Assembly (NCBI GenBank): GCA_020523885.1
Contig: JAJAPY010000002.1
Span: forward strand, 124,001-188,000
Reading direction: 5' to 3'
From: Candidatus Liberimonas magnetica
Lineage (GTDB): Bacteria > Elusimicrobiota > Endomicrobiia > Endomicrobiales > JAFGIL01
Length of the DNA: 64,000 nucleotides
This document shows, piece after piece, positions 1-64,000 of this stretch. How positions within the stretch are numbered: position 1 is the stretch's first letter; the number at the start of each line of letters is the position of its first letter. Made by a program: the position numbers and the translations under genes. Under the pieces are notes generated by a model that saw nothing but the letters and a program-made list of their open reading frames with translations, searched no databases and was not told where the DNA came from.

Positions 1-807
1 CTTTTTGGAAATAATAAATTCTCTTTTGTTAAGCAAAATGTGGTTGATTTTATGCATGTTTCAGGAAAACTTGATGCAGTGCTTCATTTTGCCTCGCCTG
101 CCAGCCCTATTGATTACCTGCAACACCCGATACCAACTTTAAAGGTTGGAGCTCTTGGGACTCATAAGGCTCTCGGTCTTGCTAAAGAAAAAAAGGCGAT
201 ATTTATGATAGCTTCAACAAGCGAGGTTTATGGCGACCCGCTAATTAACCCGCAGCCCGAAAGTTATTGGGGGAATGTTAATCCTATTGGCCCAAGGGGT
301 GTATATGATGAAGCAAAAAGGTTTGCTGAAGCCATGACTATGGCATATCACAATTACCATAAGATGCCTGTACGTATAGTAAGGATATTTAACACCTATG
401 GACCAAGGATGAGAAGGCATGATGGAAGGGCTGTCCCTGAGTTTATAAACCAAGCCATTAACAATAAACCTGTCACTGTTTTTGGCAAAGGCACGCAGAC
501 AAGGTCATTTTGTTATGTTTCAGACCTTGTTGATGGGCTTTACAGGTTATTAATATCAAAGAATACAGGCCCCATAAATATAGGCAATCCAAACGAAATT
601 ACACTTAATACTTTAGCAAAGACAATAATAAAGCTTTCTCATAGCAAATCAAAGATTGTATATAAAACTCTACCAATTGATGACCCCAAAGTCAGGCGGC
701 CTGATATATCCCTGGCTAAAAAAACACTTGGCTGGACTCCCAAAGTACCTCTTGAAGAAGGCCTTATCAAGACAATCCATTGGTTTAAGACCGGTAAGAT
801 AGCATAA
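1..807 (+). CDS. UDP-glucuronate decarboxylase (UXS-type), 5' truncated
   Basis: Extended short-chain dehydrogenase that in characterised relatives converts UDP-glucuronate to UDP-xylose in the cytosol. The frame is open to base 1, so the gene begins before the window; the GTG at 40 is only an internal valine. About 268 residues are visible and the N-terminal NAD-binding glycine motif is missing. The stretch [16 protein letters not shown], the STSEVYGDP segment, the catalytic tyrosine and lysine of YDEAK and the substrate segment [16 protein letters not shown] are characteristic of UXS rather than of GalE. It ends just before a promoter, so it is probably the last gene of an upstream unit. 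An epimerase of the same superfamily is the main alternative. Confidence 0.85.
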
Positions 808-826
808 ATTAAATTATTATAATGTA

Positions 827-855
827 TTGACAAACAAACAGAATTTAGTTATAAT
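827..855 (+). promoter_or_regulatory. Consensus sigma-70 promoter for the polysaccharide operon
   Basis: TTGACA (827-832) and TATAAT (850-855) are both perfect consensus hexamers and are separated by exactly 17 bases. They lie in the gap between the UXS gene and the regulator gene, about 45 bases before its ATG. This is the only promoter-like sequence in the window that I find convincing, so it may drive a very long transcript. A start about 7 bases after the -10 would lie inside the adjacent palindrome. Confidence 0.8.
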
Positions 856-883
856 GTTCAATAATTGAACAACATAAGTTGTT
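856..883 (+). promoter_or_regulatory. Two overlapping palindromes, candidate operator
   Basis: GTTCAATAATTGAAC (856-870) is a perfect palindrome with 7-bp arms around one base, directly abutting the -10 box and covering the expected transcription start. A second inverted repeat, AACAAC-ATAA-GTTGTT (868-883), overlaps its right end by three bases. Operators of this size at the start site are typical of dimeric MarR-type repressors, and the next gene encodes a winged-helix protein, so autoregulation is a reasonable inference. The second repeat is followed by a short T run and could alternatively be a weak terminator for the UXS gene. Confidence 0.6.
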
Positions 884-899
884 TTTTGTTGGATAACAA

Positions 900-1397
900 A
901 TGGAAATATCGGAAAAAGAATTAGCAGTAATAAACCAAATAGCTAATAATCATATGCCTGATCAACGAAGTATTGCTACGAATACAGGTATTTCACTTGG
1001 TTTGACCAACCTTATTATTAAGAAGCTTATAAATAAGGGGTGTATCAAAGCAAAACAACTAAGCTCAAAAAAAATACAGTATCTTTTAACCCCGCAGGGT
1101 TTCAGCGAGAAAGCAAAAAAATCCTACAATTTCACGGTTCAAACCATCAGTAGCCTAAAATCAATGCGAGAAAAGATCCAGCGGCTCATAATTACAGAGT
1201 GTCAAAAAGGCATAACAGAATTTATCATTTCAGGTGACGGGGAAGTGTCGGATGTGGTCGAATTGGCTTTCAAGAATATAAAAAACACAAACTTTAATTA
1301 TTCAAAAGTTAACGGACAGGACAAGGTTGTTCTAATTGTAAAAAACAATAACGACAAAAGAGAAATAGATGTGGTCTCTTATTTGTCGGAGTCATGA
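900..1397 (+). CDS. MarR-like winged-helix regulator (EPS-associated type) with C-terminal extension
   Basis: 165 residues. Residues about 5-75 form a winged helix-turn-helix: recognition helix region SIATNTGISLGLTNLIIKKL, then a wing ending YLLTPQGFSEKA. This resembles the MarR-type regulators found at the head of exopolysaccharide clusters, which are usually only about 100 residues. The remaining ~60 residues (from about 105, ITEFIISGDGEVSDVVELAF) look like a small alpha/beta segment and could bind a ligand. It is the first gene after the promoter and operator, with the Wza gene 27 bases downstream. It probably sets transcription of the locus; direction of control cannot be read from sequence. 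Confidence 0.7.
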   Translation: MEISEKELAVINQIANNHMPDQRSIATNTGISLGLTNLIIKKLINKGCIKAKQLSSKKIQYLLTPQGFSEKAKKSYNFTVQTISSLKSMREKIQRLIITECQKGITEFIISGDGEVSDVVELAFKNIKNTNFNYSKVNGQDKVVLIVKNNNDKREIDVVSYLSES

Positions 1398-1424
1398 TTA
1401 ACTTGTTAAAAGAGGAGCTGATAA

Positions 1425-3053
1425 ATGAAAAGAAATTTAATATTGTTTGCTGCCATTTTAACCTGTTTTGCGGCCGCTGTCTTTAGCCAGAATGAACCTG
1501 ATAATTCGCAAAATAGTTTTATTAGGATGAATTCAGACCTGAGTAGGATAGGTTACAGTGATTTTAAAAACCTTGTAGTTGCGACAGTTAAAACAGAGAT
1601 TTACCGTATGGATGATGATTTTAAGCTCGGGGTTGGAGATTCTGTTGTAATAAACCTGTCAGGAAAGTTACAGGAAACAGACAAAGCAATGATCGATAAA
1701 GACGGTAAGATCGTTATACCTTCTATTGGTGAGATCTATTTATTGGGATTAAACATAAAAGAATCTAAAAACTTGATCCAAAAAGAGATCAACAAAAAAT
1801 ATGCAAATGTGGAAGTCAGCTTTAATATAGTAGGAGTACAGCCTATCAGGGTTACGGTTTTAGGCCAGGTTGAAAAACCCGGTGTGTATGTGCTCAGCCC
1901 GTTTTCCAAGATAGTAGAAGCTCTTTCCAATGCCGGAGGCCCTAACAGTAAGGGGTCGTTGATAAACATAAAACTTATCAGAAAAGGCAAGGAAGTTATA
2001 ACGCTTGATATTTGCAGTTATCTTTTTGAAGCCAAAGAAAGCAAGAATATACTGCTTAAGGATGAAGATGTAGTGTTCGTCGGGCCCTATACCGATCTTA
2101 TTGCTGTCAGAGGAGACGTGGTAATGCCTGGGATATATGAATTTTATGACAATGAAAAAATATCGAACATTATTAAAAGGGCAGGAGGTTTGTGCAAACG
2201 AAATACAACAAGGAAGATATCGCTTTTTAGATCGAATGATAGCATGGGAACTGAACCAAAGTCAAAAGAGATATTAGTTAAAGATATTAAAGAGCTGGGG
2301 GCCGCTGATGAATTAGATTTGAGAAATGAAGATTCGATTATAGTAACTACAGAATCCAACAGGTTGTCATACACTGAAAATAAATACAGAATTGCCAGGG
2401 TCATTGGCGAGATTCAAAATCCGGGCGAATACCTGCTTGAAAAGAACGAGAAACTGAGTTCGGTAATAAAAAGGGCAGGTGGCTTGAAACCTGAAGCTTT
2501 TGTAGAAGGCACTATTTTTATGCGCCAGTCCCAGGCTAAGAAAGAAGATAAAGTTGTCAAGAATCATATTGAAATGATACAAAATGATATCTTGAAGAAT
2601 CATGATAAGATCACAAACTCTTTACTGTCGGATAATGAAAAAAGAAGAATTGAAAAAGCGATAAACGAACAAAGCAAGGCATTAGATATCTTAAAGATGA
2701 AGCAACCAACAGGAAGAATTGTTATAAGCCTTGAAAATATAATAAATGGGAAAGAAGATATGGTGCTTGAAAATGACGATTCTATTATAATTCCAAATAA
2801 CCCTGAATGTGTAAATATTGTCGGGGAAGTATTTAATCAAAACGCAATAAGATATTCCTCCAATAATGATGTGAAATACTATTTGGACAGCGCCGGCGGG
2901 ATTACTCCTTTCGGAGATGAAAAGAATATTTTTATCATTAAAGCAAACGGAATGTCTGAGTCGGTAAAAAATGGGAATGTTACAGTTTCAAGCGGGGATT
3001 CTATTATTGTTCCGAAAAAATATGAACTGAATTCCGAAAATTTAAATAAATAA
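1425..3053 (+). CDS. Wza-like polysaccharide export outer-membrane protein with several SLBB repeats
   Basis: 542 residues. An N-terminal signal peptide (hydrophobic residues 4-20, likely cut after VFS at 19-21) targets it to the periplasm or outer membrane; Cys14 is not in a good lipobox. A Poly_export domain starts near residue 65 (FKLGVGDSVVINLSG), followed by repeated SLBB units recognisable by VTVLGQVEKPGVY, IAVRGDVVMPGIYEF, ARVIGEIQNPGEYLL and VNIVGEVFNQNAI. Family members form the exit channel for surface polysaccharide. It is longer than E. coli Wza (about 380 residues) because of the extra SLBB repeats. AGAGGAG lies just before the ATG. It sits beside the chain-length regulator, the usual partner. 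Confidence 0.88.
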   Translation: MKRNLILFAAILTCFAAAVFSQNEPDNSQNSFIRMNSDLSRIGYSDFKNLVVATVKTEIYRMDDDFKLGVGDSVVINLSGKLQETDKAMIDKDGKIVIPSIGEIYLLGLNIKESKNLIQKEINKKYANVEVSFNIVGVQPIRVTVLGQVEKPGVYVLSPFSKIVEALSNAGGPNSKGSLINIKLIRKGKEVITLDICSYLFEAKESKNILLKDEDVVFVGPYTDLIAVRGDVVMPGIYEFYDNEKISNIIKRAGGLCKRNTTRKISLFRSNDSMGTEPKSKEILVKDIKELGAADELDLRNEDSIIVTTESNRLSYTENKYRIARVIGEIQNPGEYLLEKNEKLSSVIKRAGGLKPEAFVEGTIFMRQSQAKKEDKVVKNHIEMIQNDILKNHDKITNSLLSDNEKRRIEKAINEQSKALDILKMKQPTGRIVISLENIINGKEDMVLENDDSIIIPNNPECVNIVGEVFNQNAIRYSSNNDVKYYLDSAGGITPFGDEKNIFIIKANGMSESVKNGNVTVSSGDSIIVPKKYELNSENLNK

Positions 3054-3067
3054 AGAGGTAATCCTAA

Positions 3068-3739
3068 ATGGAAAATCAAAAATATGTTGATGACGAAATA
3101 GATCTATTGGAAATATTGGTTATTTTGTATAAATACCGCGCAATAGTGATCAGTTTAGTAATATTAGTGTCGATGATAACAGGGGTATCCAGCCTTAATA
3201 AGACCCCTAAATATGAAGCAACTGCAAGTTTTTTTTGCCTGGATGCCTTAAAAAACAGCAGCAACCAGAATTTGGCGGGATCTGCCGTAAATTCTGATCT
3301 TGTAATATCTATTTTAGAAAGCCGTGCGATGAAAGACAGGATCATTGATGAGCTTAATCTTGTCAAGCTTTGGCCCTCTGATTTCAGGGAAAATATAAGG
3401 GAAAAAATTGTAAAAGCTACTAATATTTCAATTGAAAAAGGAAATATAATTAAAATTAGAGTAATAACTGAAAATCCTGAAATTTCAATGAATATAGCAA
3501 ATCTGTACTTAAATGAAATAGATGCGTTTAACAAAAAGCTGGAATTAAGTGCCAATGCATCTATAACGCAGATACTTGACAGGGCAATTCTTCCGGAAAA
3601 AAGAATGGCAAGAGGTACGATAAAGAAAATTATACTAGCAGCAATTATCAGTTTTTTATTATCGTGCTTTCTTGTATTAATTATAGATATGTTAAAGAAA
3701 TCAGATGCGATAAATAAGCTCACACAAATTAAAGGATAG
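3068..3739 (+). CDS. Wzz-type chain-length determinant
   Basis: 223 residues with the hallmark topology: one membrane segment near residues 25-41, a periplasmic domain, and a second membrane segment near 185-208. The N-terminal DEIDLLEILVILYKYR stretch and a proline shortly before the second membrane segment (AILPEKRMARG) match the Wzz family. Such proteins sit in the inner membrane and regulate polymer length with Wzy and Wza. It is shorter than enteric Wzz (about 325 residues), mostly in the periplasmic region, and has no fused tyrosine kinase domain. RBS AAAGAGG precedes the ATG. Confidence 0.82.
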   Translation: MENQKYVDDEIDLLEILVILYKYRAIVISLVILVSMITGVSSLNKTPKYEATASFFCLDALKNSSNQNLAGSAVNSDLVISILESRAMKDRIIDELNLVKLWPSDFRENIREKIVKATNISIEKGNIIKIRVITENPEISMNIANLYLNEIDAFNKKLELSANASITQILDRAILPEKRMARGTIKKIILAAIISFLLSCFLVLIIDMLKKSDAINKLTQIKG

Positions 3740-3743
3740 ATAA

Positions 3744-4772
<1,029 letters not shown>

Positions 4773-4773
<1 letters not shown>

Positions 4774-5546
4774 TGATAAAATATTTAATACATTGTGTAT
4801 CTTTATTCTGTATTCTTGCAATAGGCCCGGTTTATATTTGTGCCACTGAACCTGCAAAGAACATAAAACATGTGAATGAGAAAGCAGTTTTTAGTAAAGG
4901 TGAAAGGCTAAAATTTCAGATAAGCTGGCAATTTGTTAATGCAGGATATGCAACAGTCGAACTTAAAAATATTGAAAACATAGGTAATAAAAAGTGCTTC
5001 CATGTAATTTCCGAAGTATCAACTTTTGAAGTTATGGACAATGTTTTTAAAGTAAGAGATATATATGAGTCATGGTTTGATTTAAGCAAGAACATATCCT
5101 GTAAATTTGTCAGCAAAATAAGCGAAGGCAATTATAAAAGAAATGAAACCATACTTTTTGATCAGGCAAAACATACTTATAAGATTTTGGAAACAAAAAA
5201 AAGTGATAAAATACCTAATTCGGTCCAAGATGTTATATCAGCTCTATACTATTTAAGGCTACAAGAATTAGTAATTGGTAAACCATACAGTTTTGATGTG
5301 CACATGGGTGATACCACTTGGCCTGTTTTGGCAACGGTGCTATACAAGGAAAGAATAAGTATTCCCGCGGGAGAGTTTAATTGTCTGGTGTTAATGCCGC
5401 GTATGAGAAAAATGGTTGATAATAGATATGTTCAGGGTTCCCTTCAGGTATGGTTGAGTGACGATGAAAATAAAATGCCTGTTAAGATAGATTGTAAAAT
5501 ACCGCTTGGTTCAATAAGTATGGAGTTGGTTGAATTTAAAAAATAG
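4773..5546 (+). CDS. DUF3108 envelope protein
   Basis: 257 residues, start overlapping the previous stop by one base (TAATG). Residues 1-24 form a signal peptide with a likely cut after ICA. The mature part is a predicted beta-rich periplasmic domain matching DUF3108: opening FSKGERLKFQISWQFVNAGYATVEL, the ALYYLRLQELVIGKPY segment and the final PVKIDCKIPLGSISMELV strand. The biochemical function of DUF3108 is not firmly established; it is common in Gram-negative envelopes. Its place among polysaccharide genes suggests an accessory role in export or assembly, which is inference. Confidence 0.72.
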
Positions 5547-5562
5547 GGTTATAAAGCCTAAA

Positions 5563-6783
5563 ATGAAAATAAAAAGAATATCAGTTGGTGATTTTAGAAT
5601 TGATAGAGATGAAAGGAAAGCCATTTTAGATGTTATAAAGGGCGGCAGGATATCTGAATGGCATAAAGTCAATGAATTTGAAAGGTTTTTTGCTGCATAT
5701 ATAGGCACTAAATATTGCGTTGTTGTAAGCTCGGGAACTGCTGCGTTGTTAGTTGGTTTGATGGCATTGTTTTATGATGAAAAGTTTCCTAAGGCAAAAA
5801 AAGGCGCAAAGATAATAACCAGCCCTGTAACTTATGCATCTACGATAAATGCGATTATTCTTGCGGGATTTGAACCTGTTTTTGTTGATATAGATAAACG
5901 AACATTTAAACTGCAAGTAAGCCAGATAGAACAGGTTATAACAAAAGAAGGACCCTCTAAATTTGCAGGTATACTGCCTGTCCATCTAATGGGATATCTT
6001 AATGATATGGATGAAATTAACTCTATCGCATCAAAATATGACTTATTTGTTTTTGAAGATGCCGCACAAGCCCATGGAAGTATATATAAAGGCAGAAAAG
6101 CAGGTAGCCTTGGATTATTAGCGGATTTTTCATTCTATATAGCACATAACATACAAGCAGGTGAAATGGGTTGCGTAACTACAAATGACGAAAAACTGTT
6201 TAAGCTTATGCGGCAGTTGAAAACAAACGGGAGAGCATGCAATTGTCCTATATGTACCAGAAACCAAGGGGTTTGTCCTGGTATGATAAAATATGACTCT
6301 GCAGAAGACTTAGACCCCAGGTTTACCCATGAGTATATAGGGTATAATTTCAAAACCACAGAGTTTGCTCCTGCGCTTGCAATTTCTCAAGTTAATAAAG
6401 CTGATGAGATATTCAAAGCAAGATTGAGGAATGTTATGTATCTAAATGAAAAGCTTAAAAAGTATGAAGATATACTCACTCTGCCTGTTTATGATAAAAA
6501 TGTAAGTTATTTGGCATACCCGGTCGTTATAAAGAAGAACAATAAAGGTATTACCAGAAAATGGTTAAGAGAAAACCTTGAAAAAAACGGTATTGAGAAT
6601 AGGCCATTATTCGGATGCATGCCTACCCAACAACCAGCTTTTCTTTATTTAAAAAGTAAATATGAAGGCAAACTACCTGTGGCTGAATATATAGGAAAAA
6701 ATGCATTTTATATAGGTTGTCATCAATACTTGCATACCTCTGACCTTGAATATATTGTAGAAACATTTAAAAAGCTTTTATAA
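5563..6783 (+). CDS. RfbH/E1-like PMP-dependent sugar 3-dehydrase (DegT family, His in place of Lys)
   Basis: 406 residues from the ATG at 5563; an in-frame TTG at 5530 lies inside the upstream gene and is less likely. DegT/DnrJ/EryC1 fold with FEDAAQAHG (Asp166). The position of the PLP-binding lysine is histidine (FSFYIAHNIQAGEMG, His195), as in RfbH/E1 and ColD dehydrases. A four-cysteine cluster follows (Cys226, 228, 231, 238 in RACNCPICTRNQGVC), placed like the [2Fe-2S] ligands of E1, the CDP-4-keto-6-deoxyglucose 3-dehydrase. The C-terminal RPLFGCMPTQQPAF and FYIGCHQYLH also fit RfbH. It therefore probably deoxygenates C3 of a keto sugar rather than transaminating. RfbF and RfbG, which make the expected substrate, are at 43-45 kb. 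No E3 reductase is seen. Confidence 0.75.
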   Translation: MKIKRISVGDFRIDRDERKAILDVIKGGRISEWHKVNEFERFFAAYIGTKYCVVVSSGTAALLVGLMALFYDEKFPKAKKGAKIITSPVTYASTINAIILAGFEPVFVDIDKRTFKLQVSQIEQVITKEGPSKFAGILPVHLMGYLNDMDEINSIASKYDLFVFEDAAQAHGSIYKGRKAGSLGLLADFSFYIAHNIQAGEMGCVTTNDEKLFKLMRQLKTNGRACNCPICTRNQGVCPGMIKYDSAEDLDPRFTHEYIGYNFKTTEFAPALAISQVNKADEIFKARLRNVMYLNEKLKKYEDILTLPVYDKNVSYLAYPVVIKKNNKGITRKWLRENLEKNGIENRPLFGCMPTQQPAFLYLKSKYEGKLPVAEYIGKNAFYIGCHQYLHTSDLEYIVETFKKLL

Positions 6784-6811
6784 AATAAACTTAAGGTGAT
6801 ATAAAAATATT

Positions 6812-7513
6812 ATGCGGATATTGGTCATAATACCAACATATAATGAGAATGATAATATAGTCAAGTTAATTGATAATGTTTTAAGATTGAATATTGAGAT
6901 AGATATCCTCGTAGTGGATGACAATTCTCCTGATGGTACTTCTCATTCTGTAAAGTTACAAACCAAGTTAAATCATAGAGTCAACTTGATAACAAGAACA
7001 AAAAAGGATGGTAGGGGCGGTGCAGTGATGGAAGGAATAAAATATGCGATCAATAAAGGTTCCTATGATAAAATTATTGAAATGGATGCAGATTTTTCTC
7101 ATAACCCGGAAGAATTGCCTCTGATTATACAAAAATCAAAGGAAGTTGATGTTGTCATAGGTTCTAGGTATTTAAGCAAAAGTAAAATTGTAGGTTGGCC
7201 CCTACAAAGAAGGGTTTTCAGTAAATTAGCAAATCTATACGCCTTGGTATTATTAAATATTCCTATTTCGGATTATACTAACGGTTATAGGTGTTATTCA
7301 TTAGAAGCGGCAAAAAGCATTGAAGCGGATAAAATAAAATCTAAAGGATATATTGTTTTATCCGAGATAGCCTATCAATTGCACAAAAAAGGGTTTAAGT
7401 TTATTGATGTTCCTACACTTTTTGTTAACAGAAAAAGAGGCATATCGAACTTAAATCTAAATGAAATATTAAGCGCTTTTAAAGGTGTTTGGAACTTGAG
7501 ATTTAATGGATAA
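6812..7513 (+). CDS. Dolichol/polyprenyl-phosphate mannosyltransferase (DPM1-like GT2)
   Basis: 233 residues, GT-A fold. IIPTYNENDNI near the N-terminus, VVDDNSPDGT nucleotide-binding acids, MDADFSHNPEELP metal site and SDYTNGYRCY acceptor-side motif match Dpm1. There are no C-terminal membrane segments, so it is the short soluble type. Relatives move mannose or another hexose from a nucleotide sugar to polyprenyl phosphate on the cytosolic face. The two following genes encode GT-C enzymes, which use exactly such lipid-linked donors in the periplasm. The next gene overlaps by 8 bases. Confidence 0.85.
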   Translation: MRILVIIPTYNENDNIVKLIDNVLRLNIEIDILVVDDNSPDGTSHSVKLQTKLNHRVNLITRTKKDGRGGAVMEGIKYAINKGSYDKIIEMDADFSHNPEELPLIIQKSKEVDVVIGSRYLSKSKIVGWPLQRRVFSKLANLYALVLLNIPISDYTNGYRCYSLEAAKSIEADKIKSKGYIVLSEIAYQLHKKGFKFIDVPTLFVNRKRGISNLNLNEILSAFKGVWNLRFNG

Positions 7514-10307
7514 TATTAAAATGAAAAAGATATTAATAACAGGAATCAGCGGTTTTGCAGGTTTTCATTTGTATAATCTCTTATCTGATGAAAACTACAA
7601 AATAGCAGGAATTGACAATGCTATTAAGAATAGGGAGCATTATAAAAAAGCAGATCTATTCGAATGCGATATAAATGATTCTGAAGAATTAAACAGAGTT
7701 TTAAAAGATATTAAGCCAGATCAAATATATCATTTGGCTGCTTTTGTTCATGTCGGCCGAACAGAAGTTGATCCAGTAAAACTATTTAAAATAAACGTAG
7801 ACGGTACAACTAATTTATTAAAAGTAATTAATGAAATTATTCCGGAAGCTAGGGTTTTAATAACAGGGTCGGCTGAAGAATATGGTATTGTTGACAAAGA
7901 AAGAATGCCTATACTTGAAAATTATGAATTAAACCCCAAAAACTTATATGGACTTAGTAAAAAATTTCAAGAAGAGGTAGGGATGCATTTTCAAAAAGTA
8001 TTTGGAATGGATATTATTTTTACACGTACGTTTCACTATTTTGGACCTTATCAGCCGTTGAACTTTGTATTTTCTGATTTTGCAAGCCAAATTATAGATA
8101 TAGAAGATAGTAGTTTAAATTATATAAAAGTCGGCAATCTAAAGGCAGAAAGAGATTTTACTGATATTCGAGATGTAGTATCTGCATATAAATTGTTGAT
8201 GGAAAAAGGGAAAACAGGTGAAGTATACAATGTTTGTTCTAACGTAACAATATCCATTGATGATATACTGAAAAGAATGTTAGCATACTCGAATAAAAAA
8301 ATAGATATAATTGTAGATGAGAATAAACTAAGACCTCTTGATGTTCCAAGATATTTGGGTAACAATAATAAATTAATAGTTTTGGGATGGGAAAGAAAAA
8401 ACACTTTTGAGAATTCTATAAGAGATGTTGTTGATTATTGGAGAAAAGTAAAAGAGAAGAACTGTTTTCAGAAAAAAATATTCAGATTAATCAAAAAAAT
8501 ATCACAATGTTTCAAAAAACTAATGTGTGTAAAAAGTATCCAAGAAAGATTTAAAGAAGTTATGCGTAAAATTAAAGAAATAAATAAGGAATATTTATAT
8601 ATATCGATATTGCTAATACCCATTTTTTGTATTTATGTAATGCGGTCCTCCCTAAACTGCAAAGGTTATATGGGTGATGAGTTGTCACAGTCTTTTTCTG
8701 CCTTGAAGATGTTAAAGACAGGGAATTTTTTTAATATTTATTTCATTTATGGGGATTCTTGTAAATTCATTTATTTGTTTCTTGATATGCTATTGTATAT
8801 TTATGGTGTTTTGAAGGGTTTTCTAAATGCTATAACGTATATGGATCCTGCATATTTTGTTTATTACGACAGGATATTTAATTCTTTCCTGTCTACTATT
8901 AGTGGTTTGCTCATATATTTGATTGGTAAGGATTTATATAACAAGAAGACTGGTTATCTTGCCGCGATATTTTTGCTTACAAATTCATGGTTTGTAGAGT
9001 CTGCTACCTGGACTAAAACAGATGCAGTTGCCATGTTTTTTCTATTGTTAACAACTTATGTTTTAATAAAATATTTAGATACTAACAAAGGGCTTATTTT
9101 AGGAGCTTTTCTCGCTGGATATACAATATCGTTAAAGCTAACAACATTTCCCGTTTTAGCTCTTCCTTGGCTGGTCTATTTTTTTAATCCAAACAATAAA
9201 GAAAATATACTTGAAAGAGTCTTCAATATTAAAGCATTTTATATACTTATATCAATTTTGGCAGGAGTTTTCATACTAGCACCTAATACCTACATGATAT
9301 TTTCTAGATATATTTATAGTACAGTTTCGTTCTTTTTTGGAGTGAAGACTACTCGTGCTCAGGCTGAAAACAGCAATTTGTATATAATGTGCAAGAGTGT
9401 AATAGAAGCAATCCAGGGTTTAACCGGTAAATATATGTTCTGGATAGCTGTCTCAGGGATTATTGCAGGTTTCTTTAAAAGAAAAGCAGTGTTTATTTCT
9501 ATTATGACAATAATGTTTTTTATTCTATACTTTAAAACACCTTATACAGGTGCTGTTATTAAACCGCATACTTTTTTAGCTGTTTATGTATTTTTATGTT
9601 TATTTGGAGCTATTCCTGTTGTATATATTTTTGACAGGTTAATAAGAAATAAAATATACAACAAATTGTCAATATTATTTATGGGTATATTTTTAGTATA
9701 TCCATCTGGTATTAAACCGGTAAGCCAAGTTGCATTAAAAGCATTTAAAGTGATTTTTGTAAATCAAAAAGCAGGCATTTCAACTTACAATGAGAAAATA
9801 AACAATAAATCATTTGAGAAAATTGATTCTGTCGCAGCTGACTGGCATATATGCGGAGAGTTTAAAAATTTAGGTGGTATTGTAACTGATGGAATATACT
9901 CTTTGTATTTATCAGGAGTAACAAGTACAATATCACAAAATATCTCAATCTCCGAGTTGGAAAAGAAAAAGTATATACTCATTGATTTATACCCAGTGGT
10001 CTACTCAGAACTACTGAAATCTCATTTGTTTATAGCATTAAAGGCTTTTGGAAGCTCTGGTAATTTCCTTCATGACAATACCTATACCATTATAAGAACA
10101 GGTAACTTTAACTGGAGAGAATTAGATATTGATTGGTCAAAAAAATATGTGAGCAACGAATGGAATACTGTTAAGATTCCATTTAAAGATAATTTTAAGC
10201 AAGATGGCCTGAATTGGTGCAAAGTTGATTATATTAATGTGACGGTTGGTATTACTTCGTTTAATCAAGGGCTTGACTGTGTAATTGATAATTTCAGAGT
10301 GGAGTAG
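7506..10307 (+). CDS. Fusion: NAD-dependent sugar epimerase/reductase plus GT-C (PMT-like) membrane glycosyltransferase
   Basis: 933 residues in one unbroken frame. Residues about 1-320 are an extended SDR of the GDP-mannose dehydratase/Rmd group: ITGISGFAG cofactor motif, Ser122, Tyr148 and Lys152 (YGLSK). After a basic linker (about 320-360) come roughly ten hydrophobic segments with an early Asp391-Glu392 (MGDELSQ), the acidic pair expected in the first outer loop of PMT/ArnT-like GT-C enzymes. From about 770 a soluble tail ends in a beta-rich region (VDYINVTVGITSF, IDNFRVE) that resembles a jelly-roll carbohydrate-binding fold. The cytosolic epimerase would thus be tethered to a periplasmic transferase. 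An alternative start is ATG 7521. The fusion is unusual; a missed stop is unlikely because no frame disturbance is visible. Confidence 0.75.
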   Translation: MDNIKMKKILITGISGFAGFHLYNLLSDENYKIAGIDNAIKNREHYKKADLFECDINDSEELNRVLKDIKPDQIYHLAAFVHVGRTEVDPVKLFKINVDGTTNLLKVINEIIPEARVLITGSAEEYGIVDKERMPILENYELNPKNLYGLSKKFQEEVGMHFQKVFGMDIIFTRTFHYFGPYQPLNFVFSDFASQIIDIEDSSLNYIKVGNLKAERDFTDIRDVVSAYKLLMEKGKTGEVYNVCSNVTISIDDILKRMLAYSNKKIDIIVDENKLRPLDVPRYLGNNNKLIVLGWERKNTFENSIRDVVDYWRKVKEKNCFQKKIFRLIKKISQCFKKLMCVKSIQERFKEVMRKIKEINKEYLYISILLIPIFCIYVMRSSLNCKGYMGDELSQSFSALKMLKTGNFFNIYFIYGDSCKFIYLFLDMLLYIYGVLKGFLNAITYMDPAYFVYYDRIFNSFLSTISGLLIYLIGKDLYNKKTGYLAAIFLLTNSWFVESATWTKTDAVAMFFLLLTTYVLIKYLDTNKGLILGAFLAGYTISLKLTTFPVLALPWLVYFFNPNNKENILERVFNIKAFYILISILAGVFILAPNTYMIFSRYIYSTVSFFFGVKTTRAQAENSNLYIMCKSVIEAIQGLTGKYMFWIAVSGIIAGFFKRKAVFISIMTIMFFILYFKTPYTGAVIKPHTFLAVYVFLCLFGAIPVVYIFDRLIRNKIYNKLSILFMGIFLVYPSGIKPVSQVALKAFKVIFVNQKAGISTYNEKINNKSFEKIDSVAADWHICGEFKNLGGIVTDGIYSLYLSGVTSTISQNISISELEKKKYILIDLYPVVYSELLKSHLFIALKAFGSSGNFLHDNTYTIIRTGNFNWRELDIDWSKKYVSNEWNTVKIPFKDNFKQDGLNWCKVDYINVTVGITSFNQGLDCVIDNFRVE

Positions 10308-10310
10308 AAA

Positions 10311-12098
10311 ATGATTAAGAATAAAAGTATATTCCAAATATTATTTAATATTAAGATAAACCACATTGCTTTGATGTTGGTTATGTTATTTGCATTAATT
10401 ATTAGATTGCCTGGAATAACCAACCCATTTACGATACAAGAAGAAAAACAAATAATGAATCAATCTATAGATATTGTTCAGGCTTCGCAAGATTATAAGT
10501 TTGAAGGATATTCACTTTATGGATTAATACAAGTTTTGACCAGCGGCCCTATGGTTTTTTTAGCAGGAATGAAACATTTAATGGAATTTGAGGATGTTTC
10601 AAACGGCGGTATGTGGTGTTTGAATGACGATGTTCGTATCCCGATACATTTATATCAATTGTTTTATTCGGCTGGCAGAACTTTGAATATCCTGTTATCT
10701 TTGTTGTTAATATATTTATTTTTTAGAATATCTGAAAAAATGTTTAATAGTAACATCGGCATTATTAATGCAATTATCCTTGCTATTTTCTTTACCTATG
10801 TCCATGTTTCTATATATGTCCATTCCATGGTGCCATTTTTAATACTTTTTATCGGGGTACTATGGTGTATTGTTGAGATATTAAAGGCGAACGAGGATAA
10901 ATACTATATTTATGCAATAATTTTATCAAGCTTTGCAACTTTGATTTTATTTAGAGGGGTAATGCTGTTTGGCTTATTGGTTTTAGTATATATTTCTCAA
11001 AAAATATTATATAAGGAAAAAATCAAAAGCAACTATATTGTGTTATTTGCGGCAATCTACTCTACAATATATTTTATTTTCAATACAGATGTTATTAAAG
11101 ACATCCCTTTAAATCTTGAGAACATATCCCGCGCAGTAATTGTTAGAAGGAACTATGATGCTGTAAGTTTTTATAACAAAATTAAATCTGCTGGCCTTGG
11201 AACATTTATTTTGTTTTTAATATCATTTTTTTCTGTAATTAAATATTATTCTTTAAGAAATATTATCTTATTTATTATTGCTTTGTTATATTTTATCCCG
11301 TTTCTGAAATACGCAGACCGTTATCCTTCAGATCTGTTACCGTCTATAACTATATTCTTGCTGTTGAGCGGCGAAGTGTTTGTTAATTGGAAGTCAATGG
11401 TAGGTAAACTTAAATATATTTTTATCGCTTCGATAGTAATAGTATTGCTCGAAAATGCAGCGTTATCTTTTTATTTGGATTATAAACTATTAAAAAAAGA
11501 ACATTATGAGACACACACCGAGATAGTCCAAAAATTCACAGATATATATACGGAATATGATACTACAATTAAATGGGATTATATTCAGCCATGGAATGAT
11601 TTACGTTGGTCTTCGTGGATATTTTGGGCAGATCTAGACAATCCCAGGGTAGGTGCCGAAAGAATTACTTCAAAATTTGTTGAGGGGCCTACTACTTTTC
11701 AACCAATAGATGACTTGTATAAGGCAGAAGGGTTTATAGCTGTTTATCCAAAAATTGATGGCGTTATCTTAACATTGAGAAACATAAATAATGAACCGTG
11801 TGAGGTTGAAGCAATGTTATACAATGATGACCCAAAGGTTCAAGTAATTACAAAAGTTACTGAAACAATTCCTGCGAATTTACATATTAAAGATTATAAA
11901 TTTAAATTAAATTACGATAAACTTATCCCTGGTTCATGGTACAAAATAGTTATACATAAGGTCAAGGGCAAGGCAAATGCTGAAATACTGATGTCGCAAA
12001 ATGATTTTATTTACGGGCCTACATCCTCTTCAACTGATTTAAAATCATGGAGTACGCCAGTTGCTCAAGATTATTATATTAAAATAACTTATAAATAA
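10311..12098 (+). CDS. GT-C (PMT_2-like) integral-membrane glycosyltransferase
   Basis: 595 residues. An N-terminal membrane segment (IALMLVMLFALIIRLPGI) is followed by an outer loop with an acidic pair (IQEEKQIMN), then about nine further hydrophobic segments to residue ~395, and a soluble C-terminal domain of about 200 residues. This is the layout of PMT/ArnT-type enzymes that use polyprenyl-phosphate sugars on the periplasmic side. It lies 3 bases after the epimerase-GT-C fusion and close to the DPM1-like gene, which probably supplies the donor. Acceptor (glycan, lipid or protein) cannot be told. GGAG precedes the ATG. Confidence 0.7.
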   Translation: MIKNKSIFQILFNIKINHIALMLVMLFALIIRLPGITNPFTIQEEKQIMNQSIDIVQASQDYKFEGYSLYGLIQVLTSGPMVFLAGMKHLMEFEDVSNGGMWCLNDDVRIPIHLYQLFYSAGRTLNILLSLLLIYLFFRISEKMFNSNIGIINAIILAIFFTYVHVSIYVHSMVPFLILFIGVLWCIVEILKANEDKYYIYAIILSSFATLILFRGVMLFGLLVLVYISQKILYKEKIKSNYIVLFAAIYSTIYFIFNTDVIKDIPLNLENISRAVIVRRNYDAVSFYNKIKSAGLGTFILFLISFFSVIKYYSLRNIILFIIALLYFIPFLKYADRYPSDLLPSITIFLLLSGEVFVNWKSMVGKLKYIFIASIVIVLLENAALSFYLDYKLLKKEHYETHTEIVQKFTDIYTEYDTTIKWDYIQPWNDLRWSSWIFWADLDNPRVGAERITSKFVEGPTTFQPIDDLYKAEGFIAVYPKIDGVILTLRNINNEPCEVEAMLYNDDPKVQVITKVTETIPANLHIKDYKFKLNYDKLIPGSWYKIVIHKVKGKANAEILMSQNDFIYGPTSSSTDLKSWSTPVAQDYYIKITYK

Positions 12099-12126
12099 AA
12101 AATAATTAAAAAGAGGAGGTCATAAA

Positions 12127-12975
12127 ATGCCAGTATTTATTATTGCGGAAATTGGGATAAATCATAATGGCGATATAAATATCGCCAAGGATTTGATAAA
12201 GGTTGCAAAAGATGCGGGTTGCGATGCTGTTAAATTTCAAAAACGCACAATTGATATAGTCTACACAAAGGAATTGTTGGATTCACATAGAGAAAGCCCA
12301 TGGGGAAAAACTCAAAGAGCACAAAAAGAAGGGCTTGAATTCGGATTGAAAGAATACAAGGAAATTGATAAGTACTGCAAAGAACTAGGTATTGAGTGGT
12401 TTGCTTCTGCGTGGGATATTGAAAGCCAGAAGTTCTTAAGGCAGTTTAACTGCAAATATAATAAAGTAGCATCTGCCATGCTGGTTTATGAAGATTTGCT
12501 AAAAGAGATTGCTTCAGAAAAGAAATATACATTTATCTCAACAGGCATGAGTGATATTAAAGTCATTGATAAAGCAGTTGAGATATTCAATAAAGCCGAT
12601 TGCCATTTTGAGCTGATGCATTGCATTTCTACTTATCCCATGGATGACGAAGATGCTAATTTAAACTGCATAAAAACACTGAAAGATAGATATAAATGTA
12701 AAGTTGGTTACAGCGGGCATGAAGTAGGGCTTGCTGTGTCTTATGCTGCCGTGGCAATGGGCATATCTTCTTTAGAACGCCATATTACACTTGATAGAGC
12801 TATGTATGGATCTGACCAGGCAGCATCGATTGAACCTGCAGGTTTAAAAGCCCTTATTGGAGCCGTAAGAAAAATTGAAAAAGCTATAGGCGACGGAAAA
12901 ATAACTGTACATCCAAAAGAAGTTCCCATTGCGAAAAAACTCAGAGCGCATATTCCGTGGGAAACTAATGAATAA
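12127..12975 (+). CDS. neuB: NeuB-family nonulosonate synthase lacking the SAF domain
   Basis: 282 residues with a near-perfect RBS (AAGAGGAGGT). Typical NeuB TIM-barrel signatures: IAEIGINHNGD, DAVKFQKR, FASAWDIES, KVASAML, TGMSD, LMHCISTYP and VGYSGHEVGL. These enzymes condense phosphoenolpyruvate with an N-acyl-mannosamine-type sugar to give a nine-carbon acid. The usual C-terminal SAF (antifreeze-like) domain of about 60 residues is absent: the protein ends right after the barrel. The stop overlaps the NeuA start by 8 bases. Which nonulosonate is made is not decided by sequence; no NeuC, LegB/C or PseB/C set is adjacent. Confidence 0.82.
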   Translation: MPVFIIAEIGINHNGDINIAKDLIKVAKDAGCDAVKFQKRTIDIVYTKELLDSHRESPWGKTQRAQKEGLEFGLKEYKEIDKYCKELGIEWFASAWDIESQKFLRQFNCKYNKVASAMLVYEDLLKEIASEKKYTFISTGMSDIKVIDKAVEIFNKADCHFELMHCISTYPMDDEDANLNCIKTLKDRYKCKVGYSGHEVGLAVSYAAVAMGISSLERHITLDRAMYGSDQAASIEPAGLKALIGAVRKIEKAIGDGKITVHPKEVPIAKKLRAHIPWETNE

Positions 12976-13735
12976 ACACGAGATTATCGCTCTTATTCCA
13001 GCAAGAGGTGGTTCAAAGGGTGTTCCGGGTAAGAATATCAGAAACCTGGGAGGATATCCTTTGATCTCTTATTCGATATGTGCAGCAAGTCTTACAAAAA
13101 GTATCGACAGGACTATAGTTTCAACTGATTCAAAAGAAATTGCAGATATAGCGCTAAGGTATGGTGCGGAAGTCCCTTTTCTTCGCCCTTCGGAAATATC
13201 TGGTGATAATTCCACGGATCTTGAGTTATTTAATCATGCCATTAACTGGTTAAAAGAAAATGAAGGAATGATACCGGAATTCATTATTCATTTAAGGCCT
13301 ACTACCCCGTTACGCGATCCGTCACAAACCAGCCTCGCGATAGAATCCATTAAGAAGCGGCAAGATGCTACATCCTTGCGGTCAGCACATCATTTTTTTC
13401 AACCTCCTCAAAAGATGTTCCAAGTAGATGAAAAAGGGTTTTTTAAAGGATTTTTTCCAAATGATCCAAGGCCTGAATATTATAATTTACCTCGGCAGAC
13501 ATTTTCTAAAGCTTTTTGCCCGAATGGATATGTTGATATCATTAGGCCAGAATTTGTTCAAAAAAATCATGCTTTGCACGGTTCGAATATATTGGCTTTT
13601 ATTACGCCAACTGTTGGAGAAGTTGATAAACCTGAAGATTTTGAATACCTTGAATATATTCTCAACAAATTCGGTAATATAACCTATAAATATTTAAAGG
13701 AAAATTTTCCTAACGAAAAGGCGAAAAATAAGTAA
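12968..13735 (+). CDS. neuA: CMP-nonulosonate cytidylyltransferase (NeuA-like)
   Basis: 255 residues from ATG 12968; an in-frame TTG at 12929 would overlap neuB deeply. The N-terminal ALIPARGGSKGVPGKNIR is the CTP-binding signature of acylneuraminate cytidylyltransferases; TIVSTDSKEIADIA, HLRPTTPLRDPS and the ending VGEVDKPEDFEYLEYIL also fit. It activates the acid made by the preceding NeuB homologue as a CMP-sugar in the cytosol. Pairing with neuB by translational overlap supports this. Substrate range cannot be assigned. Confidence 0.85.
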   Translation: MNKHEIIALIPARGGSKGVPGKNIRNLGGYPLISYSICAASLTKSIDRTIVSTDSKEIADIALRYGAEVPFLRPSEISGDNSTDLELFNHAINWLKENEGMIPEFIIHLRPTTPLRDPSQTSLAIESIKKRQDATSLRSAHHFFQPPQKMFQVDEKGFFKGFFPNDPRPEYYNLPRQTFSKAFCPNGYVDIIRPEFVQKNHALHGSNILAFITPTVGEVDKPEDFEYLEYILNKFGNITYKYLKENFPNEKAKNK

Positions 13736-13751
13736 CGGTGGAGAATTAAAT

Positions 13752-14180
13752 ATGAACGCTTTAAGGCATGTAGGTATTGTCGTTAATAATATGGATAAGG
13801 CTATTAGTTTCTATAGGGATATTTTAGGACTGAAAATTAAAAGAGACATGATCGAAAGCGGTGAATTTATTGACAACATACTATCCTTAGAGGGTGTCAA
13901 AGTCAGGACAGTTAAGATGAGTATTAGGGACGGTGGTTTGATAGAGTTACTTTATTTTGAATCGCATCCGTGTGTTTCATCAGATAGAGAACTTTATGGA
14001 ATTGGGTATTCACATATTGCTTTAACCGTTAACAATCTTGATTATGAGTATGATAGATTGAATAAAATTGGGATTGTATTTAGTAGTACTCCTAAAATCT
14101 CACCAGATGGAAAAGCGAAAGTAGTTTTTTGCCAAGACCCCGAAGGCAATCAAATCGAATTAGTTGAAGAATTGAATTAA
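13752..14180 (+). CDS. VOC (glyoxalase-like) metalloenzyme
   Basis: 142 residues, two beta-alpha-beta-beta-beta modules of the vicinal oxygen chelate superfamily. Likely metal ligands are the early His6 (ALRHVGIVV), the glutamate of LIELLYFE, the histidine of GYSHIALTV and the final glutamate of GNQIELVEE, the order seen in methylmalonyl-CoA epimerase and glyoxalase I. A good RBS (GGTGGAG) precedes it. Position directly after neuB-neuA and before an SDR suggests it modifies a sugar or keto-acid intermediate of that pathway, by epimerisation or isomerisation; this is inference. Confidence 0.7.
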   Translation: MNALRHVGIVVNNMDKAISFYRDILGLKIKRDMIESGEFIDNILSLEGVKVRTVKMSIRDGGLIELLYFESHPCVSSDRELYGIGYSHIALTVNNLDYEYDRLNKIGIVFSSTPKISPDGKAKVVFCQDPEGNQIELVEELN

Positions 14181-14210
14181 ATATTATTGTTGTAGATATG
14201 AGGCATAAAA

Positions 14211-14933
14211 ATGAATAGAAAGATCCTTAGAAACAAGAATTGTTTTATTACAGGTGCAAGTGGGGGCATAGGAAGGGAAATTGCATTAAAATTATCTGAA
14301 AGTGGATGCAATATGTTCCTTGCAGGAAGAAACACTTCAAAGCTAATTAATCTTAAAAAAGAAATTGAGAGTTTTGGAAAAAAAGTAAAAGTATTTTATG
14401 ATACCGCTGATCTAAGTAAAACTGCAGACATAATAAATATTATAAAGGTTGTCAGGCATAAAATGGGCACGATAGATGTCCTTGTTAATTGTGCAGGTGT
14501 TTTCCAGGTTAAAAGTTTAAATGATGCTAATGAAAAAGATTTCGATGAGTGTATCAATATCAATGTACGGGCTCCTTTTATTTTCTGCAAGGAATTCAGT
14601 AAAGATATGGTCAAGAAAAAATGGGGAAGAATCGTTAATATCGGATCCTCATCCGCATATAATGGGTTTAAAGACACAATTATATACTGCACAACAAAAC
14701 ATGCCGTATTGGGCATGTCAAGGGCTATACATAATGAACTTAAAGAACATAAAGTAAGGACATACTGTATATCTCCTGGTTCGGTTAAAACAAAAATGGG
14801 GAAGATGCTTAAAAGTCAAAATTACGAAACTTTTATCGATGCAAAAGAAATTGCCCAATACGTAGATTTTTTGATCTCGTTTGATGATAATATGGTTTCA
14901 GAAGAAGTCCGGCTAAATCGGATGTTTGTATAA
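14211..14933 (+). CDS. Short-chain dehydrogenase/reductase (FabG-like)
   Basis: 240 residues, classical SDR: cofactor motif ITGASGGIG, NCAG (VLVNCAGVF), catalytic serine in IGSSSAY and Tyr-x-x-x-Lys in YCTTKHAVLG. The segment ISPGSVKTKMG is the usual post-active-site loop. Family members oxidise or reduce hydroxyl/keto groups with NAD(P). Standing after NeuB, NeuA and VOC, it probably acts on the nonulosonate or its precursor rather than in fatty-acid synthesis. Confidence 0.78.
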   Translation: MNRKILRNKNCFITGASGGIGREIALKLSESGCNMFLAGRNTSKLINLKKEIESFGKKVKVFYDTADLSKTADIINIIKVVRHKMGTIDVLVNCAGVFQVKSLNDANEKDFDECININVRAPFIFCKEFSKDMVKKKWGRIVNIGSSSAYNGFKDTIIYCTTKHAVLGMSRAIHNELKEHKVRTYCISPGSVKTKMGKMLKSQNYETFIDAKEIAQYVDFLISFDDNMVSEEVRLNRMFV

Positions 14934-14973
14934 TAGTCCGATTTTACATAGAGTTATTTTGAGGGATATTTAA

Positions 14974-15669
14974 GTGCAGAAAGATTATCTTTCGGTTATC
15001 TATGATGAAAAAACAAAGCCAAAAACAGATTACCCATCTGAATTAATTGCTTATTTAATAAAGAAATATGATTTAAAAACGAACGGTAATTTATTGGAAA
15101 TTGGCTGTGGAAGAGGAGATTTCTTGGACGAGTTCTCAAAGGCAGGTTTTAAATGCTATGGTGTAGATATAGAGAAAAGAAGTATCGAGTTATTGCCGCA
15201 TTTGATTATAAAACAATGTAATATTGCGGTAGACAAATTGTCGTTTGAAGATAATACGTTCGATGTGGTTTTTCATAAATCGCTAATTGAACATTTACCT
15301 GACCCTAATAATCTGATGAGCGAAACTTTTAGAGTGCTGAAGAAGGGTGGGAAAATAATCATTTTGACACCGGATTGGGAAAGCCAGATGAAGAACTTCT
15401 ATGATGATTTTACGCATAGTCATCCTTATACAATTGAATCTATAAAGAATATACTTAGCATATGGGGGTTTAAAAGCATAACTTCAGAGAAATTTCAGCA
15501 ATTGCCAATACTTTGGAAGTTTAAGAGTTTAGCTTTTATTTCAAAAATAATTGGAGTTTTTATCCCTGTAAGATTTGCACGATGGTTGACTCAATTAACC
15601 GGTATAAAATATTTTAGATGGTCGGTAGAATTGATGGTTTTAGGCAATGGAGAAAAAGAAAATGCTTAA
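14974..15669 (+). CDS. Class I SAM-dependent methyltransferase
   Basis: 231 residues starting at GTG 14974, supported by GAGGGA seven bases upstream. SAM-binding motif LLEIGCGRGDFLDEF, acidic motif YGVDIEKRS, and the DVVFHKSLIEHLPDP motif of the Methyltransf_11 group, then VLKKGGKIIILTPD. Likely a sugar O- or N-methyltransferase of the glycan pathway; the acceptor is unknown. It overlaps the next gene by 8 bases, and the RBS of that gene lies inside its last codons. Confidence 0.78.
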   Translation: MQKDYLSVIYDEKTKPKTDYPSELIAYLIKKYDLKTNGNLLEIGCGRGDFLDEFSKAGFKCYGVDIEKRSIELLPHLIIKQCNIAVDKLSFEDNTFDVVFHKSLIEHLPDPNNLMSETFRVLKKGGKIIILTPDWESQMKNFYDDFTHSHPYTIESIKNILSIWGFKSITSEKFQQLPILWKFKSLAFISKIIGVFIPVRFARWLTQLTGIKYFRWSVELMVLGNGEKENA

Positions 15670-16480
15670 TAAAGGCAATATTAAATGTTTCAATGCCCTA
15701 AATACGGTAAATATAGAGTTAACGAACAGGTGCAACAAAAATTGCTGGATGTGCGGCAGGAGAAAGGTTGACCGAGATTACCCGGAGATAGCGCTAAATT
15801 ACGGTGATATGGATTTTGAGCTGGTTAAATCAATAGCAAGCCAGATTCCTGAAGGTATTATAGTTCAGCTTCACAATAACGGAGACCCTCTTTTATACCC
15901 TGATTTTGGAAAAGCTGCAAAGCTGTTTTACAAGCAAATCAGGTGCATGGATACGAATGGGAAATTATTAATTGAAAAGGCGGGAGAAATAATAGATAAT
16001 CTTGACACTTTGACTATTTCTACGTTCGAGAAAGATGAAGAACAGGATGAACAGTATAAACTAATTGAGGAGTTCTTGAAAATCAAAGGAAATAGAAAAC
16101 CCAATGTGATCATAAGGTGCCTTGGAGACATGGATGTTGAAAAATATAAAATATTCAATTGTATTATAGCTACAAGGATATTGCACAACCCTATGGGAAG
16201 TTTTGGCTATAAAAAAAGGAATCCCACTGTTCCTGAAGCAGGTATTTGCCTTGATTTTTTCAGCCATATGGTTATAAGAACAAACGGGGATGTTTCTATA
16301 TGTGTCAGGTTTGACCCCAAAGGGCTTGGTATAACAGGCAATTGTACAAAAACCCCTCTTGTTGATATATGGAACGATCCAATAAGAAAAAAATGGATGG
16401 AATTCCATATACAAGGAAAAAGAAAAGAAATTCCCTTATGCAGTAAATGCGAATTCTGGGGTGTCCCAACCGGGTATTAA
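15662..16480 (+). CDS. Radical SAM enzyme with SPASM-like C-terminus
   Basis: 272 residues from ATG 15662 (GGAG nine bases upstream favours it over ATG 15647). The 4Fe-4S radical SAM motif is NRCNKNCWMCGRR (Cys-x3-Cys-x2-Cys). The C-terminal part has GICLDFF, NGDVSICV and CSKCEFWG cysteines typical of a SPASM/twitch auxiliary cluster. Such proteins in surface-glycan clusters catalyse oxidation, dehydration or epimerisation of sugar carbons, or other radical chemistry. It follows a methyltransferase and precedes a B12-type radical SAM gene by 26 bases. Confidence 0.78.
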   Translation: MLNKGNIKCFNALNTVNIELTNRCNKNCWMCGRRKVDRDYPEIALNYGDMDFELVKSIASQIPEGIIVQLHNNGDPLLYPDFGKAAKLFYKQIRCMDTNGKLLIEKAGEIIDNLDTLTISTFEKDEEQDEQYKLIEEFLKIKGNRKPNVIIRCLGDMDVEKYKIFNCIIATRILHNPMGSFGYKKRNPTVPEAGICLDFFSHMVIRTNGDVSICVRFDPKGLGITGNCTKTPLVDIWNDPIRKKWMEFHIQGKRKEIPLCSKCEFWGVPTGY

Positions 16481-16506
16481 AAAAGAAATTGTAAGGAGCT
16501 TTGCAA

Positions 16507-17895
16507 GTGAAAATTCTCTTTGTAGTTTATGATAATGATTCTTATATTTCGGTATTCCCTTTGGGAATTGCATATCTTGCATCTGTATGCAGAAAAGCCG
16601 GGCATGAAGTAGCCATTTATAACCAGGACGTATATCATTGGGATGAGAAACATTTAACAAAGTATCTTGATACTAATAGATTTGACGTGGTAGGTGTAAG
16701 TATAATCGGAGGTTATTACCAATATAGAAAACTTCTTAAATTATCTGCTGCGATCAATGAATCAAAGAAAAGGCCGTTTTATATAATAGGAGGTCATGGC
16801 CCAGCTCCTGAACCCGAATACTTTTTGAAAAAAACCAAAGCAGATATAATAGTTATCGGAGAAGGCGAAATTACGATAATTGAAATTTTGGAAGCATTAA
16901 AACAAAAAAAGGAACTGTCTTCGATACAAGGCATCGCTTTCATGAAGGAAGGAAAATGTCTTCAAACACAAAGGCGCCCACTTATAAAAAATATTGACTC
17001 CATACTCTTTCCAGCCTGGGATTTATTTCCCATGGACCATTATTCCTTATTAAGGCCGCCGAATATTAGGAACTCCGAGCGTAGCATGCTTGTATTATCC
17101 GGCAGAGGGTGTACCTTTAAATGTAATTTTTGTTACAGAATGGATGAAGGGCACAGGCCAAGGTCAAATGAAAGTATAATTGAGGAGTTGCAAATACTAA
17201 ACAAAGATTATGGGATTTCCTATATAGATTTTCAGGATGAATTATTGATGAATTCTGAAGAAAGAGTATCAAGCCTTTGTAACAGTTTTCTAAAAGCAAA
17301 ACTCAAATTTAAATGGTTCTGTAACGGTAGGCTTAACTATGCAAAACCGGATATTTTGAAGCTTATGAAAGAGGCCGGGTGCGTTTTTATCAATTACGGT
17401 ATAGAGTCACTTGATGAACAAGCTCTAAAAGTCATGAAAAAAGGGCTTACGGTAAAACAGATAACAGCAGGCATTGAAAACACCCTATCGGCAGGTATTA
17501 GCCCAGGTTTTAATATTATCTGGGGCAATATAGGGGAAAACGCAGAGTCTCTAAGGCTTGGTGTGGAATTCCTGCTTAAATATGACGACCATGCACAGTT
17601 GCGTACCATTAGGCCGGTAACACCTTATCCCGGCAGCCCGCTTTATTACTACGCGATAGAAAAGGGTCTCCTGAAGGATTGCCAAGATTTTTATGAGCAT
17701 AAGCATTTAAATTCTGATTTAGTCTCAGTAAATTTTACTGATTTAAGTGATGACGAGTTTCATAAAGAGCTATTGAAAGCTAATACAAAATTAATTGAAA
17801 AATATTATTCCGTTCAATTGGTAAAATCCATTAAAAATGCAGAAAAACTTTACTTGCAGAAAGATGCTAATTTTAGAGGATTTAGGCAGAATTAA
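16507..17895 (+). CDS. B12-binding-domain radical SAM enzyme (BchE-like)
   Basis: 462 residues from GTG 16507: AAGGAG (16493-16498) has the right spacing for this codon but not for the TTG at 16501. N-terminal cobalamin-binding-type Rossmann region (FPLGIAYLASVCRKAGHEV, IIGGHGPAPEPEYF, VIGEGE), then radical SAM motif SGRGCTFKCNFCYRM near 200 and the usual YGIESLDEQALKVMKKG and RPVTPYPGSPLY segments. Known class members carry out methylation, ring and cyclisation chemistry. Two more of this type occur at 54.9 and 57.2 kb. Confidence 0.82.
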   Translation: MKILFVVYDNDSYISVFPLGIAYLASVCRKAGHEVAIYNQDVYHWDEKHLTKYLDTNRFDVVGVSIIGGYYQYRKLLKLSAAINESKKRPFYIIGGHGPAPEPEYFLKKTKADIIVIGEGEITIIEILEALKQKKELSSIQGIAFMKEGKCLQTQRRPLIKNIDSILFPAWDLFPMDHYSLLRPPNIRNSERSMLVLSGRGCTFKCNFCYRMDEGHRPRSNESIIEELQILNKDYGISYIDFQDELLMNSEERVSSLCNSFLKAKLKFKWFCNGRLNYAKPDILKLMKEAGCVFINYGIESLDEQALKVMKKGLTVKQITAGIENTLSAGISPGFNIIWGNIGENAESLRLGVEFLLKYDDHAQLRTIRPVTPYPGSPLYYYAIEKGLLKDCQDFYEHKHLNSDLVSVNFTDLSDDEFHKELLKANTKLIEKYYSVQLVKSIKNAEKLYLQKDANFRGFRQN

Positions 17896-17920
17896 AAGTT
17901 AGAAACACCAGAGGTGAAAA

Positions 17921-19150
17921 ATGTTCCAAAGAAGAGAACATATATTAAATAAAATCCGTGAATATGGCATTAGAAAATCTATTAGAGTATTCATACATCA
18001 ACTCATTTATTTTTATAAATCTTGGAAATTGCCCTGGCTAATAAACAGAACATTCTATTATAATTTATTTAAACTACTTTTCCTGGCCAATAAAGATAAA
18101 AAACGTATCCTGGGTGTTTGGGATCTCAAAAACTTGCCTTGGTCAGTTGGTGATCCTTTGATTTTTATAGAAATATTGGGTATATTAAAACTTGAGAATA
18201 GTGCGGAAGAAATTGATGTTTGTGTCTTGTATGATCGGGAAAATCCAGATGGGAAAAGGAGTGGTCCGGGCAGTTATACAAATCTTAATACTGAAAATGC
18301 CCAGGACTATATCCTTGAATTCTTTCAGATGTTTAGTGTTTGTCCATTCCTTGGCTCCATTTACCAGTTTAATGATAGAGAAGAATTTTATCATTTTTTA
18401 AAAACTAATATGGGCCGCTACCATATTTATCCTCCACTTAGCGAACATTTAGCTGAGAGATATGATTATAGCGATTTTGGCATACCTCTTTTATTTAAAA
18501 TACAGGATTTTTATAATTTAAATAAAAGTATCCCTTATCTCAGAATAGGAAACAGGGAAAGTTCCTGGGCAAAGTGGTTTTATTTAAAATATTTGCCAAA
18601 ATCAAGCATGCCTATTGCCATCTCATTAAAAAATACTGTCCATTCAACTGAAAGGAATGCTAATCCAGAGACATGGTTATCATTTATAGATAAATGCAAA
18701 ATAAAATATCCGGAAATTATTTTTGTTGTTGTTGGATTACGAGAAGAAGTTTTTGAGGGCTTGCGTGAAAGAAAAAATGTGCTTATTGCTAAAGATTATG
18801 GTACAAATATTATTGAAGATTTTGCTTTAATTCGCTCATCACTTATATATATGGGTACTGTGTCAGGAATTAATTTGATCGCCTTTTTTAGTGATTTACC
18901 ATATTTGATATTTCAATGGCGGGATTCAGAAGTTTCCGGCATTTATGGGTTTAAGGAAAATGAGAACTTTTCTTTTGCAACGGGCAATCAAAAGATATTT
19001 AGTACAAAGATCAAGGTAACACCTGAATTATTGTTTGAAGAATTTAATAAGCTGTATACAACGCTTGACAGGAGTAATTGGCTGAAAGAAACAATAACTA
19101 AGGCTGCTTTTAAACACTCGCATCCTGGAACAAAGGCTGTAGGGAAATAG
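17921..19150 (+). CDS. Uncharacterised protein, possibly GT-B glycosyltransferase
   Basis: 409 residues; I do not recognise a family with certainty. The N-terminus is basic with one amphipathic or hydrophobic stretch (residues about 20-55). The second half has the alternation of a Rossmann domain: MPIAISLKNTVHST, EIIFVVVGLREEVFEGL, NIIEDFALIRSSLIYMGTVSGINLIAFF, which resembles the donor-binding half of GT-B enzymes. RBS AGAGGTG precedes the ATG. It lies between radical SAM genes and the heptose module, so a transferase role is plausible but unproved. Confidence 0.45.
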   Translation: MFQRREHILNKIREYGIRKSIRVFIHQLIYFYKSWKLPWLINRTFYYNLFKLLFLANKDKKRILGVWDLKNLPWSVGDPLIFIEILGILKLENSAEEIDVCVLYDRENPDGKRSGPGSYTNLNTENAQDYILEFFQMFSVCPFLGSIYQFNDREEFYHFLKTNMGRYHIYPPLSEHLAERYDYSDFGIPLLFKIQDFYNLNKSIPYLRIGNRESSWAKWFYLKYLPKSSMPIAISLKNTVHSTERNANPETWLSFIDKCKIKYPEIIFVVVGLREEVFEGLRERKNVLIAKDYGTNIIEDFALIRSSLIYMGTVSGINLIAFFSDLPYLIFQWRDSEVSGIYGFKENENFSFATGNQKIFSTKIKVTPELLFEEFNKLYTTLDRSNWLKETITKAAFKHSHPGTKAVGK

Positions 19151-19162
19151 AAAGAGGTTAAA

Positions 19163-20695
19163 ATGGAAACAAAAATAATCAGCAAAATAAAAAACATTCA
19201 TCAATTGGCTAAGATAATAGAAGGCCTTAAGAAGAAAGGCAAGAAAATAGTTCAATGCCATGGCGTGTTTGATTTGGTGCATCTGGGGCACATGAGGCAT
19301 TTTAATGAAGCAAAAAAGCAGGGCGATATTCTGGTGGTTACCCTTACAAAAGATAAATATGTAAAAAGGGGGCCGGGAAGGCCGTATTTTAATGAACATT
19401 TAAGAGCGGAAACTCTTGCTTCTCTTGCAGTAACGGACTATGTTGCTATATTAAATTCTCCGACTGCGATTGAAGCCATTAAAACTATAAAACCCGACGT
19501 GTATGTAAAAGGTCCTGATTATAAAGAAAAAGACAAAGATGTTACCGGGAAAATCTACGAAGAAGAAGAAGCTGTAAAGTCAGTAGGCGGCAAGCTTTAT
19601 ATTACCGAAGATATAACTTTCAGCTCAACGAAATTACTAAACAGCTTTATAGATGTATACCCGCCAAGGACAGTTAAATATTTAAACGCGCTTAGTAAGA
19701 GGTATTCTGCCGAGATTGTTGCTGAGAAAATAGAATCTCTTAAAAAACTGGATATACTTGTTCTAGGAGATGCAATAATAGACCAATACCATTATTGCAG
19801 TGCGCTAGGAAAATCTTCAAAGGAACACCTTGTAGTTAACAAATACCATTCCGATGAGTCATTTGCGGGGGGAGCACTTGCAACTGCGAACAATGCCGCT
19901 AATATCTGCGGTAGTGTTGACCTTCTGACAGTTCTTGGAGAAAGAGATTCTTTTGAAGGGTTTATAAGAAGTAAATTGAACAGTAATATCAACCCTATGT
20001 TTTTTACGCGCAAAGAAACTCAAACTATAATAAAAAGAAGGTTCGTAAGCAATGATGTCGGCAGAAAGCTATTTGAAATATGCTACATGGATGATACAAG
20101 TATTCCTGATGATATGGAAAACAAGGTTATCAACCATTTGGCCAAGACCATAAAAAAGTATGATCTTGTAATAGTTGCAGATTTTGGGCATGGGTTGTTG
20201 ACAAAGAGGATAATAAATTATCTTTGTGCCAAATCCAGGTATTTAGCTATAAATGTGCAAACAAATAGCGCTAATATCGGGTTTAACCTTGTGACAAAAT
20301 ATCCAAGCGCAGACTGCGTATGTATTGATGAGATGGAAATGCGTTATGCAACACATGACAGGTTTAACGACCTGAAAGGCCATATGAAAACCATCTATAA
20401 CCGGCTTAAATGCAGTCATATTATAACTACACGGGGATCTTCCGGATCGATGAGTTATTCGGATAAGGAAGGATTTCATGAGACTCCGGCATTTGCGTAC
20501 AAAGTTGTAGACCCGATTGGAGCCGGAGATGCTTTTTTTGCATATGTTGCCCCATGCTTTGCTTCAGGATTTCCTCAAGATATGGTGTCGTTTATTGGTA
20601 ATGCTGTTGGTTCGATCGCTACCCAAATAGTTTGCAACAGGGAACCGGTAAATAAAGTTGACCTGTTAAAATTCATTACAAGGTTACTAAAATGA
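19163..20695 (+). CDS. Domain-permuted HldE-like enzyme: nucleotidyltransferase then PfkB sugar kinase
   Basis: 510 residues. Residues about 25-165 are a cytidylyltransferase-like domain with GVFDLVHLGH (His40, His43), as in RfaE domain II/HldE C-terminus. Residues about 195-505 are a PfkB/ribokinase fold with LGDAIIDQYHY, the SFAGGALATANNA substrate loop and the catalytic DPIGAGDAF (Asp456), as in the HldE kinase domain. The order is reversed relative to E. coli HldE. Canonical HldE phosphorylates heptose-7-phosphate at C1 and activates it as ADP-heptose. The following gene is a SIS isomerase of the GmhA type, so a nucleotide-heptose route is likely. Nucleotide (ADP, CDP or GDP) is not decided. 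Confidence 0.82.
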   Translation: METKIISKIKNIHQLAKIIEGLKKKGKKIVQCHGVFDLVHLGHMRHFNEAKKQGDILVVTLTKDKYVKRGPGRPYFNEHLRAETLASLAVTDYVAILNSPTAIEAIKTIKPDVYVKGPDYKEKDKDVTGKIYEEEEAVKSVGGKLYITEDITFSSTKLLNSFIDVYPPRTVKYLNALSKRYSAEIVAEKIESLKKLDILVLGDAIIDQYHYCSALGKSSKEHLVVNKYHSDESFAGGALATANNAANICGSVDLLTVLGERDSFEGFIRSKLNSNINPMFFTRKETQTIIKRRFVSNDVGRKLFEICYMDDTSIPDDMENKVINHLAKTIKKYDLVIVADFGHGLLTKRIINYLCAKSRYLAINVQTNSANIGFNLVTKYPSADCVCIDEMEMRYATHDRFNDLKGHMKTIYNRLKCSHIITTRGSSGSMSYSDKEGFHETPAFAYKVVDPIGAGDAFFAYVAPCFASGFPQDMVSFIGNAVGSIATQIVCNREPVNKVDLLKFITRLLK

Positions 20696-21273
20696 TTGAA
20701 AAAATCAAAGAGTATTACAAAAATTTGAAGTTATTGATTGACAAGGTGATTGCAACAGATGTAAATGGAAAAGATATCGGATTTCATGAAGCAGTCAGTA
20801 TGGCTTCAGAATTGCTTATTAAACAAGCATCTTCGGGCAATACTGTGATGATAATCGGAAATGGTGCGAGCGCTTCAATTTCAAGCCATATATCAACTGA
20901 CTTATGGAAAAACGCAGGAGTAAAAGCCACTGCTTTTAACGATGCCTCTCTTTTAACCTGCATAAGCAATGACTACGGGTATAAATATGTATTTGAAAAA
21001 CCTATAGAAATGTCGGCAAGGCACGGAGATGTTCTGTTTGCAATAAGCAGTTCCGGTAAATCCGAGAATATTCTAAGAGGGGTTAATATGGCAAAATCCA
21101 AAAACTGCCATATAGTGACTTTTTCGGGTTTTAATGCAGACAATCCGCTTCGCAGCCTTGGGGAAATTAATTTCTATATACCTGCCGTAGAATATGGGCC
21201 TGTTGAGGTTATACACCATGCGATATGCCATTCTATAGTTGACCTTATAATCAAGATTAAGGAAGGGAAATAA
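20692..21273 (+). CDS. SIS-domain sugar-phosphate isomerase (GmhA-like)
   Basis: 193 residues, ATGA overlap with the permuted HldE gene. Contains the SIS core: MIIGNGASASISSHISTDLW, FNDASLLTCISNDYGYKYVFEKPI, AISSSGKSENILRGVN and a C-terminal histidine-containing helix (VEVIHHAICHSIV). This matches phosphoheptose isomerase, which makes D-glycero-D-manno-heptose-7-phosphate from sedoheptulose-7-phosphate. A DiaA-type function is less likely given the tight coupling to a heptose kinase. No GmhB phosphatase is seen nearby. Confidence 0.82.
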   Translation: MIEKIKEYYKNLKLLIDKVIATDVNGKDIGFHEAVSMASELLIKQASSGNTVMIIGNGASASISSHISTDLWKNAGVKATAFNDASLLTCISNDYGYKYVFEKPIEMSARHGDVLFAISSSGKSENILRGVNMAKSKNCHIVTFSGFNADNPLRSLGEINFYIPAVEYGPVEVIHHAICHSIVDLIIKIKEGK

Positions 21274-21275
21274 GC

Positions 21276-22268
21276 ATGGCTGAAAAAATAGTTATTATCG
21301 GAAGCAATTCGTTTTCCGGAGCAAATTTCATTGATTATCTGCTTGAACATGATATTGAAGTTATAGGAATAAGCCGTTCAGCCGAGATAAGTGATGTTTT
21401 CTTGCCATATAAAAGCAATAAGAAGCTTAATAGTTACAAATTTTATAAACTTGATCAAAATACCCAGTTTGATGAAATAGTAAAAGTAATAAATGATTTC
21501 AAGCCTGACTATATAGTAAATTTTGCAGCTCAAGGAATGGTGGCGGAAAGCTGGCAGAAGCCAGAACACTGGTTCCAGACAAATACAGTTTCTCACATAA
21601 GGCTCCATGACAGGTTAAGAACTTCGGCTTTTATTAAAAAATATGTTCATGTGTCTACGCCAGAAGTTTACGGAACTTGCGAAGGTTTAATCAAAGAACA
21701 CACATGTTATAATCCAAGCACTCCATACGCGGTTTCTAAGGCTGCTTGTGACCTTAGCCTTATGACTTTCTTTAAAAGCTATAATTTTCCTGTTTGTTTT
21801 ACAAGGTCTGCAAATGTTTTCGGTTCAGGCCAGCAGTTGTTTAGGATTATACCAAGAACTATACTTTTTTTCTTAATAGGAAAAAAATTACAGCTGCACG
21901 GCGGCGGGCATTCTGTACGTTCTTTTATACATATTCGCGATGTTGCCGACGGGACGCTGCGCGTTGCAAGAAAGGCAACTCCTCCAGAGATATTCCATTT
22001 TTCTACAACAAGAAACATAAGCATAAGGTCCGCCGTTGAGTTAATCGCAAAAATGACTGGAGTTTCTTTTGAAAAAAATGTTGAAATAGTGGCGGACAGG
22101 CCCGGAAAAGATGCAGCATATCTACTTGATAGTTCCAAAGCGAAAGATATTCTTGGATGGAAGGACAGGATTACCCTTGAGCAGGGAATAGAAGAAACGA
22201 TTAAATGGGTGAAAGATAACCTGGAAACACTAAAAAAACAAAATCTGAATTATATACATAAACAATAG
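21276..22268 (+). CDS. Nucleotide-sugar 4,6-dehydratase-like extended SDR
   Basis: 330 residues. The NAD motif is a variant (IIGSNSFSGANFID); then VNFAAQGMVAESWQKPEHWFQTN, the active site HVSTPEVYGTCEG and Tyr-Lys of PYAVSKAA, and RSFIHIRDVADGTLRVA. These match the dTDP-glucose/GDP-mannose 4,6-dehydratase group. It starts two bases after the GmhA-like gene and is followed by another extended SDR, so it probably dehydrates the nucleotide-heptose (compare GDP-heptose dehydratases in Campylobacter); that substrate is inferred. Confidence 0.75.
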   Translation: MAEKIVIIGSNSFSGANFIDYLLEHDIEVIGISRSAEISDVFLPYKSNKKLNSYKFYKLDQNTQFDEIVKVINDFKPDYIVNFAAQGMVAESWQKPEHWFQTNTVSHIRLHDRLRTSAFIKKYVHVSTPEVYGTCEGLIKEHTCYNPSTPYAVSKAACDLSLMTFFKSYNFPVCFTRSANVFGSGQQLFRIIPRTILFFLIGKKLQLHGGGHSVRSFIHIRDVADGTLRVARKATPPEIFHFSTTRNISIRSAVELIAKMTGVSFEKNVEIVADRPGKDAAYLLDSSKAKDILGWKDRITLEQGIEETIKWVKDNLETLKKQNLNYIHKQ

Positions 22269-22276
22269 GAGCTGAA

Positions 22277-23221
22277 ATGAATATTTTGCTAACCGGCGGA
22301 TGCGGGTATGTTGGAACTTTGCTTACAAAAGCACTTTTAGACGAAAGCCATAAAGTAACTGTAGTTGACATTATGTGGTTTGGTAATTATCTTGCTGAAC
22401 ACAAAAATCTTACTGTTATCAAGGAAGATATTCGCAATACGGATAAAATACCTATGGACGGCATGGAAGTGATACTGCATCTTGCCAATATAGCCAATGA
22501 CCCGTGCGGTGAACTTAATTCAAAGCTTGCATGGGAAGTAAACGCCCTGGCAACTATGACTCTGGCGGAAAAAGCGATAAAAATCGGAGTAAAACATTTT
22601 ATACAAGCCAGCTCTGGCAGCGTTTACGGGGTCAAAGACGAACCGCAGGTTACGGAAGAGCTTTCGCTCGTGCCTATTTCTGATTACAACAAAACAAAGA
22701 TGATAAGTGAAAGAGTCCTGATAAGCTATATGGATAAGATACCGATAAGCATTATCCGGCCTGCAACTATCTGCGGTTACTCGCCAAGAATGAGGCTGGA
22801 TTTATCGGTAAACATGCTTACGGTACAGGCTCTTGCCAATAAGAAAATAACGGTTTTTGGCGGCAATCAGACTCGGCCAAACATGCATATAAAAGATATG
22901 ATAGCTGTGTATCTGCACTTTATTAAACTTGGTAAAAAGGGAACGGGCATATTTAACGCAGGTTTTGAGAATATAACTATCCTGGATATCGCTAAGCTCG
23001 TTACGAAACATGTCCCTGCGGAAATAATCGTAAGCGAATCGAACGACCCCAGGTCCTACAGGCTGAATTCGGATAAACTTCTTAAGACAGGATTTAAACC
23101 CAAATTTAGCGTTGAAGACGGCATAAAGGACGTAATAGAGGCTTACAAGGAAGGAAAAATCAAGAACGATGACAATTGTTACAATATAAAAACCATGAAG
23201 AAACTATCACACTTAAACTAA
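22277..23221 (+). CDS. Nucleotide-sugar epimerase/reductase (extended SDR)
   Basis: 314 residues with a good RBS (AGGAG). LLTGGCGYVGTLLTKALL cofactor motif, LHLANIANDP, active-site ASSGSVYGVKDE, Tyr-Lys of DYNKTKMISER, and NMHIKDMIAVYLHF. Looks like a UDP-glucose-epimerase-type SDR acting on the product of the preceding dehydratase. It has a C-terminal tail of about 25 residues beyond the usual end. Precise reaction not assignable. Confidence 0.75.
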   Translation: MNILLTGGCGYVGTLLTKALLDESHKVTVVDIMWFGNYLAEHKNLTVIKEDIRNTDKIPMDGMEVILHLANIANDPCGELNSKLAWEVNALATMTLAEKAIKIGVKHFIQASSGSVYGVKDEPQVTEELSLVPISDYNKTKMISERVLISYMDKIPISIIRPATICGYSPRMRLDLSVNMLTVQALANKKITVFGGNQTRPNMHIKDMIAVYLHFIKLGKKGTGIFNAGFENITILDIAKLVTKHVPAEIIVSESNDPRSYRLNSDKLLKTGFKPKFSVEDGIKDVIEAYKEGKIKNDDNCYNIKTMKKLSHLN

Positions 23222-23242
23222 CCTAAAAACACGGAGAAACTA

Positions 23243-23902
23243 ATGGGAAAAGAAATAGACCTGCTTGTAAATTATCCTAAAACAAAGAGGAATGTAAAAG
23301 AAAGAGGCGCAACAAAAACAGAAGAAGACCGCGCTATAGCAAGAAAGTTTGAAAAGGAGTTTTTTGACGGTGACAGGAAACACGGCTACGGAGGATTTAA
23401 TTATATGCCTCGTTTCTGGCAGCCGGTTATACCTACATTCAAAGATTACTGGGGGCTTAATTCAAAGAGCTCTGTGCTTGACGTAGGAAGCGGAAAAGGT
23501 TTTATGATCCATGATTTGGCACTTCTTATTCCAGGGATTACCGTAAAAGGAATAGACATTTCTGCATATGGAGTAGCTAATACTATAGAAGATATGAAAC
23601 CTCATGTTCAGGTAGCTAATGCAAAAAAACTGCCTTTTAAAGATAAATCGTTTGATGTAGTAATTTCAATTAATACAATTCACAACCTGGAACGCAAAGA
23701 ATGCGGCCAGGCACTTAAAGAAATAGAACGTGTTTCAAGAAACAAAAGTTTCATTACAGTAGATGCCTACCGCAATGAGGATGAGAAAGAAGCGATGTTT
23801 AATTGGAATTTAACCGCAAAAACAATAATGAGCGTTGATGAATGGATAGCGTTCTTCAAAGAAGTGGGCTATACAGGAGACTATTTCTGGTTCATACCAT
23901 AA
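23243..23902 (+). CDS. Class I SAM-dependent methyltransferase
   Basis: 219 residues, RBS CGGAG. SAM motif SVLDVGSGKGFMIHDLA, acidic motif KGIDISAYGV, then KKLPFKDKSFDVVISINTIHNL. A 60-residue N-terminal extension (TKRNVKERGATKTEEDRAIA) precedes the catalytic domain and ends in HGYGGFNYMPRFWQPVI, resembling a family often seen beside E1-type thiamine enzymes in O-antigen loci. Acceptor unknown, most likely the modified heptose or its precursor. Confidence 0.72.
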   Translation: MGKEIDLLVNYPKTKRNVKERGATKTEEDRAIARKFEKEFFDGDRKHGYGGFNYMPRFWQPVIPTFKDYWGLNSKSSVLDVGSGKGFMIHDLALLIPGITVKGIDISAYGVANTIEDMKPHVQVANAKKLPFKDKSFDVVISINTIHNLERKECGQALKEIERVSRNKSFITVDAYRNEDEKEAMFNWNLTAKTIMSVDEWIAFFKEVGYTGDYFWFIP

Positions 23903-23906
23903 TAAC

Positions 23907-24893
23907 ATGAAAGAATTTATATCAAAAAACAAAACAGTTGCTATTGAACTCTTATACAAAATGAAAAATATTCGCCTTGTTGAAGAAACAATAGCCAGGC
24001 GCTATTCTGAATGGAAAATGCGCTGCCCTACACATTTGTGTACCGGACAGGAATCAGTGGCTGTTGCTGTGGGAACGGCATTGAGAAAAGATGACTTTGT
24101 AATCAGTACACACAGGGCTCACGGGCATTACCTTGGAAAAGGCGGGAGTTTGAAGAGGATGATAGCTGAGATATATGGAAAATCTACCGGATGTTCGAAA
24201 GGCAAGGGCGGATCAATGCATCTGATCGATAAAAGTGTGAACTTTATGGGCAGCACCGCTATCGTTGGAGGCACTATCCCTGTCGGTGTCGGGCTCGGCC
24301 TTTCAATAACTCTAAAGAAAACAGACCAAATAAGCTGTGTATTCTTCGGTGATGGTTCGATCGAAGAAGGTGTATTCTATGAATCGGTCAACTTTGCAGT
24401 TCTTAAAAAACTGCCGGTTCTATTCATTTGCGAAAATAATTTTTACTCTGTTTACTCACCTCTTAAAGTACGACAGCCGGAAGGCAGGAAGATATATGAG
24501 ATGGTAGCAGCCATGGGATGCCCCAGCCAGTGCGGTAACGGCAATGATGTGCTTGAAGTCTATCAAAAAGTAAATTCGGTTCTTGAAGGTATAAGGCAAG
24601 GAAATGGGCCCTTTTTCTTTGAGTTTGATACTTACAGGTGGAGAGAACATTGCGGACATAATTTTGACAATGACCTTGGTTACCGTACTCAGGAAGAATA
24701 TCTATCGTGGAAAGAAAAAGACCCTGTATGCGCTTGGGAGACTATTTTGCTGGAAGCAGGTGTTATTTCTACTAAAGACATAGAAGAAATGGAAAATAAA
24801 ATAAATAAAGAAATAGCAAATGCATTTGATTTTGCTGAAAAATCGCCTTTTCCGGATACAAAGGAAGTCTGCACGGAAATCTACTCGGAATAA
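23907..24893 (+). CDS. Thiamine-diphosphate enzyme, E1 alpha-like subunit
   Basis: 328 residues. Matches the alpha subunit of pyruvate/acetoin dehydrogenase E1: HLCTGQESVAVAVG, STHRAHGHYLGKG, GGSMHLID, and the ThDP motif from GDGSIEEG (148-155) to ICENN (ending 178). The partner beta subunit begins 5 bases downstream. No E2 acyltransferase or E3 dihydrolipoyl dehydrogenase is present in the window, so it is unlikely to be a standard 2-oxoacid dehydrogenase. Paired E1-like proteins such as AviB1/AviB2 of avilamycin synthesis are proposed to transfer a two-carbon unit to a keto sugar; a similar role is inferred here. Confidence 0.85.
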   Translation: MKEFISKNKTVAIELLYKMKNIRLVEETIARRYSEWKMRCPTHLCTGQESVAVAVGTALRKDDFVISTHRAHGHYLGKGGSLKRMIAEIYGKSTGCSKGKGGSMHLIDKSVNFMGSTAIVGGTIPVGVGLGLSITLKKTDQISCVFFGDGSIEEGVFYESVNFAVLKKLPVLFICENNFYSVYSPLKVRQPEGRKIYEMVAAMGCPSQCGNGNDVLEVYQKVNSVLEGIRQGNGPFFFEFDTYRWREHCGHNFDNDLGYRTQEEYLSWKEKDPVCAWETILLEAGVISTKDIEEMENKINKEIANAFDFAEKSPFPDTKEVCTEIYSE

Positions 24894-24897
24894 TGAA

Positions 24898-25956
24898 ATG
24901 ACAAGAAAAATAACATACGCACAAGCTATAAATGAAGCAATGGTTCAGGCTATGGAGATGGATAAATCAGTCATCTGTTACGGTCTGGGAGTTGATGACC
25001 CTAAAGGCGTATTCGGTACAACATTGGGTTTAAAAGAGAAATTCGGAAGCGAACGGGTTTTTGACATGCCGACTTCTGAAAATGCCATGACCGGAGTTGC
25101 CATAGGCGCTTCCATGAACGGCATAAGGCCTGTTATGACACATCAGCGCCTTGATTTTTTTCTCTTAGCCATGGACCAACTGGTTAATAATGCTGCCAAG
25201 TGGCATTATATGTTCGGAGGACAAACTTCAGTGCCTATTACTATCAGGCTTTTGCTTGGCAGAGGATGGGGGCAAGGTCCGACACATTCCCAGAACCTTC
25301 AGGCATGGTTCGCTCATATCCCAGGGCTTAAAGTTGTCATGCCTACAACTGCAGCCGATGCAAAAGGGCTTCTATTATCAAGCATATTTGACAATAATCC
25401 GGTTATATTCATTGAACATAGATGGCTTCATAATCTTGAGGGCGAAGTGCCTGAGGGTGATTATAGAGTACCTATAGGCAAAGCTCAAAAACTTCGGACA
25501 GGCGATGATATTACAATTGTATCTCTTTCCTATATGACCATAGAGGCCCTGCATGCCATAGAAATACTTGGTAGAAATGGGATTTCATGCGATTTAATAG
25601 ACCTTCGTTCTGTAAATCCAATCGATTGGGAAATGATATACGGTTCCGTAAGGAAAACAAAAAAGCTTCTGGCTCTTGACACGGCTGCAGAGTCATTCTC
25701 AGTAGCAAGCGAGGTTGTTGCAAGAGTGAGTATGGAGTGTTTTAATGATCTTAAATGTGCTCCTAAACGCATAGCTCTGCCTGATTGCCCGACTCCCACA
25801 AGCCCTGCTTTGACAAAGGTTTTTGATAAGGGTGCCGTAGATATAGTAAATATGGCAGGAAAAATGACAGGAAAAAATATAGATACTGGCGAAATATCCA
25901 AACATAAAACCTATCCTCATGATGTCCCAGGTGACTGGTTTAAAGGTCCGTTTTAG
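24898..25956 (+). CDS. Thiamine-diphosphate enzyme, E1 beta-like (transketolase-like) subunit
   Basis: 352 residues from ATG 24898, where the family alignment begins (RKITYAQAINEAMVQAME); the longer open frame to 24820 overlaps the alpha subunit. Features are the pyrimidine-binding domain (FDMPTSENAMTGVAIGASM, glutamate of TSEN), RPVMTHQRLDFFLLAMDQL and a C-terminal transketolase domain (LIDLRSVNPIDWE). A conspicuous GRGWGQGPTHSQNLQAWF loop contains the conserved histidine. It would form an alpha2beta2 enzyme with the preceding gene. Confidence 0.85.
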   Translation: MTRKITYAQAINEAMVQAMEMDKSVICYGLGVDDPKGVFGTTLGLKEKFGSERVFDMPTSENAMTGVAIGASMNGIRPVMTHQRLDFFLLAMDQLVNNAAKWHYMFGGQTSVPITIRLLLGRGWGQGPTHSQNLQAWFAHIPGLKVVMPTTAADAKGLLLSSIFDNNPVIFIEHRWLHNLEGEVPEGDYRVPIGKAQKLRTGDDITIVSLSYMTIEALHAIEILGRNGISCDLIDLRSVNPIDWEMIYGSVRKTKKLLALDTAAESFSVASEVVARVSMECFNDLKCAPKRIALPDCPTPTSPALTKVFDKGAVDIVNMAGKMTGKNIDTGEISKHKTYPHDVPGDWFKGPF

Positions 25957-26046
25957 ATCAGCTATTTATAGGATTGAGTACAAACATAATAAAAAATCAG
26001 TGTAAATTTATAAATCTAAATTCGATTGTTATCATGGGAGAATAAA

Positions 26047-26955
26047 ATGGGAATAGCAAGAGGTATGGCTAAGTTATTGATAAAAGAAGCGATACGCAAA
26101 CCTTTTACAGGTTTACATACCATTGCATTGGGCAGGCAGGGTATACATTTTTCTTTAGGCTATTTTAATAAGATGGCTAAAGAAACCGGGTTTAAGCCCG
26201 TTATTACGGATATGAAAGATCAACCGCTTCTAAAATCTGATAATTTGTCAGACAAAGTTTTCTTTAAATATCTTGGCTGCGAAAAATACGTGACTTTGGA
26301 TGTTTCAAATTATGAAGGAGTAGACTATATCTTTGACTTAAATAAACCTGAAATATCCGCAGATCTAAAAAATAAATTTGATCTTATAATAGATTCTGGA
26401 ACCTTGGAACACGTTTTCCACCTTCCCAATGTACTAAATAACCTATATAAAATGTTAAAAGTAAATGGCCGGATAATACATACGGTTCCGTCATCTAATC
26501 ATATAGATCATGGTTTTTACATGTTTTCTCCAACATTCTTTTTGGATTATTATTCAGCTAATAAATATGAAATAAATTCAATTAAGATAGCCAAGCATAA
26601 CCCTTGTGAATATTATATGCCGTGGAAAATTTATGATTATAAACCTGAATACATCGCTACAAAGTCATCAGGCGGGTTGGATAATGGAGCATATATAATA
26701 ATCTGCATCGCTACCAAAACCGCAAACTCTACGGGAGACGTAGTGCCTCAGCAAGGTTCGTGTTTAACTAGTTGGAATACTAGCAGGGGTATAGCAAAAA
26801 GTGAGCAACCGGTATATTTAAAGAATATCAAGAATATTTTAAAGAAAAATTATATTGTTTACGCGCTATTAGCATCCATATTTATGTATTTAAGGTTATT
26901 AAAAGGTATTTTTACCCCTAGAGGAATAGGAATTAAATTATCCGATAAATATTAG
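26047..26955 (+). CDS. Methyltransferase-like protein with degenerate motif I (paralogue A)
   Basis: 302 residues from ATG 26047, chosen because GGGAG lies 7 bases upstream (26026 is an in-frame alternative). The N-terminal IALGRQGIHFSLGYF stands where class I methyltransferases have a glycine-rich motif. DVSNYEGVDYIFDLNKPE gives the acidic residue, followed by DLIIDSGTLEHVFHLPNVL and MLKVNGRIIHTVPSSNHI, which keep the methyltransferase order. A C-terminal basic, hydrophobic tail may associate with the membrane. Clearly homologous to the gene at 29725. Function unknown; possibly a sugar methyltransferase or a non-catalytic derivative. Confidence 0.6.
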   Translation: MGIARGMAKLLIKEAIRKPFTGLHTIALGRQGIHFSLGYFNKMAKETGFKPVITDMKDQPLLKSDNLSDKVFFKYLGCEKYVTLDVSNYEGVDYIFDLNKPEISADLKNKFDLIIDSGTLEHVFHLPNVLNNLYKMLKVNGRIIHTVPSSNHIDHGFYMFSPTFFLDYYSANKYEINSIKIAKHNPCEYYMPWKIYDYKPEYIATKSSGGLDNGAYIIICIATKTANSTGDVVPQQGSCLTSWNTSRGIAKSEQPVYLKNIKNILKKNYIVYALLASIFMYLRLLKGIFTPRGIGIKLSDKY

Positions 26956-26983
26956 AATAAGAGGCTGGAAAGGAAGATTATAA

Positions 26984-27814
26984 ATGACTAATAAAAAGAC
27001 AATCTTTATATTGTCAATTACAAGCGATATAGGGACAGCCTTGGCAAAAGAATATGTAAAAAATGGTTATACAGTTATCGGAACATATAGGTCGAAAAAT
27101 CAATTAAATGAGCTTGTAAGCATAAAGAATATTCATTTGATATACTGTGATTTAAGTGAGATAAAAAGCATATTGAAAATTGAAAAAGAATGTAAAAGGA
27201 TCGATTTAAAATGGGATATTTTTATAGCTTGCGCTGGCACAGAACAGCCTATAGGGCTGTTTTTTGATTGTGATTTTGATGAGTGGAGTAATTCTATCCA
27301 TGTAAATGCAATTGAACAATTAAGGATTCTGCATTCTTTATTTAAATACAGAAATTCTAAAAAGATTTCTGATATAATATTTTTTGCCGGGGGAGGAGCG
27401 AATAACGCTGTTCCGCTCTATTCGGCATATACGGCATCAAAAATAATGCTCACAAAGATGTGCGAGCTTCTTGATGCTGAAAATAGAGATATAAATATTT
27501 TCATTATCGGGCCAGGATGGGTAAAAACAAAGATCCACAATCAAACTATTATGGCGGGTAAAAAAGCAGGGGATAACTATAAAAAGGCAAAAGCATTTAT
27601 GGAAAAAGAAACAGGAACAAAAATGAATGATATTTTTAATTGTATAGAATGGCTTATAAAACAAGGCAAAGATGTATCCGGAGGCAGAAATGTCTCCGTT
27701 GTCCATGACCACTGGAAAGATATAAATTCTAAAAAATTGGCAAGCGAGCTTCGCAGGGACAAGAATATGTATAAACTAAGAAGATTCAAGAATGGATGGG
27801 ACAAAATATTATGA
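26984..27814 (+). CDS. Short-chain dehydrogenase/reductase
   Basis: 276 residues. The cofactor motif is atypical (ILSITSDIGTALAKEY, first glycine replaced), but CAGTEQP, the FFAGGGANN segment, Tyr-Lys in YSAYTASKIML and IGPGWVKTKIH identify a classical SDR. Its last bases overlap the following thiamine-enzyme gene by ATGA, and SDR plus acetolactate-synthase-like pairs recur in O-antigen loci. It probably reduces or oxidises the product or substrate of that enzyme. A C-terminal basic tail (ELRRDKNMYKLRRFKN) is unusual. Confidence 0.75.
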   Translation: MTNKKTIFILSITSDIGTALAKEYVKNGYTVIGTYRSKNQLNELVSIKNIHLIYCDLSEIKSILKIEKECKRIDLKWDIFIACAGTEQPIGLFFDCDFDEWSNSIHVNAIEQLRILHSLFKYRNSKKISDIIFFAGGGANNAVPLYSAYTASKIMLTKMCELLDAENRDINIFIIGPGWVKTKIHNQTIMAGKKAGDNYKKAKAFMEKETGTKMNDIFNCIEWLIKQGKDVSGGRNVSVVHDHWKDINSKKLASELRRDKNMYKLRRFKNGWDKIL

Positions 27815-29604
27815 AACTATCTGATTATGTAATTGAGTTTTTAACAAAACAAGGCATTAAACATGTTTTTGTCATAACCGGCGGCGCCGCAGCTCACTTG
27901 ATAGATTCAGCGGCAAAAAACCGAAAAATCGATTACATTTGCACTCAACACGAACAGGCTGCAGCAATGGCGGCTGATGCATATTCAAGGGTATCGGGAA
28001 ATCTCGGTGCAGCTATAGCAACGTCAGGACCCGGAGCCACTAACCTTATAACCGGTATTTGCTGTGCGTATTATGATTCTATACCTGTTATGTATATTAC
28101 TGGACAGGTAGCGACATTTAGATTAAAGAAATATCTTAAAGTGAGGCAACTGGGTTTTCAGGAAACAGATGTAGTTGCTATGTGCAAGTCTATAACAAAA
28201 TATGCTGTCTTAGTTGATGACCCTAAAAAAATTCGTTATGAACTGGAAAAAGCGGCTTATTTGGCAAAGTCAGGAAGGCCGGGCCCTGTTTTGATAGATA
28301 TACCCGATAATATCCAAAGGGAAAATATAGAACCTGCACAACTAAAATCATATAGGCCTGATAGAAAAGAAAATAAAGATAAGAATGCTCAATTAACAAA
28401 ACAGGTAGCTATGGTTATGAAACTTATCAGCCAAGCAGAGCGCCCTGTTGTTGTGCTCGGGGCAGGTATTAAATTTGCAGGTGCGCAAAATCTTGCAAAA
28501 GAACTTACCGGCATACTAAAAATCCCGATAGTCTTAACCTGGGCAACTATGGACATGTTTCCGTATGATCAGCCGTTGCTGGTAGGAGGATTTGGGCTCA
28601 ATGGGCCAAGATATGGCAATTTTACTGTGCAAAATTCTGATCTCATTTTATCTATTGGGTCACGATTGGACACTCATGCAACAGGAAGCCCTATTTCAAC
28701 CTTCGCAAGAAAAGCTAAAAAAATTATTGTAGATATAGACCCCGCTGAACTCATAAAATTTTCAAAACATGGAATGAAAGTTGATATTGAAATTAACGCT
28801 GATGCTAAAGACTTTCTGGCGGCTATGCTAAGAAAACAAAAAAGCATTAAAACCAAAGATTTATCCGAGTGGCTGAAGAAGATAAAAGAATGGAGGCATG
28901 CATATAAGGCTTGTCCACCTGATTATTACAAACAAAAAGAAATGGTAAATCCATATGTATTTCTGGATATTCTTTCAAAGGAATCTTCAAACGGCGATAT
29001 AATTATAGCTGACACGGGCAATAACGTTGCTCAGGTGTTTCAAGGGTATAAGGTAAAAAACAATCAGATGATATTCAGTGCTTTTAATAATACTCCGATG
29101 GGCTATTCTTTACCGGCAAGTATAGGGGCTTATTTCGCTAACAAGAAGAAAAATAACATAATTTGTATAACAGGAGACGGCGGGATACAAATGAACATTC
29201 AGGAACTGGCAACTATAGCAAAACATAACATACCTATAAAAATATTCGTATTTAACAATCAGGGATACGGAATGATAAAACAAACACAGCAAGACTGGCT
29301 TGAAGCGCGTTACGAAGCATCATGTGTCACAAAAGGAGTAGCAATCCCTAACTTTATTGATATAGCCAAAGCTTACGGGCTACGGACAGTTTTGATAAAT
29401 AATCACATGCAGATGAGAAAAAAAGTTAAGGAAGCCCTAAATTTTAAAACAGCAGTACTTTGCGACCTAAGGCTTAAACCAGACCAAAAGAATATACCTA
29501 TGCTTAAATTCGGCCGACCTATAGAAGATCAAAGCCCGCTTTTATGTAGGGAGGAATTTATGAAAAATATGATTATTAAACCGTTAGATGCATCTTTGGA
29601 ATGA
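27811..29604 (+). CDS. Acetolactate-synthase-like thiamine-diphosphate enzyme
   Basis: 597 residues from ATG 27811 (ATGA overlap with the SDR; an ATG at 27796 is in frame). Three-domain layout: pyrimidine domain with TQHEQAAAMAADAYSRVSG (Glu48), central domain (PVVVLGAGIKFAG, ATMDMFPYDQPLLVGGFG), and ThDP domain from GDGG (455-458) to FNNQGYG. Resembles acetohydroxyacid synthase large subunit, but no regulatory subunit or branched-chain amino-acid genes are near. In Yersinia the AHAS-like YerE adds a two-carbon unit from pyruvate to CDP-3,6-dideoxy-4-keto-glucose to make yersiniose; a comparable branched-sugar role is inferred. Other deoxy-sugar decarboxylase roles remain possible. Confidence 0.82.
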   Translation: MKLSDYVIEFLTKQGIKHVFVITGGAAAHLIDSAAKNRKIDYICTQHEQAAAMAADAYSRVSGNLGAAIATSGPGATNLITGICCAYYDSIPVMYITGQVATFRLKKYLKVRQLGFQETDVVAMCKSITKYAVLVDDPKKIRYELEKAAYLAKSGRPGPVLIDIPDNIQRENIEPAQLKSYRPDRKENKDKNAQLTKQVAMVMKLISQAERPVVVLGAGIKFAGAQNLAKELTGILKIPIVLTWATMDMFPYDQPLLVGGFGLNGPRYGNFTVQNSDLILSIGSRLDTHATGSPISTFARKAKKIIVDIDPAELIKFSKHGMKVDIEINADAKDFLAAMLRKQKSIKTKDLSEWLKKIKEWRHAYKACPPDYYKQKEMVNPYVFLDILSKESSNGDIIIADTGNNVAQVFQGYKVKNNQMIFSAFNNTPMGYSLPASIGAYFANKKKNNIICITGDGGIQMNIQELATIAKHNIPIKIFVFNNQGYGMIKQTQQDWLEARYEASCVTKGVAIPNFIDIAKAYGLRTVLINNHMQMRKKVKEALNFKTAVLCDLRLKPDQKNIPMLKFGRPIEDQSPLLCREEFMKNMIIKPLDASLE

Positions 29605-29724
29605 TAGGCTGCTGATGTTTTGTAATCATAAAAGGAGATATAAATAATAAGGAATCCATTGTATTTAGTAACCGCGTAAAAAATGAAAACATAGTAATTG
29701 ACAAAATAATATTACGGAGGAATT

Positions 29725-30681
29725 ATGATTGTACCAACACTTGCAAGACTGATTGTCAGGGAACACATGTACAAACCTATTACAGGGAAACTGCTGTGCC
29801 TGGGACGACAGACTATAAGCATGAGTTATGACGAAGTGCTTAGAATATTCAAGGAAGAGGGATATGTACCTTCTCCTGAAATATTGAAAGAGAATAAAAT
29901 AAGTTTGGATAAGAATACCAGAGTAGGAAAAGGTAGCGATTCGATTTCAGACCATACTTTTTTTGGCTTACTGGGACTAAAAGAAGTATATTCCATAGAC
30001 GTAAGCAAATATGAAGATGCAGATATAGTTCACGATCTCAACAAACCCGTACCCGAGTCATTATACGGTCAGTATGATTTCATCATAGACGGCGGAACTT
30101 TCGACCACATTTTCGACATACGCACGTCTTTCGAGAATGTCGTAAAAATGCTTAAGGTAGGTGGGAGGGTGTTTCAATGGAATGCTGCGTCAAATTTTAC
30201 AGCTGCGACTTATATGTCATTCGGGCCGAACTTATTTTATGACTATTATATTTTAAATAAATTTCAAGATTGTAAAGTGTATCTTGCGGAAGTAAGTTAT
30301 ATGTCTCAACGTGATTTGTGGAATTTCTATGAATTTGAAGGTACCGACGTATATGACCATTTTATATCAAACAGGCTACAGATGGTATTGGTATTAGCCG
30401 AAAAAGGCCCAAATTCAACCTGGAATAGATTTCCGGTACAGACTCATTATAGAGATGCGAATCTTTGGGAAGAATACAGGTCTAGTCAAAAACTTATACA
30501 ACAATCTTCCAGAAAACCTTTGAATGGAAAAAGTGCTACATTTTTAAGCATGATTCTTATACGGATTGTAAAAATAGTTCAAGGTTTTATTGACAATAGA
30601 AGAAGAGTAAGAAACTGGTTTAATTCAAAAGTACAAGGTGATAAATTAATGAAAGGTTATAGGTATGTCGGGCACATTTAG
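29725..30681 (+). CDS. Methyltransferase-like protein with degenerate motif I (paralogue B)
   Basis: 318 residues, RBS CGGAGG. Shares with the gene at 26047 the opening KPITGKLLCLGRQTI, the DVSKYEDADIVHDLNKPVP segment, DFIIDGGTFDHIFDI and MLKVGGRVFQWNAASNF, then FYDYYILNKF. Motif I is again replaced by GRQ. The C-terminal part differs (QTHYRDANLWEEYR) and ends in a basic tail. The pair flanks the SDR and thiamine-enzyme genes. Probably acts on the same sugar as its paralogue; activity not established. Confidence 0.6.
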   Translation: MIVPTLARLIVREHMYKPITGKLLCLGRQTISMSYDEVLRIFKEEGYVPSPEILKENKISLDKNTRVGKGSDSISDHTFFGLLGLKEVYSIDVSKYEDADIVHDLNKPVPESLYGQYDFIIDGGTFDHIFDIRTSFENVVKMLKVGGRVFQWNAASNFTAATYMSFGPNLFYDYYILNKFQDCKVYLAEVSYMSQRDLWNFYEFEGTDVYDHFISNRLQMVLVLAEKGPNSTWNRFPVQTHYRDANLWEEYRSSQKLIQQSSRKPLNGKSATFLSMILIRIVKIVQGFIDNRRRVRNWFNSKVQGDKLMKGYRYVGHI

Positions 30682-30732
30682 AAAGATATTTTTTAAAGGT
30701 AGTTGATTAACTAATACAGGAGTTTCGTTATT

Positions 30733-31776
30733 ATGAAAACGAAAGCTGCAGTATTAAATGAACTAAACAAACCGCTTGTTATTGAAGAACTAATTATACC
30801 TGAACTCAAGGAAGGCCAGGTTTTAGTTAAAATAAAAGCTTCTGGTTTGTGCCATAGCCAATTAAATGAGATAAAAGGCAATAAGGGCCCCGACAAATTC
30901 CTGCCTCACACAATGGGGCATGAAGGCGCCGGTATAGTTGAAGAAATTGGCAGAAATATTAAAAAAGTCAAAAAAGGCGACCATGTAGTACTTACTTGGA
31001 TAAAGGGCTCAGGTTTTGATGTTCCTTCCGCAATATATGTAACAAGTGATGGCATAAAAGTTAACTCAGGCGCCATTTCAACATTTACCGAATACGCAGT
31101 TGTCTCCGAAAACCGTTTAGTTAAAATTCCTGAAGAAGTACCTTTCAAAGATGCATCTCTTCTTGGTTGTGCTATCCCAACGGGTGCGGGAATTATTAAA
31201 AATACTGTTAAATTACAGCCAAATCACTCTCTTGCAGTTTTCGGAGTAGGCGGTATCGGCTCTAGCGCAGTTCTTTATGCTGCAAGTATAGGATGTTCAA
31301 AAATAATTGCAATTGACATTAATGATTCAAAATTGGAGTTTGCAAAAAGGATAGGTGCAAAATATACATTAAATTCAAAAAAAGAAGATGTTATATCAAA
31401 AATAAAAAAATTTAGTGATGGTAAAGGTGTTGATTATTCAGTTGAATGTTCTGGCGTTAAGGAAGTGATGGAAATGGCTTTTAATTCGATAAACAATAAA
31501 GGAACTACGGTCATTGCAGGTAATTTAAAACACGGTGAGAGAATCTCAATAAATCCCTTTGATCTAATTGTAGGAAAAAAAATCATAGGAACCTGGGGCG
31601 GTGAAACATATCCTGATGTAGACATTCCAGTTTACATAGAGTTGTATTTATCGAAAAAACTAAAGCTCAATGAACTTATTACAAATACATATGACCTTCA
31701 GAATATTAATACTGCATTTGCTGATCTGGAGCAAGGGAAAGTACAGCGGGCTGTAATTGTTTTTAATAAGGAATAA
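30733..31776 (+). CDS. Zinc-type alcohol dehydrogenase lacking the structural zinc loop
   Basis: 347 residues, medium-chain dehydrogenase. Catalytic zinc ligands Cys40, Gly-His63-Glu64 (MGHEGAG) and probably Cys146 are present; NAD fold at FGVGGIGSSAV. The four-cysteine structural zinc site expected near residues 90-110 is missing (GSGFDVPSAIYVTSDG instead). Substrate unknown. It sits between the thiamine block and the phosphonate block; it could reduce phosphonoacetaldehyde to 2-hydroxyethylphosphonate, or act on a two-carbon or sugar alcohol. RBS AGGAG. Confidence 0.78.
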   Translation: MKTKAAVLNELNKPLVIEELIIPELKEGQVLVKIKASGLCHSQLNEIKGNKGPDKFLPHTMGHEGAGIVEEIGRNIKKVKKGDHVVLTWIKGSGFDVPSAIYVTSDGIKVNSGAISTFTEYAVVSENRLVKIPEEVPFKDASLLGCAIPTGAGIIKNTVKLQPNHSLAVFGVGGIGSSAVLYAASIGCSKIIAIDINDSKLEFAKRIGAKYTLNSKKEDVISKIKKFSDGKGVDYSVECSGVKEVMEMAFNSINNKGTTVIAGNLKHGERISINPFDLIVGKKIIGTWGGETYPDVDIPVYIELYLSKKLKLNELITNTYDLQNINTAFADLEQGKVQRAVIVFNKE

Positions 31777-31785
31777 TTAACATAA

Positions 31786-33165
31786 ATGGGAATAGCATTA
31801 GCTATCAATAACCAATATTTGGCAATCAAAAACATCATTAAGCCTTTTATGCTAAAGGCACATGTTGATAAGCCTGTTTTTTATGGAATTTTAAGCAAAG
31901 GTTTTAATCTTATGGCGGCCCCTATAACGGCAATTTTAATAGCTACGCATTTTACTGCAAAATTACAGGGATATTACTATACATTTTATAGTATCATAGC
32001 TTTACAATCGTTAGCAGAACTTGGTTTTTGTACTGTAATTGTACAGTTCGCCGCGCATGAATGGTCAAATTTAACTTTGACTGAAGATGGAGCGCTAACC
32101 GGCAAACAGGAATCTCTATCAAGATTAGCAAGCCTGACCAGATTTGTTTTAAAATGGTATGCTGTCATCGCCGTTATAGTCATAATTGGTTTGAGTGTGG
32201 GTGGTTTTATATTTTTTTTAAAGTCGCCTGATCCTTCTATTAATTGGAAAATGCCGTGGTTTTTATTATGTTTTCTTACAGGCATAGTAGTTATGATAAT
32301 GCCAGTAACTTCTATTCTTGAAGGATGCAACCAGGTATCAAACCTTTATTTATATAATTTTTATCAAGCTTTGTTTACGCGTACAGCAATGTGGCTGGCA
32401 ATTATATTTAGCTGTCAACTCTGGGCTATTGTTATTTCAACGCTGGTGAATATAATCGCTATATGTAGTTTTGTGTTCAAGCAGTATAAAACATTTTTTA
32501 AAACCTTAATATTTACTTTTCAGGTAAAGGAGAAGATTCACTGGTTTAAAGATGTGTGGCCAATGCAGTGGAAAATAGGTTTAGGCACTTTGGTAGGTTA
32601 TTTTTGTTTCTATTTTTTTATACCAGTTCTTTTCAAATACCACGGCCCTATAATTGCCGGTCAAATGGGTATGACATGGAGTGCTGTAGCACTAATACCT
32701 TCTATACCCGGCGCTTGGACATCTCCTAAAATTCCACAGCTTGGAATGCTGATTGCCCAGAAAAGATATGTGGAATTAGATAAATTATTTTGGAAGCTTA
32801 TGAAAATAACAATGGTCGTTTCAGGTTCAATAGCAATTGGAGGATGGTCTCTTGTTTGTATTTTAAATATTTTCCATCACCCGTTTGCATTGCGGCTTAT
32901 TAAACCATTTCCGATGGGCCTTTTTATTATAGCACAATTCCTTTTATCTTTTTCTCAACCCATGTCGTCTTATCTTTTTGCTCATAAAAAAAATCCATTG
33001 TTATTTGTATCAATGCTTTCAGGCATATTAGTAGTGGTCAGTAATTTAACTTTGGGAAGGTATTACTCTGTTATGGGAATGGCTGTCGGATACCTCTTGG
33101 TAATGCTATTAGTAGTCCCGATTATTGCTATTATCCTATATCGTTTTAGAATCAAGTGGCATTGA
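31786..33165 (+). CDS. wzx: Wzx-type polysaccharide flippase
   Basis: 459 residues with about 12 predicted membrane helices. Begins with the MATE/PST-type pattern VFYGILSKGFNLMAAPITAILIA; the IIAGQMGMTWSAVALIPSIPGAWTSPKIPQL loop and HHPFALRLIKP are similar to polysaccharide-transport flippases. It would move the completed lipid-linked repeat unit to the periplasmic face. It is the only flippase candidate in the window, consistent with a single Wzx/Wzy pathway. The next gene starts two bases after the stop. Confidence 0.8.
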   Translation: MGIALAINNQYLAIKNIIKPFMLKAHVDKPVFYGILSKGFNLMAAPITAILIATHFTAKLQGYYYTFYSIIALQSLAELGFCTVIVQFAAHEWSNLTLTEDGALTGKQESLSRLASLTRFVLKWYAVIAVIVIIGLSVGGFIFFLKSPDPSINWKMPWFLLCFLTGIVVMIMPVTSILEGCNQVSNLYLYNFYQALFTRTAMWLAIIFSCQLWAIVISTLVNIIAICSFVFKQYKTFFKTLIFTFQVKEKIHWFKDVWPMQWKIGLGTLVGYFCFYFFIPVLFKYHGPIIAGQMGMTWSAVALIPSIPGAWTSPKIPQLGMLIAQKRYVELDKLFWKLMKITMVVSGSIAIGGWSLVCILNIFHHPFALRLIKPFPMGLFIIAQFLLSFSQPMSSYLFAHKKNPLLFVSMLSGILVVVSNLTLGRYYSVMGMAVGYLLVMLLVVPIIAIILYRFRIKWH

Positions 33166-33167
33166 TT

Positions 33168-35120
33168 ATGGAAAAGAAAGGAACACCTATCTTAGCTATT
33201 AATAAAAATATCCTTATTATCTGCAGAGATATCAATGATATGAATTTGCTTAATAGAATAAAAGCAGATCCTGAAATGAATTATATTGTTGCTTCTGACA
33301 ATATTGCAGTTCAAGAAACATGTAAACGATTTTCATGGGTTAATGAAGTTTGCTGGATTGAAGAGATGGAAACCTTGTATTCGGTTTCTGATGATGTCAT
33401 AGCGATTATTAAGGTTATTAACGAATGGTTCAAGGCACTAAGTTACGGTAAAATCGCAAATATTGACGAATTACTTTTCTGGATACAACATGTTGAAGGT
33501 GGTGAGACAACACAGCGTATCCAGGATGTATTGCTTTTAATAAGGTCCTACCTGCATTTATTTGATGTTTACAATATATCGGAAGTTAAAATTATAAGAA
33601 ATCCTGACTCTTTGTGGGAAGATGACGTTTTACTTCTAACTGCTTTAAACAGAGGGATCAGTGTTAATCTTTTAGGAAGCCATAGGGTAAATGTTATAGT
33701 CAGAAAACTAAAATTATTTATCAAAAATGTAATATTAAGAGAACCTTACTATGTATCGAATATTTTGCGCGTAAAATTGATGACAATATTAAAGAAAAAT
33801 AAGGTAAGAAATAATGAAATATTATTCCAGCTTTGCAGTTCATCACCCGGGCATATTGAGAATATTATTCCGATAATGAAAGAAGTAAAAAAGAAAGGAT
33901 ATAATCCTATTGCGTTATGCTGGATGGCTTCGAGTGGTGCAAAAAAAGTAAGAGAAGATGGTATAAGCGCTGAAGAACTGGAAGAATTTGTCCCAAATTC
34001 AAGTTTGTGGCAGAGTGGAATCCATATGATTAGAATTTGGAAGAAAGCAACCAGTATGAAAATATCTTTTATTGAACACCCTTCATTAAACTATAAATCT
34101 GTTCCTTTCGGTAAGCTGCTTTGGCCGTCAATATTCTATTTTATATTTGTTGAATTTCCTCAAAAGTATAGGTTGAATCTTGCATTAAATAAATATTTAT
34201 CAATCCATTCGCCCTTAGCAATCAAATTGTGGGGCGGAGGGACTTTGACGGAAGGTAATTTAGTTTTGAAATATATTTCAAAGAATGTAAAACCAATTTT
34301 AATGTATTGGTTTGATGGAGTTTTTGATTATCCTTATGAATCAAAATTCAAGCATGTTGATTTATTCCTGACTTCTGGTAAATCCCAGGAAAATCATTTG
34401 GAAAAACTGGGTGTAGAAAACAACCGGATGGTTTCAGTAGGATCGAGCAGGTATGATCTTCTCCCTGATTTTATTAAAGAAAACACACAACAATCATCGC
34501 GTTTACGCATGAACGTGCCCTTAACATATAGGATGTATGTTCTTTATACCCCAGCTACTTCTACAAGAGGTTTTACTACGGTTCGCGAACAGGTGCTGCT
34601 CACAGATTTTTTGCTGAAGTTTGCGAATAATTTTCAAAATACAGCTTTGCTTATTAAACCTCACCCTACGTGTAATACTGTAACATTGAACTATGCTATT
34701 AAACGATACTCGCTGCCTAACGTATTTTTAATTGATAAAAACATTAGTCCTTATCATGCCATAAATGCCTGCGATCTGTTAATCTTAAAAATATCAACTG
34801 TTGGTTTAGAAGCAATGCTACTTAATAGGCCAGTGATTTCAGTTATCCTTAATAAAGAGATGCGTTTCAGGATTTATGGTGAAGCCACCGAGAACGTAAC
34901 AAGCATAGAAGAATTAGATGTTTTGCTTAGGAAGTTAGAAAATGAAAAAGATTTTAGATTTATATGGACAAAAAATATGATTATAAAAGGAAATAAGTAT
35001 TGTGAAGAATATATGGGTAAAAGACAAACAAATTCTTCTGCTTTATCAGCAGAAGCTATTGACAGATTTATTACAGAAAGAAGATTAAAATCAGAGGTAT
35101 CTTATGAAAAAATCAACTAA
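33168..35120 (+). CDS. GT-B-fold transferase related to CDP-glycerol/polyol phosphotransferases
   Basis: 650 residues from ATG 33168 (GTG 33156 overlaps the flippase). The N-terminal ~220 residues are unassigned. The C-terminal half is a GT-B pair: [20 protein letters not shown] opens one domain, and [19 protein letters not shown] and [23 protein letters not shown] are the donor-side motifs typical of CDP-glycerol glycerophosphotransferases and polysialyltransferase-like enzymes. It overlaps the PEP mutase-cytidylyltransferase gene by 17 bases. A plausible inference is that it transfers a CMP-activated group to the glycan; a conventional glycosyltransferase is the alternative. Confidence 0.55.
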
Positions 35121-36699
35121 ACTTAAGAACATAGTAAATTCAACACAACTGGAATTTATTATGGAAGCTCATAATGGTTTATCTGCAAGGATAGTAGAAG
35201 AAGCTGGTTTTAAAGGTATTTGGGGAAGCGGGCTTACCATTTCCGCAGCGCTTGGTGTACGTGATAATAATGAAGCTTCATGGACACAGGTTTTGGAAAT
35301 ATTAGAATTTATGAGCGATGCGACAAATATACCTATTTTGCTTGATGGAGACACAGGGTATGGTAATTTTAACAACGTGAGACGGCTGATTAGAAAATTA
35401 GAACAAAGGCAGATAGCCGGAGTTTGTATTGAGGATAAACTATTCCCAAAAACAAATTCTTTTATAAGCGGCGAAACACAGCCACTTGCAGATATAGACG
35501 AATTTTGCGGAAAGATAAAAGCGGCAAAAGATAGCCAAATTGACAGTGACTTTGTAGTTGTAGCAAGGGTTGAGGCATTTATTGCCGGGTGGGGATTAAG
35601 CGAGGCATTACGCAGGGCAGAGGCGTATAGACAAGCAGGTGCGGATGCAGTCCTTATTCATAGTAAAAAATCAAATGCGTCTGATATAGAAGATTTTATG
35701 AAAGAATGGAAGAACAGGCACCCTGTAATTATAGTGCCTACAAAATACTATTCAACGCCTACGGATGAATTCAGGGATTTAGGAATAAGCCTCATTATCT
35801 GGGCAAATCATAACTTGAGAACTTCTATCAGTGCTATGCAGAAATTAACAAAACAGATTCACGATGAAGAAAGCCTTATCAATATAGAAGATAAAATTGT
35901 TTCTGTTGTGGAAGTATTCAGGCTTCAGGGAGCTGATGAACTTAAGGAAGCCGAAAAAAGATATCTGCCGACAGCAGGAAAGCAGGTAAAAGCTGTTATA
36001 TTGGCAGCAGCTCAAGGAGAAGGTTTTGGCGAACTAACGAAAAATATACCTAAGACGCTTCTTAAAATAAACGGAAAGACCATACTTTCAAGCCAGATAG
36101 ATGAATTTAATCAGGTAGGGATAAAGGATATAACTATAGTAAGGGGATTTGGAAAAGAGAAAATTATTGCAAACAATGCAAAATATGTAGATAACGACGA
36201 GTATGCTTCTACAAAAGAATTGTATTCTCTTTATCTGGTAAGAAACGATATTAAAGAAAACGCGGTCATAAGTTTTGGCGATATTATTTTTAAAAGTTAT
36301 ATTCTTAATGACCTGCTTAATGATGATAATGCCATTACTGTGATAGTTGATGCTGATTATCAAACAGACGGAAGTTACCGTGAATATGTTAAGACGGATG
36401 TCCCTTATTCAAGAAAATTGTTTGCACAAACGGTAAAATTAGAAGCAATTTCTGTGTCTATGAAGAAAGACGATATTGCAGGTGAGTTCATAGGGCTGTT
36501 CAAAGTTAATAAGGAAGGCGCTCAGGTTCTAAAAAAAGCGCTGGAAATACTTTATAAAAAGGACAATTTCAAGCAGATGAGAACCTCGGATCTTTTAAGC
36601 GAGATAACGAAGTTACATCCAGTTTCAGTAAAATTCATTAAGGGCTCCTGGCTCGACATTAACAGTATCGTAGACCTGCAAAAAGCCGGTGAATTTTAG
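35104..36699 (+). CDS. pepM: PEP phosphomutase fused to a nucleotidyltransferase (PntC-type)
   Basis: 531 residues, RBS AGAGG. N-terminal PEP mutase domain: [27 protein letters not shown] and the diagnostic [10 protein letters not shown] (110-119), which separates true mutases from isocitrate-lyase relatives. From about residue 296 a nucleotidyltransferase domain begins ([29 protein letters not shown]); its glycine-rich loop lacks the usual arginine. PepM makes phosphonopyruvate, forming the C-P bond; fused PntC-type domains make CMP-2-aminoethylphosphonate in characterised systems. The decarboxylase follows 18 bases later. Confidence 0.9.
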
Positions 36700-36717
36700 A
36701 AGTTAATCAAGGTTATT

Positions 36718-37857
36718 ATGCTAAACACTAAACAATTCGGCGAGCAGTTAAATAATCACGGTTTCAATTTTTATAGCGGAGTGCCGTGTTCTTATTTAAA
36801 AAGTTTAATTAATTATGCCATTAATGAAGGCGATTTTATAATGGCGGCAAATGAAGGCGATGCGGTTGCTATTTGTGCCGGTGCTTTTATCGGAGGCAAG
36901 AAATCCGTATTTTTGTGCCAGAATTCAGGGCTTACAAATGCTGTTTCGCCTCTCACATCGCTTAATTATATTTTTAAAATACCTGTTCTTGGTTTTGTCA
37001 GCTTAAGAGGCGAACCTGGATTAAAAGATGAGCCTCAACATGAACTCACAGGCCAAATAACGGCCTCTCTTCTTGATGTTATGAAGATCAGATGGGAATA
37101 TCTGTCGGCTGACATGAAGTTAGCTGAAGAGCAATTAGAAATTGCTGCTAAGAGCATTGCTGATAATAAATCGTTCTTTTTTGTTGTTAAAAAAGATACT
37201 TTTGAGAATGAACAGCTTTTGGAGCAAAAGACAGTTGTTTCCCAAAATAAAATAAGTATTGAAAAGACAAAAGTTGATACTTGCCCGGCACGTATTGATG
37301 TATTAAAAACAATTGACAGCGTAAAAGACAGTAATACCGTGCTGCTGGCCACTACTGGTTTTACCGGAAGAGAACTATACGAAATTGAAGATGCTGAAAA
37401 CAATTTTTATATGGTAGGCTCAATGGGCTGCATAAGCTCGCTGGCTCTCGGGCTTTCAGTAGCCAGAAAGGATAAGAATATCATAGCAATTGACGGCGAC
37501 GGGTCTCTGCTTATGCGTATGGGTTCGATTGCGACAAGCGGCAGTATAGCGCCTTCGAATATGATGCATATTCTTCTTGATAATAATGCCCACGAATCAA
37601 CCGGAGGGCAAAAGACGGTTTCCCATAGCGTTAATTTTACTACTGTTGCTGCTGCTTGCGGTTACACAAACTCGGTATATGCGCATTCGCTGTCCGAACT
37701 CGAAGAAACCCTGGCAAACTGGAAAAAGAATAAATGTTTGACATTTATTTATATTAAAATTGCTAAAGGGACAAAGGAAAATCTGTCACGCCCGAAAATT
37801 TCACCGAGAGAAGTAAAAGAGCGCTTTATGAAATTCATTGCAAAAGATGTATGTTAG
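36718..37857 (+). CDS. ppd: Phosphonopyruvate decarboxylase
   Basis: 379 residues, thiamine-diphosphate enzyme. N-terminal YSGVPCSYLKSLINYA, then NEGDAVAICAGAFIGGKKSV, LRGEPGLKDEPQHELTG, and the ThDP motif IDGDGSLLMRMGS...LLDNNAHESTGGQ. These are standard Ppd features. It converts phosphonopyruvate to phosphonoacetaldehyde, making the PepM reaction irreversible. The usual next gene, an aminoethylphosphonate transaminase, is not here. Confidence 0.9.
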   Translation: MLNTKQFGEQLNNHGFNFYSGVPCSYLKSLINYAINEGDFIMAANEGDAVAICAGAFIGGKKSVFLCQNSGLTNAVSPLTSLNYIFKIPVLGFVSLRGEPGLKDEPQHELTGQITASLLDVMKIRWEYLSADMKLAEEQLEIAAKSIADNKSFFFVVKKDTFENEQLLEQKTVVSQNKISIEKTKVDTCPARIDVLKTIDSVKDSNTVLLATTGFTGRELYEIEDAENNFYMVGSMGCISSLALGLSVARKDKNIIAIDGDGSLLMRMGSIATSGSIAPSNMMHILLDNNAHESTGGQKTVSHSVNFTTVAAACGYTNSVYAHSLSELEETLANWKKNKCLTFIYIKIAKGTKENLSRPKISPREVKERFMKFIAKDVC

Positions 37858-37889
37858 CGAAAAAATGCAAAGCGGCTTAATAAATCATC

Positions 37890-38579
37890 ATGAAAATCGG
37901 CATTTTATCGGATATCCATTCGAATATCGAAGCTTTAGAATCTGTTTTGAGCGATGCATGTAAAAATGGCGTTAGGAGTTACATCATTCTAGGCGATATT
38001 GTCGGATACGGTGCAAACCCTAATGAAGTAATAAAAGTATTGCGGAATCAAAAGATAATGGGAATGGTTTTGGGTAACCATGATATAGCAATACTAGACA
38101 ATGATATATCAAGGTTTAAAACGGAACATGGCCTCCATTCATTGATGTGGACTAGAAAACAACTGAACAAAAGATCTAGAGAATTTTTAAAAAGCATTGT
38201 TCCGAGGTGCAATTATGCTGAATATGGTTTTAATATATATCATGGTGGCCCAAGCGACATTTATTGGCAGTATGTATTTCCTTCCACTGACAAGGAAATA
38301 TTGAAAGAAGATTTTAAGAATGAAAAAAACAAGCTTGTTTTCGTAGGCCATTCTCACTTGGCGTTCACTTTTGCTTTTAAAAAATTTAGGATTGTAAATC
38401 CCGGAAGTATCGGGCAACCAAGGGATGGCAATCCTGATGCAAGTTATGTTATTTACAACACGAATACAAAAGATACTGAGTTTAGGCGTATTTCTTATGA
38501 TGTAAAAAATGCAGCAATGAAGATAAAAAATGCCGGGTTATACTTATTTCTTGCGCAAAGGTTATTTTTAGGCATTTGA
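37890..38579 (+). CDS. YfcE/MJ0936-type metallophosphoesterase
   Basis: 229 residues. All calcineurin-like motifs are visible: SDIHSN (Asp8, His10), GDIVGYG (Asp36), GNHD (Asn63, His64), the YHGG histidine and GHSHLAF. Such proteins hydrolyse phosphodiesters or phosphomonoesters. It lies between the phosphonate and NTP-transferase genes, so it may act on a sugar phosphate or CMP-linked intermediate; substrate is unassigned. The RBS is weak. Confidence 0.8.
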   Translation: MKIGILSDIHSNIEALESVLSDACKNGVRSYIILGDIVGYGANPNEVIKVLRNQKIMGMVLGNHDIAILDNDISRFKTEHGLHSLMWTRKQLNKRSREFLKSIVPRCNYAEYGFNIYHGGPSDIYWQYVFPSTDKEILKEDFKNEKNKLVFVGHSHLAFTFAFKKFRIVNPGSIGQPRDGNPDASYVIYNTNTKDTEFRRISYDVKNAAMKIKNAGLYLFLAQRLFLGI

Positions 38580-38592
38580 TTTCGGAGGGAAT

Positions 38593-39534
38593 ATGGTTAC
38601 ATTAATTACAGGGGTTGCCGGCCTTACAGGTTCATATCTTGTTGAAAAATGCCTCGAAAATGGCGAAGAAGTTATAGGTATTGACAACTTTTTTAGGGGG
38701 AATATGAATAATCTAAAAAATGTGTCTGATAACAAGAAATTTAGGTTCATAGAAGGGGATATACTGAATATTTATGAGATGGACATGCCGTTTGTAGATA
38801 AGATATATCACCTTGCCGCAATAGTACCTACAAAATACTTTTACGAAGCCCCTGTAGACACCTATATGGTTAATTGCCATGGAACAAAAGTAATGATAGA
38901 TTGGGCAGTTGAACATGGGGTAAAAAAATTCGTAAATGCTTCTAGTTCTGAAATATACGGGCACCCGCAGGAGATACCAACAAAGGAAACTACGCCGTCA
39001 CATTATGATGCTGTAGAAGTAACTACTCGTTGGTCATATGCCGAAGGGAAGATATTAACTGAACATATAGGCAACTATCATAAAGATAAAATAACAATAT
39101 GCCACTTAAGATATGCTAATGTCTACGGCCCCAGGGATATAGATGAGCATCATATAGTACCCTATATTATAAACAAGATATTAAAAAACGAAAAAATAAT
39201 CATAAATAAAAATGCCGATAAAATCAAACGGACTTTCCTGTATATGAGTGATTGTGCTGATGCCACTTATATGGCTATGGAAAGATCACCGAGCGGGGTA
39301 AGCTATAACATTGGATCTGAGGAAGAAGTAACTATTCAAGAACTTCTTGATATGATTATTTCCATATTGGGAATGAAAACCGAAATAGAGTATTCTCTAG
39401 TTAGAAAAGGCGATCCCCAAAGGCGGTTGTTAGATACTTCTAAGGCTAGGAAGATGATAGGATGGTTTCCAAAAGTTTCATTAAAGCAAGGCATAGAAAA
39501 AACTATTGAATGGGTGAGGAAGTATAATCTATGA
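38593..39534 (+). CDS. NAD-dependent sugar epimerase/decarboxylase-like extended SDR
   Basis: 313 residues, RBS GGAGGG. TLITGVAGLTGSYLVEK cofactor motif, IYHLAAIVPTKYF, active-site ASSSEIYGHPQ, Tyr-Lys in SYAEGKILTEH, RYANVYGPRD, and TFLYMSDCADATYMAM. Resembles UXS and UDP-glucose epimerase relatives. Stop and next start overlap as ATGA, tying it to the nucleotidyltransferase. Substrate unknown. Confidence 0.75.
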   Translation: MVTLITGVAGLTGSYLVEKCLENGEEVIGIDNFFRGNMNNLKNVSDNKKFRFIEGDILNIYEMDMPFVDKIYHLAAIVPTKYFYEAPVDTYMVNCHGTKVMIDWAVEHGVKKFVNASSSEIYGHPQEIPTKETTPSHYDAVEVTTRWSYAEGKILTEHIGNYHKDKITICHLRYANVYGPRDIDEHHIVPYIINKILKNEKIIINKNADKIKRTFLYMSDCADATYMAMERSPSGVSYNIGSEEEVTIQELLDMIISILGMKTEIEYSLVRKGDPQRRLLDTSKARKMIGWFPKVSLKQGIEKTIEWVRKYNL

Positions 39535-40295
39535 ACGCCATAATAATGGTCGCAGGTATAGGTTCTCGATTGGGTAAACTGTCAAAGAGAATCCCTAAAT
39601 GCCTCGTTGAGATAAACAAGAATAAAAGAATTATCGACTATTCTATTAGATCTTTGGTATATGCCGGTGCAAAAAATATCATTATAGTGGTAGGACATAA
39701 GTATAAAATGATTAAAACTTATGTGACTAAGAAATATCCCGGCCTTAAAATAAAATTTGTCTATAATAAGTATTACAAATTCCACGGTTCAGGCTACTCT
39801 CTAGCCTTAGGAGCGTTAGAGATAGATTCTCGAATTGTTGTGATTACTGAAGGCGATCTTTTGATACCGAAGGAGTATTATAAAAGAATAGGCGAAGGAA
39901 AGTACAATCAGGTATGTTTAAATAGAAATATTGACCCGTATAGAAGTGTAGTAGCTTTAGGCGGCAAGCGAAACGTCAGGGAATTTATTTATGACCCGAA
40001 ACATGGCAACATCTATGATAGTATAGAAAATAAGGATCAAATAATTGGAGAAAGCGTGCAGTTGTGGTGCTTGAAAGAAGGATCGGTCGGATTAATGAAA
40101 AAAGTAGTAAAAAGCTATCTGAATAGAATCGAAAACTCAAATCCGGACAAAGCAACTAATTTATTCCCAATAAATAAGGTGATAGCTAAGTATCCTATGC
40201 ATTATATATTTGCCAAAAAAAATAAGTGGTTTAACATTAATACATTAGAAGATGTCAAAAAAGCAAGGAGTTCTGAATGGGTAAAAAAATACTAA
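39531..40295 (+). CDS. LicC/PntC-like nucleotidyltransferase
   Basis: 254 residues. NTP-transferase motif AIIMVAGIGSRLGKL followed by RIPKCLVEINKN, then IIVVGHKYKMI, FHGSGYSLALGAL and ITEGDLLIP. The size, the early SRLG-x-PK motif and the EGDLL metal site resemble choline-phosphate or aminoethylphosphonate cytidylyltransferases more than hexose-1-phosphate enzymes. It would activate a small phosphorylated alcohol or phosphonate with CTP. Overlaps the next gene by 19 bases, whose RBS (AAGGAG, 40263-40268) is inside it. Confidence 0.7.
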   Translation: MNAIIMVAGIGSRLGKLSKRIPKCLVEINKNKRIIDYSIRSLVYAGAKNIIIVVGHKYKMIKTYVTKKYPGLKIKFVYNKYYKFHGSGYSLALGALEIDSRIVVITEGDLLIPKEYYKRIGEGKYNQVCLNRNIDPYRSVVALGGKRNVREFIYDPKHGNIYDSIENKDQIIGESVQLWCLKEGSVGLMKKVVKSYLNRIENSNPDKATNLFPINKVIAKYPMHYIFAKKNKWFNINTLEDVKKARSSEWVKKY

Positions 40296-41380
40296 TTGTC
40301 GGCTTTGGAAGTGCGGGTAGCTATGTCCTGGATTTTCTTGCTAGAACCAAGGGCCTTGAAAATGATGAACTTATAATTGGTACTAGGTCAATTGATTCGG
40401 CTATTGCCAGAATTAACATTTGTAGGGTATCTGCCGGTATAATGGGTTTTTACCCTAATATCAAATATAGAAAGCTTGATCTGATGGATACCAGGCATGC
40501 CGTTGATATTTTAAGAGAGATTCAACCGGATATCATAGTTTATACAGGAAGATTTATCAAAGGCATAAAATACGGCGAACTTTCATACCCCAACAACATT
40601 GGCTATGGTGTATGGACTCCTTTAGCTTTGCCGCTTGTATACAGATTGATGAAAGCTGTAAGGGATGCTAAAATAAATACTAAGGTTATTAACTCAAGTT
40701 ACTCAGATGCTGTATGTCCGGCCCTTGCAAGTGTCGGACTTGCTCCCTTTACTGGTGCCGGAAACCTTAATCATTTGATTCCAAGAATTAAGATTGGAAT
40801 AGCTTTGAAAAAAAATGTAAGACCTGATGAAATTGAAGTTATGATGCTGGGGAGCCATTTTCTAAATACATATGTTTCAAAAGAATCTTCTGCAAAGGGT
40901 TCGCCTTATTTTATGGAATGCAAGATAAATGGAAAAAAGATAGATAATCTAACTGATGAAGATATATTTAAATTGGCAAAAATAGCAATACCGGGCGGGC
41001 CGGTAAGAAACCTGATGATAGCTTCAGATATTGTTAAAATTGTACAAAGCATTATTTTTGATGAAGGATTTTATATGCACCTTCCAGGCCCCAATGGATT
41101 GATCGGTGCATATCCTTCAAAAATATATAAAGATAAGATTGAAATATTACTTCCTGAAGGCATGTCTTTAGAAAACGCAATAAAAATAAATGCCGATAGT
41201 TTAAGGTATGATGGTATAGATAGCATTGCAGATGGCAAGATATATTTCACCGATACCTCAATATCTAAAATGAAAGAAGTTTTTGGGTTGACTTATCCTA
41301 AAGTGATCAGTGTCGAAGAATGCGAGCTGTTTGCCGATAAAATTAAGCCGACTCTTGTGAAATATATGGAGAACAAATGA
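40277..41380 (+). CDS. Uncharacterised NAD(P)-binding oxidoreductase (saccharopine-dehydrogenase-like)
   Basis: 367 residues. Rossmann motif KILIVGFGSAGSYVLDFL, a DLMDTRHAVDILREIQPDIIVYTG segment similar to saccharopine-reductase or epimerase relatives, then a distinct C-terminal half with MLGSHFLN, IPGGPVRNLMIASDIVKI and HLPGPNGLIGAYPSK. I do not recognise a characterised family. Between a LicC/PntC-like gene and a sulfatase-family gene, it may act on a small phosphonate or polyol, or on a sugar acid; that is a guess from position. Confidence 0.5.
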   Translation: MGKKILIVGFGSAGSYVLDFLARTKGLENDELIIGTRSIDSAIARINICRVSAGIMGFYPNIKYRKLDLMDTRHAVDILREIQPDIIVYTGRFIKGIKYGELSYPNNIGYGVWTPLALPLVYRLMKAVRDAKINTKVINSSYSDAVCPALASVGLAPFTGAGNLNHLIPRIKIGIALKKNVRPDEIEVMMLGSHFLNTYVSKESSAKGSPYFMECKINGKKIDNLTDEDIFKLAKIAIPGGPVRNLMIASDIVKIVQSIIFDEGFYMHLPGPNGLIGAYPSKIYKDKIEILLPEGMSLENAIKINADSLRYDGIDSIADGKIYFTDTSISKMKEVFGLTYPKVISVEECELFADKIKPTLVKYMENK

Positions 41381-41535
41381 AATACTTTTGCAAAGTTGTA
41401 TACAAAAATAAAATTGAACCCACAATGTATTTCGAGAAAATGAAGAAAAAAGAAATTAAGAAAATAGTTAATGGCTTATTAATAAAACTCGTTTCAGATA
41501 AGAATATCTCAGGAATATTTATTGGAAAGAAATAA
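41377..41535 (+). CDS. Small basic protein, 52 residues, unknown
   Basis: ATG 41377 overlaps the preceding TGA (ATGA), and the frame runs 52 codons to TAA 41533-41535. The product is lysine-rich (KMKKKEIKKIVNGLLIKL) with aromatic residues at the start (MKYFCKVVYKN). It fills most of what would otherwise be a 180-base gap, and translational coupling argues it is real. No membrane segment or known motif. It could be a small partner of the oxidoreductase or of the sulfatase-family protein, or a decayed gene end. Confidence 0.45.
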   Translation: MKYFCKVVYKNKIEPTMYFEKMKKKEIKKIVNGLLIKLVSDKNISGIFIGKK

Positions 41536-41561
41536 GGGTGTAAATTTTAGGTAATTTTATT

Positions 41562-43283
41562 ATGAATATGCAAAATAACACTAAAAAGAATGTAATATTT
41601 ATTATCTTTGATTCACTGCGCTATGACAGGCTTGGTTTTGGAGGGCATAATCCAAGCCCTTCCCCCAATATAGACAAACTATTATCATCAGGATTAACGT
41701 TAACTAATGCTTTTTCTACAGGATGTGCAACGGAGTTTGCTTATCCTACATTAACAACATCAACTATGTCTCTTGATAATGGCGGTTATGCGTGTGGTAT
41801 TAGCGGCAGAGAAATCACCATAGCAGAGGTTTTTAAGAAAGAAGGCTATAGAACCAGTATTTTTTTTGATGATTATTATAGGTCTCCCTCAAAATACAGC
41901 CGGGGTTATGATGATGTGTTTTTATTGTTTGACTTAATACGTTTCCTTGCGGATGTTGGAGACACCATTCCATATTTTTCAAATATGTTGAAAAACGGGA
42001 AAAAATCTACAGAAGAATGTATAGAGGCTCTTGAAGAATATTTAAGTGTGTTATTCCCGGATATGATAATGTATTGTAAATTTATGAAGGAAAGTGTTGA
42101 AAAAGATAATTTATTGCCATCTTTATTATTGCATAACTATGACCATGCTGGTATTATAGATATTTTAACAAGCGCTAAAATAAAATACGATGCTGGCCAC
42201 AAAAAATATATCTTGGACCTATTAAATAACAAAGAAAATATATTTGACAAGATCCTTGAGATAGTTAAAGTTCGGAAGGCCCATCCTCAGACTGTTAATG
42301 TAGATAAATATCTAAGAATACTGCTTATTAAATGTTTAATTTATAACGTGGTTTCGTTCATTAAAGGAAGAGCGTCTAAAAAAGCAGTTGGAAACGCCTT
42401 ACGAAGGGTGGTCTTTAAGCAGAATAGATATGTTCAGTTCCAGACTGCAGCATATATTTTCAATAATTTTATACATTGGATAGATAAGATGCCCAAAGAT
42501 AAGCCATTCTTTGCATGGATGCATACTGCAGATATCCATGAGTTAAATTTTGCGTCGTATGATATTCCGAATGGTGAGGAGATGGTGAAAAAAGAAGTTG
42601 TGTGTATGAGTGAATTATACTCAGAGATCGCTTCACAAAAAAATAATTACTACGGTAATCCTTTATATGATTTTTCAGTTAAATATACAGATATTCAGGT
42701 CGGGCGGCTAATAAATATGCTTAAAGATAGGGATCTCCTGGATAATACTCTAATAGTATTAACGGCTGATCATGGCCATACTTCAACCGAATGGCCTATC
42801 AGAAAAAACGTTCATATCTCAAGAGACTTTTATGATGAGCTCTATCATGTCCCGGTAGCTTTTGTCAACAAAGACATTAAGGCAAACAAAATGGAAGGTA
42901 TGTACTCTTCGTTGGATATTTTGCCTACTTTATTAAACCTTTTAAATGTTCAAATTCCAAACGCATTTCGTGGAGAACCTGTAGATCCTAAAGTAGATAC
43001 CGGTAGGAAATATGTAATAATGGAGCACTTAGGCCCTGGCCCTTGTGATTTTAAATCAAAACCCATAAAGATTTGTGTCAGAAACAGTACCCATAAATTA
43101 CTTTATGAAATATTGCTGCCTGTAGAAGATCATGAAGGACGGATTAGTGAAATATATGATCTCTTAAAAGACTCGTTAGAGCAAAATAATTTAGCTGAAA
43201 ATAAAAATATTATTAACGAAATACAAGAATTATTAACAATTGCAAAAGAAAGGGCTGTTGAAATTCAAAGGCAATTAAAATAG
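41562..43283 (+). CDS. Sulfatase/alkaline-phosphatase superfamily protein without export signal
   Basis: 573 residues. Metal-binding start VIFIIFDSLRYDRLG (Asp17), nucleophile region STGCATEFAYPTLTTST (Cys55 or Thr57 candidates; the sulfatase C/S-x-P-x-R motif is not kept), an inserted helical region (about 130-300), MHTADIHELNF and LTADHGHTSTEWP (Asp-His pair). No signal peptide or membrane segment, so it appears cytosolic, unlike most sulfatases or EptA/LtaS transferases. Family members hydrolyse or transfer sulfate, phosphate or phosphonate groups. Its place in the phosphonate block suggests phosphonate-ester chemistry, unproved. Confidence 0.72.
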   Translation: MNMQNNTKKNVIFIIFDSLRYDRLGFGGHNPSPSPNIDKLLSSGLTLTNAFSTGCATEFAYPTLTTSTMSLDNGGYACGISGREITIAEVFKKEGYRTSIFFDDYYRSPSKYSRGYDDVFLLFDLIRFLADVGDTIPYFSNMLKNGKKSTEECIEALEEYLSVLFPDMIMYCKFMKESVEKDNLLPSLLLHNYDHAGIIDILTSAKIKYDAGHKKYILDLLNNKENIFDKILEIVKVRKAHPQTVNVDKYLRILLIKCLIYNVVSFIKGRASKKAVGNALRRVVFKQNRYVQFQTAAYIFNNFIHWIDKMPKDKPFFAWMHTADIHELNFASYDIPNGEEMVKKEVVCMSELYSEIASQKNNYYGNPLYDFSVKYTDIQVGRLINMLKDRDLLDNTLIVLTADHGHTSTEWPIRKNVHISRDFYDELYHVPVAFVNKDIKANKMEGMYSSLDILPTLLNLLNVQIPNAFRGEPVDPKVDTGRKYVIMEHLGPGPCDFKSKPIKICVRNSTHKLLYEILLPVEDHEGRISEIYDLLKDSLEQNNLAENKNIINEIQELLTIAKERAVEIQRQLK

Positions 43284-43299
43284 CAATTAGGAGATAAAA

Positions 43300-44079
43300 A
43301 TGAAAGTTGTAATTCTATGCGGTGGATTAGGGACTCGTCTTCGGGAAGAAACTGAATTTCGTCCAAAACCGATGGTGAACATCGGCCATCATCCTATACT
43401 CTGGCACATCATGAAGATTTATGCCCACTACGGACATAAGGACTTCATACTTAGCCTGGGTTATAAGGGTGAAATGATTAAGGAGTATTTTTATCATTAT
43501 GAACTGATGAACAATGATTTAACCCTCGAACTCGGGCATCCGGAAAAATCTTTTATCCACCAATCAGGCAAGGAAAAAGGCTGGCGTATCACTCTGGCTG
43601 ATACAGGGGAAAAGGCGCTTAAAGGAGCTCGCCTTAAAAAGGTGGAAAAATATATAGATACCGATGAATTTATGATGACATACGGGGATGGAGTAGCAGA
43701 TGTGGATATCAATAAACTTTTGGCTTTTCACCGCAGCCATGGGAAGTTAGCAACTTTAACAGGGATCAATCCTGCTTCGCGCTTTGGAGAGCTGAAAATT
43801 GACGGCAACAATGTAAAAGCGTTCAATGAAAAACCTAAAAACAGTTCAGAATTTGTAAATGGAGGATTTTTTGTTTTTAAAAAAGGTATATTTAAATACT
43901 TATCATCAGATGATAAGTGTGACTTGGAAATAGGCCCCTTAGAAAAGGTCGCCCGTGACGGGCAACTGAGGGTTTATAAACACACTGGTTACTGGGCATG
44001 CATGGACACCTTAAGGGATGTGGATTATTTAAATAAGTTATGGGCTGAAAATAATGCATTTTGGAAGGTATGGAAATGA
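43300..44079 (+). CDS. rfbF: Glucose-1-phosphate cytidylyltransferase
   Basis: 259 residues, RBS AGGAG. Signature VVILCGGLGTRLREETEFRP, KPMVNIGHHPILWHIMK, MMTYGDGVADVDI and VNGGFFVF identify RfbF. It makes CDP-glucose from CTP and glucose-1-phosphate, the first step to CDP-linked 6-deoxy and 3,6-dideoxy sugars. The partner dehydratase starts inside its last codon region by ATGA overlap. Confidence 0.93.
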   Translation: MKVVILCGGLGTRLREETEFRPKPMVNIGHHPILWHIMKIYAHYGHKDFILSLGYKGEMIKEYFYHYELMNNDLTLELGHPEKSFIHQSGKEKGWRITLADTGEKALKGARLKKVEKYIDTDEFMMTYGDGVADVDINKLLAFHRSHGKLATLTGINPASRFGELKIDGNNVKAFNEKPKNSSEFVNGGFFVFKKGIFKYLSSDDKCDLEIGPLEKVARDGQLRVYKHTGYWACMDTLRDVDYLNKLWAENNAFWKVWK

Positions 44080-45161
44080 ATAATATATTTAATAACATCT
44101 ATAAAAATAGAACAGTCTTGGTTACCGGAGATACCGGTTTTAAAGGCTCCTGGCTTACAATATGGCTGCTGAGTCTTGGTGCAAATGTTGTGGGTTTTGC
44201 GCTTCCGCCAAAAACCAAAAACGATAATTATGTGATTTGCGGGTTAAATAAGAAAATAACTCATATTGATGGAGATATTAGAGATTACCAGATACTATCA
44301 AAAGTTTTTTCAAGATATAGGCCCGATGTAGTATTTCACCTTGCCGCACAACCATTAGTGTTAGATTCATATAAAGACCCTCTTTACACCTTTCAAGCCA
44401 ATGTATTAGGTACTGCAAATCTCCTTGAGTCTGTGAGACATACGAAATCGGTGAAAGCCGTTGTCAATATAACAAGCGATAAATGTTATGAGAACCATGA
44501 GTGGATATATGGTTACCGCGAAATAGATCCGATGGGCGGAAAAGACCCATATAGTGCATCAAAAGGTGCAGCTGAGATAATTACTTCTTCTTATATGCGT
44601 TCATTTTTTTATCAGGAACATACCTCTAATATTGCATCCGTAAGAGCAGGAAATGTGATAGGCGGCGGAGATTGGGCAAATAACAGGATATTTCCTGATT
44701 GTATGCGTGCTTTACTAAAGAATAAACCGGTCATTGTCAGAAATCCGGAATCTGTACGCCCCTGGCAGCATGTTTTAGAACCGCTAAGCGGATACATTGC
44801 ACTTGGTTCGCTTTTATACACCGATAAAAAAAAATATTCAGGTGCATGGAATTTTGGCCCTTTGTCCAAAAATATGGTTTCCGTTAGGCAATTTGTTGAA
44901 GAAATTATCAGGCAGTGGGGAAGTGGTAAATACATTATTGAGAAAAAGACAAGTACTAACTCTGAAGCAGGTCTTTTAAATCTTGATATATCAAAAGCTT
45001 TAAGTAAATTGAATTGGTATCCTGTCTTAGATTTCAAGCAAGCAGTTAAATTCTCGATAGATGAATATAAGATTGACGGGTTAAATACTAAAGAAGTTTT
45101 TAGTCAGCGGATTGATAATATAAATAAATATTTAGAATTTAGGAATAAAACCAATGGCTAG
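44076..45161 (+). CDS. rfbG: CDP-glucose 4,6-dehydratase
   Basis: 361 residues from ATG 44076: GGAAGG (44063-44068) has correct spacing and the start overlaps the rfbF stop as ATGA; upstream in-frame TTG 44061 and ATG 44070 are less likely. VLVTGDTGFKGSWLTIWLL, FHLAAQPLVLDSYKDP, NITSDKCYEN, Tyr-Lys in DPYSASKGAAE, and SVRPWQHVLEPLSGY are RfbG-specific. Produces CDP-4-keto-6-deoxyglucose, the shared substrate for C-methylation, C3 deoxygenation or epimerisation by other genes in this locus. Confidence 0.93.
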   Translation: MNNIFNNIYKNRTVLVTGDTGFKGSWLTIWLLSLGANVVGFALPPKTKNDNYVICGLNKKITHIDGDIRDYQILSKVFSRYRPDVVFHLAAQPLVLDSYKDPLYTFQANVLGTANLLESVRHTKSVKAVVNITSDKCYENHEWIYGYREIDPMGGKDPYSASKGAAEIITSSYMRSFFYQEHTSNIASVRAGNVIGGGDWANNRIFPDCMRALLKNKPVIVRNPESVRPWQHVLEPLSGYIALGSLLYTDKKKYSGAWNFGPLSKNMVSVRQFVEEIIRQWGSGKYIIEKKTSTNSEAGLLNLDISKALSKLNWYPVLDFKQAVKFSIDEYKIDGLNTKEVFSQRIDNINKYLEFRNKTNG

Positions 45162-46386
45162 ATGCAGAATCTGCGATAATGAATTAAACGTCCCTTTTTT
45201 ATCTCTTGGAAACTCTCCTCTTTCCAATGCATTTCTTAAAAAAGATGATTTAAATAAAATGGAAGCGTATTATCCTTTAGATGTCTATGTCTGCGAAAAA
45301 TGTTATTTGGTTCAGATAGAAGAATTTGAAACTGCAAAAAATATATTTTCATCCGAATACGCTTATTTCTCGTCCTATTCCAATATCTGGCTAGAGCATT
45401 GCAAAAATTATGAAGAAATGATGGTCAACCGGTTTAGTTTTAACAAGAGCTCGCTTGTAGTAGAAATCGCAAGTAATGACGGTTACCTGTTACAATATTT
45501 CAGACAGCACAGCATTCCTGTGCGTGGGGTAGAACCTGCATCAAACACTGCCGATGTCGCAATAAAAAAGGGGATTCCTACTGATATTACATTTTTTGAT
45601 ACCTCGTACGCAGAAAAAATGAAAGAAGCAGGTAAATTGGCAGATTTAATTATTGGAAACAATGTTTTAGCACATAATCCCAAACTAAATGATTTTGTTC
45701 AAGGGCTTGAAATTGCATTAAAATCCGACGGTGTTATTACAATGGAATTTCCGCATTTGCTCAGGATGATAGAAGAGAATCAGTTTGACACCATATATCA
45801 CGAACATTTTTCGTATTTGTCTTTTCACACAGTTAATAAATTGTTCGAATCCCATGGTTTTGAACTTTTTGATGTTGATGAAATTCCTACCCATGGCGGT
45901 TCGCTGCGTATTTACAGCAAACATAAAAAAGATAAATCAAAAATAGTTACGGATAATGTTGCTAAATTGTTAATGAAAGAGAAATCTTTCGGCTTATTGG
46001 ATTTAAAGACGTATTATGGTTACGGAAAAAAAGTTGAAGAAACAAAAAGAAAATTGCTACGGTGTTTAATTCAATTAAAAAATGATAAAAAGAAAATTGT
46101 CGGGTATGGCGCACCAGCCAAAGGTAATACTCTTCTAAACTATTGCGGTATCAGGGCAGATTTTCTTGATTACACTGTAGATCGCAGCCCCCATAAACAG
46201 AACAAATATTTACCTGGAACCCATATACCGATAAGGCACCCGGATAAAATAAAGGAAGACAAACCGGATTATATTTTAATTTTGCCATGGAATATTAAAG
46301 ATGAAATTATGGAGCAAATGTCTTTTATCAAGGATTGGGGTGGGAAATTTATAGTTCCTATACCCGAAGTGAAGGTTTATAAATGA
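45154..46386 (+). CDS. NDP-hexose C-methyltransferase (TylCIII-type)
   Basis: 410 residues in the three-part layout of sugar C-methyltransferases: N-terminal zinc site (Cys4, Cys7, Cys47, Cys50) with LGNSPLSNAFL, central SAM domain (VVEIASNDGYLLQYF, GVEPASNTA), HEHFSYLS, and C-terminal domain VGYGAPAKGNTLLNYCGI. Members add a methyl to C3 of 4-keto-6-deoxy sugars, as in mycarose or virenose synthesis. Coding overlaps rfbG by 8 bases and the next gene by 4, so the substrate is most likely CDP-4-keto-6-deoxyglucose or its epimer. Confidence 0.88.
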   Translation: MARCRICDNELNVPFLSLGNSPLSNAFLKKDDLNKMEAYYPLDVYVCEKCYLVQIEEFETAKNIFSSEYAYFSSYSNIWLEHCKNYEEMMVNRFSFNKSSLVVEIASNDGYLLQYFRQHSIPVRGVEPASNTADVAIKKGIPTDITFFDTSYAEKMKEAGKLADLIIGNNVLAHNPKLNDFVQGLEIALKSDGVITMEFPHLLRMIEENQFDTIYHEHFSYLSFHTVNKLFESHGFELFDVDEIPTHGGSLRIYSKHKKDKSKIVTDNVAKLLMKEKSFGLLDLKTYYGYGKKVEETKRKLLRCLIQLKNDKKKIVGYGAPAKGNTLLNYCGIRADFLDYTVDRSPHKQNKYLPGTHIPIRHPDKIKEDKPDYILILPWNIKDEIMEQMSFIKDWGGKFIVPIPEVKVYK

Positions 46387-46943
46387 AGTTCGTCGAAACT
46401 AAGTTGGAAGGGGCTTATATTATTGAATTAGAACCTATTGAAAATGAAAGAGGTTTTTTTGCCCGCAGTTTTTGCCGAAAAGAGTTCAAAGAACATGGTT
46501 TAAATTTCCCTATTGTCCAGTGCAATATCTCTTTTAATAAAAAGAAAGGGACACTACGTGGAATGCATTATCAGAAAGCTCCATATAGGGAAGCAAAGCT
46601 TGTTAGTTGCATAAAGGGGAAAGTATACGATGTAATTATAGACCTTAGACCGGAGTCCAAAACATTTCATAAATGGTACGCCATAGAATTGTCTGCTGAC
46701 AGCTCAAAAACAACTGCTCCGTACAGAATGCTTTATATACCTAAAGGCTTTGCGCATGGGTTTCAAACCCTGACAGATAACTGTTATATGCAGTATTTTA
46801 TGTCTGAATATTACTCTTCTAAACACGCTTCAGGAGTCAGGTGGGATGATCCTGCTTTTGCTATCCATTGGCCCATAAAGAAACCAACAGTGATTTCCCA
46901 AAAAGACAAAAATTGGCCGTTAATAAATAATAAGAATTATTAG
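46383..46943 (+). CDS. dTDP-4-dehydrorhamnose 3,5-epimerase-like (RfbC family), probably CDP-sugar specific
   Basis: 186 residues, cupin fold. ERGFFARSFC, QCNISFNKKKGTLRGMHYQ (catalytic His), KLVSCIKGKVYDVIIDLRP, LYIPKGFAHGFQTL and the tyrosine-containing MQYFMSEYYSS match RfbC. Linked by ATGA to the C-methyltransferase and close to rfbFG, so it probably epimerises C3 and/or C5 of the CDP-4-keto-6-deoxy sugar. RmlA, RmlB and RmlD are not in the window, which argues against a rhamnose role. Confidence 0.85.
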   Translation: MKFVETKLEGAYIIELEPIENERGFFARSFCRKEFKEHGLNFPIVQCNISFNKKKGTLRGMHYQKAPYREAKLVSCIKGKVYDVIIDLRPESKTFHKWYAIELSADSSKTTAPYRMLYIPKGFAHGFQTLTDNCYMQYFMSEYYSSKHASGVRWDDPAFAIHWPIKKPTVISQKDKNWPLINNKNY

Positions 46944-46964
46944 AACCCAAAGGAGATGTAATTT

Positions 46965-48869
46965 TTGCTTAATAAATGTCCTTCTTGTTCAAACAAAGAA
47001 AATTTATTTACTTTTTATACATTAAAAAATATCCCTATTTTTCAGAATGTTACATACGAATCCTACAAAAAAGCTGCTAATTGTAAAAAGGGAAATATAG
47101 CATTAACCTATTGCCCAAGATGCACAATAGTTTTTAACTCTTTATTTGATTCAAGCTTAATGAAATACAATAAAGGATATGATAACGAACAAAGCAACTC
47201 AGAATGCTATACAAAATACATGGATTCCCTTATTGACGCGTATAAACAAAAATGGGATCTTAAGAATAAGACAATTCTTGAAATAGGATGCGGTAAAGGC
47301 GCTTTTTTAAAAAGAATATGCGAAACTACAAAGTCAAAAGGCTTTGGTTACGATACTACATATGATGGAAACATTAAATCAGCTAACGTAATTTTTAAAT
47401 CGTGTTACTTTAAAAAAGAAAGGAACAAATTTAAGGCTGATTTTGTAATAATAAGGCATGTACTGGACCAGATAGACCAGCCCTTTATATTTTTAAACAG
47501 CATTCTAGAAAGCATTGACAGAGCTAATAATCCAAAAATTATAATAGAGCTTGCTGATTTTTACTGGATTTTAAAAAATGAAGCTTACTGGGACATATAC
47601 TACGAACATTGTAATTATTTTACAAAATATTCGCTGAAATATCTTTTGGAAAATCTAGATTTAAAAACTGATGCTATTTTTAATACCTTTAATGGACAAA
47701 ATCTGGTTGTTATTGCATCATATAAAGGGCACTCTTTAAAAATCAATGAAAAACAGTCTTTATCTGAAGAATCATTATCTAATTTCTCTAGCAACATATT
47801 GCTTAAAAAACAAGAAATTATTAACATTATTAAAGATTCAGGTAAAGAGGAATATTTTGCGGTATGGGGAGCAGCTGCCAAAGGCATTATTTTGTTAAAT
47901 GCTCTAGATAATAAATCTAGAGAAAAGATTAAATTTGTTATAGACATCAACAAGAAAAAGCAGAACAGGTTTACGGCAGTTACAGGAAAACTTATCAAAG
48001 CACCAGAAACACTAAAAAAAGATAATTTAATTAAAAATATAATAATAACAAACCCAAATTATGAAGGAGAAATAAAAGAAATGTTAAAAAAAATGAGAAA
48101 AGAATTAAACTGTGTTAATCTGGAAAGCAAAATGGACCCGGTTAATAGGTTCAACCTAGAAAGAAAAGAGAATGTAAAAGAAATGGCTAAGGATAAAGAA
48201 TTCAGGAAAAATGTAAGCGAATTTATGATAAGAGCGGCAAAACATAAGTTTACTTACAATTTTGACTGGCTTGGTAGGCCAATAATTCAACATCCAGAAG
48301 ACACTATGGCATTACAGGAAATAATATGGAAAATAAAGCCAGACTTAATTATTGAAACAGGTATTGCGCATGGTGGTTCATTGATATTTTCTGCTTCCAT
48401 GCTTGAATTAATCGGCGGTAATGGAAAAGTCCTGGGAATAGATATAGACATTCGAAAACACAATAGAGTCGAGATAGAAAAACATAAGATGTTTAAACGA
48501 ATTACAATGATCCAAGGTTCTTCAGTCGCTGATGATATAATCAGGAAGGTTAGAAAATTCGCTAAAGGCAAAAAACGTGTGCTTGTATGCTTAGATTCAA
48601 TGCACACGCATGAACATGTATTAAAAGAATTGCAACTATATTCACCTTTAGTTAAAAAAGGGAGTTACCTGATAGTCTTTGATACAAATGTTGAAGACAT
48701 GCCCAAAAGATTTTTCCCGGACCGCCCATGGGATAAAGGTAATAACCCAAAGACAGCTGTTTGGGAATTCCTAAAAACAAATGACAGGTTTGAGATTGAC
48801 AAGGAAATAGAAAATAAACTGCTTATAACAGAAGCTCCTGACGGCTTCTTGAAATGCATAAAGGAGTGA
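46965..48869 (+). CDS. Fusion: sugar C-methyltransferase-like plus cephalosporin-hydroxylase (CmcI)-like methyltransferase
   Basis: 634 residues from TTG 46965, supported by AGGAGA with an 8-base spacer. Residues 1-390 resemble the TylCIII-type layout: cysteine pairs (Cys5, Cys8, Cys50, Cys53), SAM motif ILEIGCGKGAFLKRI, EHCNYFTKYS and a C-terminal WGAAAKGIILLNAL domain. Residues about 395-634 are CmcI-like: HKFTYNFDWLGRPIIQHPED, IIETGIAHGGSLIFSASML, VLGIDIDIRKHNR and VCLDSMHTHEHV, a class I O-methyltransferase-type domain. In many loci these are separate neighbouring genes. The protein may C- and O-methylate the same CDP sugar. Confidence 0.8.
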   Translation: MLNKCPSCSNKENLFTFYTLKNIPIFQNVTYESYKKAANCKKGNIALTYCPRCTIVFNSLFDSSLMKYNKGYDNEQSNSECYTKYMDSLIDAYKQKWDLKNKTILEIGCGKGAFLKRICETTKSKGFGYDTTYDGNIKSANVIFKSCYFKKERNKFKADFVIIRHVLDQIDQPFIFLNSILESIDRANNPKIIIELADFYWILKNEAYWDIYYEHCNYFTKYSLKYLLENLDLKTDAIFNTFNGQNLVVIASYKGHSLKINEKQSLSEESLSNFSSNILLKKQEIINIIKDSGKEEYFAVWGAAAKGIILLNALDNKSREKIKFVIDINKKKQNRFTAVTGKLIKAPETLKKDNLIKNIIITNPNYEGEIKEMLKKMRKELNCVNLESKMDPVNRFNLERKENVKEMAKDKEFRKNVSEFMIRAAKHKFTYNFDWLGRPIIQHPEDTMALQEIIWKIKPDLIIETGIAHGGSLIFSASMLELIGGNGKVLGIDIDIRKHNRVEIEKHKMFKRITMIQGSSVADDIIRKVRKFAKGKKRVLVCLDSMHTHEHVLKELQLYSPLVKKGSYLIVFDTNVEDMPKRFFPDRPWDKGNNPKTAVWEFLKTNDRFEIDKEIENKLLITEAPDGFLKCIKE

Positions 48870-48871
48870 AT

Positions 48872-49999
48872 ATGGATCAAATAACTGTATCCGGGCCGTG
48901 GATAACAAAGAAAGAAATCAATTATGTAAAAGATGCCGTAACAAATGCCTGGTATGGAAATGCCAATATGTACCATCTGCGTTTTGAAAAGGCATTTGCC
49001 GGTTATTTAGGCGTAAAATATGCCATAGCATTGCCTTCCTGCACTTCCGCAATTCATTTATCTTTGCTGTCTTTGGGCATTAAAAAAGGCGATGAAGTTA
49101 TTGTACCTGATATAACATGGATCGCTTCTTGTGCTCCGGTTACATATGTAGGGGCAACCCCTGTGTTTGCCGATATTGATGAAAAAACCTGGTGTTTATC
49201 TGCAGAATCATTTGAAAAGAACATAACCAAAAGGACAAAGGCAGTGATTCCTGTTGACTTGTACGGAAATATGCCTGATATGGATAAGATACTCGCAATT
49301 GCCAGAAAACACAAGATTGCAGTTATTGAAGATGCAGCTGAAGCCTTAGGTTCCGAATATAAAAGACATAAAGCAGGCAGTATGGGAGATATAGGCGTAT
49401 TTAGTTTCCATGGTTCTAAAACTTTAACTACTGGTGAAGGCGGGATGTTGGTTACTGATAATGAAGATATTTACCAGAGGAGCCTTTTCTTAAGGGACCA
49501 TGGGCGTAGGCCGAAAGGTAAAATGTTCTGGAATACCGAAATCGCCTATAAATATAAAATGTCTAGTATGCAGGCGGCTTTGGGATTGGCACAGTTGGAG
49601 CGAGTGGAAGAATTGTTATCTAAGAAAATTAGAATATTTTCCTGGTATAAGAAAAACCTATCAGACTGTAAAGGTATTACTCTAAATTATGAAGAAAAAG
49701 GGACAAAAAATACCTATTGGATGGTGACAGTTATATTGGACAAGCGATTTGGAATTAAAAAAGAACAGTTAATAAAACTTATGGAAGAAAAGAAAATTAG
49801 TTGCAGGCCGTATTTTTATCCGCTAAGCTCAATGCCTGCGTATAATAATTTCAAACAAGCGAAAAAGGCTAGAAAATATAACAAAATAAGCTATCAGATC
49901 AGCCCGTGGGGAATTAATTTGCCATGTGGATTAAATTTGACAGAAGAAAAAGTCAGATATGTATGTAAGGCTCTAAAAACGATAATTGGTGTTAATTAA
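48872..49999 (+). CDS. PLP-dependent sugar aminotransferase (DegT/PerA-like)
   Basis: 375 residues from ATG 48872 (AAGGAG 5 bases upstream; the frame opens further at 48854). IALPSCTSAIHLSLLSLG, VPDITWIASCAPVTYVGA, IEDAAEALG (Asp154) and SFHGSKTLTTGEGG with the PLP lysine Lys183. Unlike the gene at 5563, the lysine is present, so it is a true aminotransferase. The pattern is closest to perosamine-synthase-type C4 aminotransferases. Likely acts on the CDP-4-keto sugar made by the preceding genes, or on another 4-keto sugar. Confidence 0.87.
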   Translation: MDQITVSGPWITKKEINYVKDAVTNAWYGNANMYHLRFEKAFAGYLGVKYAIALPSCTSAIHLSLLSLGIKKGDEVIVPDITWIASCAPVTYVGATPVFADIDEKTWCLSAESFEKNITKRTKAVIPVDLYGNMPDMDKILAIARKHKIAVIEDAAEALGSEYKRHKAGSMGDIGVFSFHGSKTLTTGEGGMLVTDNEDIYQRSLFLRDHGRRPKGKMFWNTEIAYKYKMSSMQAALGLAQLERVEELLSKKIRIFSWYKKNLSDCKGITLNYEEKGTKNTYWMVTVILDKRFGIKKEQLIKLMEEKKISCRPYFYPLSSMPAYNNFKQAKKARKYNKISYQISPWGINLPCGLNLTEEKVRYVCKALKTIIGVN

Positions 50000-50023
50000 A
50001 TGTATGGGAATTTTTAATGTCGC

Positions 50024-50095
50024 CTGTTATTCCGAGGTAACGAGGAATCTTGACTTTTAAAATATTTCTCCTCGCCTTGCTCGTCAAAATGACAG
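50024..50095. repeat. Degenerate REP-like palindromic repeat
   Basis: The 126-base gap before the GT2 gene contains an imperfect inverted repeat: CTGTTATTCCGAGGTAACGA on the left reads against the right end (complement begins CTGTCATTTTGACGAG). The core GAGGTAACGAGGAATCTTG and CTCGCCTTGCTCGTCA are the style of dispersed TCATTCCGAGG...CGAGGAATC repeats found in many bacterial genomes. Only one copy is visible here, so dispersal is assumed from resemblance. Confidence 0.55.
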
Positions 50096-50125
50096 ATTTC
50101 GTATGAGTTGCAAAGCTTGATATAG

Positions 50126-51130
50126 ATGGAAACAAATATCCAGAAACCATTATTTTCTATAGGAGTAACAACCTTTGACAGGGTAGATATGTTAAAAGAA
50201 ACTCTAAATTCAATATTAAATCAGACTTTTACTGATTTTGAAGTTATTGTCAGCAATAATAATCCTGATAAAACAATTTCAGCAGATAATCTAGGGATTT
50301 TCGATGCACGAATACGTTACATAAATCAAAAGAAAGATCTTGGTCAATTGGGCAATCAGAATTTCCTGCTTTCCCAAGCCAAAGGCAGATACTTTACCTG
50401 GACAGCAGATGATGACCTGTATTCGGCGCAATTTTTAGAAGCGGTAAATTTATCGTTAATAAATTATAATTTCCCATCTTGTGTTTATACTTCATATGAC
50501 CTTATATATGATAATATTCTAAAGCCAAAACAACCCGTTAGAATCGAACCTCAGGAGTTCAAAGGTTATGAGTTTCTTAACTTATATTGCAAAGGTAAGC
50601 TAAAGGCAATTGGTGTTATGGGGGTTTTTGACACAAACTATTTAAAGAGCATAGGCGGGCTTGAAGATCTTAGCAAAGATAAGGATGGAAGAGGATTATA
50701 TTGTGAATACATGATTCTTTTAAAATCAAGCGAACTTGAAAAAATAGTACATATAAATTCACCTTTAGTTTACTATCGCGTTCATAAAGATGCATGGGGT
50801 ATATCAAACACAAATGTTGACCAATACATGATAGCTGGAGAAAGGCTTATCAGCAGCAGTATCGATATTTTGAAACGCGATAAAAAATCATTTTTGTCGA
50901 ATATTTATTTTTTTCTTAAATTAACTATTTATAACTATATTTCAGTATTGGGAAGGGCAAGAGGCCTATTATTTAAAGACATCATTCAATATTTATATTC
51001 CATAAAAAAACGTTTATTTGTCTTAAAGGAAGCAGGATTGTACAATACTGCAATTTTGGTATTATTAGCAGTTAGTTTACATATTACAGCAAGCTTAATA
51101 TGGAACAGAGTAAAAAACATTATAAAATAG
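50126..51130 (+). CDS. GT2 family glycosyltransferase
   Basis: 334 residues, GT-A fold: FSIGVTTFDRVDMLKETLNSI, VIVSNNNPDKT, WTADDDLYSAQFL metal site and a GGLEDL segment in the acceptor half, with a hydrophobic C-terminus (LYNTAILVLLAVSLHITASL) that may anchor it to the inner membrane. Transfers one sugar to the growing repeat unit; donor unknown. The gene follows the repeat at 50024 and has a poor RBS, so this point may be a joint between modules. Confidence 0.8.
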   Translation: METNIQKPLFSIGVTTFDRVDMLKETLNSILNQTFTDFEVIVSNNNPDKTISADNLGIFDARIRYINQKKDLGQLGNQNFLLSQAKGRYFTWTADDDLYSAQFLEAVNLSLINYNFPSCVYTSYDLIYDNILKPKQPVRIEPQEFKGYEFLNLYCKGKLKAIGVMGVFDTNYLKSIGGLEDLSKDKDGRGLYCEYMILLKSSELEKIVHINSPLVYYRVHKDAWGISNTNVDQYMIAGERLISSSIDILKRDKKSFLSNIYFFLKLTIYNYISVLGRARGLLFKDIIQYLYSIKKRLFVLKEAGLYNTAILVLLAVSLHITASLIWNRVKNIIK

Positions 51131-51147
51131 TAGGAGTATTGATAAAC

Positions 51148-51738
51148 ATGTATAAGTGCGTGATAACAAAAATATTAGAGATAATGAATAAATATAAAAT
51201 CTATGTGCTTTTTATGATTTTGATTTCTGTTAATATCTATTATAACAGCTATTTAAGAATAGTAGTTTCTGCAATAAAGAATATTAAGGTAGAACAAAAA
51301 CATATTAAAGAGAACGGATATATACCGTTTTATTTAACCTATGGTGCAGCTGGACTTCCAATTGGTGGCGGTATTCGTATAGGATACGTTTTAAATAATG
51401 GTTATATAAATGAAAAGAATAAAAAAACTGAACTCATCATCCCATTTGCTGAAGGTGGTTTTGCGTATGAACTTCCGTTATATTACTATGCATTTCCCAT
51501 AAAACTGAGCATTAAAAGCTATAATTTTTTTATTCCTTTTGATGTTCAAGAAAAGATAGCAAAAGAATGCAAAAATGATCTATTTGAACTGGCAGGCTGG
51601 GGAGGCGGAGGGGCGGTCAGGATAGTAAAAAATGACGAAAAAGTTAATTATTTATTTATTTCAAGTCACCCGGGTACATATGCAGGGTACTATATTATTC
51701 TAGGTAAAAATAAGGCGAAAGAATGGAATTTATTGTAA
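51148..51738 (+). CDS. Membrane-anchored protein of unknown function
   Basis: 196 residues from ATG 51148 (TAGGAG upstream with an 11-base spacer; the frame is open to 51100 inside the previous gene). One membrane segment near residues 15-31 (IYVLFMILISVNIYYNS) then an outer domain with IPFYLTYGAAGLPIGGG, FAEGGFAYELPLYYYAF and AGWGGGGAVRIV. I know no matching family. It overlaps the following polytopic membrane-protein gene by 16 bases, so the two may work together. Confidence 0.55.
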   Translation: MYKCVITKILEIMNKYKIYVLFMILISVNIYYNSYLRIVVSAIKNIKVEQKHIKENGYIPFYLTYGAAGLPIGGGIRIGYVLNNGYINEKNKKTELIIPFAEGGFAYELPLYYYAFPIKLSIKSYNFFIPFDVQEKIAKECKNDLFELAGWGGGGAVRIVKNDEKVNYLFISSHPGTYAGYYIILGKNKAKEWNLL

Positions 51739-53252
51739 ATAACGGTATATATCTATTGGGCTATAGTTTCTTGCTGGTTTTCTGCAGAAAGAATAGTTTT
51801 CTTTTAATGTTGTCATTGAGTTTTGCAACAGGGATAGCTGTGATAGTATATCTTTTGTTGTTTTTGTCTTTTCTTAAATTGCCGATAAACGTGCCATTTA
51901 TGTATTTTTATATTTTATTTTCAATAAGTATATTTTTTATTATTTCCCATGTACGTTTCGGTGTGTACAATAAAAAGGATGTTTTAAATATAATTTTACA
52001 TTTATCAGTATTTTCTTTACTGGTATGCGTTTGTTCTTTCATTGTAAGGTATCTGCCTATATTTGAGTACACCCATGATAGTTTTATTTGTTACGACGGA
52101 CCTGGAAAAGTATTTGCTGCTAGTAACAGTATTTTGCTACCAAATTATTTCCCTTATAAGTTGGTCCCTTATAAGCTCTTGGGCGGCATTCACCCGCCGT
52201 TTACTTATTTAATGTATTCTTTAAGATATATATTTTCTTTAAATTATTTTGAAATGTTTTTTATATTCTTTAGCCTTTCTTTAACGATTTATATTTATCA
52301 GAATTTAAAAACATTAGTATCTAATACATTATCATTTTTAATAGCATTGCTTTTTATAACAACTCCTTTTGTATCTGCATTAGTTAATACGGCATTAAAT
52401 AATTCGATATATACCTATTATATAACTGTTGGCGCAGTTATGGTTATTACGAAACTTTATAGAAAAGACATTTCTTTGTTTTTAACGGGCTTTTATATTT
52501 CGACGGCATTATTAATACGGTTAGAAGCCATAATTTACGTTTTTCCTTTATTGGTGTTTGTATTGTATTACTGTATTGAGGATTACATTGAAAACAAGGA
52601 GATGCTCTATTTTAGTATCTCTATTCTAATATTTTTCGGAATTTACTTTGTATTAAGGCATTTGTTGGGTGTAAAGTCATATCCTCAATTATTATATATG
52701 CTATTATTTACAACTGCAGTATTTTTGATAAACAAATATAAAAATAAATTAAAAGAAGGACTGTTTAAAACATTATTATTCTTAAAAAATGGCAGAGGGA
52801 TAATAGAAATAATATTATTGATTTTAATGTTATTGTTTGCATGGTATTCTTTAAATATCAATACAAAAGGTTTACTATTCATCACAAATACTATAGCTAA
52901 CATCTATAAAAGCATTATTTCAAATATTTATTATATGAAAAAGCCTGATTTGTGGGGAATAAATTGGGTACTAATATTTGCGCTAATACTTATTAAATAT
53001 GTTTCTAACAGGGACTTATTTATAAGTAAAGAGCTGTTATTATATGTAATTTATGTTGTTTGCTATTTTATGGTTAAGGTACTAATATATTCGTTTCCGC
53101 CTTTGTCTGACGTTTTAGCTCAGTATAGTTGGCATAACTATCTAAGTGTAAATAGAATGTTGTTGCATATATATCCGATTCTGCTTATAATCGCAGCATA
53201 TTTGTTTAGAGAAAGAGCTATTGATTACATCAGTGATACAAAGACACAGTAA
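51723..53252 (+). CDS. Polytopic membrane protein, GT-C-like
   Basis: 509 residues with roughly twelve hydrophobic segments. An outer loop carries EYTHDSFICYDGPGKVFAASN with acidic residues and GGIHPPFTYLMYSLRY, similar to GT-C transferases or to a polymerase-like protein. Base composition is even more AT-rich than neighbours. It may add a sugar from a polyprenyl-phosphate donor; a GtrB-type synthase follows at 53330. An O-antigen polymerase role is less likely because a better Wzy candidate exists at 59494. Confidence 0.55.
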   Translation: MEFIVNNGIYLLGYSFLLVFCRKNSFLLMLSLSFATGIAVIVYLLLFLSFLKLPINVPFMYFYILFSISIFFIISHVRFGVYNKKDVLNIILHLSVFSLLVCVCSFIVRYLPIFEYTHDSFICYDGPGKVFAASNSILLPNYFPYKLVPYKLLGGIHPPFTYLMYSLRYIFSLNYFEMFFIFFSLSLTIYIYQNLKTLVSNTLSFLIALLFITTPFVSALVNTALNNSIYTYYITVGAVMVITKLYRKDISLFLTGFYISTALLIRLEAIIYVFPLLVFVLYYCIEDYIENKEMLYFSISILIFFGIYFVLRHLLGVKSYPQLLYMLLFTTAVFLINKYKNKLKEGLFKTLLFLKNGRGIIEIILLILMLLFAWYSLNINTKGLLFITNTIANIYKSIISNIYYMKKPDLWGINWVLIFALILIKYVSNRDLFISKELLLYVIYVVCYFMVKVLIYSFPPLSDVLAQYSWHNYLSVNRMLLHIYPILLIIAAYLFRERAIDYISDTKTQ

Positions 53253-53329
53253 GTTTTAGCTATTCCATAAAAGTTATGAATAATAATTATCATTATTTCT
53301 TAAAAGTTTTAGCATAAAGGAGAAACAAA

Positions 53330-54169
53330 ATGGATAATAAAGTATCGCTGATAATTCCAGCATATAATGAAGAGGTTTCGATAAAACTCGTATTAAAACA
53401 GATTAATTCTGTAAACGGTATTGATGAAGTAATAGTTGTTGATGACGGCTCAACAGACTCTACGGCAAAGATTGCCAGAGAGAGTGGCGTAAAAGTAATC
53501 TCAAATCTATACAACATCGGCTATGGAGCATCTATAAAAAATGGGATAATGAAAGCAAAAAATAACCTTATAGCAATAATTGACGCAGACGGAACATACC
53601 AGCCGGAAGATATTCCTAAAATGCTTGAATATATCGAGCACTATGATATGGTAGTTGGAGAAAGGAATAAATCGAGCATAGAAACTTCAAGAAGGCCCGC
53701 TAAATGGGTACTAAACAAACTTGCAAATTATCTTTCCGGCATAAAAATACCGGATTTAAACTCAGGTTTAAGGATTTTCCGAAAAGATGTTGCTATGAAA
53801 TATTTCAATATCTTGCCTGCAGGATTTTCTTTTACTACAACCATTACTCTCGCATTACTCAGTAATAATTATATCGTTAAATATGTGCCTGTAAGCTATC
53901 ATAAAAGAGGAGGAAAGTCCAAGATTAAACCAATGAATGATACACTGAATTTTATTCAATTGATTATCAGAACAACCATGTATTTTAATCCGTTAAAAAT
54001 ATTTTTGCCAATAAGTTTAACGCTTATTTCTATGGGTGGATTAATAATTATTGCTCATTTAATAATTTACCAGACTATCAACAAAAGTTCAGTATTGATA
54101 ATACTTTCTGGGTTGCAGATACTTGCAATAGGTATGCTTGCAGATTTAATAGATAAAAGGATGCAATAA
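53330..54169 (+). CDS. GtrB-like polyprenyl-phosphate sugar transferase (copy 1)
   Basis: 279 residues, RBS AAAGGAG. GT2 domain: SLIIPAYNEEVSI, VVDDGSTDST, IDADGTYQPEDIP, GERNKSSIETSRRPAKW and IPDLNSGLRIF; then two C-terminal membrane helices (IFLPISLTLISMGGLIIIA and SSVLIILSGLQILAIGML). This is the GtrB/DPM layout that loads a hexose onto polyprenyl phosphate. It is strongly similar over its whole length to the gene at 56398, indicating a duplication. Confidence 0.85.
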   Translation: MDNKVSLIIPAYNEEVSIKLVLKQINSVNGIDEVIVVDDGSTDSTAKIARESGVKVISNLYNIGYGASIKNGIMKAKNNLIAIIDADGTYQPEDIPKMLEYIEHYDMVVGERNKSSIETSRRPAKWVLNKLANYLSGIKIPDLNSGLRIFRKDVAMKYFNILPAGFSFTTTITLALLSNNYIVKYVPVSYHKRGGKSKIKPMNDTLNFIQLIIRTTMYFNPLKIFLPISLTLISMGGLIIIAHLIIYQTINKSSVLIILSGLQILAIGMLADLIDKRMQ

Positions 54170-54212
54170 TTAATATGTTACTTATTATTCCGCAAATAGA
54201 GGAGCCCCTTTA

Positions 54213-54884
54213 ATGGATTTGGAATTTCAAAAAAAGTTTTGGGAAAGTTCAAAAGAAAAAAGAAGGAAACCAGAGCATCCGGTAATTAGATATATTTATT
54301 CCAAGATAACATATTATTTGAAGGGTCTGAACGCAGGTGTTAATGGCACAAAGATACTCGATGTAGGTTGCGGAAATGGGTTTCTAACATATTATTTAGA
54401 AAAGTGTTTCAGTGTTGTCGGTTTGGACTATTCTAAGGAGATGCTACGGATAAATCCATGTAAAAACCTTGTTTTAGGGGATGTGACCGCTTTACCTTTC
54501 GAAGATAAATCATTTGATATAGTAGTTTGTTCCGGCCTGTTACACCATCTGGATGAAACCAGTATTAGAAAAGCTCTAAAGGAGATGAAAAGAGTAAGTA
54601 GGAATTATGTTGTATGCTGTGAACCAAACAGGTATAACCCTATGGTGTTTTTATTCAGTATTGTAAAAAAAGAAGAGAGGGGAACATTAAAGATTTCAAA
54701 AAATTATTTACTAAACCAATTGTGTGACGGGGAGTATTGCCTTTCAGATGTGTTTACAGTTGGTTTGGTTCCTCCAAATAAAACACCGGTGTTTATTTTG
54801 CCATTTTTGAAAATGTTAGACAGCAGTGCTTTGCTTAATAAGATCCTTGGTATATCAATTTTTGTTATTGTAAAAAGGAAATGA
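54213..54884 (+). CDS. Class I SAM-dependent methyltransferase
   Basis: 223 residues, RBS GAGGAG. KILDVGCGNGFLTYYL, VGLDYSKEML, TALPFEDKSFDIVVCSGLLHHLDE are Methyltransf_11 motifs. The short N-terminus FQKKFWESSKEKRRKPEHPV precedes it. Located inside the GT2 and radical-SAM repeat block; only the first of the two repeat units contains it. Substrate unknown. Confidence 0.78.
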   Translation: MDLEFQKKFWESSKEKRRKPEHPVIRYIYSKITYYLKGLNAGVNGTKILDVGCGNGFLTYYLEKCFSVVGLDYSKEMLRINPCKNLVLGDVTALPFEDKSFDIVVCSGLLHHLDETSIRKALKEMKRVSRNYVVCCEPNRYNPMVFLFSIVKKEERGTLKISKNYLLNQLCDGEYCLSDVFTVGLVPPNKTPVFILPFLKMLDSSALLNKILGISIFVIVKRK

Positions 54885-54893
54885 GGTGTGTAA

Positions 54894-56312
54894 ATGAATA
54901 TCCTATTAGTTAATCCTCCCTTTGCTAATTACGGAGGCGTTGTAGGCCATGGAGGCAAGGCAGCTCCTCTCAATCTAGCGTATATCGCATCATATATTAT
55001 GCAGCAAAGGCCCAAGAATACTGTTAATATACTTGACTGTGAGGGAGAATCTCTGAATTATGAAACTATCGAGAAGAATATCTCTAAATACAAGCCTCAT
55101 ATAGTCGGTATAACATCGCCTACTCCGGCTTATGAACAAGTATTGAAAATATGCCGCATAGTAAAAAGTATTGATCAAAAAACAAATGTAATATTAGGAG
55201 GGCCGCATCCTACTTCTCTTCCGGAAGAGACATTGTCTCATGATGATGTGGATTTTGTGGTTATAGGAGAAGGCGAGCTCACAGTGATAGAGTTGCTGGA
55301 TTCTATTGAATCTGGTTCAAAAGATTATTCAAATATAGACGGTATTGCGTATCGTGGGGAGAACAGCAATGTTGTATTTACAAAAGAAAGGAAGTTTATA
55401 GAAGATTTAGATATACTTCCATTTCCTGCCAGGCAATTATTGCCGATAGAAGCGTATTATCTGCCTCCAACAAAAAAAGTTGGGAGCGGAAAGGCAACGA
55501 ATATGATTACCGGCAGAGGGTGCCCTTACAACTGCGGGTTTTGTTTGTCTGAATGCACATGGAAAAGAGAATACCGTTCAAGATCTATAGAAAACGTTGT
55601 TGCTGAAATTGAAGAGTGTATTACTAAATATGGGCTTAATGAATTTTCTTTCCACGATGAGCTTTTTACGGGGAACAAGAAAAGGCTGCTCGCTTTATGC
55701 GAGGAAATAATAAAGCATGATCTTAAGATTTCATGGGTTTGTCAATCTCGTGTTGACCATGTTGACAAAGAAATATTGGATATGATTAAAAAATCCGGAT
55801 GTAAGAAAATCAGCTACGGATTTGAATCAGGTTCTCAAATTATATTAAACAAGATGAACAAACGTGCAAATCTGGATCAGGCACGAATTGCTGTAAAAAT
55901 AACCAAAGAAGCCGGGCTTAAAATCGTGGGCGGATTTATGCTTGGCTATATTGGCGAAACCGTTGAAACAATAAAGGAGACAATTGCCTTCGCTAAAGAA
56001 CTGGATCTTGATACTGCCGCATTTTTTATAGCCATTCCTTACCCAGGTACTGATTTTTATAATGAAGCAAAAACACTTGGTTTTTTGAGGGCTGATATAA
56101 AGTGGAATGATTATGCAATTGTTTCTAAACAAAGGCCTCCGATGGAATTGCCGAATTTAACCAGCAAAGAACTGGATAGATGGAAAAAACAGGCATACAA
56201 AGACTTCTACCTTAGGCCGCGATATTTGCTTAAAATACTTTCGTCGGTTAGATCTGTTTCAGATGTAAAGAATTTGATCTTGGGCCTAAAAATATTCCTT
56301 CAAATAACATAA
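54894..56312 (+). CDS. B12-binding-domain radical SAM enzyme (copy 1 of the repeated module)
   Basis: 472 residues. N-terminal cobalamin-type domain (ILLVNPPFANYG, LNLAYIASYI, LGGPHPTSLPEE, VVIGEGELT), radical SAM motif GRGCPYNCGFCLSEC near 205, FHDELFTGNKKRL, and YGFESGSQIILNKMNK. Same architecture as BchE/HpnJ-type enzymes. RBS GAGGTG. Related to the genes at 16507 and 57237. Reaction unknown. Confidence 0.83.
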   Translation: MNILLVNPPFANYGGVVGHGGKAAPLNLAYIASYIMQQRPKNTVNILDCEGESLNYETIEKNISKYKPHIVGITSPTPAYEQVLKICRIVKSIDQKTNVILGGPHPTSLPEETLSHDDVDFVVIGEGELTVIELLDSIESGSKDYSNIDGIAYRGENSNVVFTKERKFIEDLDILPFPARQLLPIEAYYLPPTKKVGSGKATNMITGRGCPYNCGFCLSECTWKREYRSRSIENVVAEIEECITKYGLNEFSFHDELFTGNKKRLLALCEEIIKHDLKISWVCQSRVDHVDKEILDMIKKSGCKKISYGFESGSQIILNKMNKRANLDQARIAVKITKEAGLKIVGGFMLGYIGETVETIKETIAFAKELDLDTAAFFIAIPYPGTDFYNEAKTLGFLRADIKWNDYAIVSKQRPPMELPNLTSKELDRWKKQAYKDFYLRPRYLLKILSSVRSVSDVKNLILGLKIFLQIT

Positions 56313-56397
56313 TAATCGCTAATAAGGGATATACACAATTTAAAGTTAATAGAGTAAGTTGTTTTGACCTGTCCTTAGCGAGGTAAAAGAGGTAAAT

Positions 56398-57240
56398 ATG
56401 GAAATCAAAATGTCGCTTATTATGCCTGCTTGTAATGAAGAAATTGCTATACGAGCAGTGTTAGAACAAGTAAAACATATAAATGATATTGACGAAGTGA
56501 TAGTAATTGACGATGGGTCAACGGATTCTACCGCAAAAATTGCCAGAGAATGCGGCGCCAAAGTGTTTTCTAATACCTATACCGTCGGTTACGGAGCTTC
56601 GATAAAAACCGGTATAAGAAAGGCAAAAAACAACCTTATAGCGATAATAGATGCGGACGGGACCTATCAACCTGAAGATATCTCTAAAATGTTGGAATAT
56701 ATAGAATCCTTTGATATGGTTGTCGGTGAAAGGCCTAAAGCCAGCATAGAAGCTTCAAGAAGGCCCGCGAAATGGGCACTCAGTAAGCTTGCCAATTATC
56801 TTTCCGGCATAACAATCCCAGACTTAAATTCAGGCTTAAGGATATTTAGTAGAGACATTGCCTTAAAATATTTCAATCTCTTGCCTCAGGGTTTTTCTTT
56901 TACTACTACAATTACGCTGGCAATGTTAAATAATAACTATACTGTTAAATTTGTGCCAATAAGTTATAAAAAAAGAAACGGTAAATCCAAAATAAAGCCG
57001 TTCCAGGATACTCTTACTTTTATTAAACTAATCGTTCGGACGATAATGTATTTTAACCCTCTAAAGGTGTTTTTGCCTATAAGCCTACCTCTTATTATTA
57101 TTGGCGCATTAATTGCAACTTACCATGTAATATTTTTTCACAGTGTTAACAAAAGCTCTATACTTATGACTGTTTCCGGATTACAGATACTTGCCATAGG
57201 GATGATTGCAGATCTAATAAACAGAAGACTACAACAATGA
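56398..57240 (+). CDS. GtrB-like polyprenyl-phosphate sugar transferase (copy 2)
   Basis: 280 residues. Same layout as the gene at 53330 and shares long identical blocks (IDDGSTDSTAKIARE, KAKNNLIAIIDADGTYQPED, RRPAKWALSKLANYLSGI, GFSFTTTITLAML), including the two C-terminal helices. ATGA overlap joins it to the following radical SAM gene. Two near-copies imply gene duplication with possible change of donor sugar, or redundancy. Confidence 0.85.
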   Translation: MEIKMSLIMPACNEEIAIRAVLEQVKHINDIDEVIVIDDGSTDSTAKIARECGAKVFSNTYTVGYGASIKTGIRKAKNNLIAIIDADGTYQPEDISKMLEYIESFDMVVGERPKASIEASRRPAKWALSKLANYLSGITIPDLNSGLRIFSRDIALKYFNLLPQGFSFTTTITLAMLNNNYTVKFVPISYKKRNGKSKIKPFQDTLTFIKLIVRTIMYFNPLKVFLPISLPLIIIGALIATYHVIFFHSVNKSSILMTVSGLQILAIGMIADLINRRLQQ

Positions 57241-58649
57241 ATATACTGCTTATTAACCCTCCAGCAGAAAATACAAAAATTGGGAATAATCCACAGATAA
57301 TAGATGAAGAAAGAGGATTTAATCCTCCGATAGGTTTGCTATACATTGCGTCATGTATTGAAAAGTTTACTAAACATAATGTAAGTGTTATAGATGCACA
57401 AGCGGAAGAAATAAACTATAGCGGTATTGAGGAAGTTATAAGGCAACAAGAGCCTGATATAGTAGGCATAACTGCTATGACATTTACTCTGATAGATGTC
57501 ATAAAAACCGCCAGCATAGTCAAAAAGACCTCAAAAGACATAATAGTCGTGTTGGGCGGGCCTCATGTATATATTTATCCAAATGAAACTATAAATATGC
57601 CGCAGGTCGATATGCTTGTACTTGGCGAAGGAGAAGGTTCATTCGTTGAATTAATTGAAAACATCGGGAATTTTGATAAACTAAAAAACATACCCGGACT
57701 GGTATTTAAAAATAATGGCAAAATAATCAGTACAGGCCAGCCAAAGGTTCTAAATGACCTTGATAGCATACCTTTTCCTGCCAGGCATTTGACCCCATAC
57801 AAGAAGTATTCTTCTCTTATGGCAAAACGCTCTCCTGTAACCACCATGATAACAAGCCGCGGGTGCCCGTACCAGTGCCTTTTTTGTAACAGGCCGCACT
57901 TGGGGAAAAAATTCAGGGCTCGTTCTGCAAAAAACGTTGTTGACGAAATGGAGTCCTGTATTAAAATGGGTATCAATGAATTCCTTTTGTATGATGATAC
58001 TTTTAATATTGATAGACAGCGGGTCTTGGACGTTTGCGATGAAATAATCGACCGGAAGCTTGAAATTGGCTGGGATATAAGGGCAAGGATAGATATGATA
58101 GATGAAGAAACTCTTAAAAAACTAAAAAAAGCTAATTGCGAGAGGATACATTACGGTGTTGAAGCGGGTACTGACAGGGTTTTGAAGATACTAAATAAAG
58201 GCATAACCATAAGCCAGGTAAAAGAAGCCTTTAATATGACTAAGGATGCAGGTATTTCTACGTTGGCATATTTTATGATAGGCTCTCCTACTGAAACAAG
58301 GGAGGATATTCTTGAAACAATTAAAGTTTCAAAAGAACTTGACCCTGACTTTGTCCATATAACGATTACAACCCCGTTTCCTGACACCCCGCTGTATAAA
58401 CAGGGTTTAGAAAAGGGGGTATTTAAAAAAGATTTTTGGCAAGAATTTGCTTCAAAACCTACTAAAGAATTTCAGCCTGAATACTGGCAGGAAACTTTAA
58501 CTACTTCAGAACTTACGGAATTGCTTAAAGAGGCGTATAAAAGTTTTTATATAAGGCCATATTACATCTTAAAAGAACTTCTTAAAGTAAGGTCATTTAG
58601 CGAATTTAAAAGAAAAGTTGGGGCAGGTTTAAAAGTGCTGGGTTTGTAA
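57237..58649 (+). CDS. B12-binding-domain radical SAM enzyme (copy 2 of the repeated module)
   Basis: 470 residues. ILLINPPAENTKIGNN, NPPIGLLYIASCIEKF, VLGGPHVYIYPNET, LGEGEGSFVELIE, radical SAM motif SRGCPYQCLFCNRPH near 205, YDDTFNIDRQRVL, YGVEAGTDRVLKILNKG and TTPFPDTPLY. Same class as the gene at 54894 but more diverged than the GT2 pair. Could modify lipid carrier or sugar carbons by radical chemistry. Confidence 0.83.
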   Translation: MNILLINPPAENTKIGNNPQIIDEERGFNPPIGLLYIASCIEKFTKHNVSVIDAQAEEINYSGIEEVIRQQEPDIVGITAMTFTLIDVIKTASIVKKTSKDIIVVLGGPHVYIYPNETINMPQVDMLVLGEGEGSFVELIENIGNFDKLKNIPGLVFKNNGKIISTGQPKVLNDLDSIPFPARHLTPYKKYSSLMAKRSPVTTMITSRGCPYQCLFCNRPHLGKKFRARSAKNVVDEMESCIKMGINEFLLYDDTFNIDRQRVLDVCDEIIDRKLEIGWDIRARIDMIDEETLKKLKKANCERIHYGVEAGTDRVLKILNKGITISQVKEAFNMTKDAGISTLAYFMIGSPTETREDILETIKVSKELDPDFVHITITTPFPDTPLYKQGLEKGVFKKDFWQEFASKPTKEFQPEYWQETLTTSELTELLKEAYKSFYIRPYYILKELLKVRSFSEFKRKVGAGLKVLGL

Positions 58650-58684
58650 GGTTAAAGGACACATCCAGAGCATATCAATAAAAT

Positions 58685-59497
58685 ATGAATTATCAAACGT
58701 TAAAAGTATCAGTTATAACCGTAACTTATAACAATGCAGGTGGTTTGGAAAAAACTATACATTCTTTAATTGAGCAGAAGTATCCTAATATTGAATATAT
58801 AATCGTAGACGGCGGCTCTCAGGATAATACTGTTGAGATAATAAAAAAATATGAAAAACATATCTCTAAATGGGTAAGCGAGAAAGATAAAGGTATTTAT
58901 GATGCTATGAATAAAGGCATTTTGATGTCAACCGGCGATATTTTCAATTTTATGAACTCTGGAGACCTGTTTTATTCTGATAATGTTCTCAATGATGTTG
59001 CAAGGCTTTTCAACGAAAATACTGGAATCGTTTACGGTAGGTCCGAGCAATTCAGCGAAGTTGAAAGCATAAAATACCTGGCAGGCAAGGAAATTGATAG
59101 TTCAAGAATATGGAAGGGAATGTTTGTTTGCCACCAGTCCGTATTTTATAACAGGAAATTGTTTGAACTCTTTGGGCTCCACGATCTGAGATTTAGGATA
59201 GCAGCCGATTATGAGTTCTTGTTGCGTATTATAAACGGCAAGGGGCACAATTTTAAGCTTATTTATACGGACTTGATCCTGTCAAAGGCTGAGTTATATG
59301 GCACAAGCTCTAATAGTTATGCATATACTTGGTCGGAATTCAAAAAAGCTGCCGGGATGTATTATAAACTAAGTTTCAAGAACAATTTTTATTTTACTTT
59401 AATGTACGTAAAATCTTACCTGTTAATTCTTTTGAACAAAATAGGGTTATTAAAACATTACAGAAAAATAAAGTACTATAATTTAAATACTAAATGA
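58685..59497 (+). CDS. GT2 family glycosyltransferase (WcaA/WfgS-like)
   Basis: 270 residues: KVSVITVTYNNAGGLEKTI, IIVDGGSQDNTVEII, the acceptor-side KWVSEKDKGIYDAMNKGI signature and NFMNSGDLFYS metal site, CHQSVFYNRKLF and FRIAADYEFLLRI. This is the colanic-acid-type GT2 subgroup. Stop overlaps the next gene as ATGA. Donor unknown. Confidence 0.85.
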   Translation: MNYQTLKVSVITVTYNNAGGLEKTIHSLIEQKYPNIEYIIVDGGSQDNTVEIIKKYEKHISKWVSEKDKGIYDAMNKGILMSTGDIFNFMNSGDLFYSDNVLNDVARLFNENTGIVYGRSEQFSEVESIKYLAGKEIDSSRIWKGMFVCHQSVFYNRKLFELFGLHDLRFRIAADYEFLLRIINGKGHNFKLIYTDLILSKAELYGTSSNSYAYTWSEFKKAAGMYYKLSFKNNFYFTLMYVKSYLLILLNKIGLLKHYRKIKYYNLNTK

Positions 59498-60840
59498 ATA
59501 TGTTACTGTATATAACGATATTAATATCTTTCACACCATTCCAGGCTTTTTGTTATCTGTGGCCGTATTTACTTTTATCTATCATTATTTTAAAGTCAAA
59601 ATTTATTTTAAAAGTAGATAAATACTCGCTGTGGTTTGTTAAATGGGTATTGATATTTTATGCTTATTTTATTTTCAGTTTTACTATTAATTATTCCTAT
59701 ATAAACAACCTTGTGGCTGCAATCTCTACTTATGGATCTTTTTTTATGACACTGTTGGCAGTTTTTTTAATAGATATAGAGAAAGTCAATTATAAGGGAA
59801 TATTTAAGTTCTTTGTTTTTCTGACACTCATTCAAGTACCTGTAGGGTATTACCAGATGGTTGCCTGGTCGGGATTTAAGACTCTGAACCCGTTTGTTAT
59901 GTCTTTAGGCGCAGGTGATAATTTTGCAGGTACATTGTTTACTAAATGGAATTCTCATATATTAGGCGTAAAGCTGTCGATGCTGTTTTTTATGATGCTT
60001 CCGGTTTGTCTCTTTAGAAAAACACTGAAAAATATAAGTATAGCTGTATTAGGATTATCAGGCTGGTTCTTGCCGTCAGGGATGCATTCCATAGCAAGCG
60101 GTTTTATAGTCATCTTTTTATATACGGCATTTGAAATATTAAAAAATGCTTTGGTTTTTACTAAAATAAAAAAGATATATTTATTCTTTGTTTTGGCAGG
60201 AATCTGTATTTTCGCGGTTTTGTATGTGATGCAGAAAGAAAACATTGACTACTCTATTAATCTTATTGCTTATGCCTCTAATTCTGTTATATCTGAAAGC
60301 GCGTATGTTCCAAGAAAAGTGATAGCATATAAAAGTACTTTGTTGAATTTACCGGAAGAATTGCCATCGGCGATGTTATTCGGCGTTGGCCCGGGCAATT
60401 ATTCAAGCAGAGCATCGGCAATTGTCAGTGGGAATTATCTTGTCCATCAGCCAAAGGTCATTCCAGTTACCCCTTCTTATTATGCAAAAAAATACATAAT
60501 GCCTCTTTGGCCAAAATATTCTGCTGATGGAGTTGCTAACCAGCCGTATTCAACCTGGTTGTCAATTTATGGCGAACTGGGTTTTATAGGCATGTTCATG
60601 GTCATAATACTATTTATAAAACTGATTAAAACATTAAATTCATATTCAAAAATAGAGAGCGCTTATGATAATAAGGCGGCGGATGGGTTAGTTATCTTCA
60701 CTTTATATCTTGTAATATTATTTTTATTCGATAATTGGCTGGAATATCCTCAGTTTATTATGCCTTATGCTGTTTTTGCGGCACTTATTATAAAAAAATA
60801 TAATTTATACAGAATAATGGAATCTAATGGCACAAGATAA
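59494..60840 (+). CDS. O-antigen polymerase/ligase-like membrane protein (Wzy candidate)
   Basis: 448 residues, about ten to twelve membrane helices with a large outer loop (about 260-355) containing PRKVIAYKSTLLNLPEELPSA, MLFGVGPGNYSSRASA and NQPYSTWLSIYGELGFIGMF. The GVGPGNYSSRA and YGELGFIG motifs resemble the Wzy_C/O-antigen ligase-polymerase superfamily. With Wzx and Wzz in the locus, it is the best polymerase candidate. Overlaps the GT4 gene by 14 bases. Confidence 0.72.
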   Translation: MNMLLYITILISFTPFQAFCYLWPYLLLSIIILKSKFILKVDKYSLWFVKWVLIFYAYFIFSFTINYSYINNLVAAISTYGSFFMTLLAVFLIDIEKVNYKGIFKFFVFLTLIQVPVGYYQMVAWSGFKTLNPFVMSLGAGDNFAGTLFTKWNSHILGVKLSMLFFMMLPVCLFRKTLKNISIAVLGLSGWFLPSGMHSIASGFIVIFLYTAFEILKNALVFTKIKKIYLFFVLAGICIFAVLYVMQKENIDYSINLIAYASNSVISESAYVPRKVIAYKSTLLNLPEELPSAMLFGVGPGNYSSRASAIVSGNYLVHQPKVIPVTPSYYAKKYIMPLWPKYSADGVANQPYSTWLSIYGELGFIGMFMVIILFIKLIKTLNSYSKIESAYDNKAADGLVIFTLYLVILFLFDNWLEYPQFIMPYAVFAALIIKKYNLYRIMESNGTR

Positions 60841-62125
60841 ACATAAAACTAATGTTCTTATTGTCGGCTATTTGCCTCCACCCCAGGAAGGGACCGCTAA
60901 AATGACAGAGGTAATAATAAACTCAAGGAACTTAAACGAAGAGTTTAACCTGATTTTTATCTCCTTGCTAAAGAAAAAGAGGACTGACCTTAAAGGCAAG
61001 GTTGACCTGTCCAATATTTACAATAACATCATAAACATAGCCAGATTCTTGTTGCTCAATTTGATAAAGTTGCCTGGCCTCGTGTACATCCCGCTTGCCC
61101 AGAACAGAATAGGGTTTTTAAGAGACTCAGCGTTTATTTTAATAGCAAGAGTCCTGGGCAGAAAATTATGCGTACATTTTCACGGCGGAAATTTTGACAG
61201 ATTCTATGAGTTTCAGGGCATGTTTTTCAGGAAATATATCGACTTTGTAATGAAGAAGGTGGACTTTTTAATAGTTTTAGCTGATAAATTTAAAAGCCAG
61301 TTCGCCAAGTATGTAACCAGAGATAAGATCTTTACTTTATATAACTGTGTCCCCGACATTGAAAAAGAAAAAGCAGAACAGAGTGGAGCTCCTCCGGCAG
61401 GAGCCGGAGGCTCCTTCGATGACGCGACCTCCCGACTACCGCCTACTCCAACCCCTGGCAGCAGCCAGTGGTTTTCATGCGGAGGGAATAACAGCAATAG
61501 CGTTAGAACAGGGTTGACCGTGTTCTATTTAAGCTATATCTCAAAAGCTAAAGGAGCGTTGGACCTTGTTGAAGCTATACCTAAAGTGCTAAGCAAGTAT
61601 AAGAAGCCTGTTAACTTCATCCTTTGCGGCCAGCCAATCGATATTGAGAGGAATTTAGTGTTCGTGCCTGAACCGGACCATGCGTATTCGAAGATATTGA
61701 AATTAGTCGAAGAGAACGGGCTTACTAAATATGTTAAAATAATAACAGATTATTCGCAAATAGATAAGAGCATATTTTTTACTGAAGCGGATATTTTTGT
61801 CTTTACCCCGTATTCAGAAGGATGCGGCCTTGTGGCACTTGAAGCAGCATCCTACGGATTACCTATAATAACAAATAAGGTAGGAGCACTGGAAGAGATG
61901 TTTAAGGAAGGCGAGAACTGCCTGTTTGTAGAAAGGCCTGGGGACGTAGATTCTTTGGCTGAAAAAATAGTGTACCTTTTAAATGATGCAGAGCTGCGGG
62001 GAAGGATAACGGCAAATAATAAGAAAGCCTCGGTTGAACGCTTTTCAAAAAGCAAATATTGCAGAGACCTCGGCAATATATTTAATGAAATATTAAACTA
62101 TAAAAATCTAAATATAAATCTTTAG
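60827..62125 (+). CDS. GT4 family glycosyltransferase with an in-frame inserted GC-rich segment
   Basis: 432 residues. N-terminal GT-B domain: VLIVGYLPPPQEGTAKMTEV, GLVYIPLAQNRIGFLRDSAF, VHFHGGNFDRF. C-terminal GT-B domain: VFYLSYISKAKGALDLVEAI, FTPYSEGCGLVALEAASYGLPIITNKVGALEEM, the E-x7-E donor motif. Between the two domains (residues about 185-230) lies a low-complexity Gly/Pro/Ser segment (SGAPPAGAGGSFDDATSR) encoded by a GC-rich palindromic DNA stretch that interrupts the usual linker. Without it the length would be about 387, normal for GT4. Confidence 0.82.
   Translation: MAQDKHKTNVLIVGYLPPPQEGTAKMTEVIINSRNLNEEFNLIFISLLKKKRTDLKGKVDLSNIYNNIINIARFLLLNLIKLPGLVYIPLAQNRIGFLRDSAFILIARVLGRKLCVHFHGGNFDRFYEFQGMFFRKYIDFVMKKVDFLIVLADKFKSQFAKYVTRDKIFTLYNCVPDIEKEKAEQSGAPPAGAGGSFDDATSRLPPTPTPGSSQWFSCGGNNSNSVRTGLTVFYLSYISKAKGALDLVEAIPKVLSKYKKPVNFILCGQPIDIERNLVFVPEPDHAYSKILKLVEENGLTKYVKIITDYSQIDKSIFFTEADIFVFTPYSEGCGLVALEAASYGLPIITNKVGALEEMFKEGENCLFVERPGDVDSLAEKIVYLLNDAELRGRITANNKKASVERFSKSKYCRDLGNIFNEILNYKNLNINL
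61391..61485 (+). repeat. GC-rich palindromic insertion inside the GT4 gene
   Basis: About 66 percent G+C by hand count over 61381-61485, against roughly one third around it. It contains a strong hairpin, CCTCCGGC (61391-61398), loop AGGA, GCCGGAGG (61403-61410), flanked by GGAG/CTCC pairing with a two-base bulge; a second small hairpin CTGGC-AGCA-GCCAG (61455-61468); and outer imperfect ends CCTCCGGCA (61391-61399) and TGCGGAGG (61478-61485). It keeps the reading frame. Resembles intragenic palindromic elements such as Rickettsia RPE in behaviour, not in sequence. Confidence 0.6.
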
Positions 62126-62139
62126 CGCTTTAAATCATT

Positions 62140-62883
62140 ATGGATATTAAAGACAATAAATTCATGTTGTTTGGGCTGACTTTTCGTAATTATACATTAA
62201 GCCAGGCTATTGTTCTTATAGAAGAATTAATTAAAGAAAGGATACCGCGTATGTTTTTCAGCCTCTCATCAGAGCTTGTTACCATAGCCAATAAAGACGC
62301 CAATCTGAAAGCAGTATATGAAAATACATTTTTATTGACTATAGACAGTTACGTTGTATACTATGCTGCAAAACTATTAGGAAAACCGGTTAAAGAGCCT
62401 GTAAGCGCTTCAAGGGTAATGCTTGATATTATGCCTGTTGCAGAATATAAAAAATACAAAATTTACTTACTGGGAGCTTCAGAAGAAGTAGTTCTTAAAA
62501 CAGAAGAGAACTTGAAGGCAAAATACCCAAATATAAATATTGTAGGAAAGCACAACGGCTACTTTGATTTAAACAATACCGGTGCTATCATAAAAGATAT
62601 TAAAGATAAAAAACCGGATATATTATTCGTAGCAATGAGCAGCCCATTGAAGGAGATATTTATCTCTAAAAATCTGGCTGAAATGAATGTGCCTATATCA
62701 ATAGGCGTTGGCGGGTGTTTTGATATTATAGCTGGTAAATGCAAGCTTGCCCCTAAATGGGTAAGCAAACTGGCCTTGGAATGGCTGTACAGATTTATAC
62801 AGGAACCCAGAAGATTATGGGCAAGATACCTGTTTACAAATATAAGATTTATGGCCCTAGTATTGAAAGAGTTTCTGAAATAG
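62140..62883 (+). CDS. WecG/TagA/CpsF-type glycosyltransferase (GT26)
   Basis: 247 residues. FFSLSSELVTIANKD, LTIDSYVVYYAAKLLGKPV, YLLGASEEVV, PDILFVAMSSPLKEIFI, VGGCFDIIAGKCKLAPKWV and the C-terminal EWLYRFIQEPRRLWARYL are GT26 signatures. Members add N-acetylmannosaminuronate or a similar sugar to a lipid-linked first sugar at the membrane surface. The basic C-terminal helix mediates membrane association in TagA relatives. Likely the second committed transferase of repeat-unit assembly. Confidence 0.88.
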   Translation: MDIKDNKFMLFGLTFRNYTLSQAIVLIEELIKERIPRMFFSLSSELVTIANKDANLKAVYENTFLLTIDSYVVYYAAKLLGKPVKEPVSASRVMLDIMPVAEYKKYKIYLLGASEEVVLKTEENLKAKYPNINIVGKHNGYFDLNNTGAIIKDIKDKKPDILFVAMSSPLKEIFISKNLAEMNVPISIGVGGCFDIIAGKCKLAPKWVSKLALEWLYRFIQEPRRLWARYLFTNIRFMALVLKEFLK

Positions 62884-62925
62884 TTGTATAATAAATGTTC
62901 AATCGTGACATTAGGAGGAAGGTTT

Positions 62926-63936
62926 ATGTTCAAAGATAAAATACTATTGATTTCGGGCGGCACTGGTTCATTCGGCAATGCAGTAGTAAAAAAGTTCTTG
63001 AGCAGCGAAATAAAAGAAATAAGGATATTTTCAAGAGACGAAAAAAAACAGGATGACATGCGGACGTATTATCATAATGATAAATTGAAATTCTATTTAG
63101 GAGACGTAAGGGAGTATAACAGTATTCACTATGCCATGCAGGGAGTTGATTATGTTTTTCATGCAGCAGCATTAAAACAGGTGCCATCTTGCGAATTCTT
63201 CCCGATAGAGGCAGTGAGGACGAATATTCTTGGTGCAGAGAACGTGCTTAATGCTGCCATAGCTCATGAAGTTAAAAAGGTTATAGTTTTAAGTACTGAT
63301 AAGGCAGTATATCCTATTAATGCTATGGGGATGTCAAAAGCCATGATGGAAAAGGTAATGGTTGCAAAATCACGCACTGTTGATGCAAAGAAAATAACTT
63401 TATGCGGTACAAGATATGGCAATGTAATCGCTTCAAGAGGCTCGGTTATTCCGCTTTTTATCGAGCAAATTAAGGCGGGGAAAACATTGACTATAACTGA
63501 CCCTAACATGACAAGGTTTATGATGTCACTAGATAGTGCAGTGACCCTTGTCCTGTATGCTTTTAAAAATGGGCATCAGGGTGATATTTTTGTTCAAAAA
63601 GCTCCGGCGTGTACGATACACAATTTGGCGGTTGCTTTGTTAGAGTTGTTTAATGCAAAGAATGAAATTAAGATAATCGGGACAAGGCATGGGGAAAAGG
63701 TTTATGAAACGCTTCTTAATAAGGAAGAAATGGCTAAGTCAGAAGATTTAGGGGATTACTACAGGATTTACGTAGATACAAGAGACCTTAATTACAACAA
63801 ATATTTTGTTGAAGGTGAAAAGCAAATTACCAAGGAGCACGACTATAATTCCAACAACACTACAATACTTAATGTTAAAGAAATAAAGGAATTATTATTA
63901 AAAATTGATTATGTAAAAGAAGCTCTGGCAAAATAA
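62926..63936 (+). CDS. capE: UDP-GlcNAc 4,6-dehydratase/5-epimerase (CapE/FnlA-like)
   Basis: 336 residues from ATG 62926, which has the strong RBS AGGAGGAAGG; the frame opens at 62884. LLISGGTGSFGNAVVKKFL cofactor motif, FHAAALKQVPSCEFFP, VLSTDKAVYPINAMGMSKAMMEK (catalytic region with altered Tyr position typical of this inverting group) and RYGNVIASRGSVIPLF. CapE/FnlA produces the UDP-4-keto-hexosamine intermediate toward UDP-L-FucNAc. The following partial gene fits CapF, the next enzyme in that order. Confidence 0.88.
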   Translation: MFKDKILLISGGTGSFGNAVVKKFLSSEIKEIRIFSRDEKKQDDMRTYYHNDKLKFYLGDVREYNSIHYAMQGVDYVFHAAALKQVPSCEFFPIEAVRTNILGAENVLNAAIAHEVKKVIVLSTDKAVYPINAMGMSKAMMEKVMVAKSRTVDAKKITLCGTRYGNVIASRGSVIPLFIEQIKAGKTLTITDPNMTRFMMSLDSAVTLVLYAFKNGHQGDIFVQKAPACTIHNLAVALLELFNAKNEIKIIGTRHGEKVYETLLNKEEMAKSEDLGDYYRIYVDTRDLNYNKYFVEGEKQITKEHDYNSNNTTILNVKEIKELLLKIDYVKEALAK

Positions 63937-63945
63937 GGAAATTTT

Positions 63946-64000
63946 ATGAAAACTGTTTTAGTTACGGGTGCAGGCGGATTTATAGGTAAAAACCTGGTTG
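63946..64000 (+). CDS. CapF/FnlB-like reductase, 3' truncated
   Basis: Only 18 codons are visible: ATG 63946 after AAGGAA, giving MKTVLVTGAGGFIGKNLV. This is an NAD(P)-binding motif of an extended SDR. The position directly after CapE suggests CapF/FnlB, which reduces the CapE product on the route to UDP-FucNAc. The rest lies beyond the window, so another SDR cannot be excluded. Confidence 0.6.
   Translation, partial: MKTVLVTGAGGFIGKNLV

Follow-up and report, generated by a model that had tools for sequence, protein, structure and literature searches.

The surface-polysaccharide locus of this window (the whole stretch of 64,000 nucleotides analysed, on contig C2 of genome G000, an assembly of 3.39 Mb and 97.8% completeness) holds a PEP mutase fused to a nucleotidyltransferase (PepM-NTP), a phosphonopyruvate decarboxylase (Ppd) and a zinc alcohol dehydrogenase (ADH) in one run of genes. 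We read it, with moderate confidence, as a phosphonoglycan-type cassette whose product is probably not aminoethylphosphonate (AEP), the ADH most likely belonging to a thiamine-diphosphate module upstream. The cassette would span 33156-37857, perhaps extending to 41380, and would be joined into a surface-polysaccharide operon, its genes probably serving the decoration of surface sugars. Surface phosphonate decoration is common by gene content, and the steps past phosphonoacetaldehyde are mostly unassigned. Since the locus has neither of the partner enzymes found in the intact Ppd loci of its phylum, an AEP transaminase (AEPT) or an Fe-type alcohol dehydrogenase (Fe-ADH), it turns the fate of phosphonoacetaldehyde into a direct question.

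The phosphonate cassette

All the genes from the ADH through the oxidoreductase ending at 41380 lie on one strand (Table 1), and because the gaps between them range only from -19 to +32 nt, they likely form one transcript. Promoter- and terminator-like sites occur near shuffle levels, and an Rfam search of 28000-44000 gave no match.

Both core assignments exceed the cut-offs of curated profiles. PepM, which is single-copy in the genome, scores 398 bits against the TIGR02320 cut-off of 320 and carries the EDKxxxxxNS motif, and Ppd scores 419 bits against the TIGR03297 cut-off of 312. PepM would convert phosphoenolpyruvate to phosphonopyruvate, which Ppd would decarboxylate; from these assignments, the pair should yield phosphonoacetaldehyde, as a sequence-only reading of the stretch had expected, and the cassette that makes it is most likely of the phosphonoglycan type. 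The same reading had described a PepM fused to a PntC-type domain, a Ppd followed by no AEPT, a zinc ADH without structural zinc loop near Ppd, a second LicC/PntC-like nucleotidyltransferase and an unknown oxidoreductase. Each of these was found again: there is no AEPT in the window, the second nucleotidyltransferase belongs to DUF6564, and the oxidoreductase can be refined to a weak similarity with the lactate/malate dehydrogenase (LDH/MDH) superfamily.

Table 1. Genes of the phosphonate run and of the thiamine-diphosphate module in the window
Feature	Position	Strand	Basis or remark
E1-alpha-like thiamine-diphosphate subunit, module linked to ADH	23907-24893	+	
E1-beta-like thiamine-diphosphate subunit	24820-25956	+	
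SDR oxidoreductase, E1/IlvB module	26984-27814	+	44-45% in L078
IlvB/acetolactate-synthase-like thiamine-diphosphate enzyme	27796-29604	+	55% in L077 and L078
MDR-family zinc alcohol dehydrogenase (ADH), no structural zinc loop	30733-31776	+	PF00107/PF08240
Polysaccharide flippase-like protein, Wzx-like, under curated cut-off	31786-33165	+	Profile match; ADH-Wzx adjacency kept in L077
654-aa protein with weak PF04464 (CDP-glycerol glycerophosphotransferase) domain, candidate phosphonyl transferase	33156-35120	+	
PEP mutase (PepM) with C-terminal LicC/PntC-like nucleotidyltransferase domain, motif Arg absent	35104-36699	+	TIGR02320
Phosphonopyruvate decarboxylase (Ppd/AepY)	36718-37857	+	TIGR03297
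YfcE-like metallophosphoesterase	37890-38579	+	Profile matches
NAD-dependent sugar-nucleotide epimerase/dehydratase (SDR)	38593-39534	+	Profile matches
Stand-alone LicC-like nucleotidyltransferase (DUF6564), canonical GxGSR...PK motif	39531-40295	+	
Rossmann oxidoreductase	40277-41380	+	Weak LDH/MDH-superfamily profile match
Sulfatase/alkaline-phosphatase superfamily enzyme	41562-43283	+	PF00884

The fate of phosphonoacetaldehyde

An AEP-type Pnt (phosphonyl-tailoring) cluster has its transaminase beside PepM/Ppd or elsewhere in the genome, and neither arrangement was found here. The sequence-only reading had suggested a search for a transaminase elsewhere, and had considered that an AEPT encoded nearby outside the window would overturn it. 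Scanning the entire assembly with TIGR03301, the AEPT model, we obtained no match above cut-off (best 178 of 361 bits) in a genome that is 97.8% complete and in which transaminases of other classes that use phosphonoacetaldehyde would escape recognition. The best TIGR03301 match, a class V aminotransferase on contig C15, reaches 321 bits with the BhcA model (L-aspartate-glyoxylate aminotransferase), also below cut-off. We rejected it as an AEPT, as it is BhcA-like, its gene adjoins serA (phosphoglycerate dehydrogenase), and a counterpart of similar score exists in most other genomes searched, with or without a true AEPT. The end product is probably not AEP.

We read the context of 25 other Ppd loci, 14 in the phylum and 11 on plasmids. 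Among the 14, an AEPT lies beside PepM/Ppd in six (L044, L046, L049, L051, L053 and L119) and an Fe-ADH is present in six (L047, L048, L050, L052, L120 and L121); the remaining two (L045 and L054) are cut or degenerate. All six intact transaminase-less loci of the phylum thus carry a reductase, which makes hydroxyethylphosphonate (HEP) a reasonable guess for the window too. It is our leading guess for the end product, tentatively held. Which enzyme would perform the reduction is less obvious. PhpC, the established phosphonoacetaldehyde reductase, has been described as a class IV Fe-ADH (PMC9381506), and no Fe-ADH lies beside PepM/Ppd in the window, the only PF00465 matches being on contigs C1 and C7. 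An MDR ADH of the window's type was seen in none of the 14 phylum loci and none of the 11 plasmid loci.

HEP may be made by a reductase other than the zinc ADH, an unlikely route for which there are two candidates. The Fe-ADH on contig C1 (286640) scores above the Pfam cut-off and shares 30% identity with the Fe-ADH linked to Ppd in genome G005, but it sits among apparent cobalamin genes and its best score is to lactaldehyde reductase, below cut-off. The second candidate is the LDH/MDH-like protein of 40277-41380, whose gene overlaps that of the LicC-like nucleotidyltransferase; its plasmid relatives, however, have no phosphonate context. For this protein, neither Pfam nor NCBIfam nor a direct PDB comparison gave a match, and it has no other match in 341 genomes of the phylum. 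A profile built from it and its plasmid relatives matches lactate and malate dehydrogenases weakly (best E 3.7e-4), and its single-sequence AlphaFold model is unusable (mean pLDDT 34).

The alcohol dehydrogenase and the thiamine-diphosphate module

Is the zinc ADH itself the phosphonoacetaldehyde reductase? This was the proposal of the sequence-only reading: the ADH would reduce phosphonoacetaldehyde to HEP, a nucleotidyltransferase would convert HEP to CMP-HEP, and a transferase would decorate the glycan with it. The ADH does stand in the same operon-like run as PepM-Ppd, with the short gaps given above, in a genome without AEPT and with no Fe-ADH nearby, in a phylum where every intact AEPT-less Ppd locus has a reductase. 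However, the company kept by its relatives speaks otherwise, and we consider this route unlikely. We collected ADH relatives by scanning genome contigs and searching the phylum (341 genomes), and read 22 loci for context. PepM, Ppd or AEPT is found in none of these 22, no such ADH occurs in any of the 25 Ppd loci, and the reductases on the Ppd side are Fe-ADHs in this phylum, as is PhpC (PMC9381506). Five of the ADH loci gave weak PepM2 matches (at most 49 bits), which align to the cytidylyltransferase half of the query and lie within an HldE gene, and were therefore not counted as PepM.

What the relatives do have beside them are thiamine-diphosphate enzymes. Transketolase N/C halves, E1-alpha/beta or an IlvB-like enzyme are present in 18 of the 22 loci, and in nine loci a gene for such an enzyme lies 7-53 bp from the ADH. 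In neighbourhoods drawn mostly from one phylum, these enzymes accompany 18/22 ADH loci versus 0/14 Ppd loci (Fisher p 1.6e-6, which serves as a description and not as a strict test, the loci being related and the window, which has both, being left out of the count). HldE, GmhA, a dTDP-glucose-4,6-dehydratase-like protein, an epimerase and a methyltransferase also recur around the ADH, and the window has counterparts of all of them at 19163-23902. The closest ADH relatives with a long enough locus are in L077 (ADH 69% identical) and L078 (62%); the E1 (64-68%), IlvB (55%) and the methyltransferase MT_23243 (53-74%) are common to these two and the window. In L077, the ADH directly precedes a Wzx-like flippase (51%), and no phosphonate genes were found in the 20 kb read.

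These neighbourhoods are most simply read as a phosphonate cassette that begins after the flippase and an ADH that belongs to the upstream module. Candidate components of a two-carbon-branched-sugar pathway are present in the window (23907-25956, 27796-29604 and the sugar-nucleotide dehydratase at 21276-22268), all below the equivalog cut-offs of the named models. Two-carbon sugar branches have been proposed or shown to be formed by E1-like pairs (AviB1/AviB2, Pau11/Pau12) or by the single-chain YerE, keto reduction coming after the branching (PMC4425429, PMC4753412). The AviB1/AviB2 and YerE systems resemble the window in having, within a sugar cluster, an E1-alpha/beta-like pair and a single-chain thiamine-diphosphate enzyme, with a need for a keto reductase; they differ in that the keto reductase reported there, Pau7, belongs to the aldo-keto reductases, whereas an MDR ADH would take this role in the window. 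As part of the E1/IlvB module, the ADH would reduce the keto intermediate of a two-carbon-branched sugar, a role suggested by synteny. Service in a branched-sugar pathway is the more likely function of this ADH, but it does share a tight gene run with PepM-Ppd and might have been recruited. In this comparison, operon proximity by itself would probably name the wrong reductase.

The enzyme keeps the catalytic-zinc ligands C40, H63 and C146 within its ADH_N (PF08240) and ADH_zinc_N (PF00107) domains, and there is no cysteine between residues 41 and 145, that is, no structural-zinc loop. None of the eight relatives aligned has the loop, not even those next to transketolase halves, and we rejected its loss as a clue to the substrate.

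Activation, transfer and known systems

A phosphonate derived from phosphonoacetaldehyde would then be converted to a CMP conjugate by a nucleotidyltransferase. In the PepM-fused domain (35968-36699), the motif GxG(T/S)Rx4-8PK is broken: the arginine is replaced by glycine while the lysine is kept (Arg15 and Lys25 of Tde-PntC). Replacing this arginine by alanine in Tde-PntC leaves less than 10% activity (PMC6697681). The fused domains of genome G299, of the Fe-ADH type, and Mycetohabitans, of the AEPT type, have lost the arginine too, and its loss therefore does not separate the products. The stand-alone protein of 39531-40295 retains the GxG(T/S)R...PK motif (GIGSRLGKLSKRIPK), and CMP activation is more likely the task of this canonical enzyme than of the motif-defective domain. 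The sequence-only reading had taken the second nucleotidyltransferase as pointing to HEP, a view that is not supported, as the same pairing occurs in AEPT-bearing clusters from Mycetohabitans, Cupriavidus and Roseomonas; Rice et al. (2019, PMC6697681) also note clusters in which a fused nucleotidyltransferase is accompanied by another one close by. What survives of that interpretation is phosphonoacetaldehyde as intermediate, the absence of AEPT and the plausibility of HEP; the ADH route and the second nucleotidyltransferase as a sign of HEP are not supported.

AEP might be formed after all, through an unrecognised or missing transaminase, which we think quite unlikely. Close full-length PepM-NTP relatives adjoin an AEPT on Burkholderiaceae and Roseomonas plasmids, and in the 39531 protein the residue at the Glu104 position of Tde-PntC is still acidic. 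In an AEP-specific PntC, the residues matching Glu104 and Glu196 of Tde-PntC should be acidic and the one matching Lys153 basic; the 39531 protein has Glu at 104, while 196 and 153 are not clearly conserved, its C-terminal half aligning poorly, with two Fe-ADH-linked comparators. Against AEP, no PhnW-type match exceeds its cut-off in this nearly complete genome, and the best class V candidate is the BhcA-like, serA-linked enzyme discussed above.

It is very improbable that phosphonoacetaldehyde itself is a substrate of the thiamine-diphosphate enzymes and the ADH, to give a C-branched or chain-extended phosphonate: these enzymes share one gene cluster with PepM-Ppd, and on a Streptomyces plasmid PepM-Ppd directly adjoins transketolase halves, but the thiamine-diphosphate enzymes pair with the ADH in 18 loci devoid of any PepM or Ppd. 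The full scheme, in which E1/IlvB would extend phosphonoacetaldehyde and the MDR ADH reduce the product, to be CMP-activated and put on the polysaccharide, seems to us most improbable. We know of no description of a surface phosphonate of this C-branched or chain-extended, CMP-activated kind.

For the last step of the favoured phosphonoglycan-type cassette, the 33156 protein, whose gene overlaps pepM, is plausibly the best candidate: it would transfer the CMP-activated phosphonate to the glycan. Its similarity to PF04464 is weak (29.2 bits against a gathering score of 22.1, for a partial domain at 401-563) and it has no PDB match, but it matches, with a pairwise E of 2.9e-5 and 74% probability, a profile built from five PF04464 proteins encoded in other Ppd clusters. 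PF04464 is present in 9/15 Ppd-positive versus 17/326 Ppd-negative genomes of the phylum (Fisher p 7.6e-8, relatedness ignored), and in seven of these nine Ppd-positive genomes the gene is near Ppd, PepM or AEPT. LicD was absent from all 14 genomes tested. A PF04464-type protein is thus a candidate for the phosphonyl transferase in the absence of LicD, a lead and not a demonstration. Among the papers searched, none joins glycerophosphotransferase, phosphonate and phosphoenolpyruvate mutase.

Among known systems, the Pnt clusters with a PepM-nucleotidyltransferase fusion (PMC6697681) share with the window a PepM-PF12804 fusion, a Ppd, a second LicC-like nucleotidyltransferase and a surface-glycan context. 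Unlike them, the window has no AEPT, its fused domain has lost the motif arginine, and its candidate transferase is PF04464-like instead of a LicD. The capsule-like cluster of Segatella copri (NZ_CP085933.1) likewise groups PepM, Ppd, a PF04464 transferase, a flippase and glycosyltransferases, in the order PepM, Ppd, phosphonoacetaldehyde reductase, PF04464 protein, but its reductase is an Fe-ADH directly after Ppd and its PepM is part of a triple NTP-CyTase-PepM fusion. Within the same phylum, G299 (L121), nearest to the window among full-length relatives whose product is clear, has a full-length PepM-NTP fusion 54% identical to that of the window, a Ppd and a second LicC-like nucleotidyltransferase; it differs by an Fe-ADH and by a gene with similarity to both methylphosphonate synthase (E 3e-97) and HEP dioxygenase (E 8e-71), and judging from this content its cluster should pass through HEP. 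The PepM-NTP architecture being found both there and in AEPT clusters, it does not by itself decide the product. With the phosphonoglycans of Glycomyces and Stackebrandtia, which contain HEP (Yu et al. 2014, as cited in PMC8931226), the window would share its proposed outcome, a phosphonate on a polysaccharide.

Candidate phosphonyl transferases and the PepM-fused domain

Among the Elusimicrobiota, proteins of the PF04464 (CDP-glycerol glycerophosphotransferase) type are both enriched and physically linked with the genes for PepM, Ppd and the aminoethylphosphonate transaminase (AEPT), with examples in the window and in genomes G005, G013, G049, G050, G082 and G111. LicD is absent from this phylum in the 14 genomes tested. 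We regard the PF04464-type proteins as a candidate phosphonyl transferase family.

None of the five sequences read (loci L121, L124, L125 and L126, and the window) has the motif Arg in the nucleotidyltransferase domain fused to the PepM C-terminus, and this domain may have a different role. It is accompanied by a stand-alone, canonical nucleotidyltransferase.

Features and their coordinates
Feature	Source	Position
NeuB/PseI-like synthase, PseF-like cytidylyltransferase	window	12127-13735
Surface-sugar module	window	19163-31776
PF04464-type protein	window	33156-35120
PepM-fused domain	window	35968-36699
CDP-sugar type genes	window	43300-46943
HEP/methylphosphonate-type cluster	L121 (G299:C1:364700-384600)	6248-12149
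Truncated Ppd	L054 (G018:C5:35000-54900)	9334-10146
Transketolase-PepM-Ppd genes	L139 (NZ_CP114282.1)	5358-9143

Surface-sugar genes

The surface-sugar module of the window recurs at loci L040 and L077-L093. It comprises HldE- and GmhA-like genes, a dehydratase, an epimerase, a methyltransferase, the zinc alcohol dehydrogenase (MDR) and a two-subunit thiamine-diphosphate enzyme, either transketolase halves or E1; its product is perhaps a two-carbon-branched sugar. The CDP-sugar type genes directly downstream of the phosphonate locus, RfbF/RfbG-like and RfbC-like as assigned by eye, are accompanied by a C-methyltransferase-like protein. The NeuB/PseI-like and PseF-like proteins both score below curated cut-offs.

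Ppd loci elsewhere

Near the truncated Ppd of G018, which carries an in-frame stop, neither PepM nor AEPT was found; this locus is probably a phosphonate cluster in decay. In the same phylum, the hydroxyethylphosphonate (HEP)/methylphosphonate-type cluster of G299 encodes PepM-nucleotidyltransferase, Ppd, a LicC-like nucleotidyltransferase, an iron alcohol dehydrogenase and a methylphosphonate synthase/HEP dioxygenase-like gene, possibly frameshifted close to its end. On a Streptomyces aurantiacus plasmid, PepM and Ppd directly adjoin transketolase N and C halves, close to an NRPS/PKS gene.
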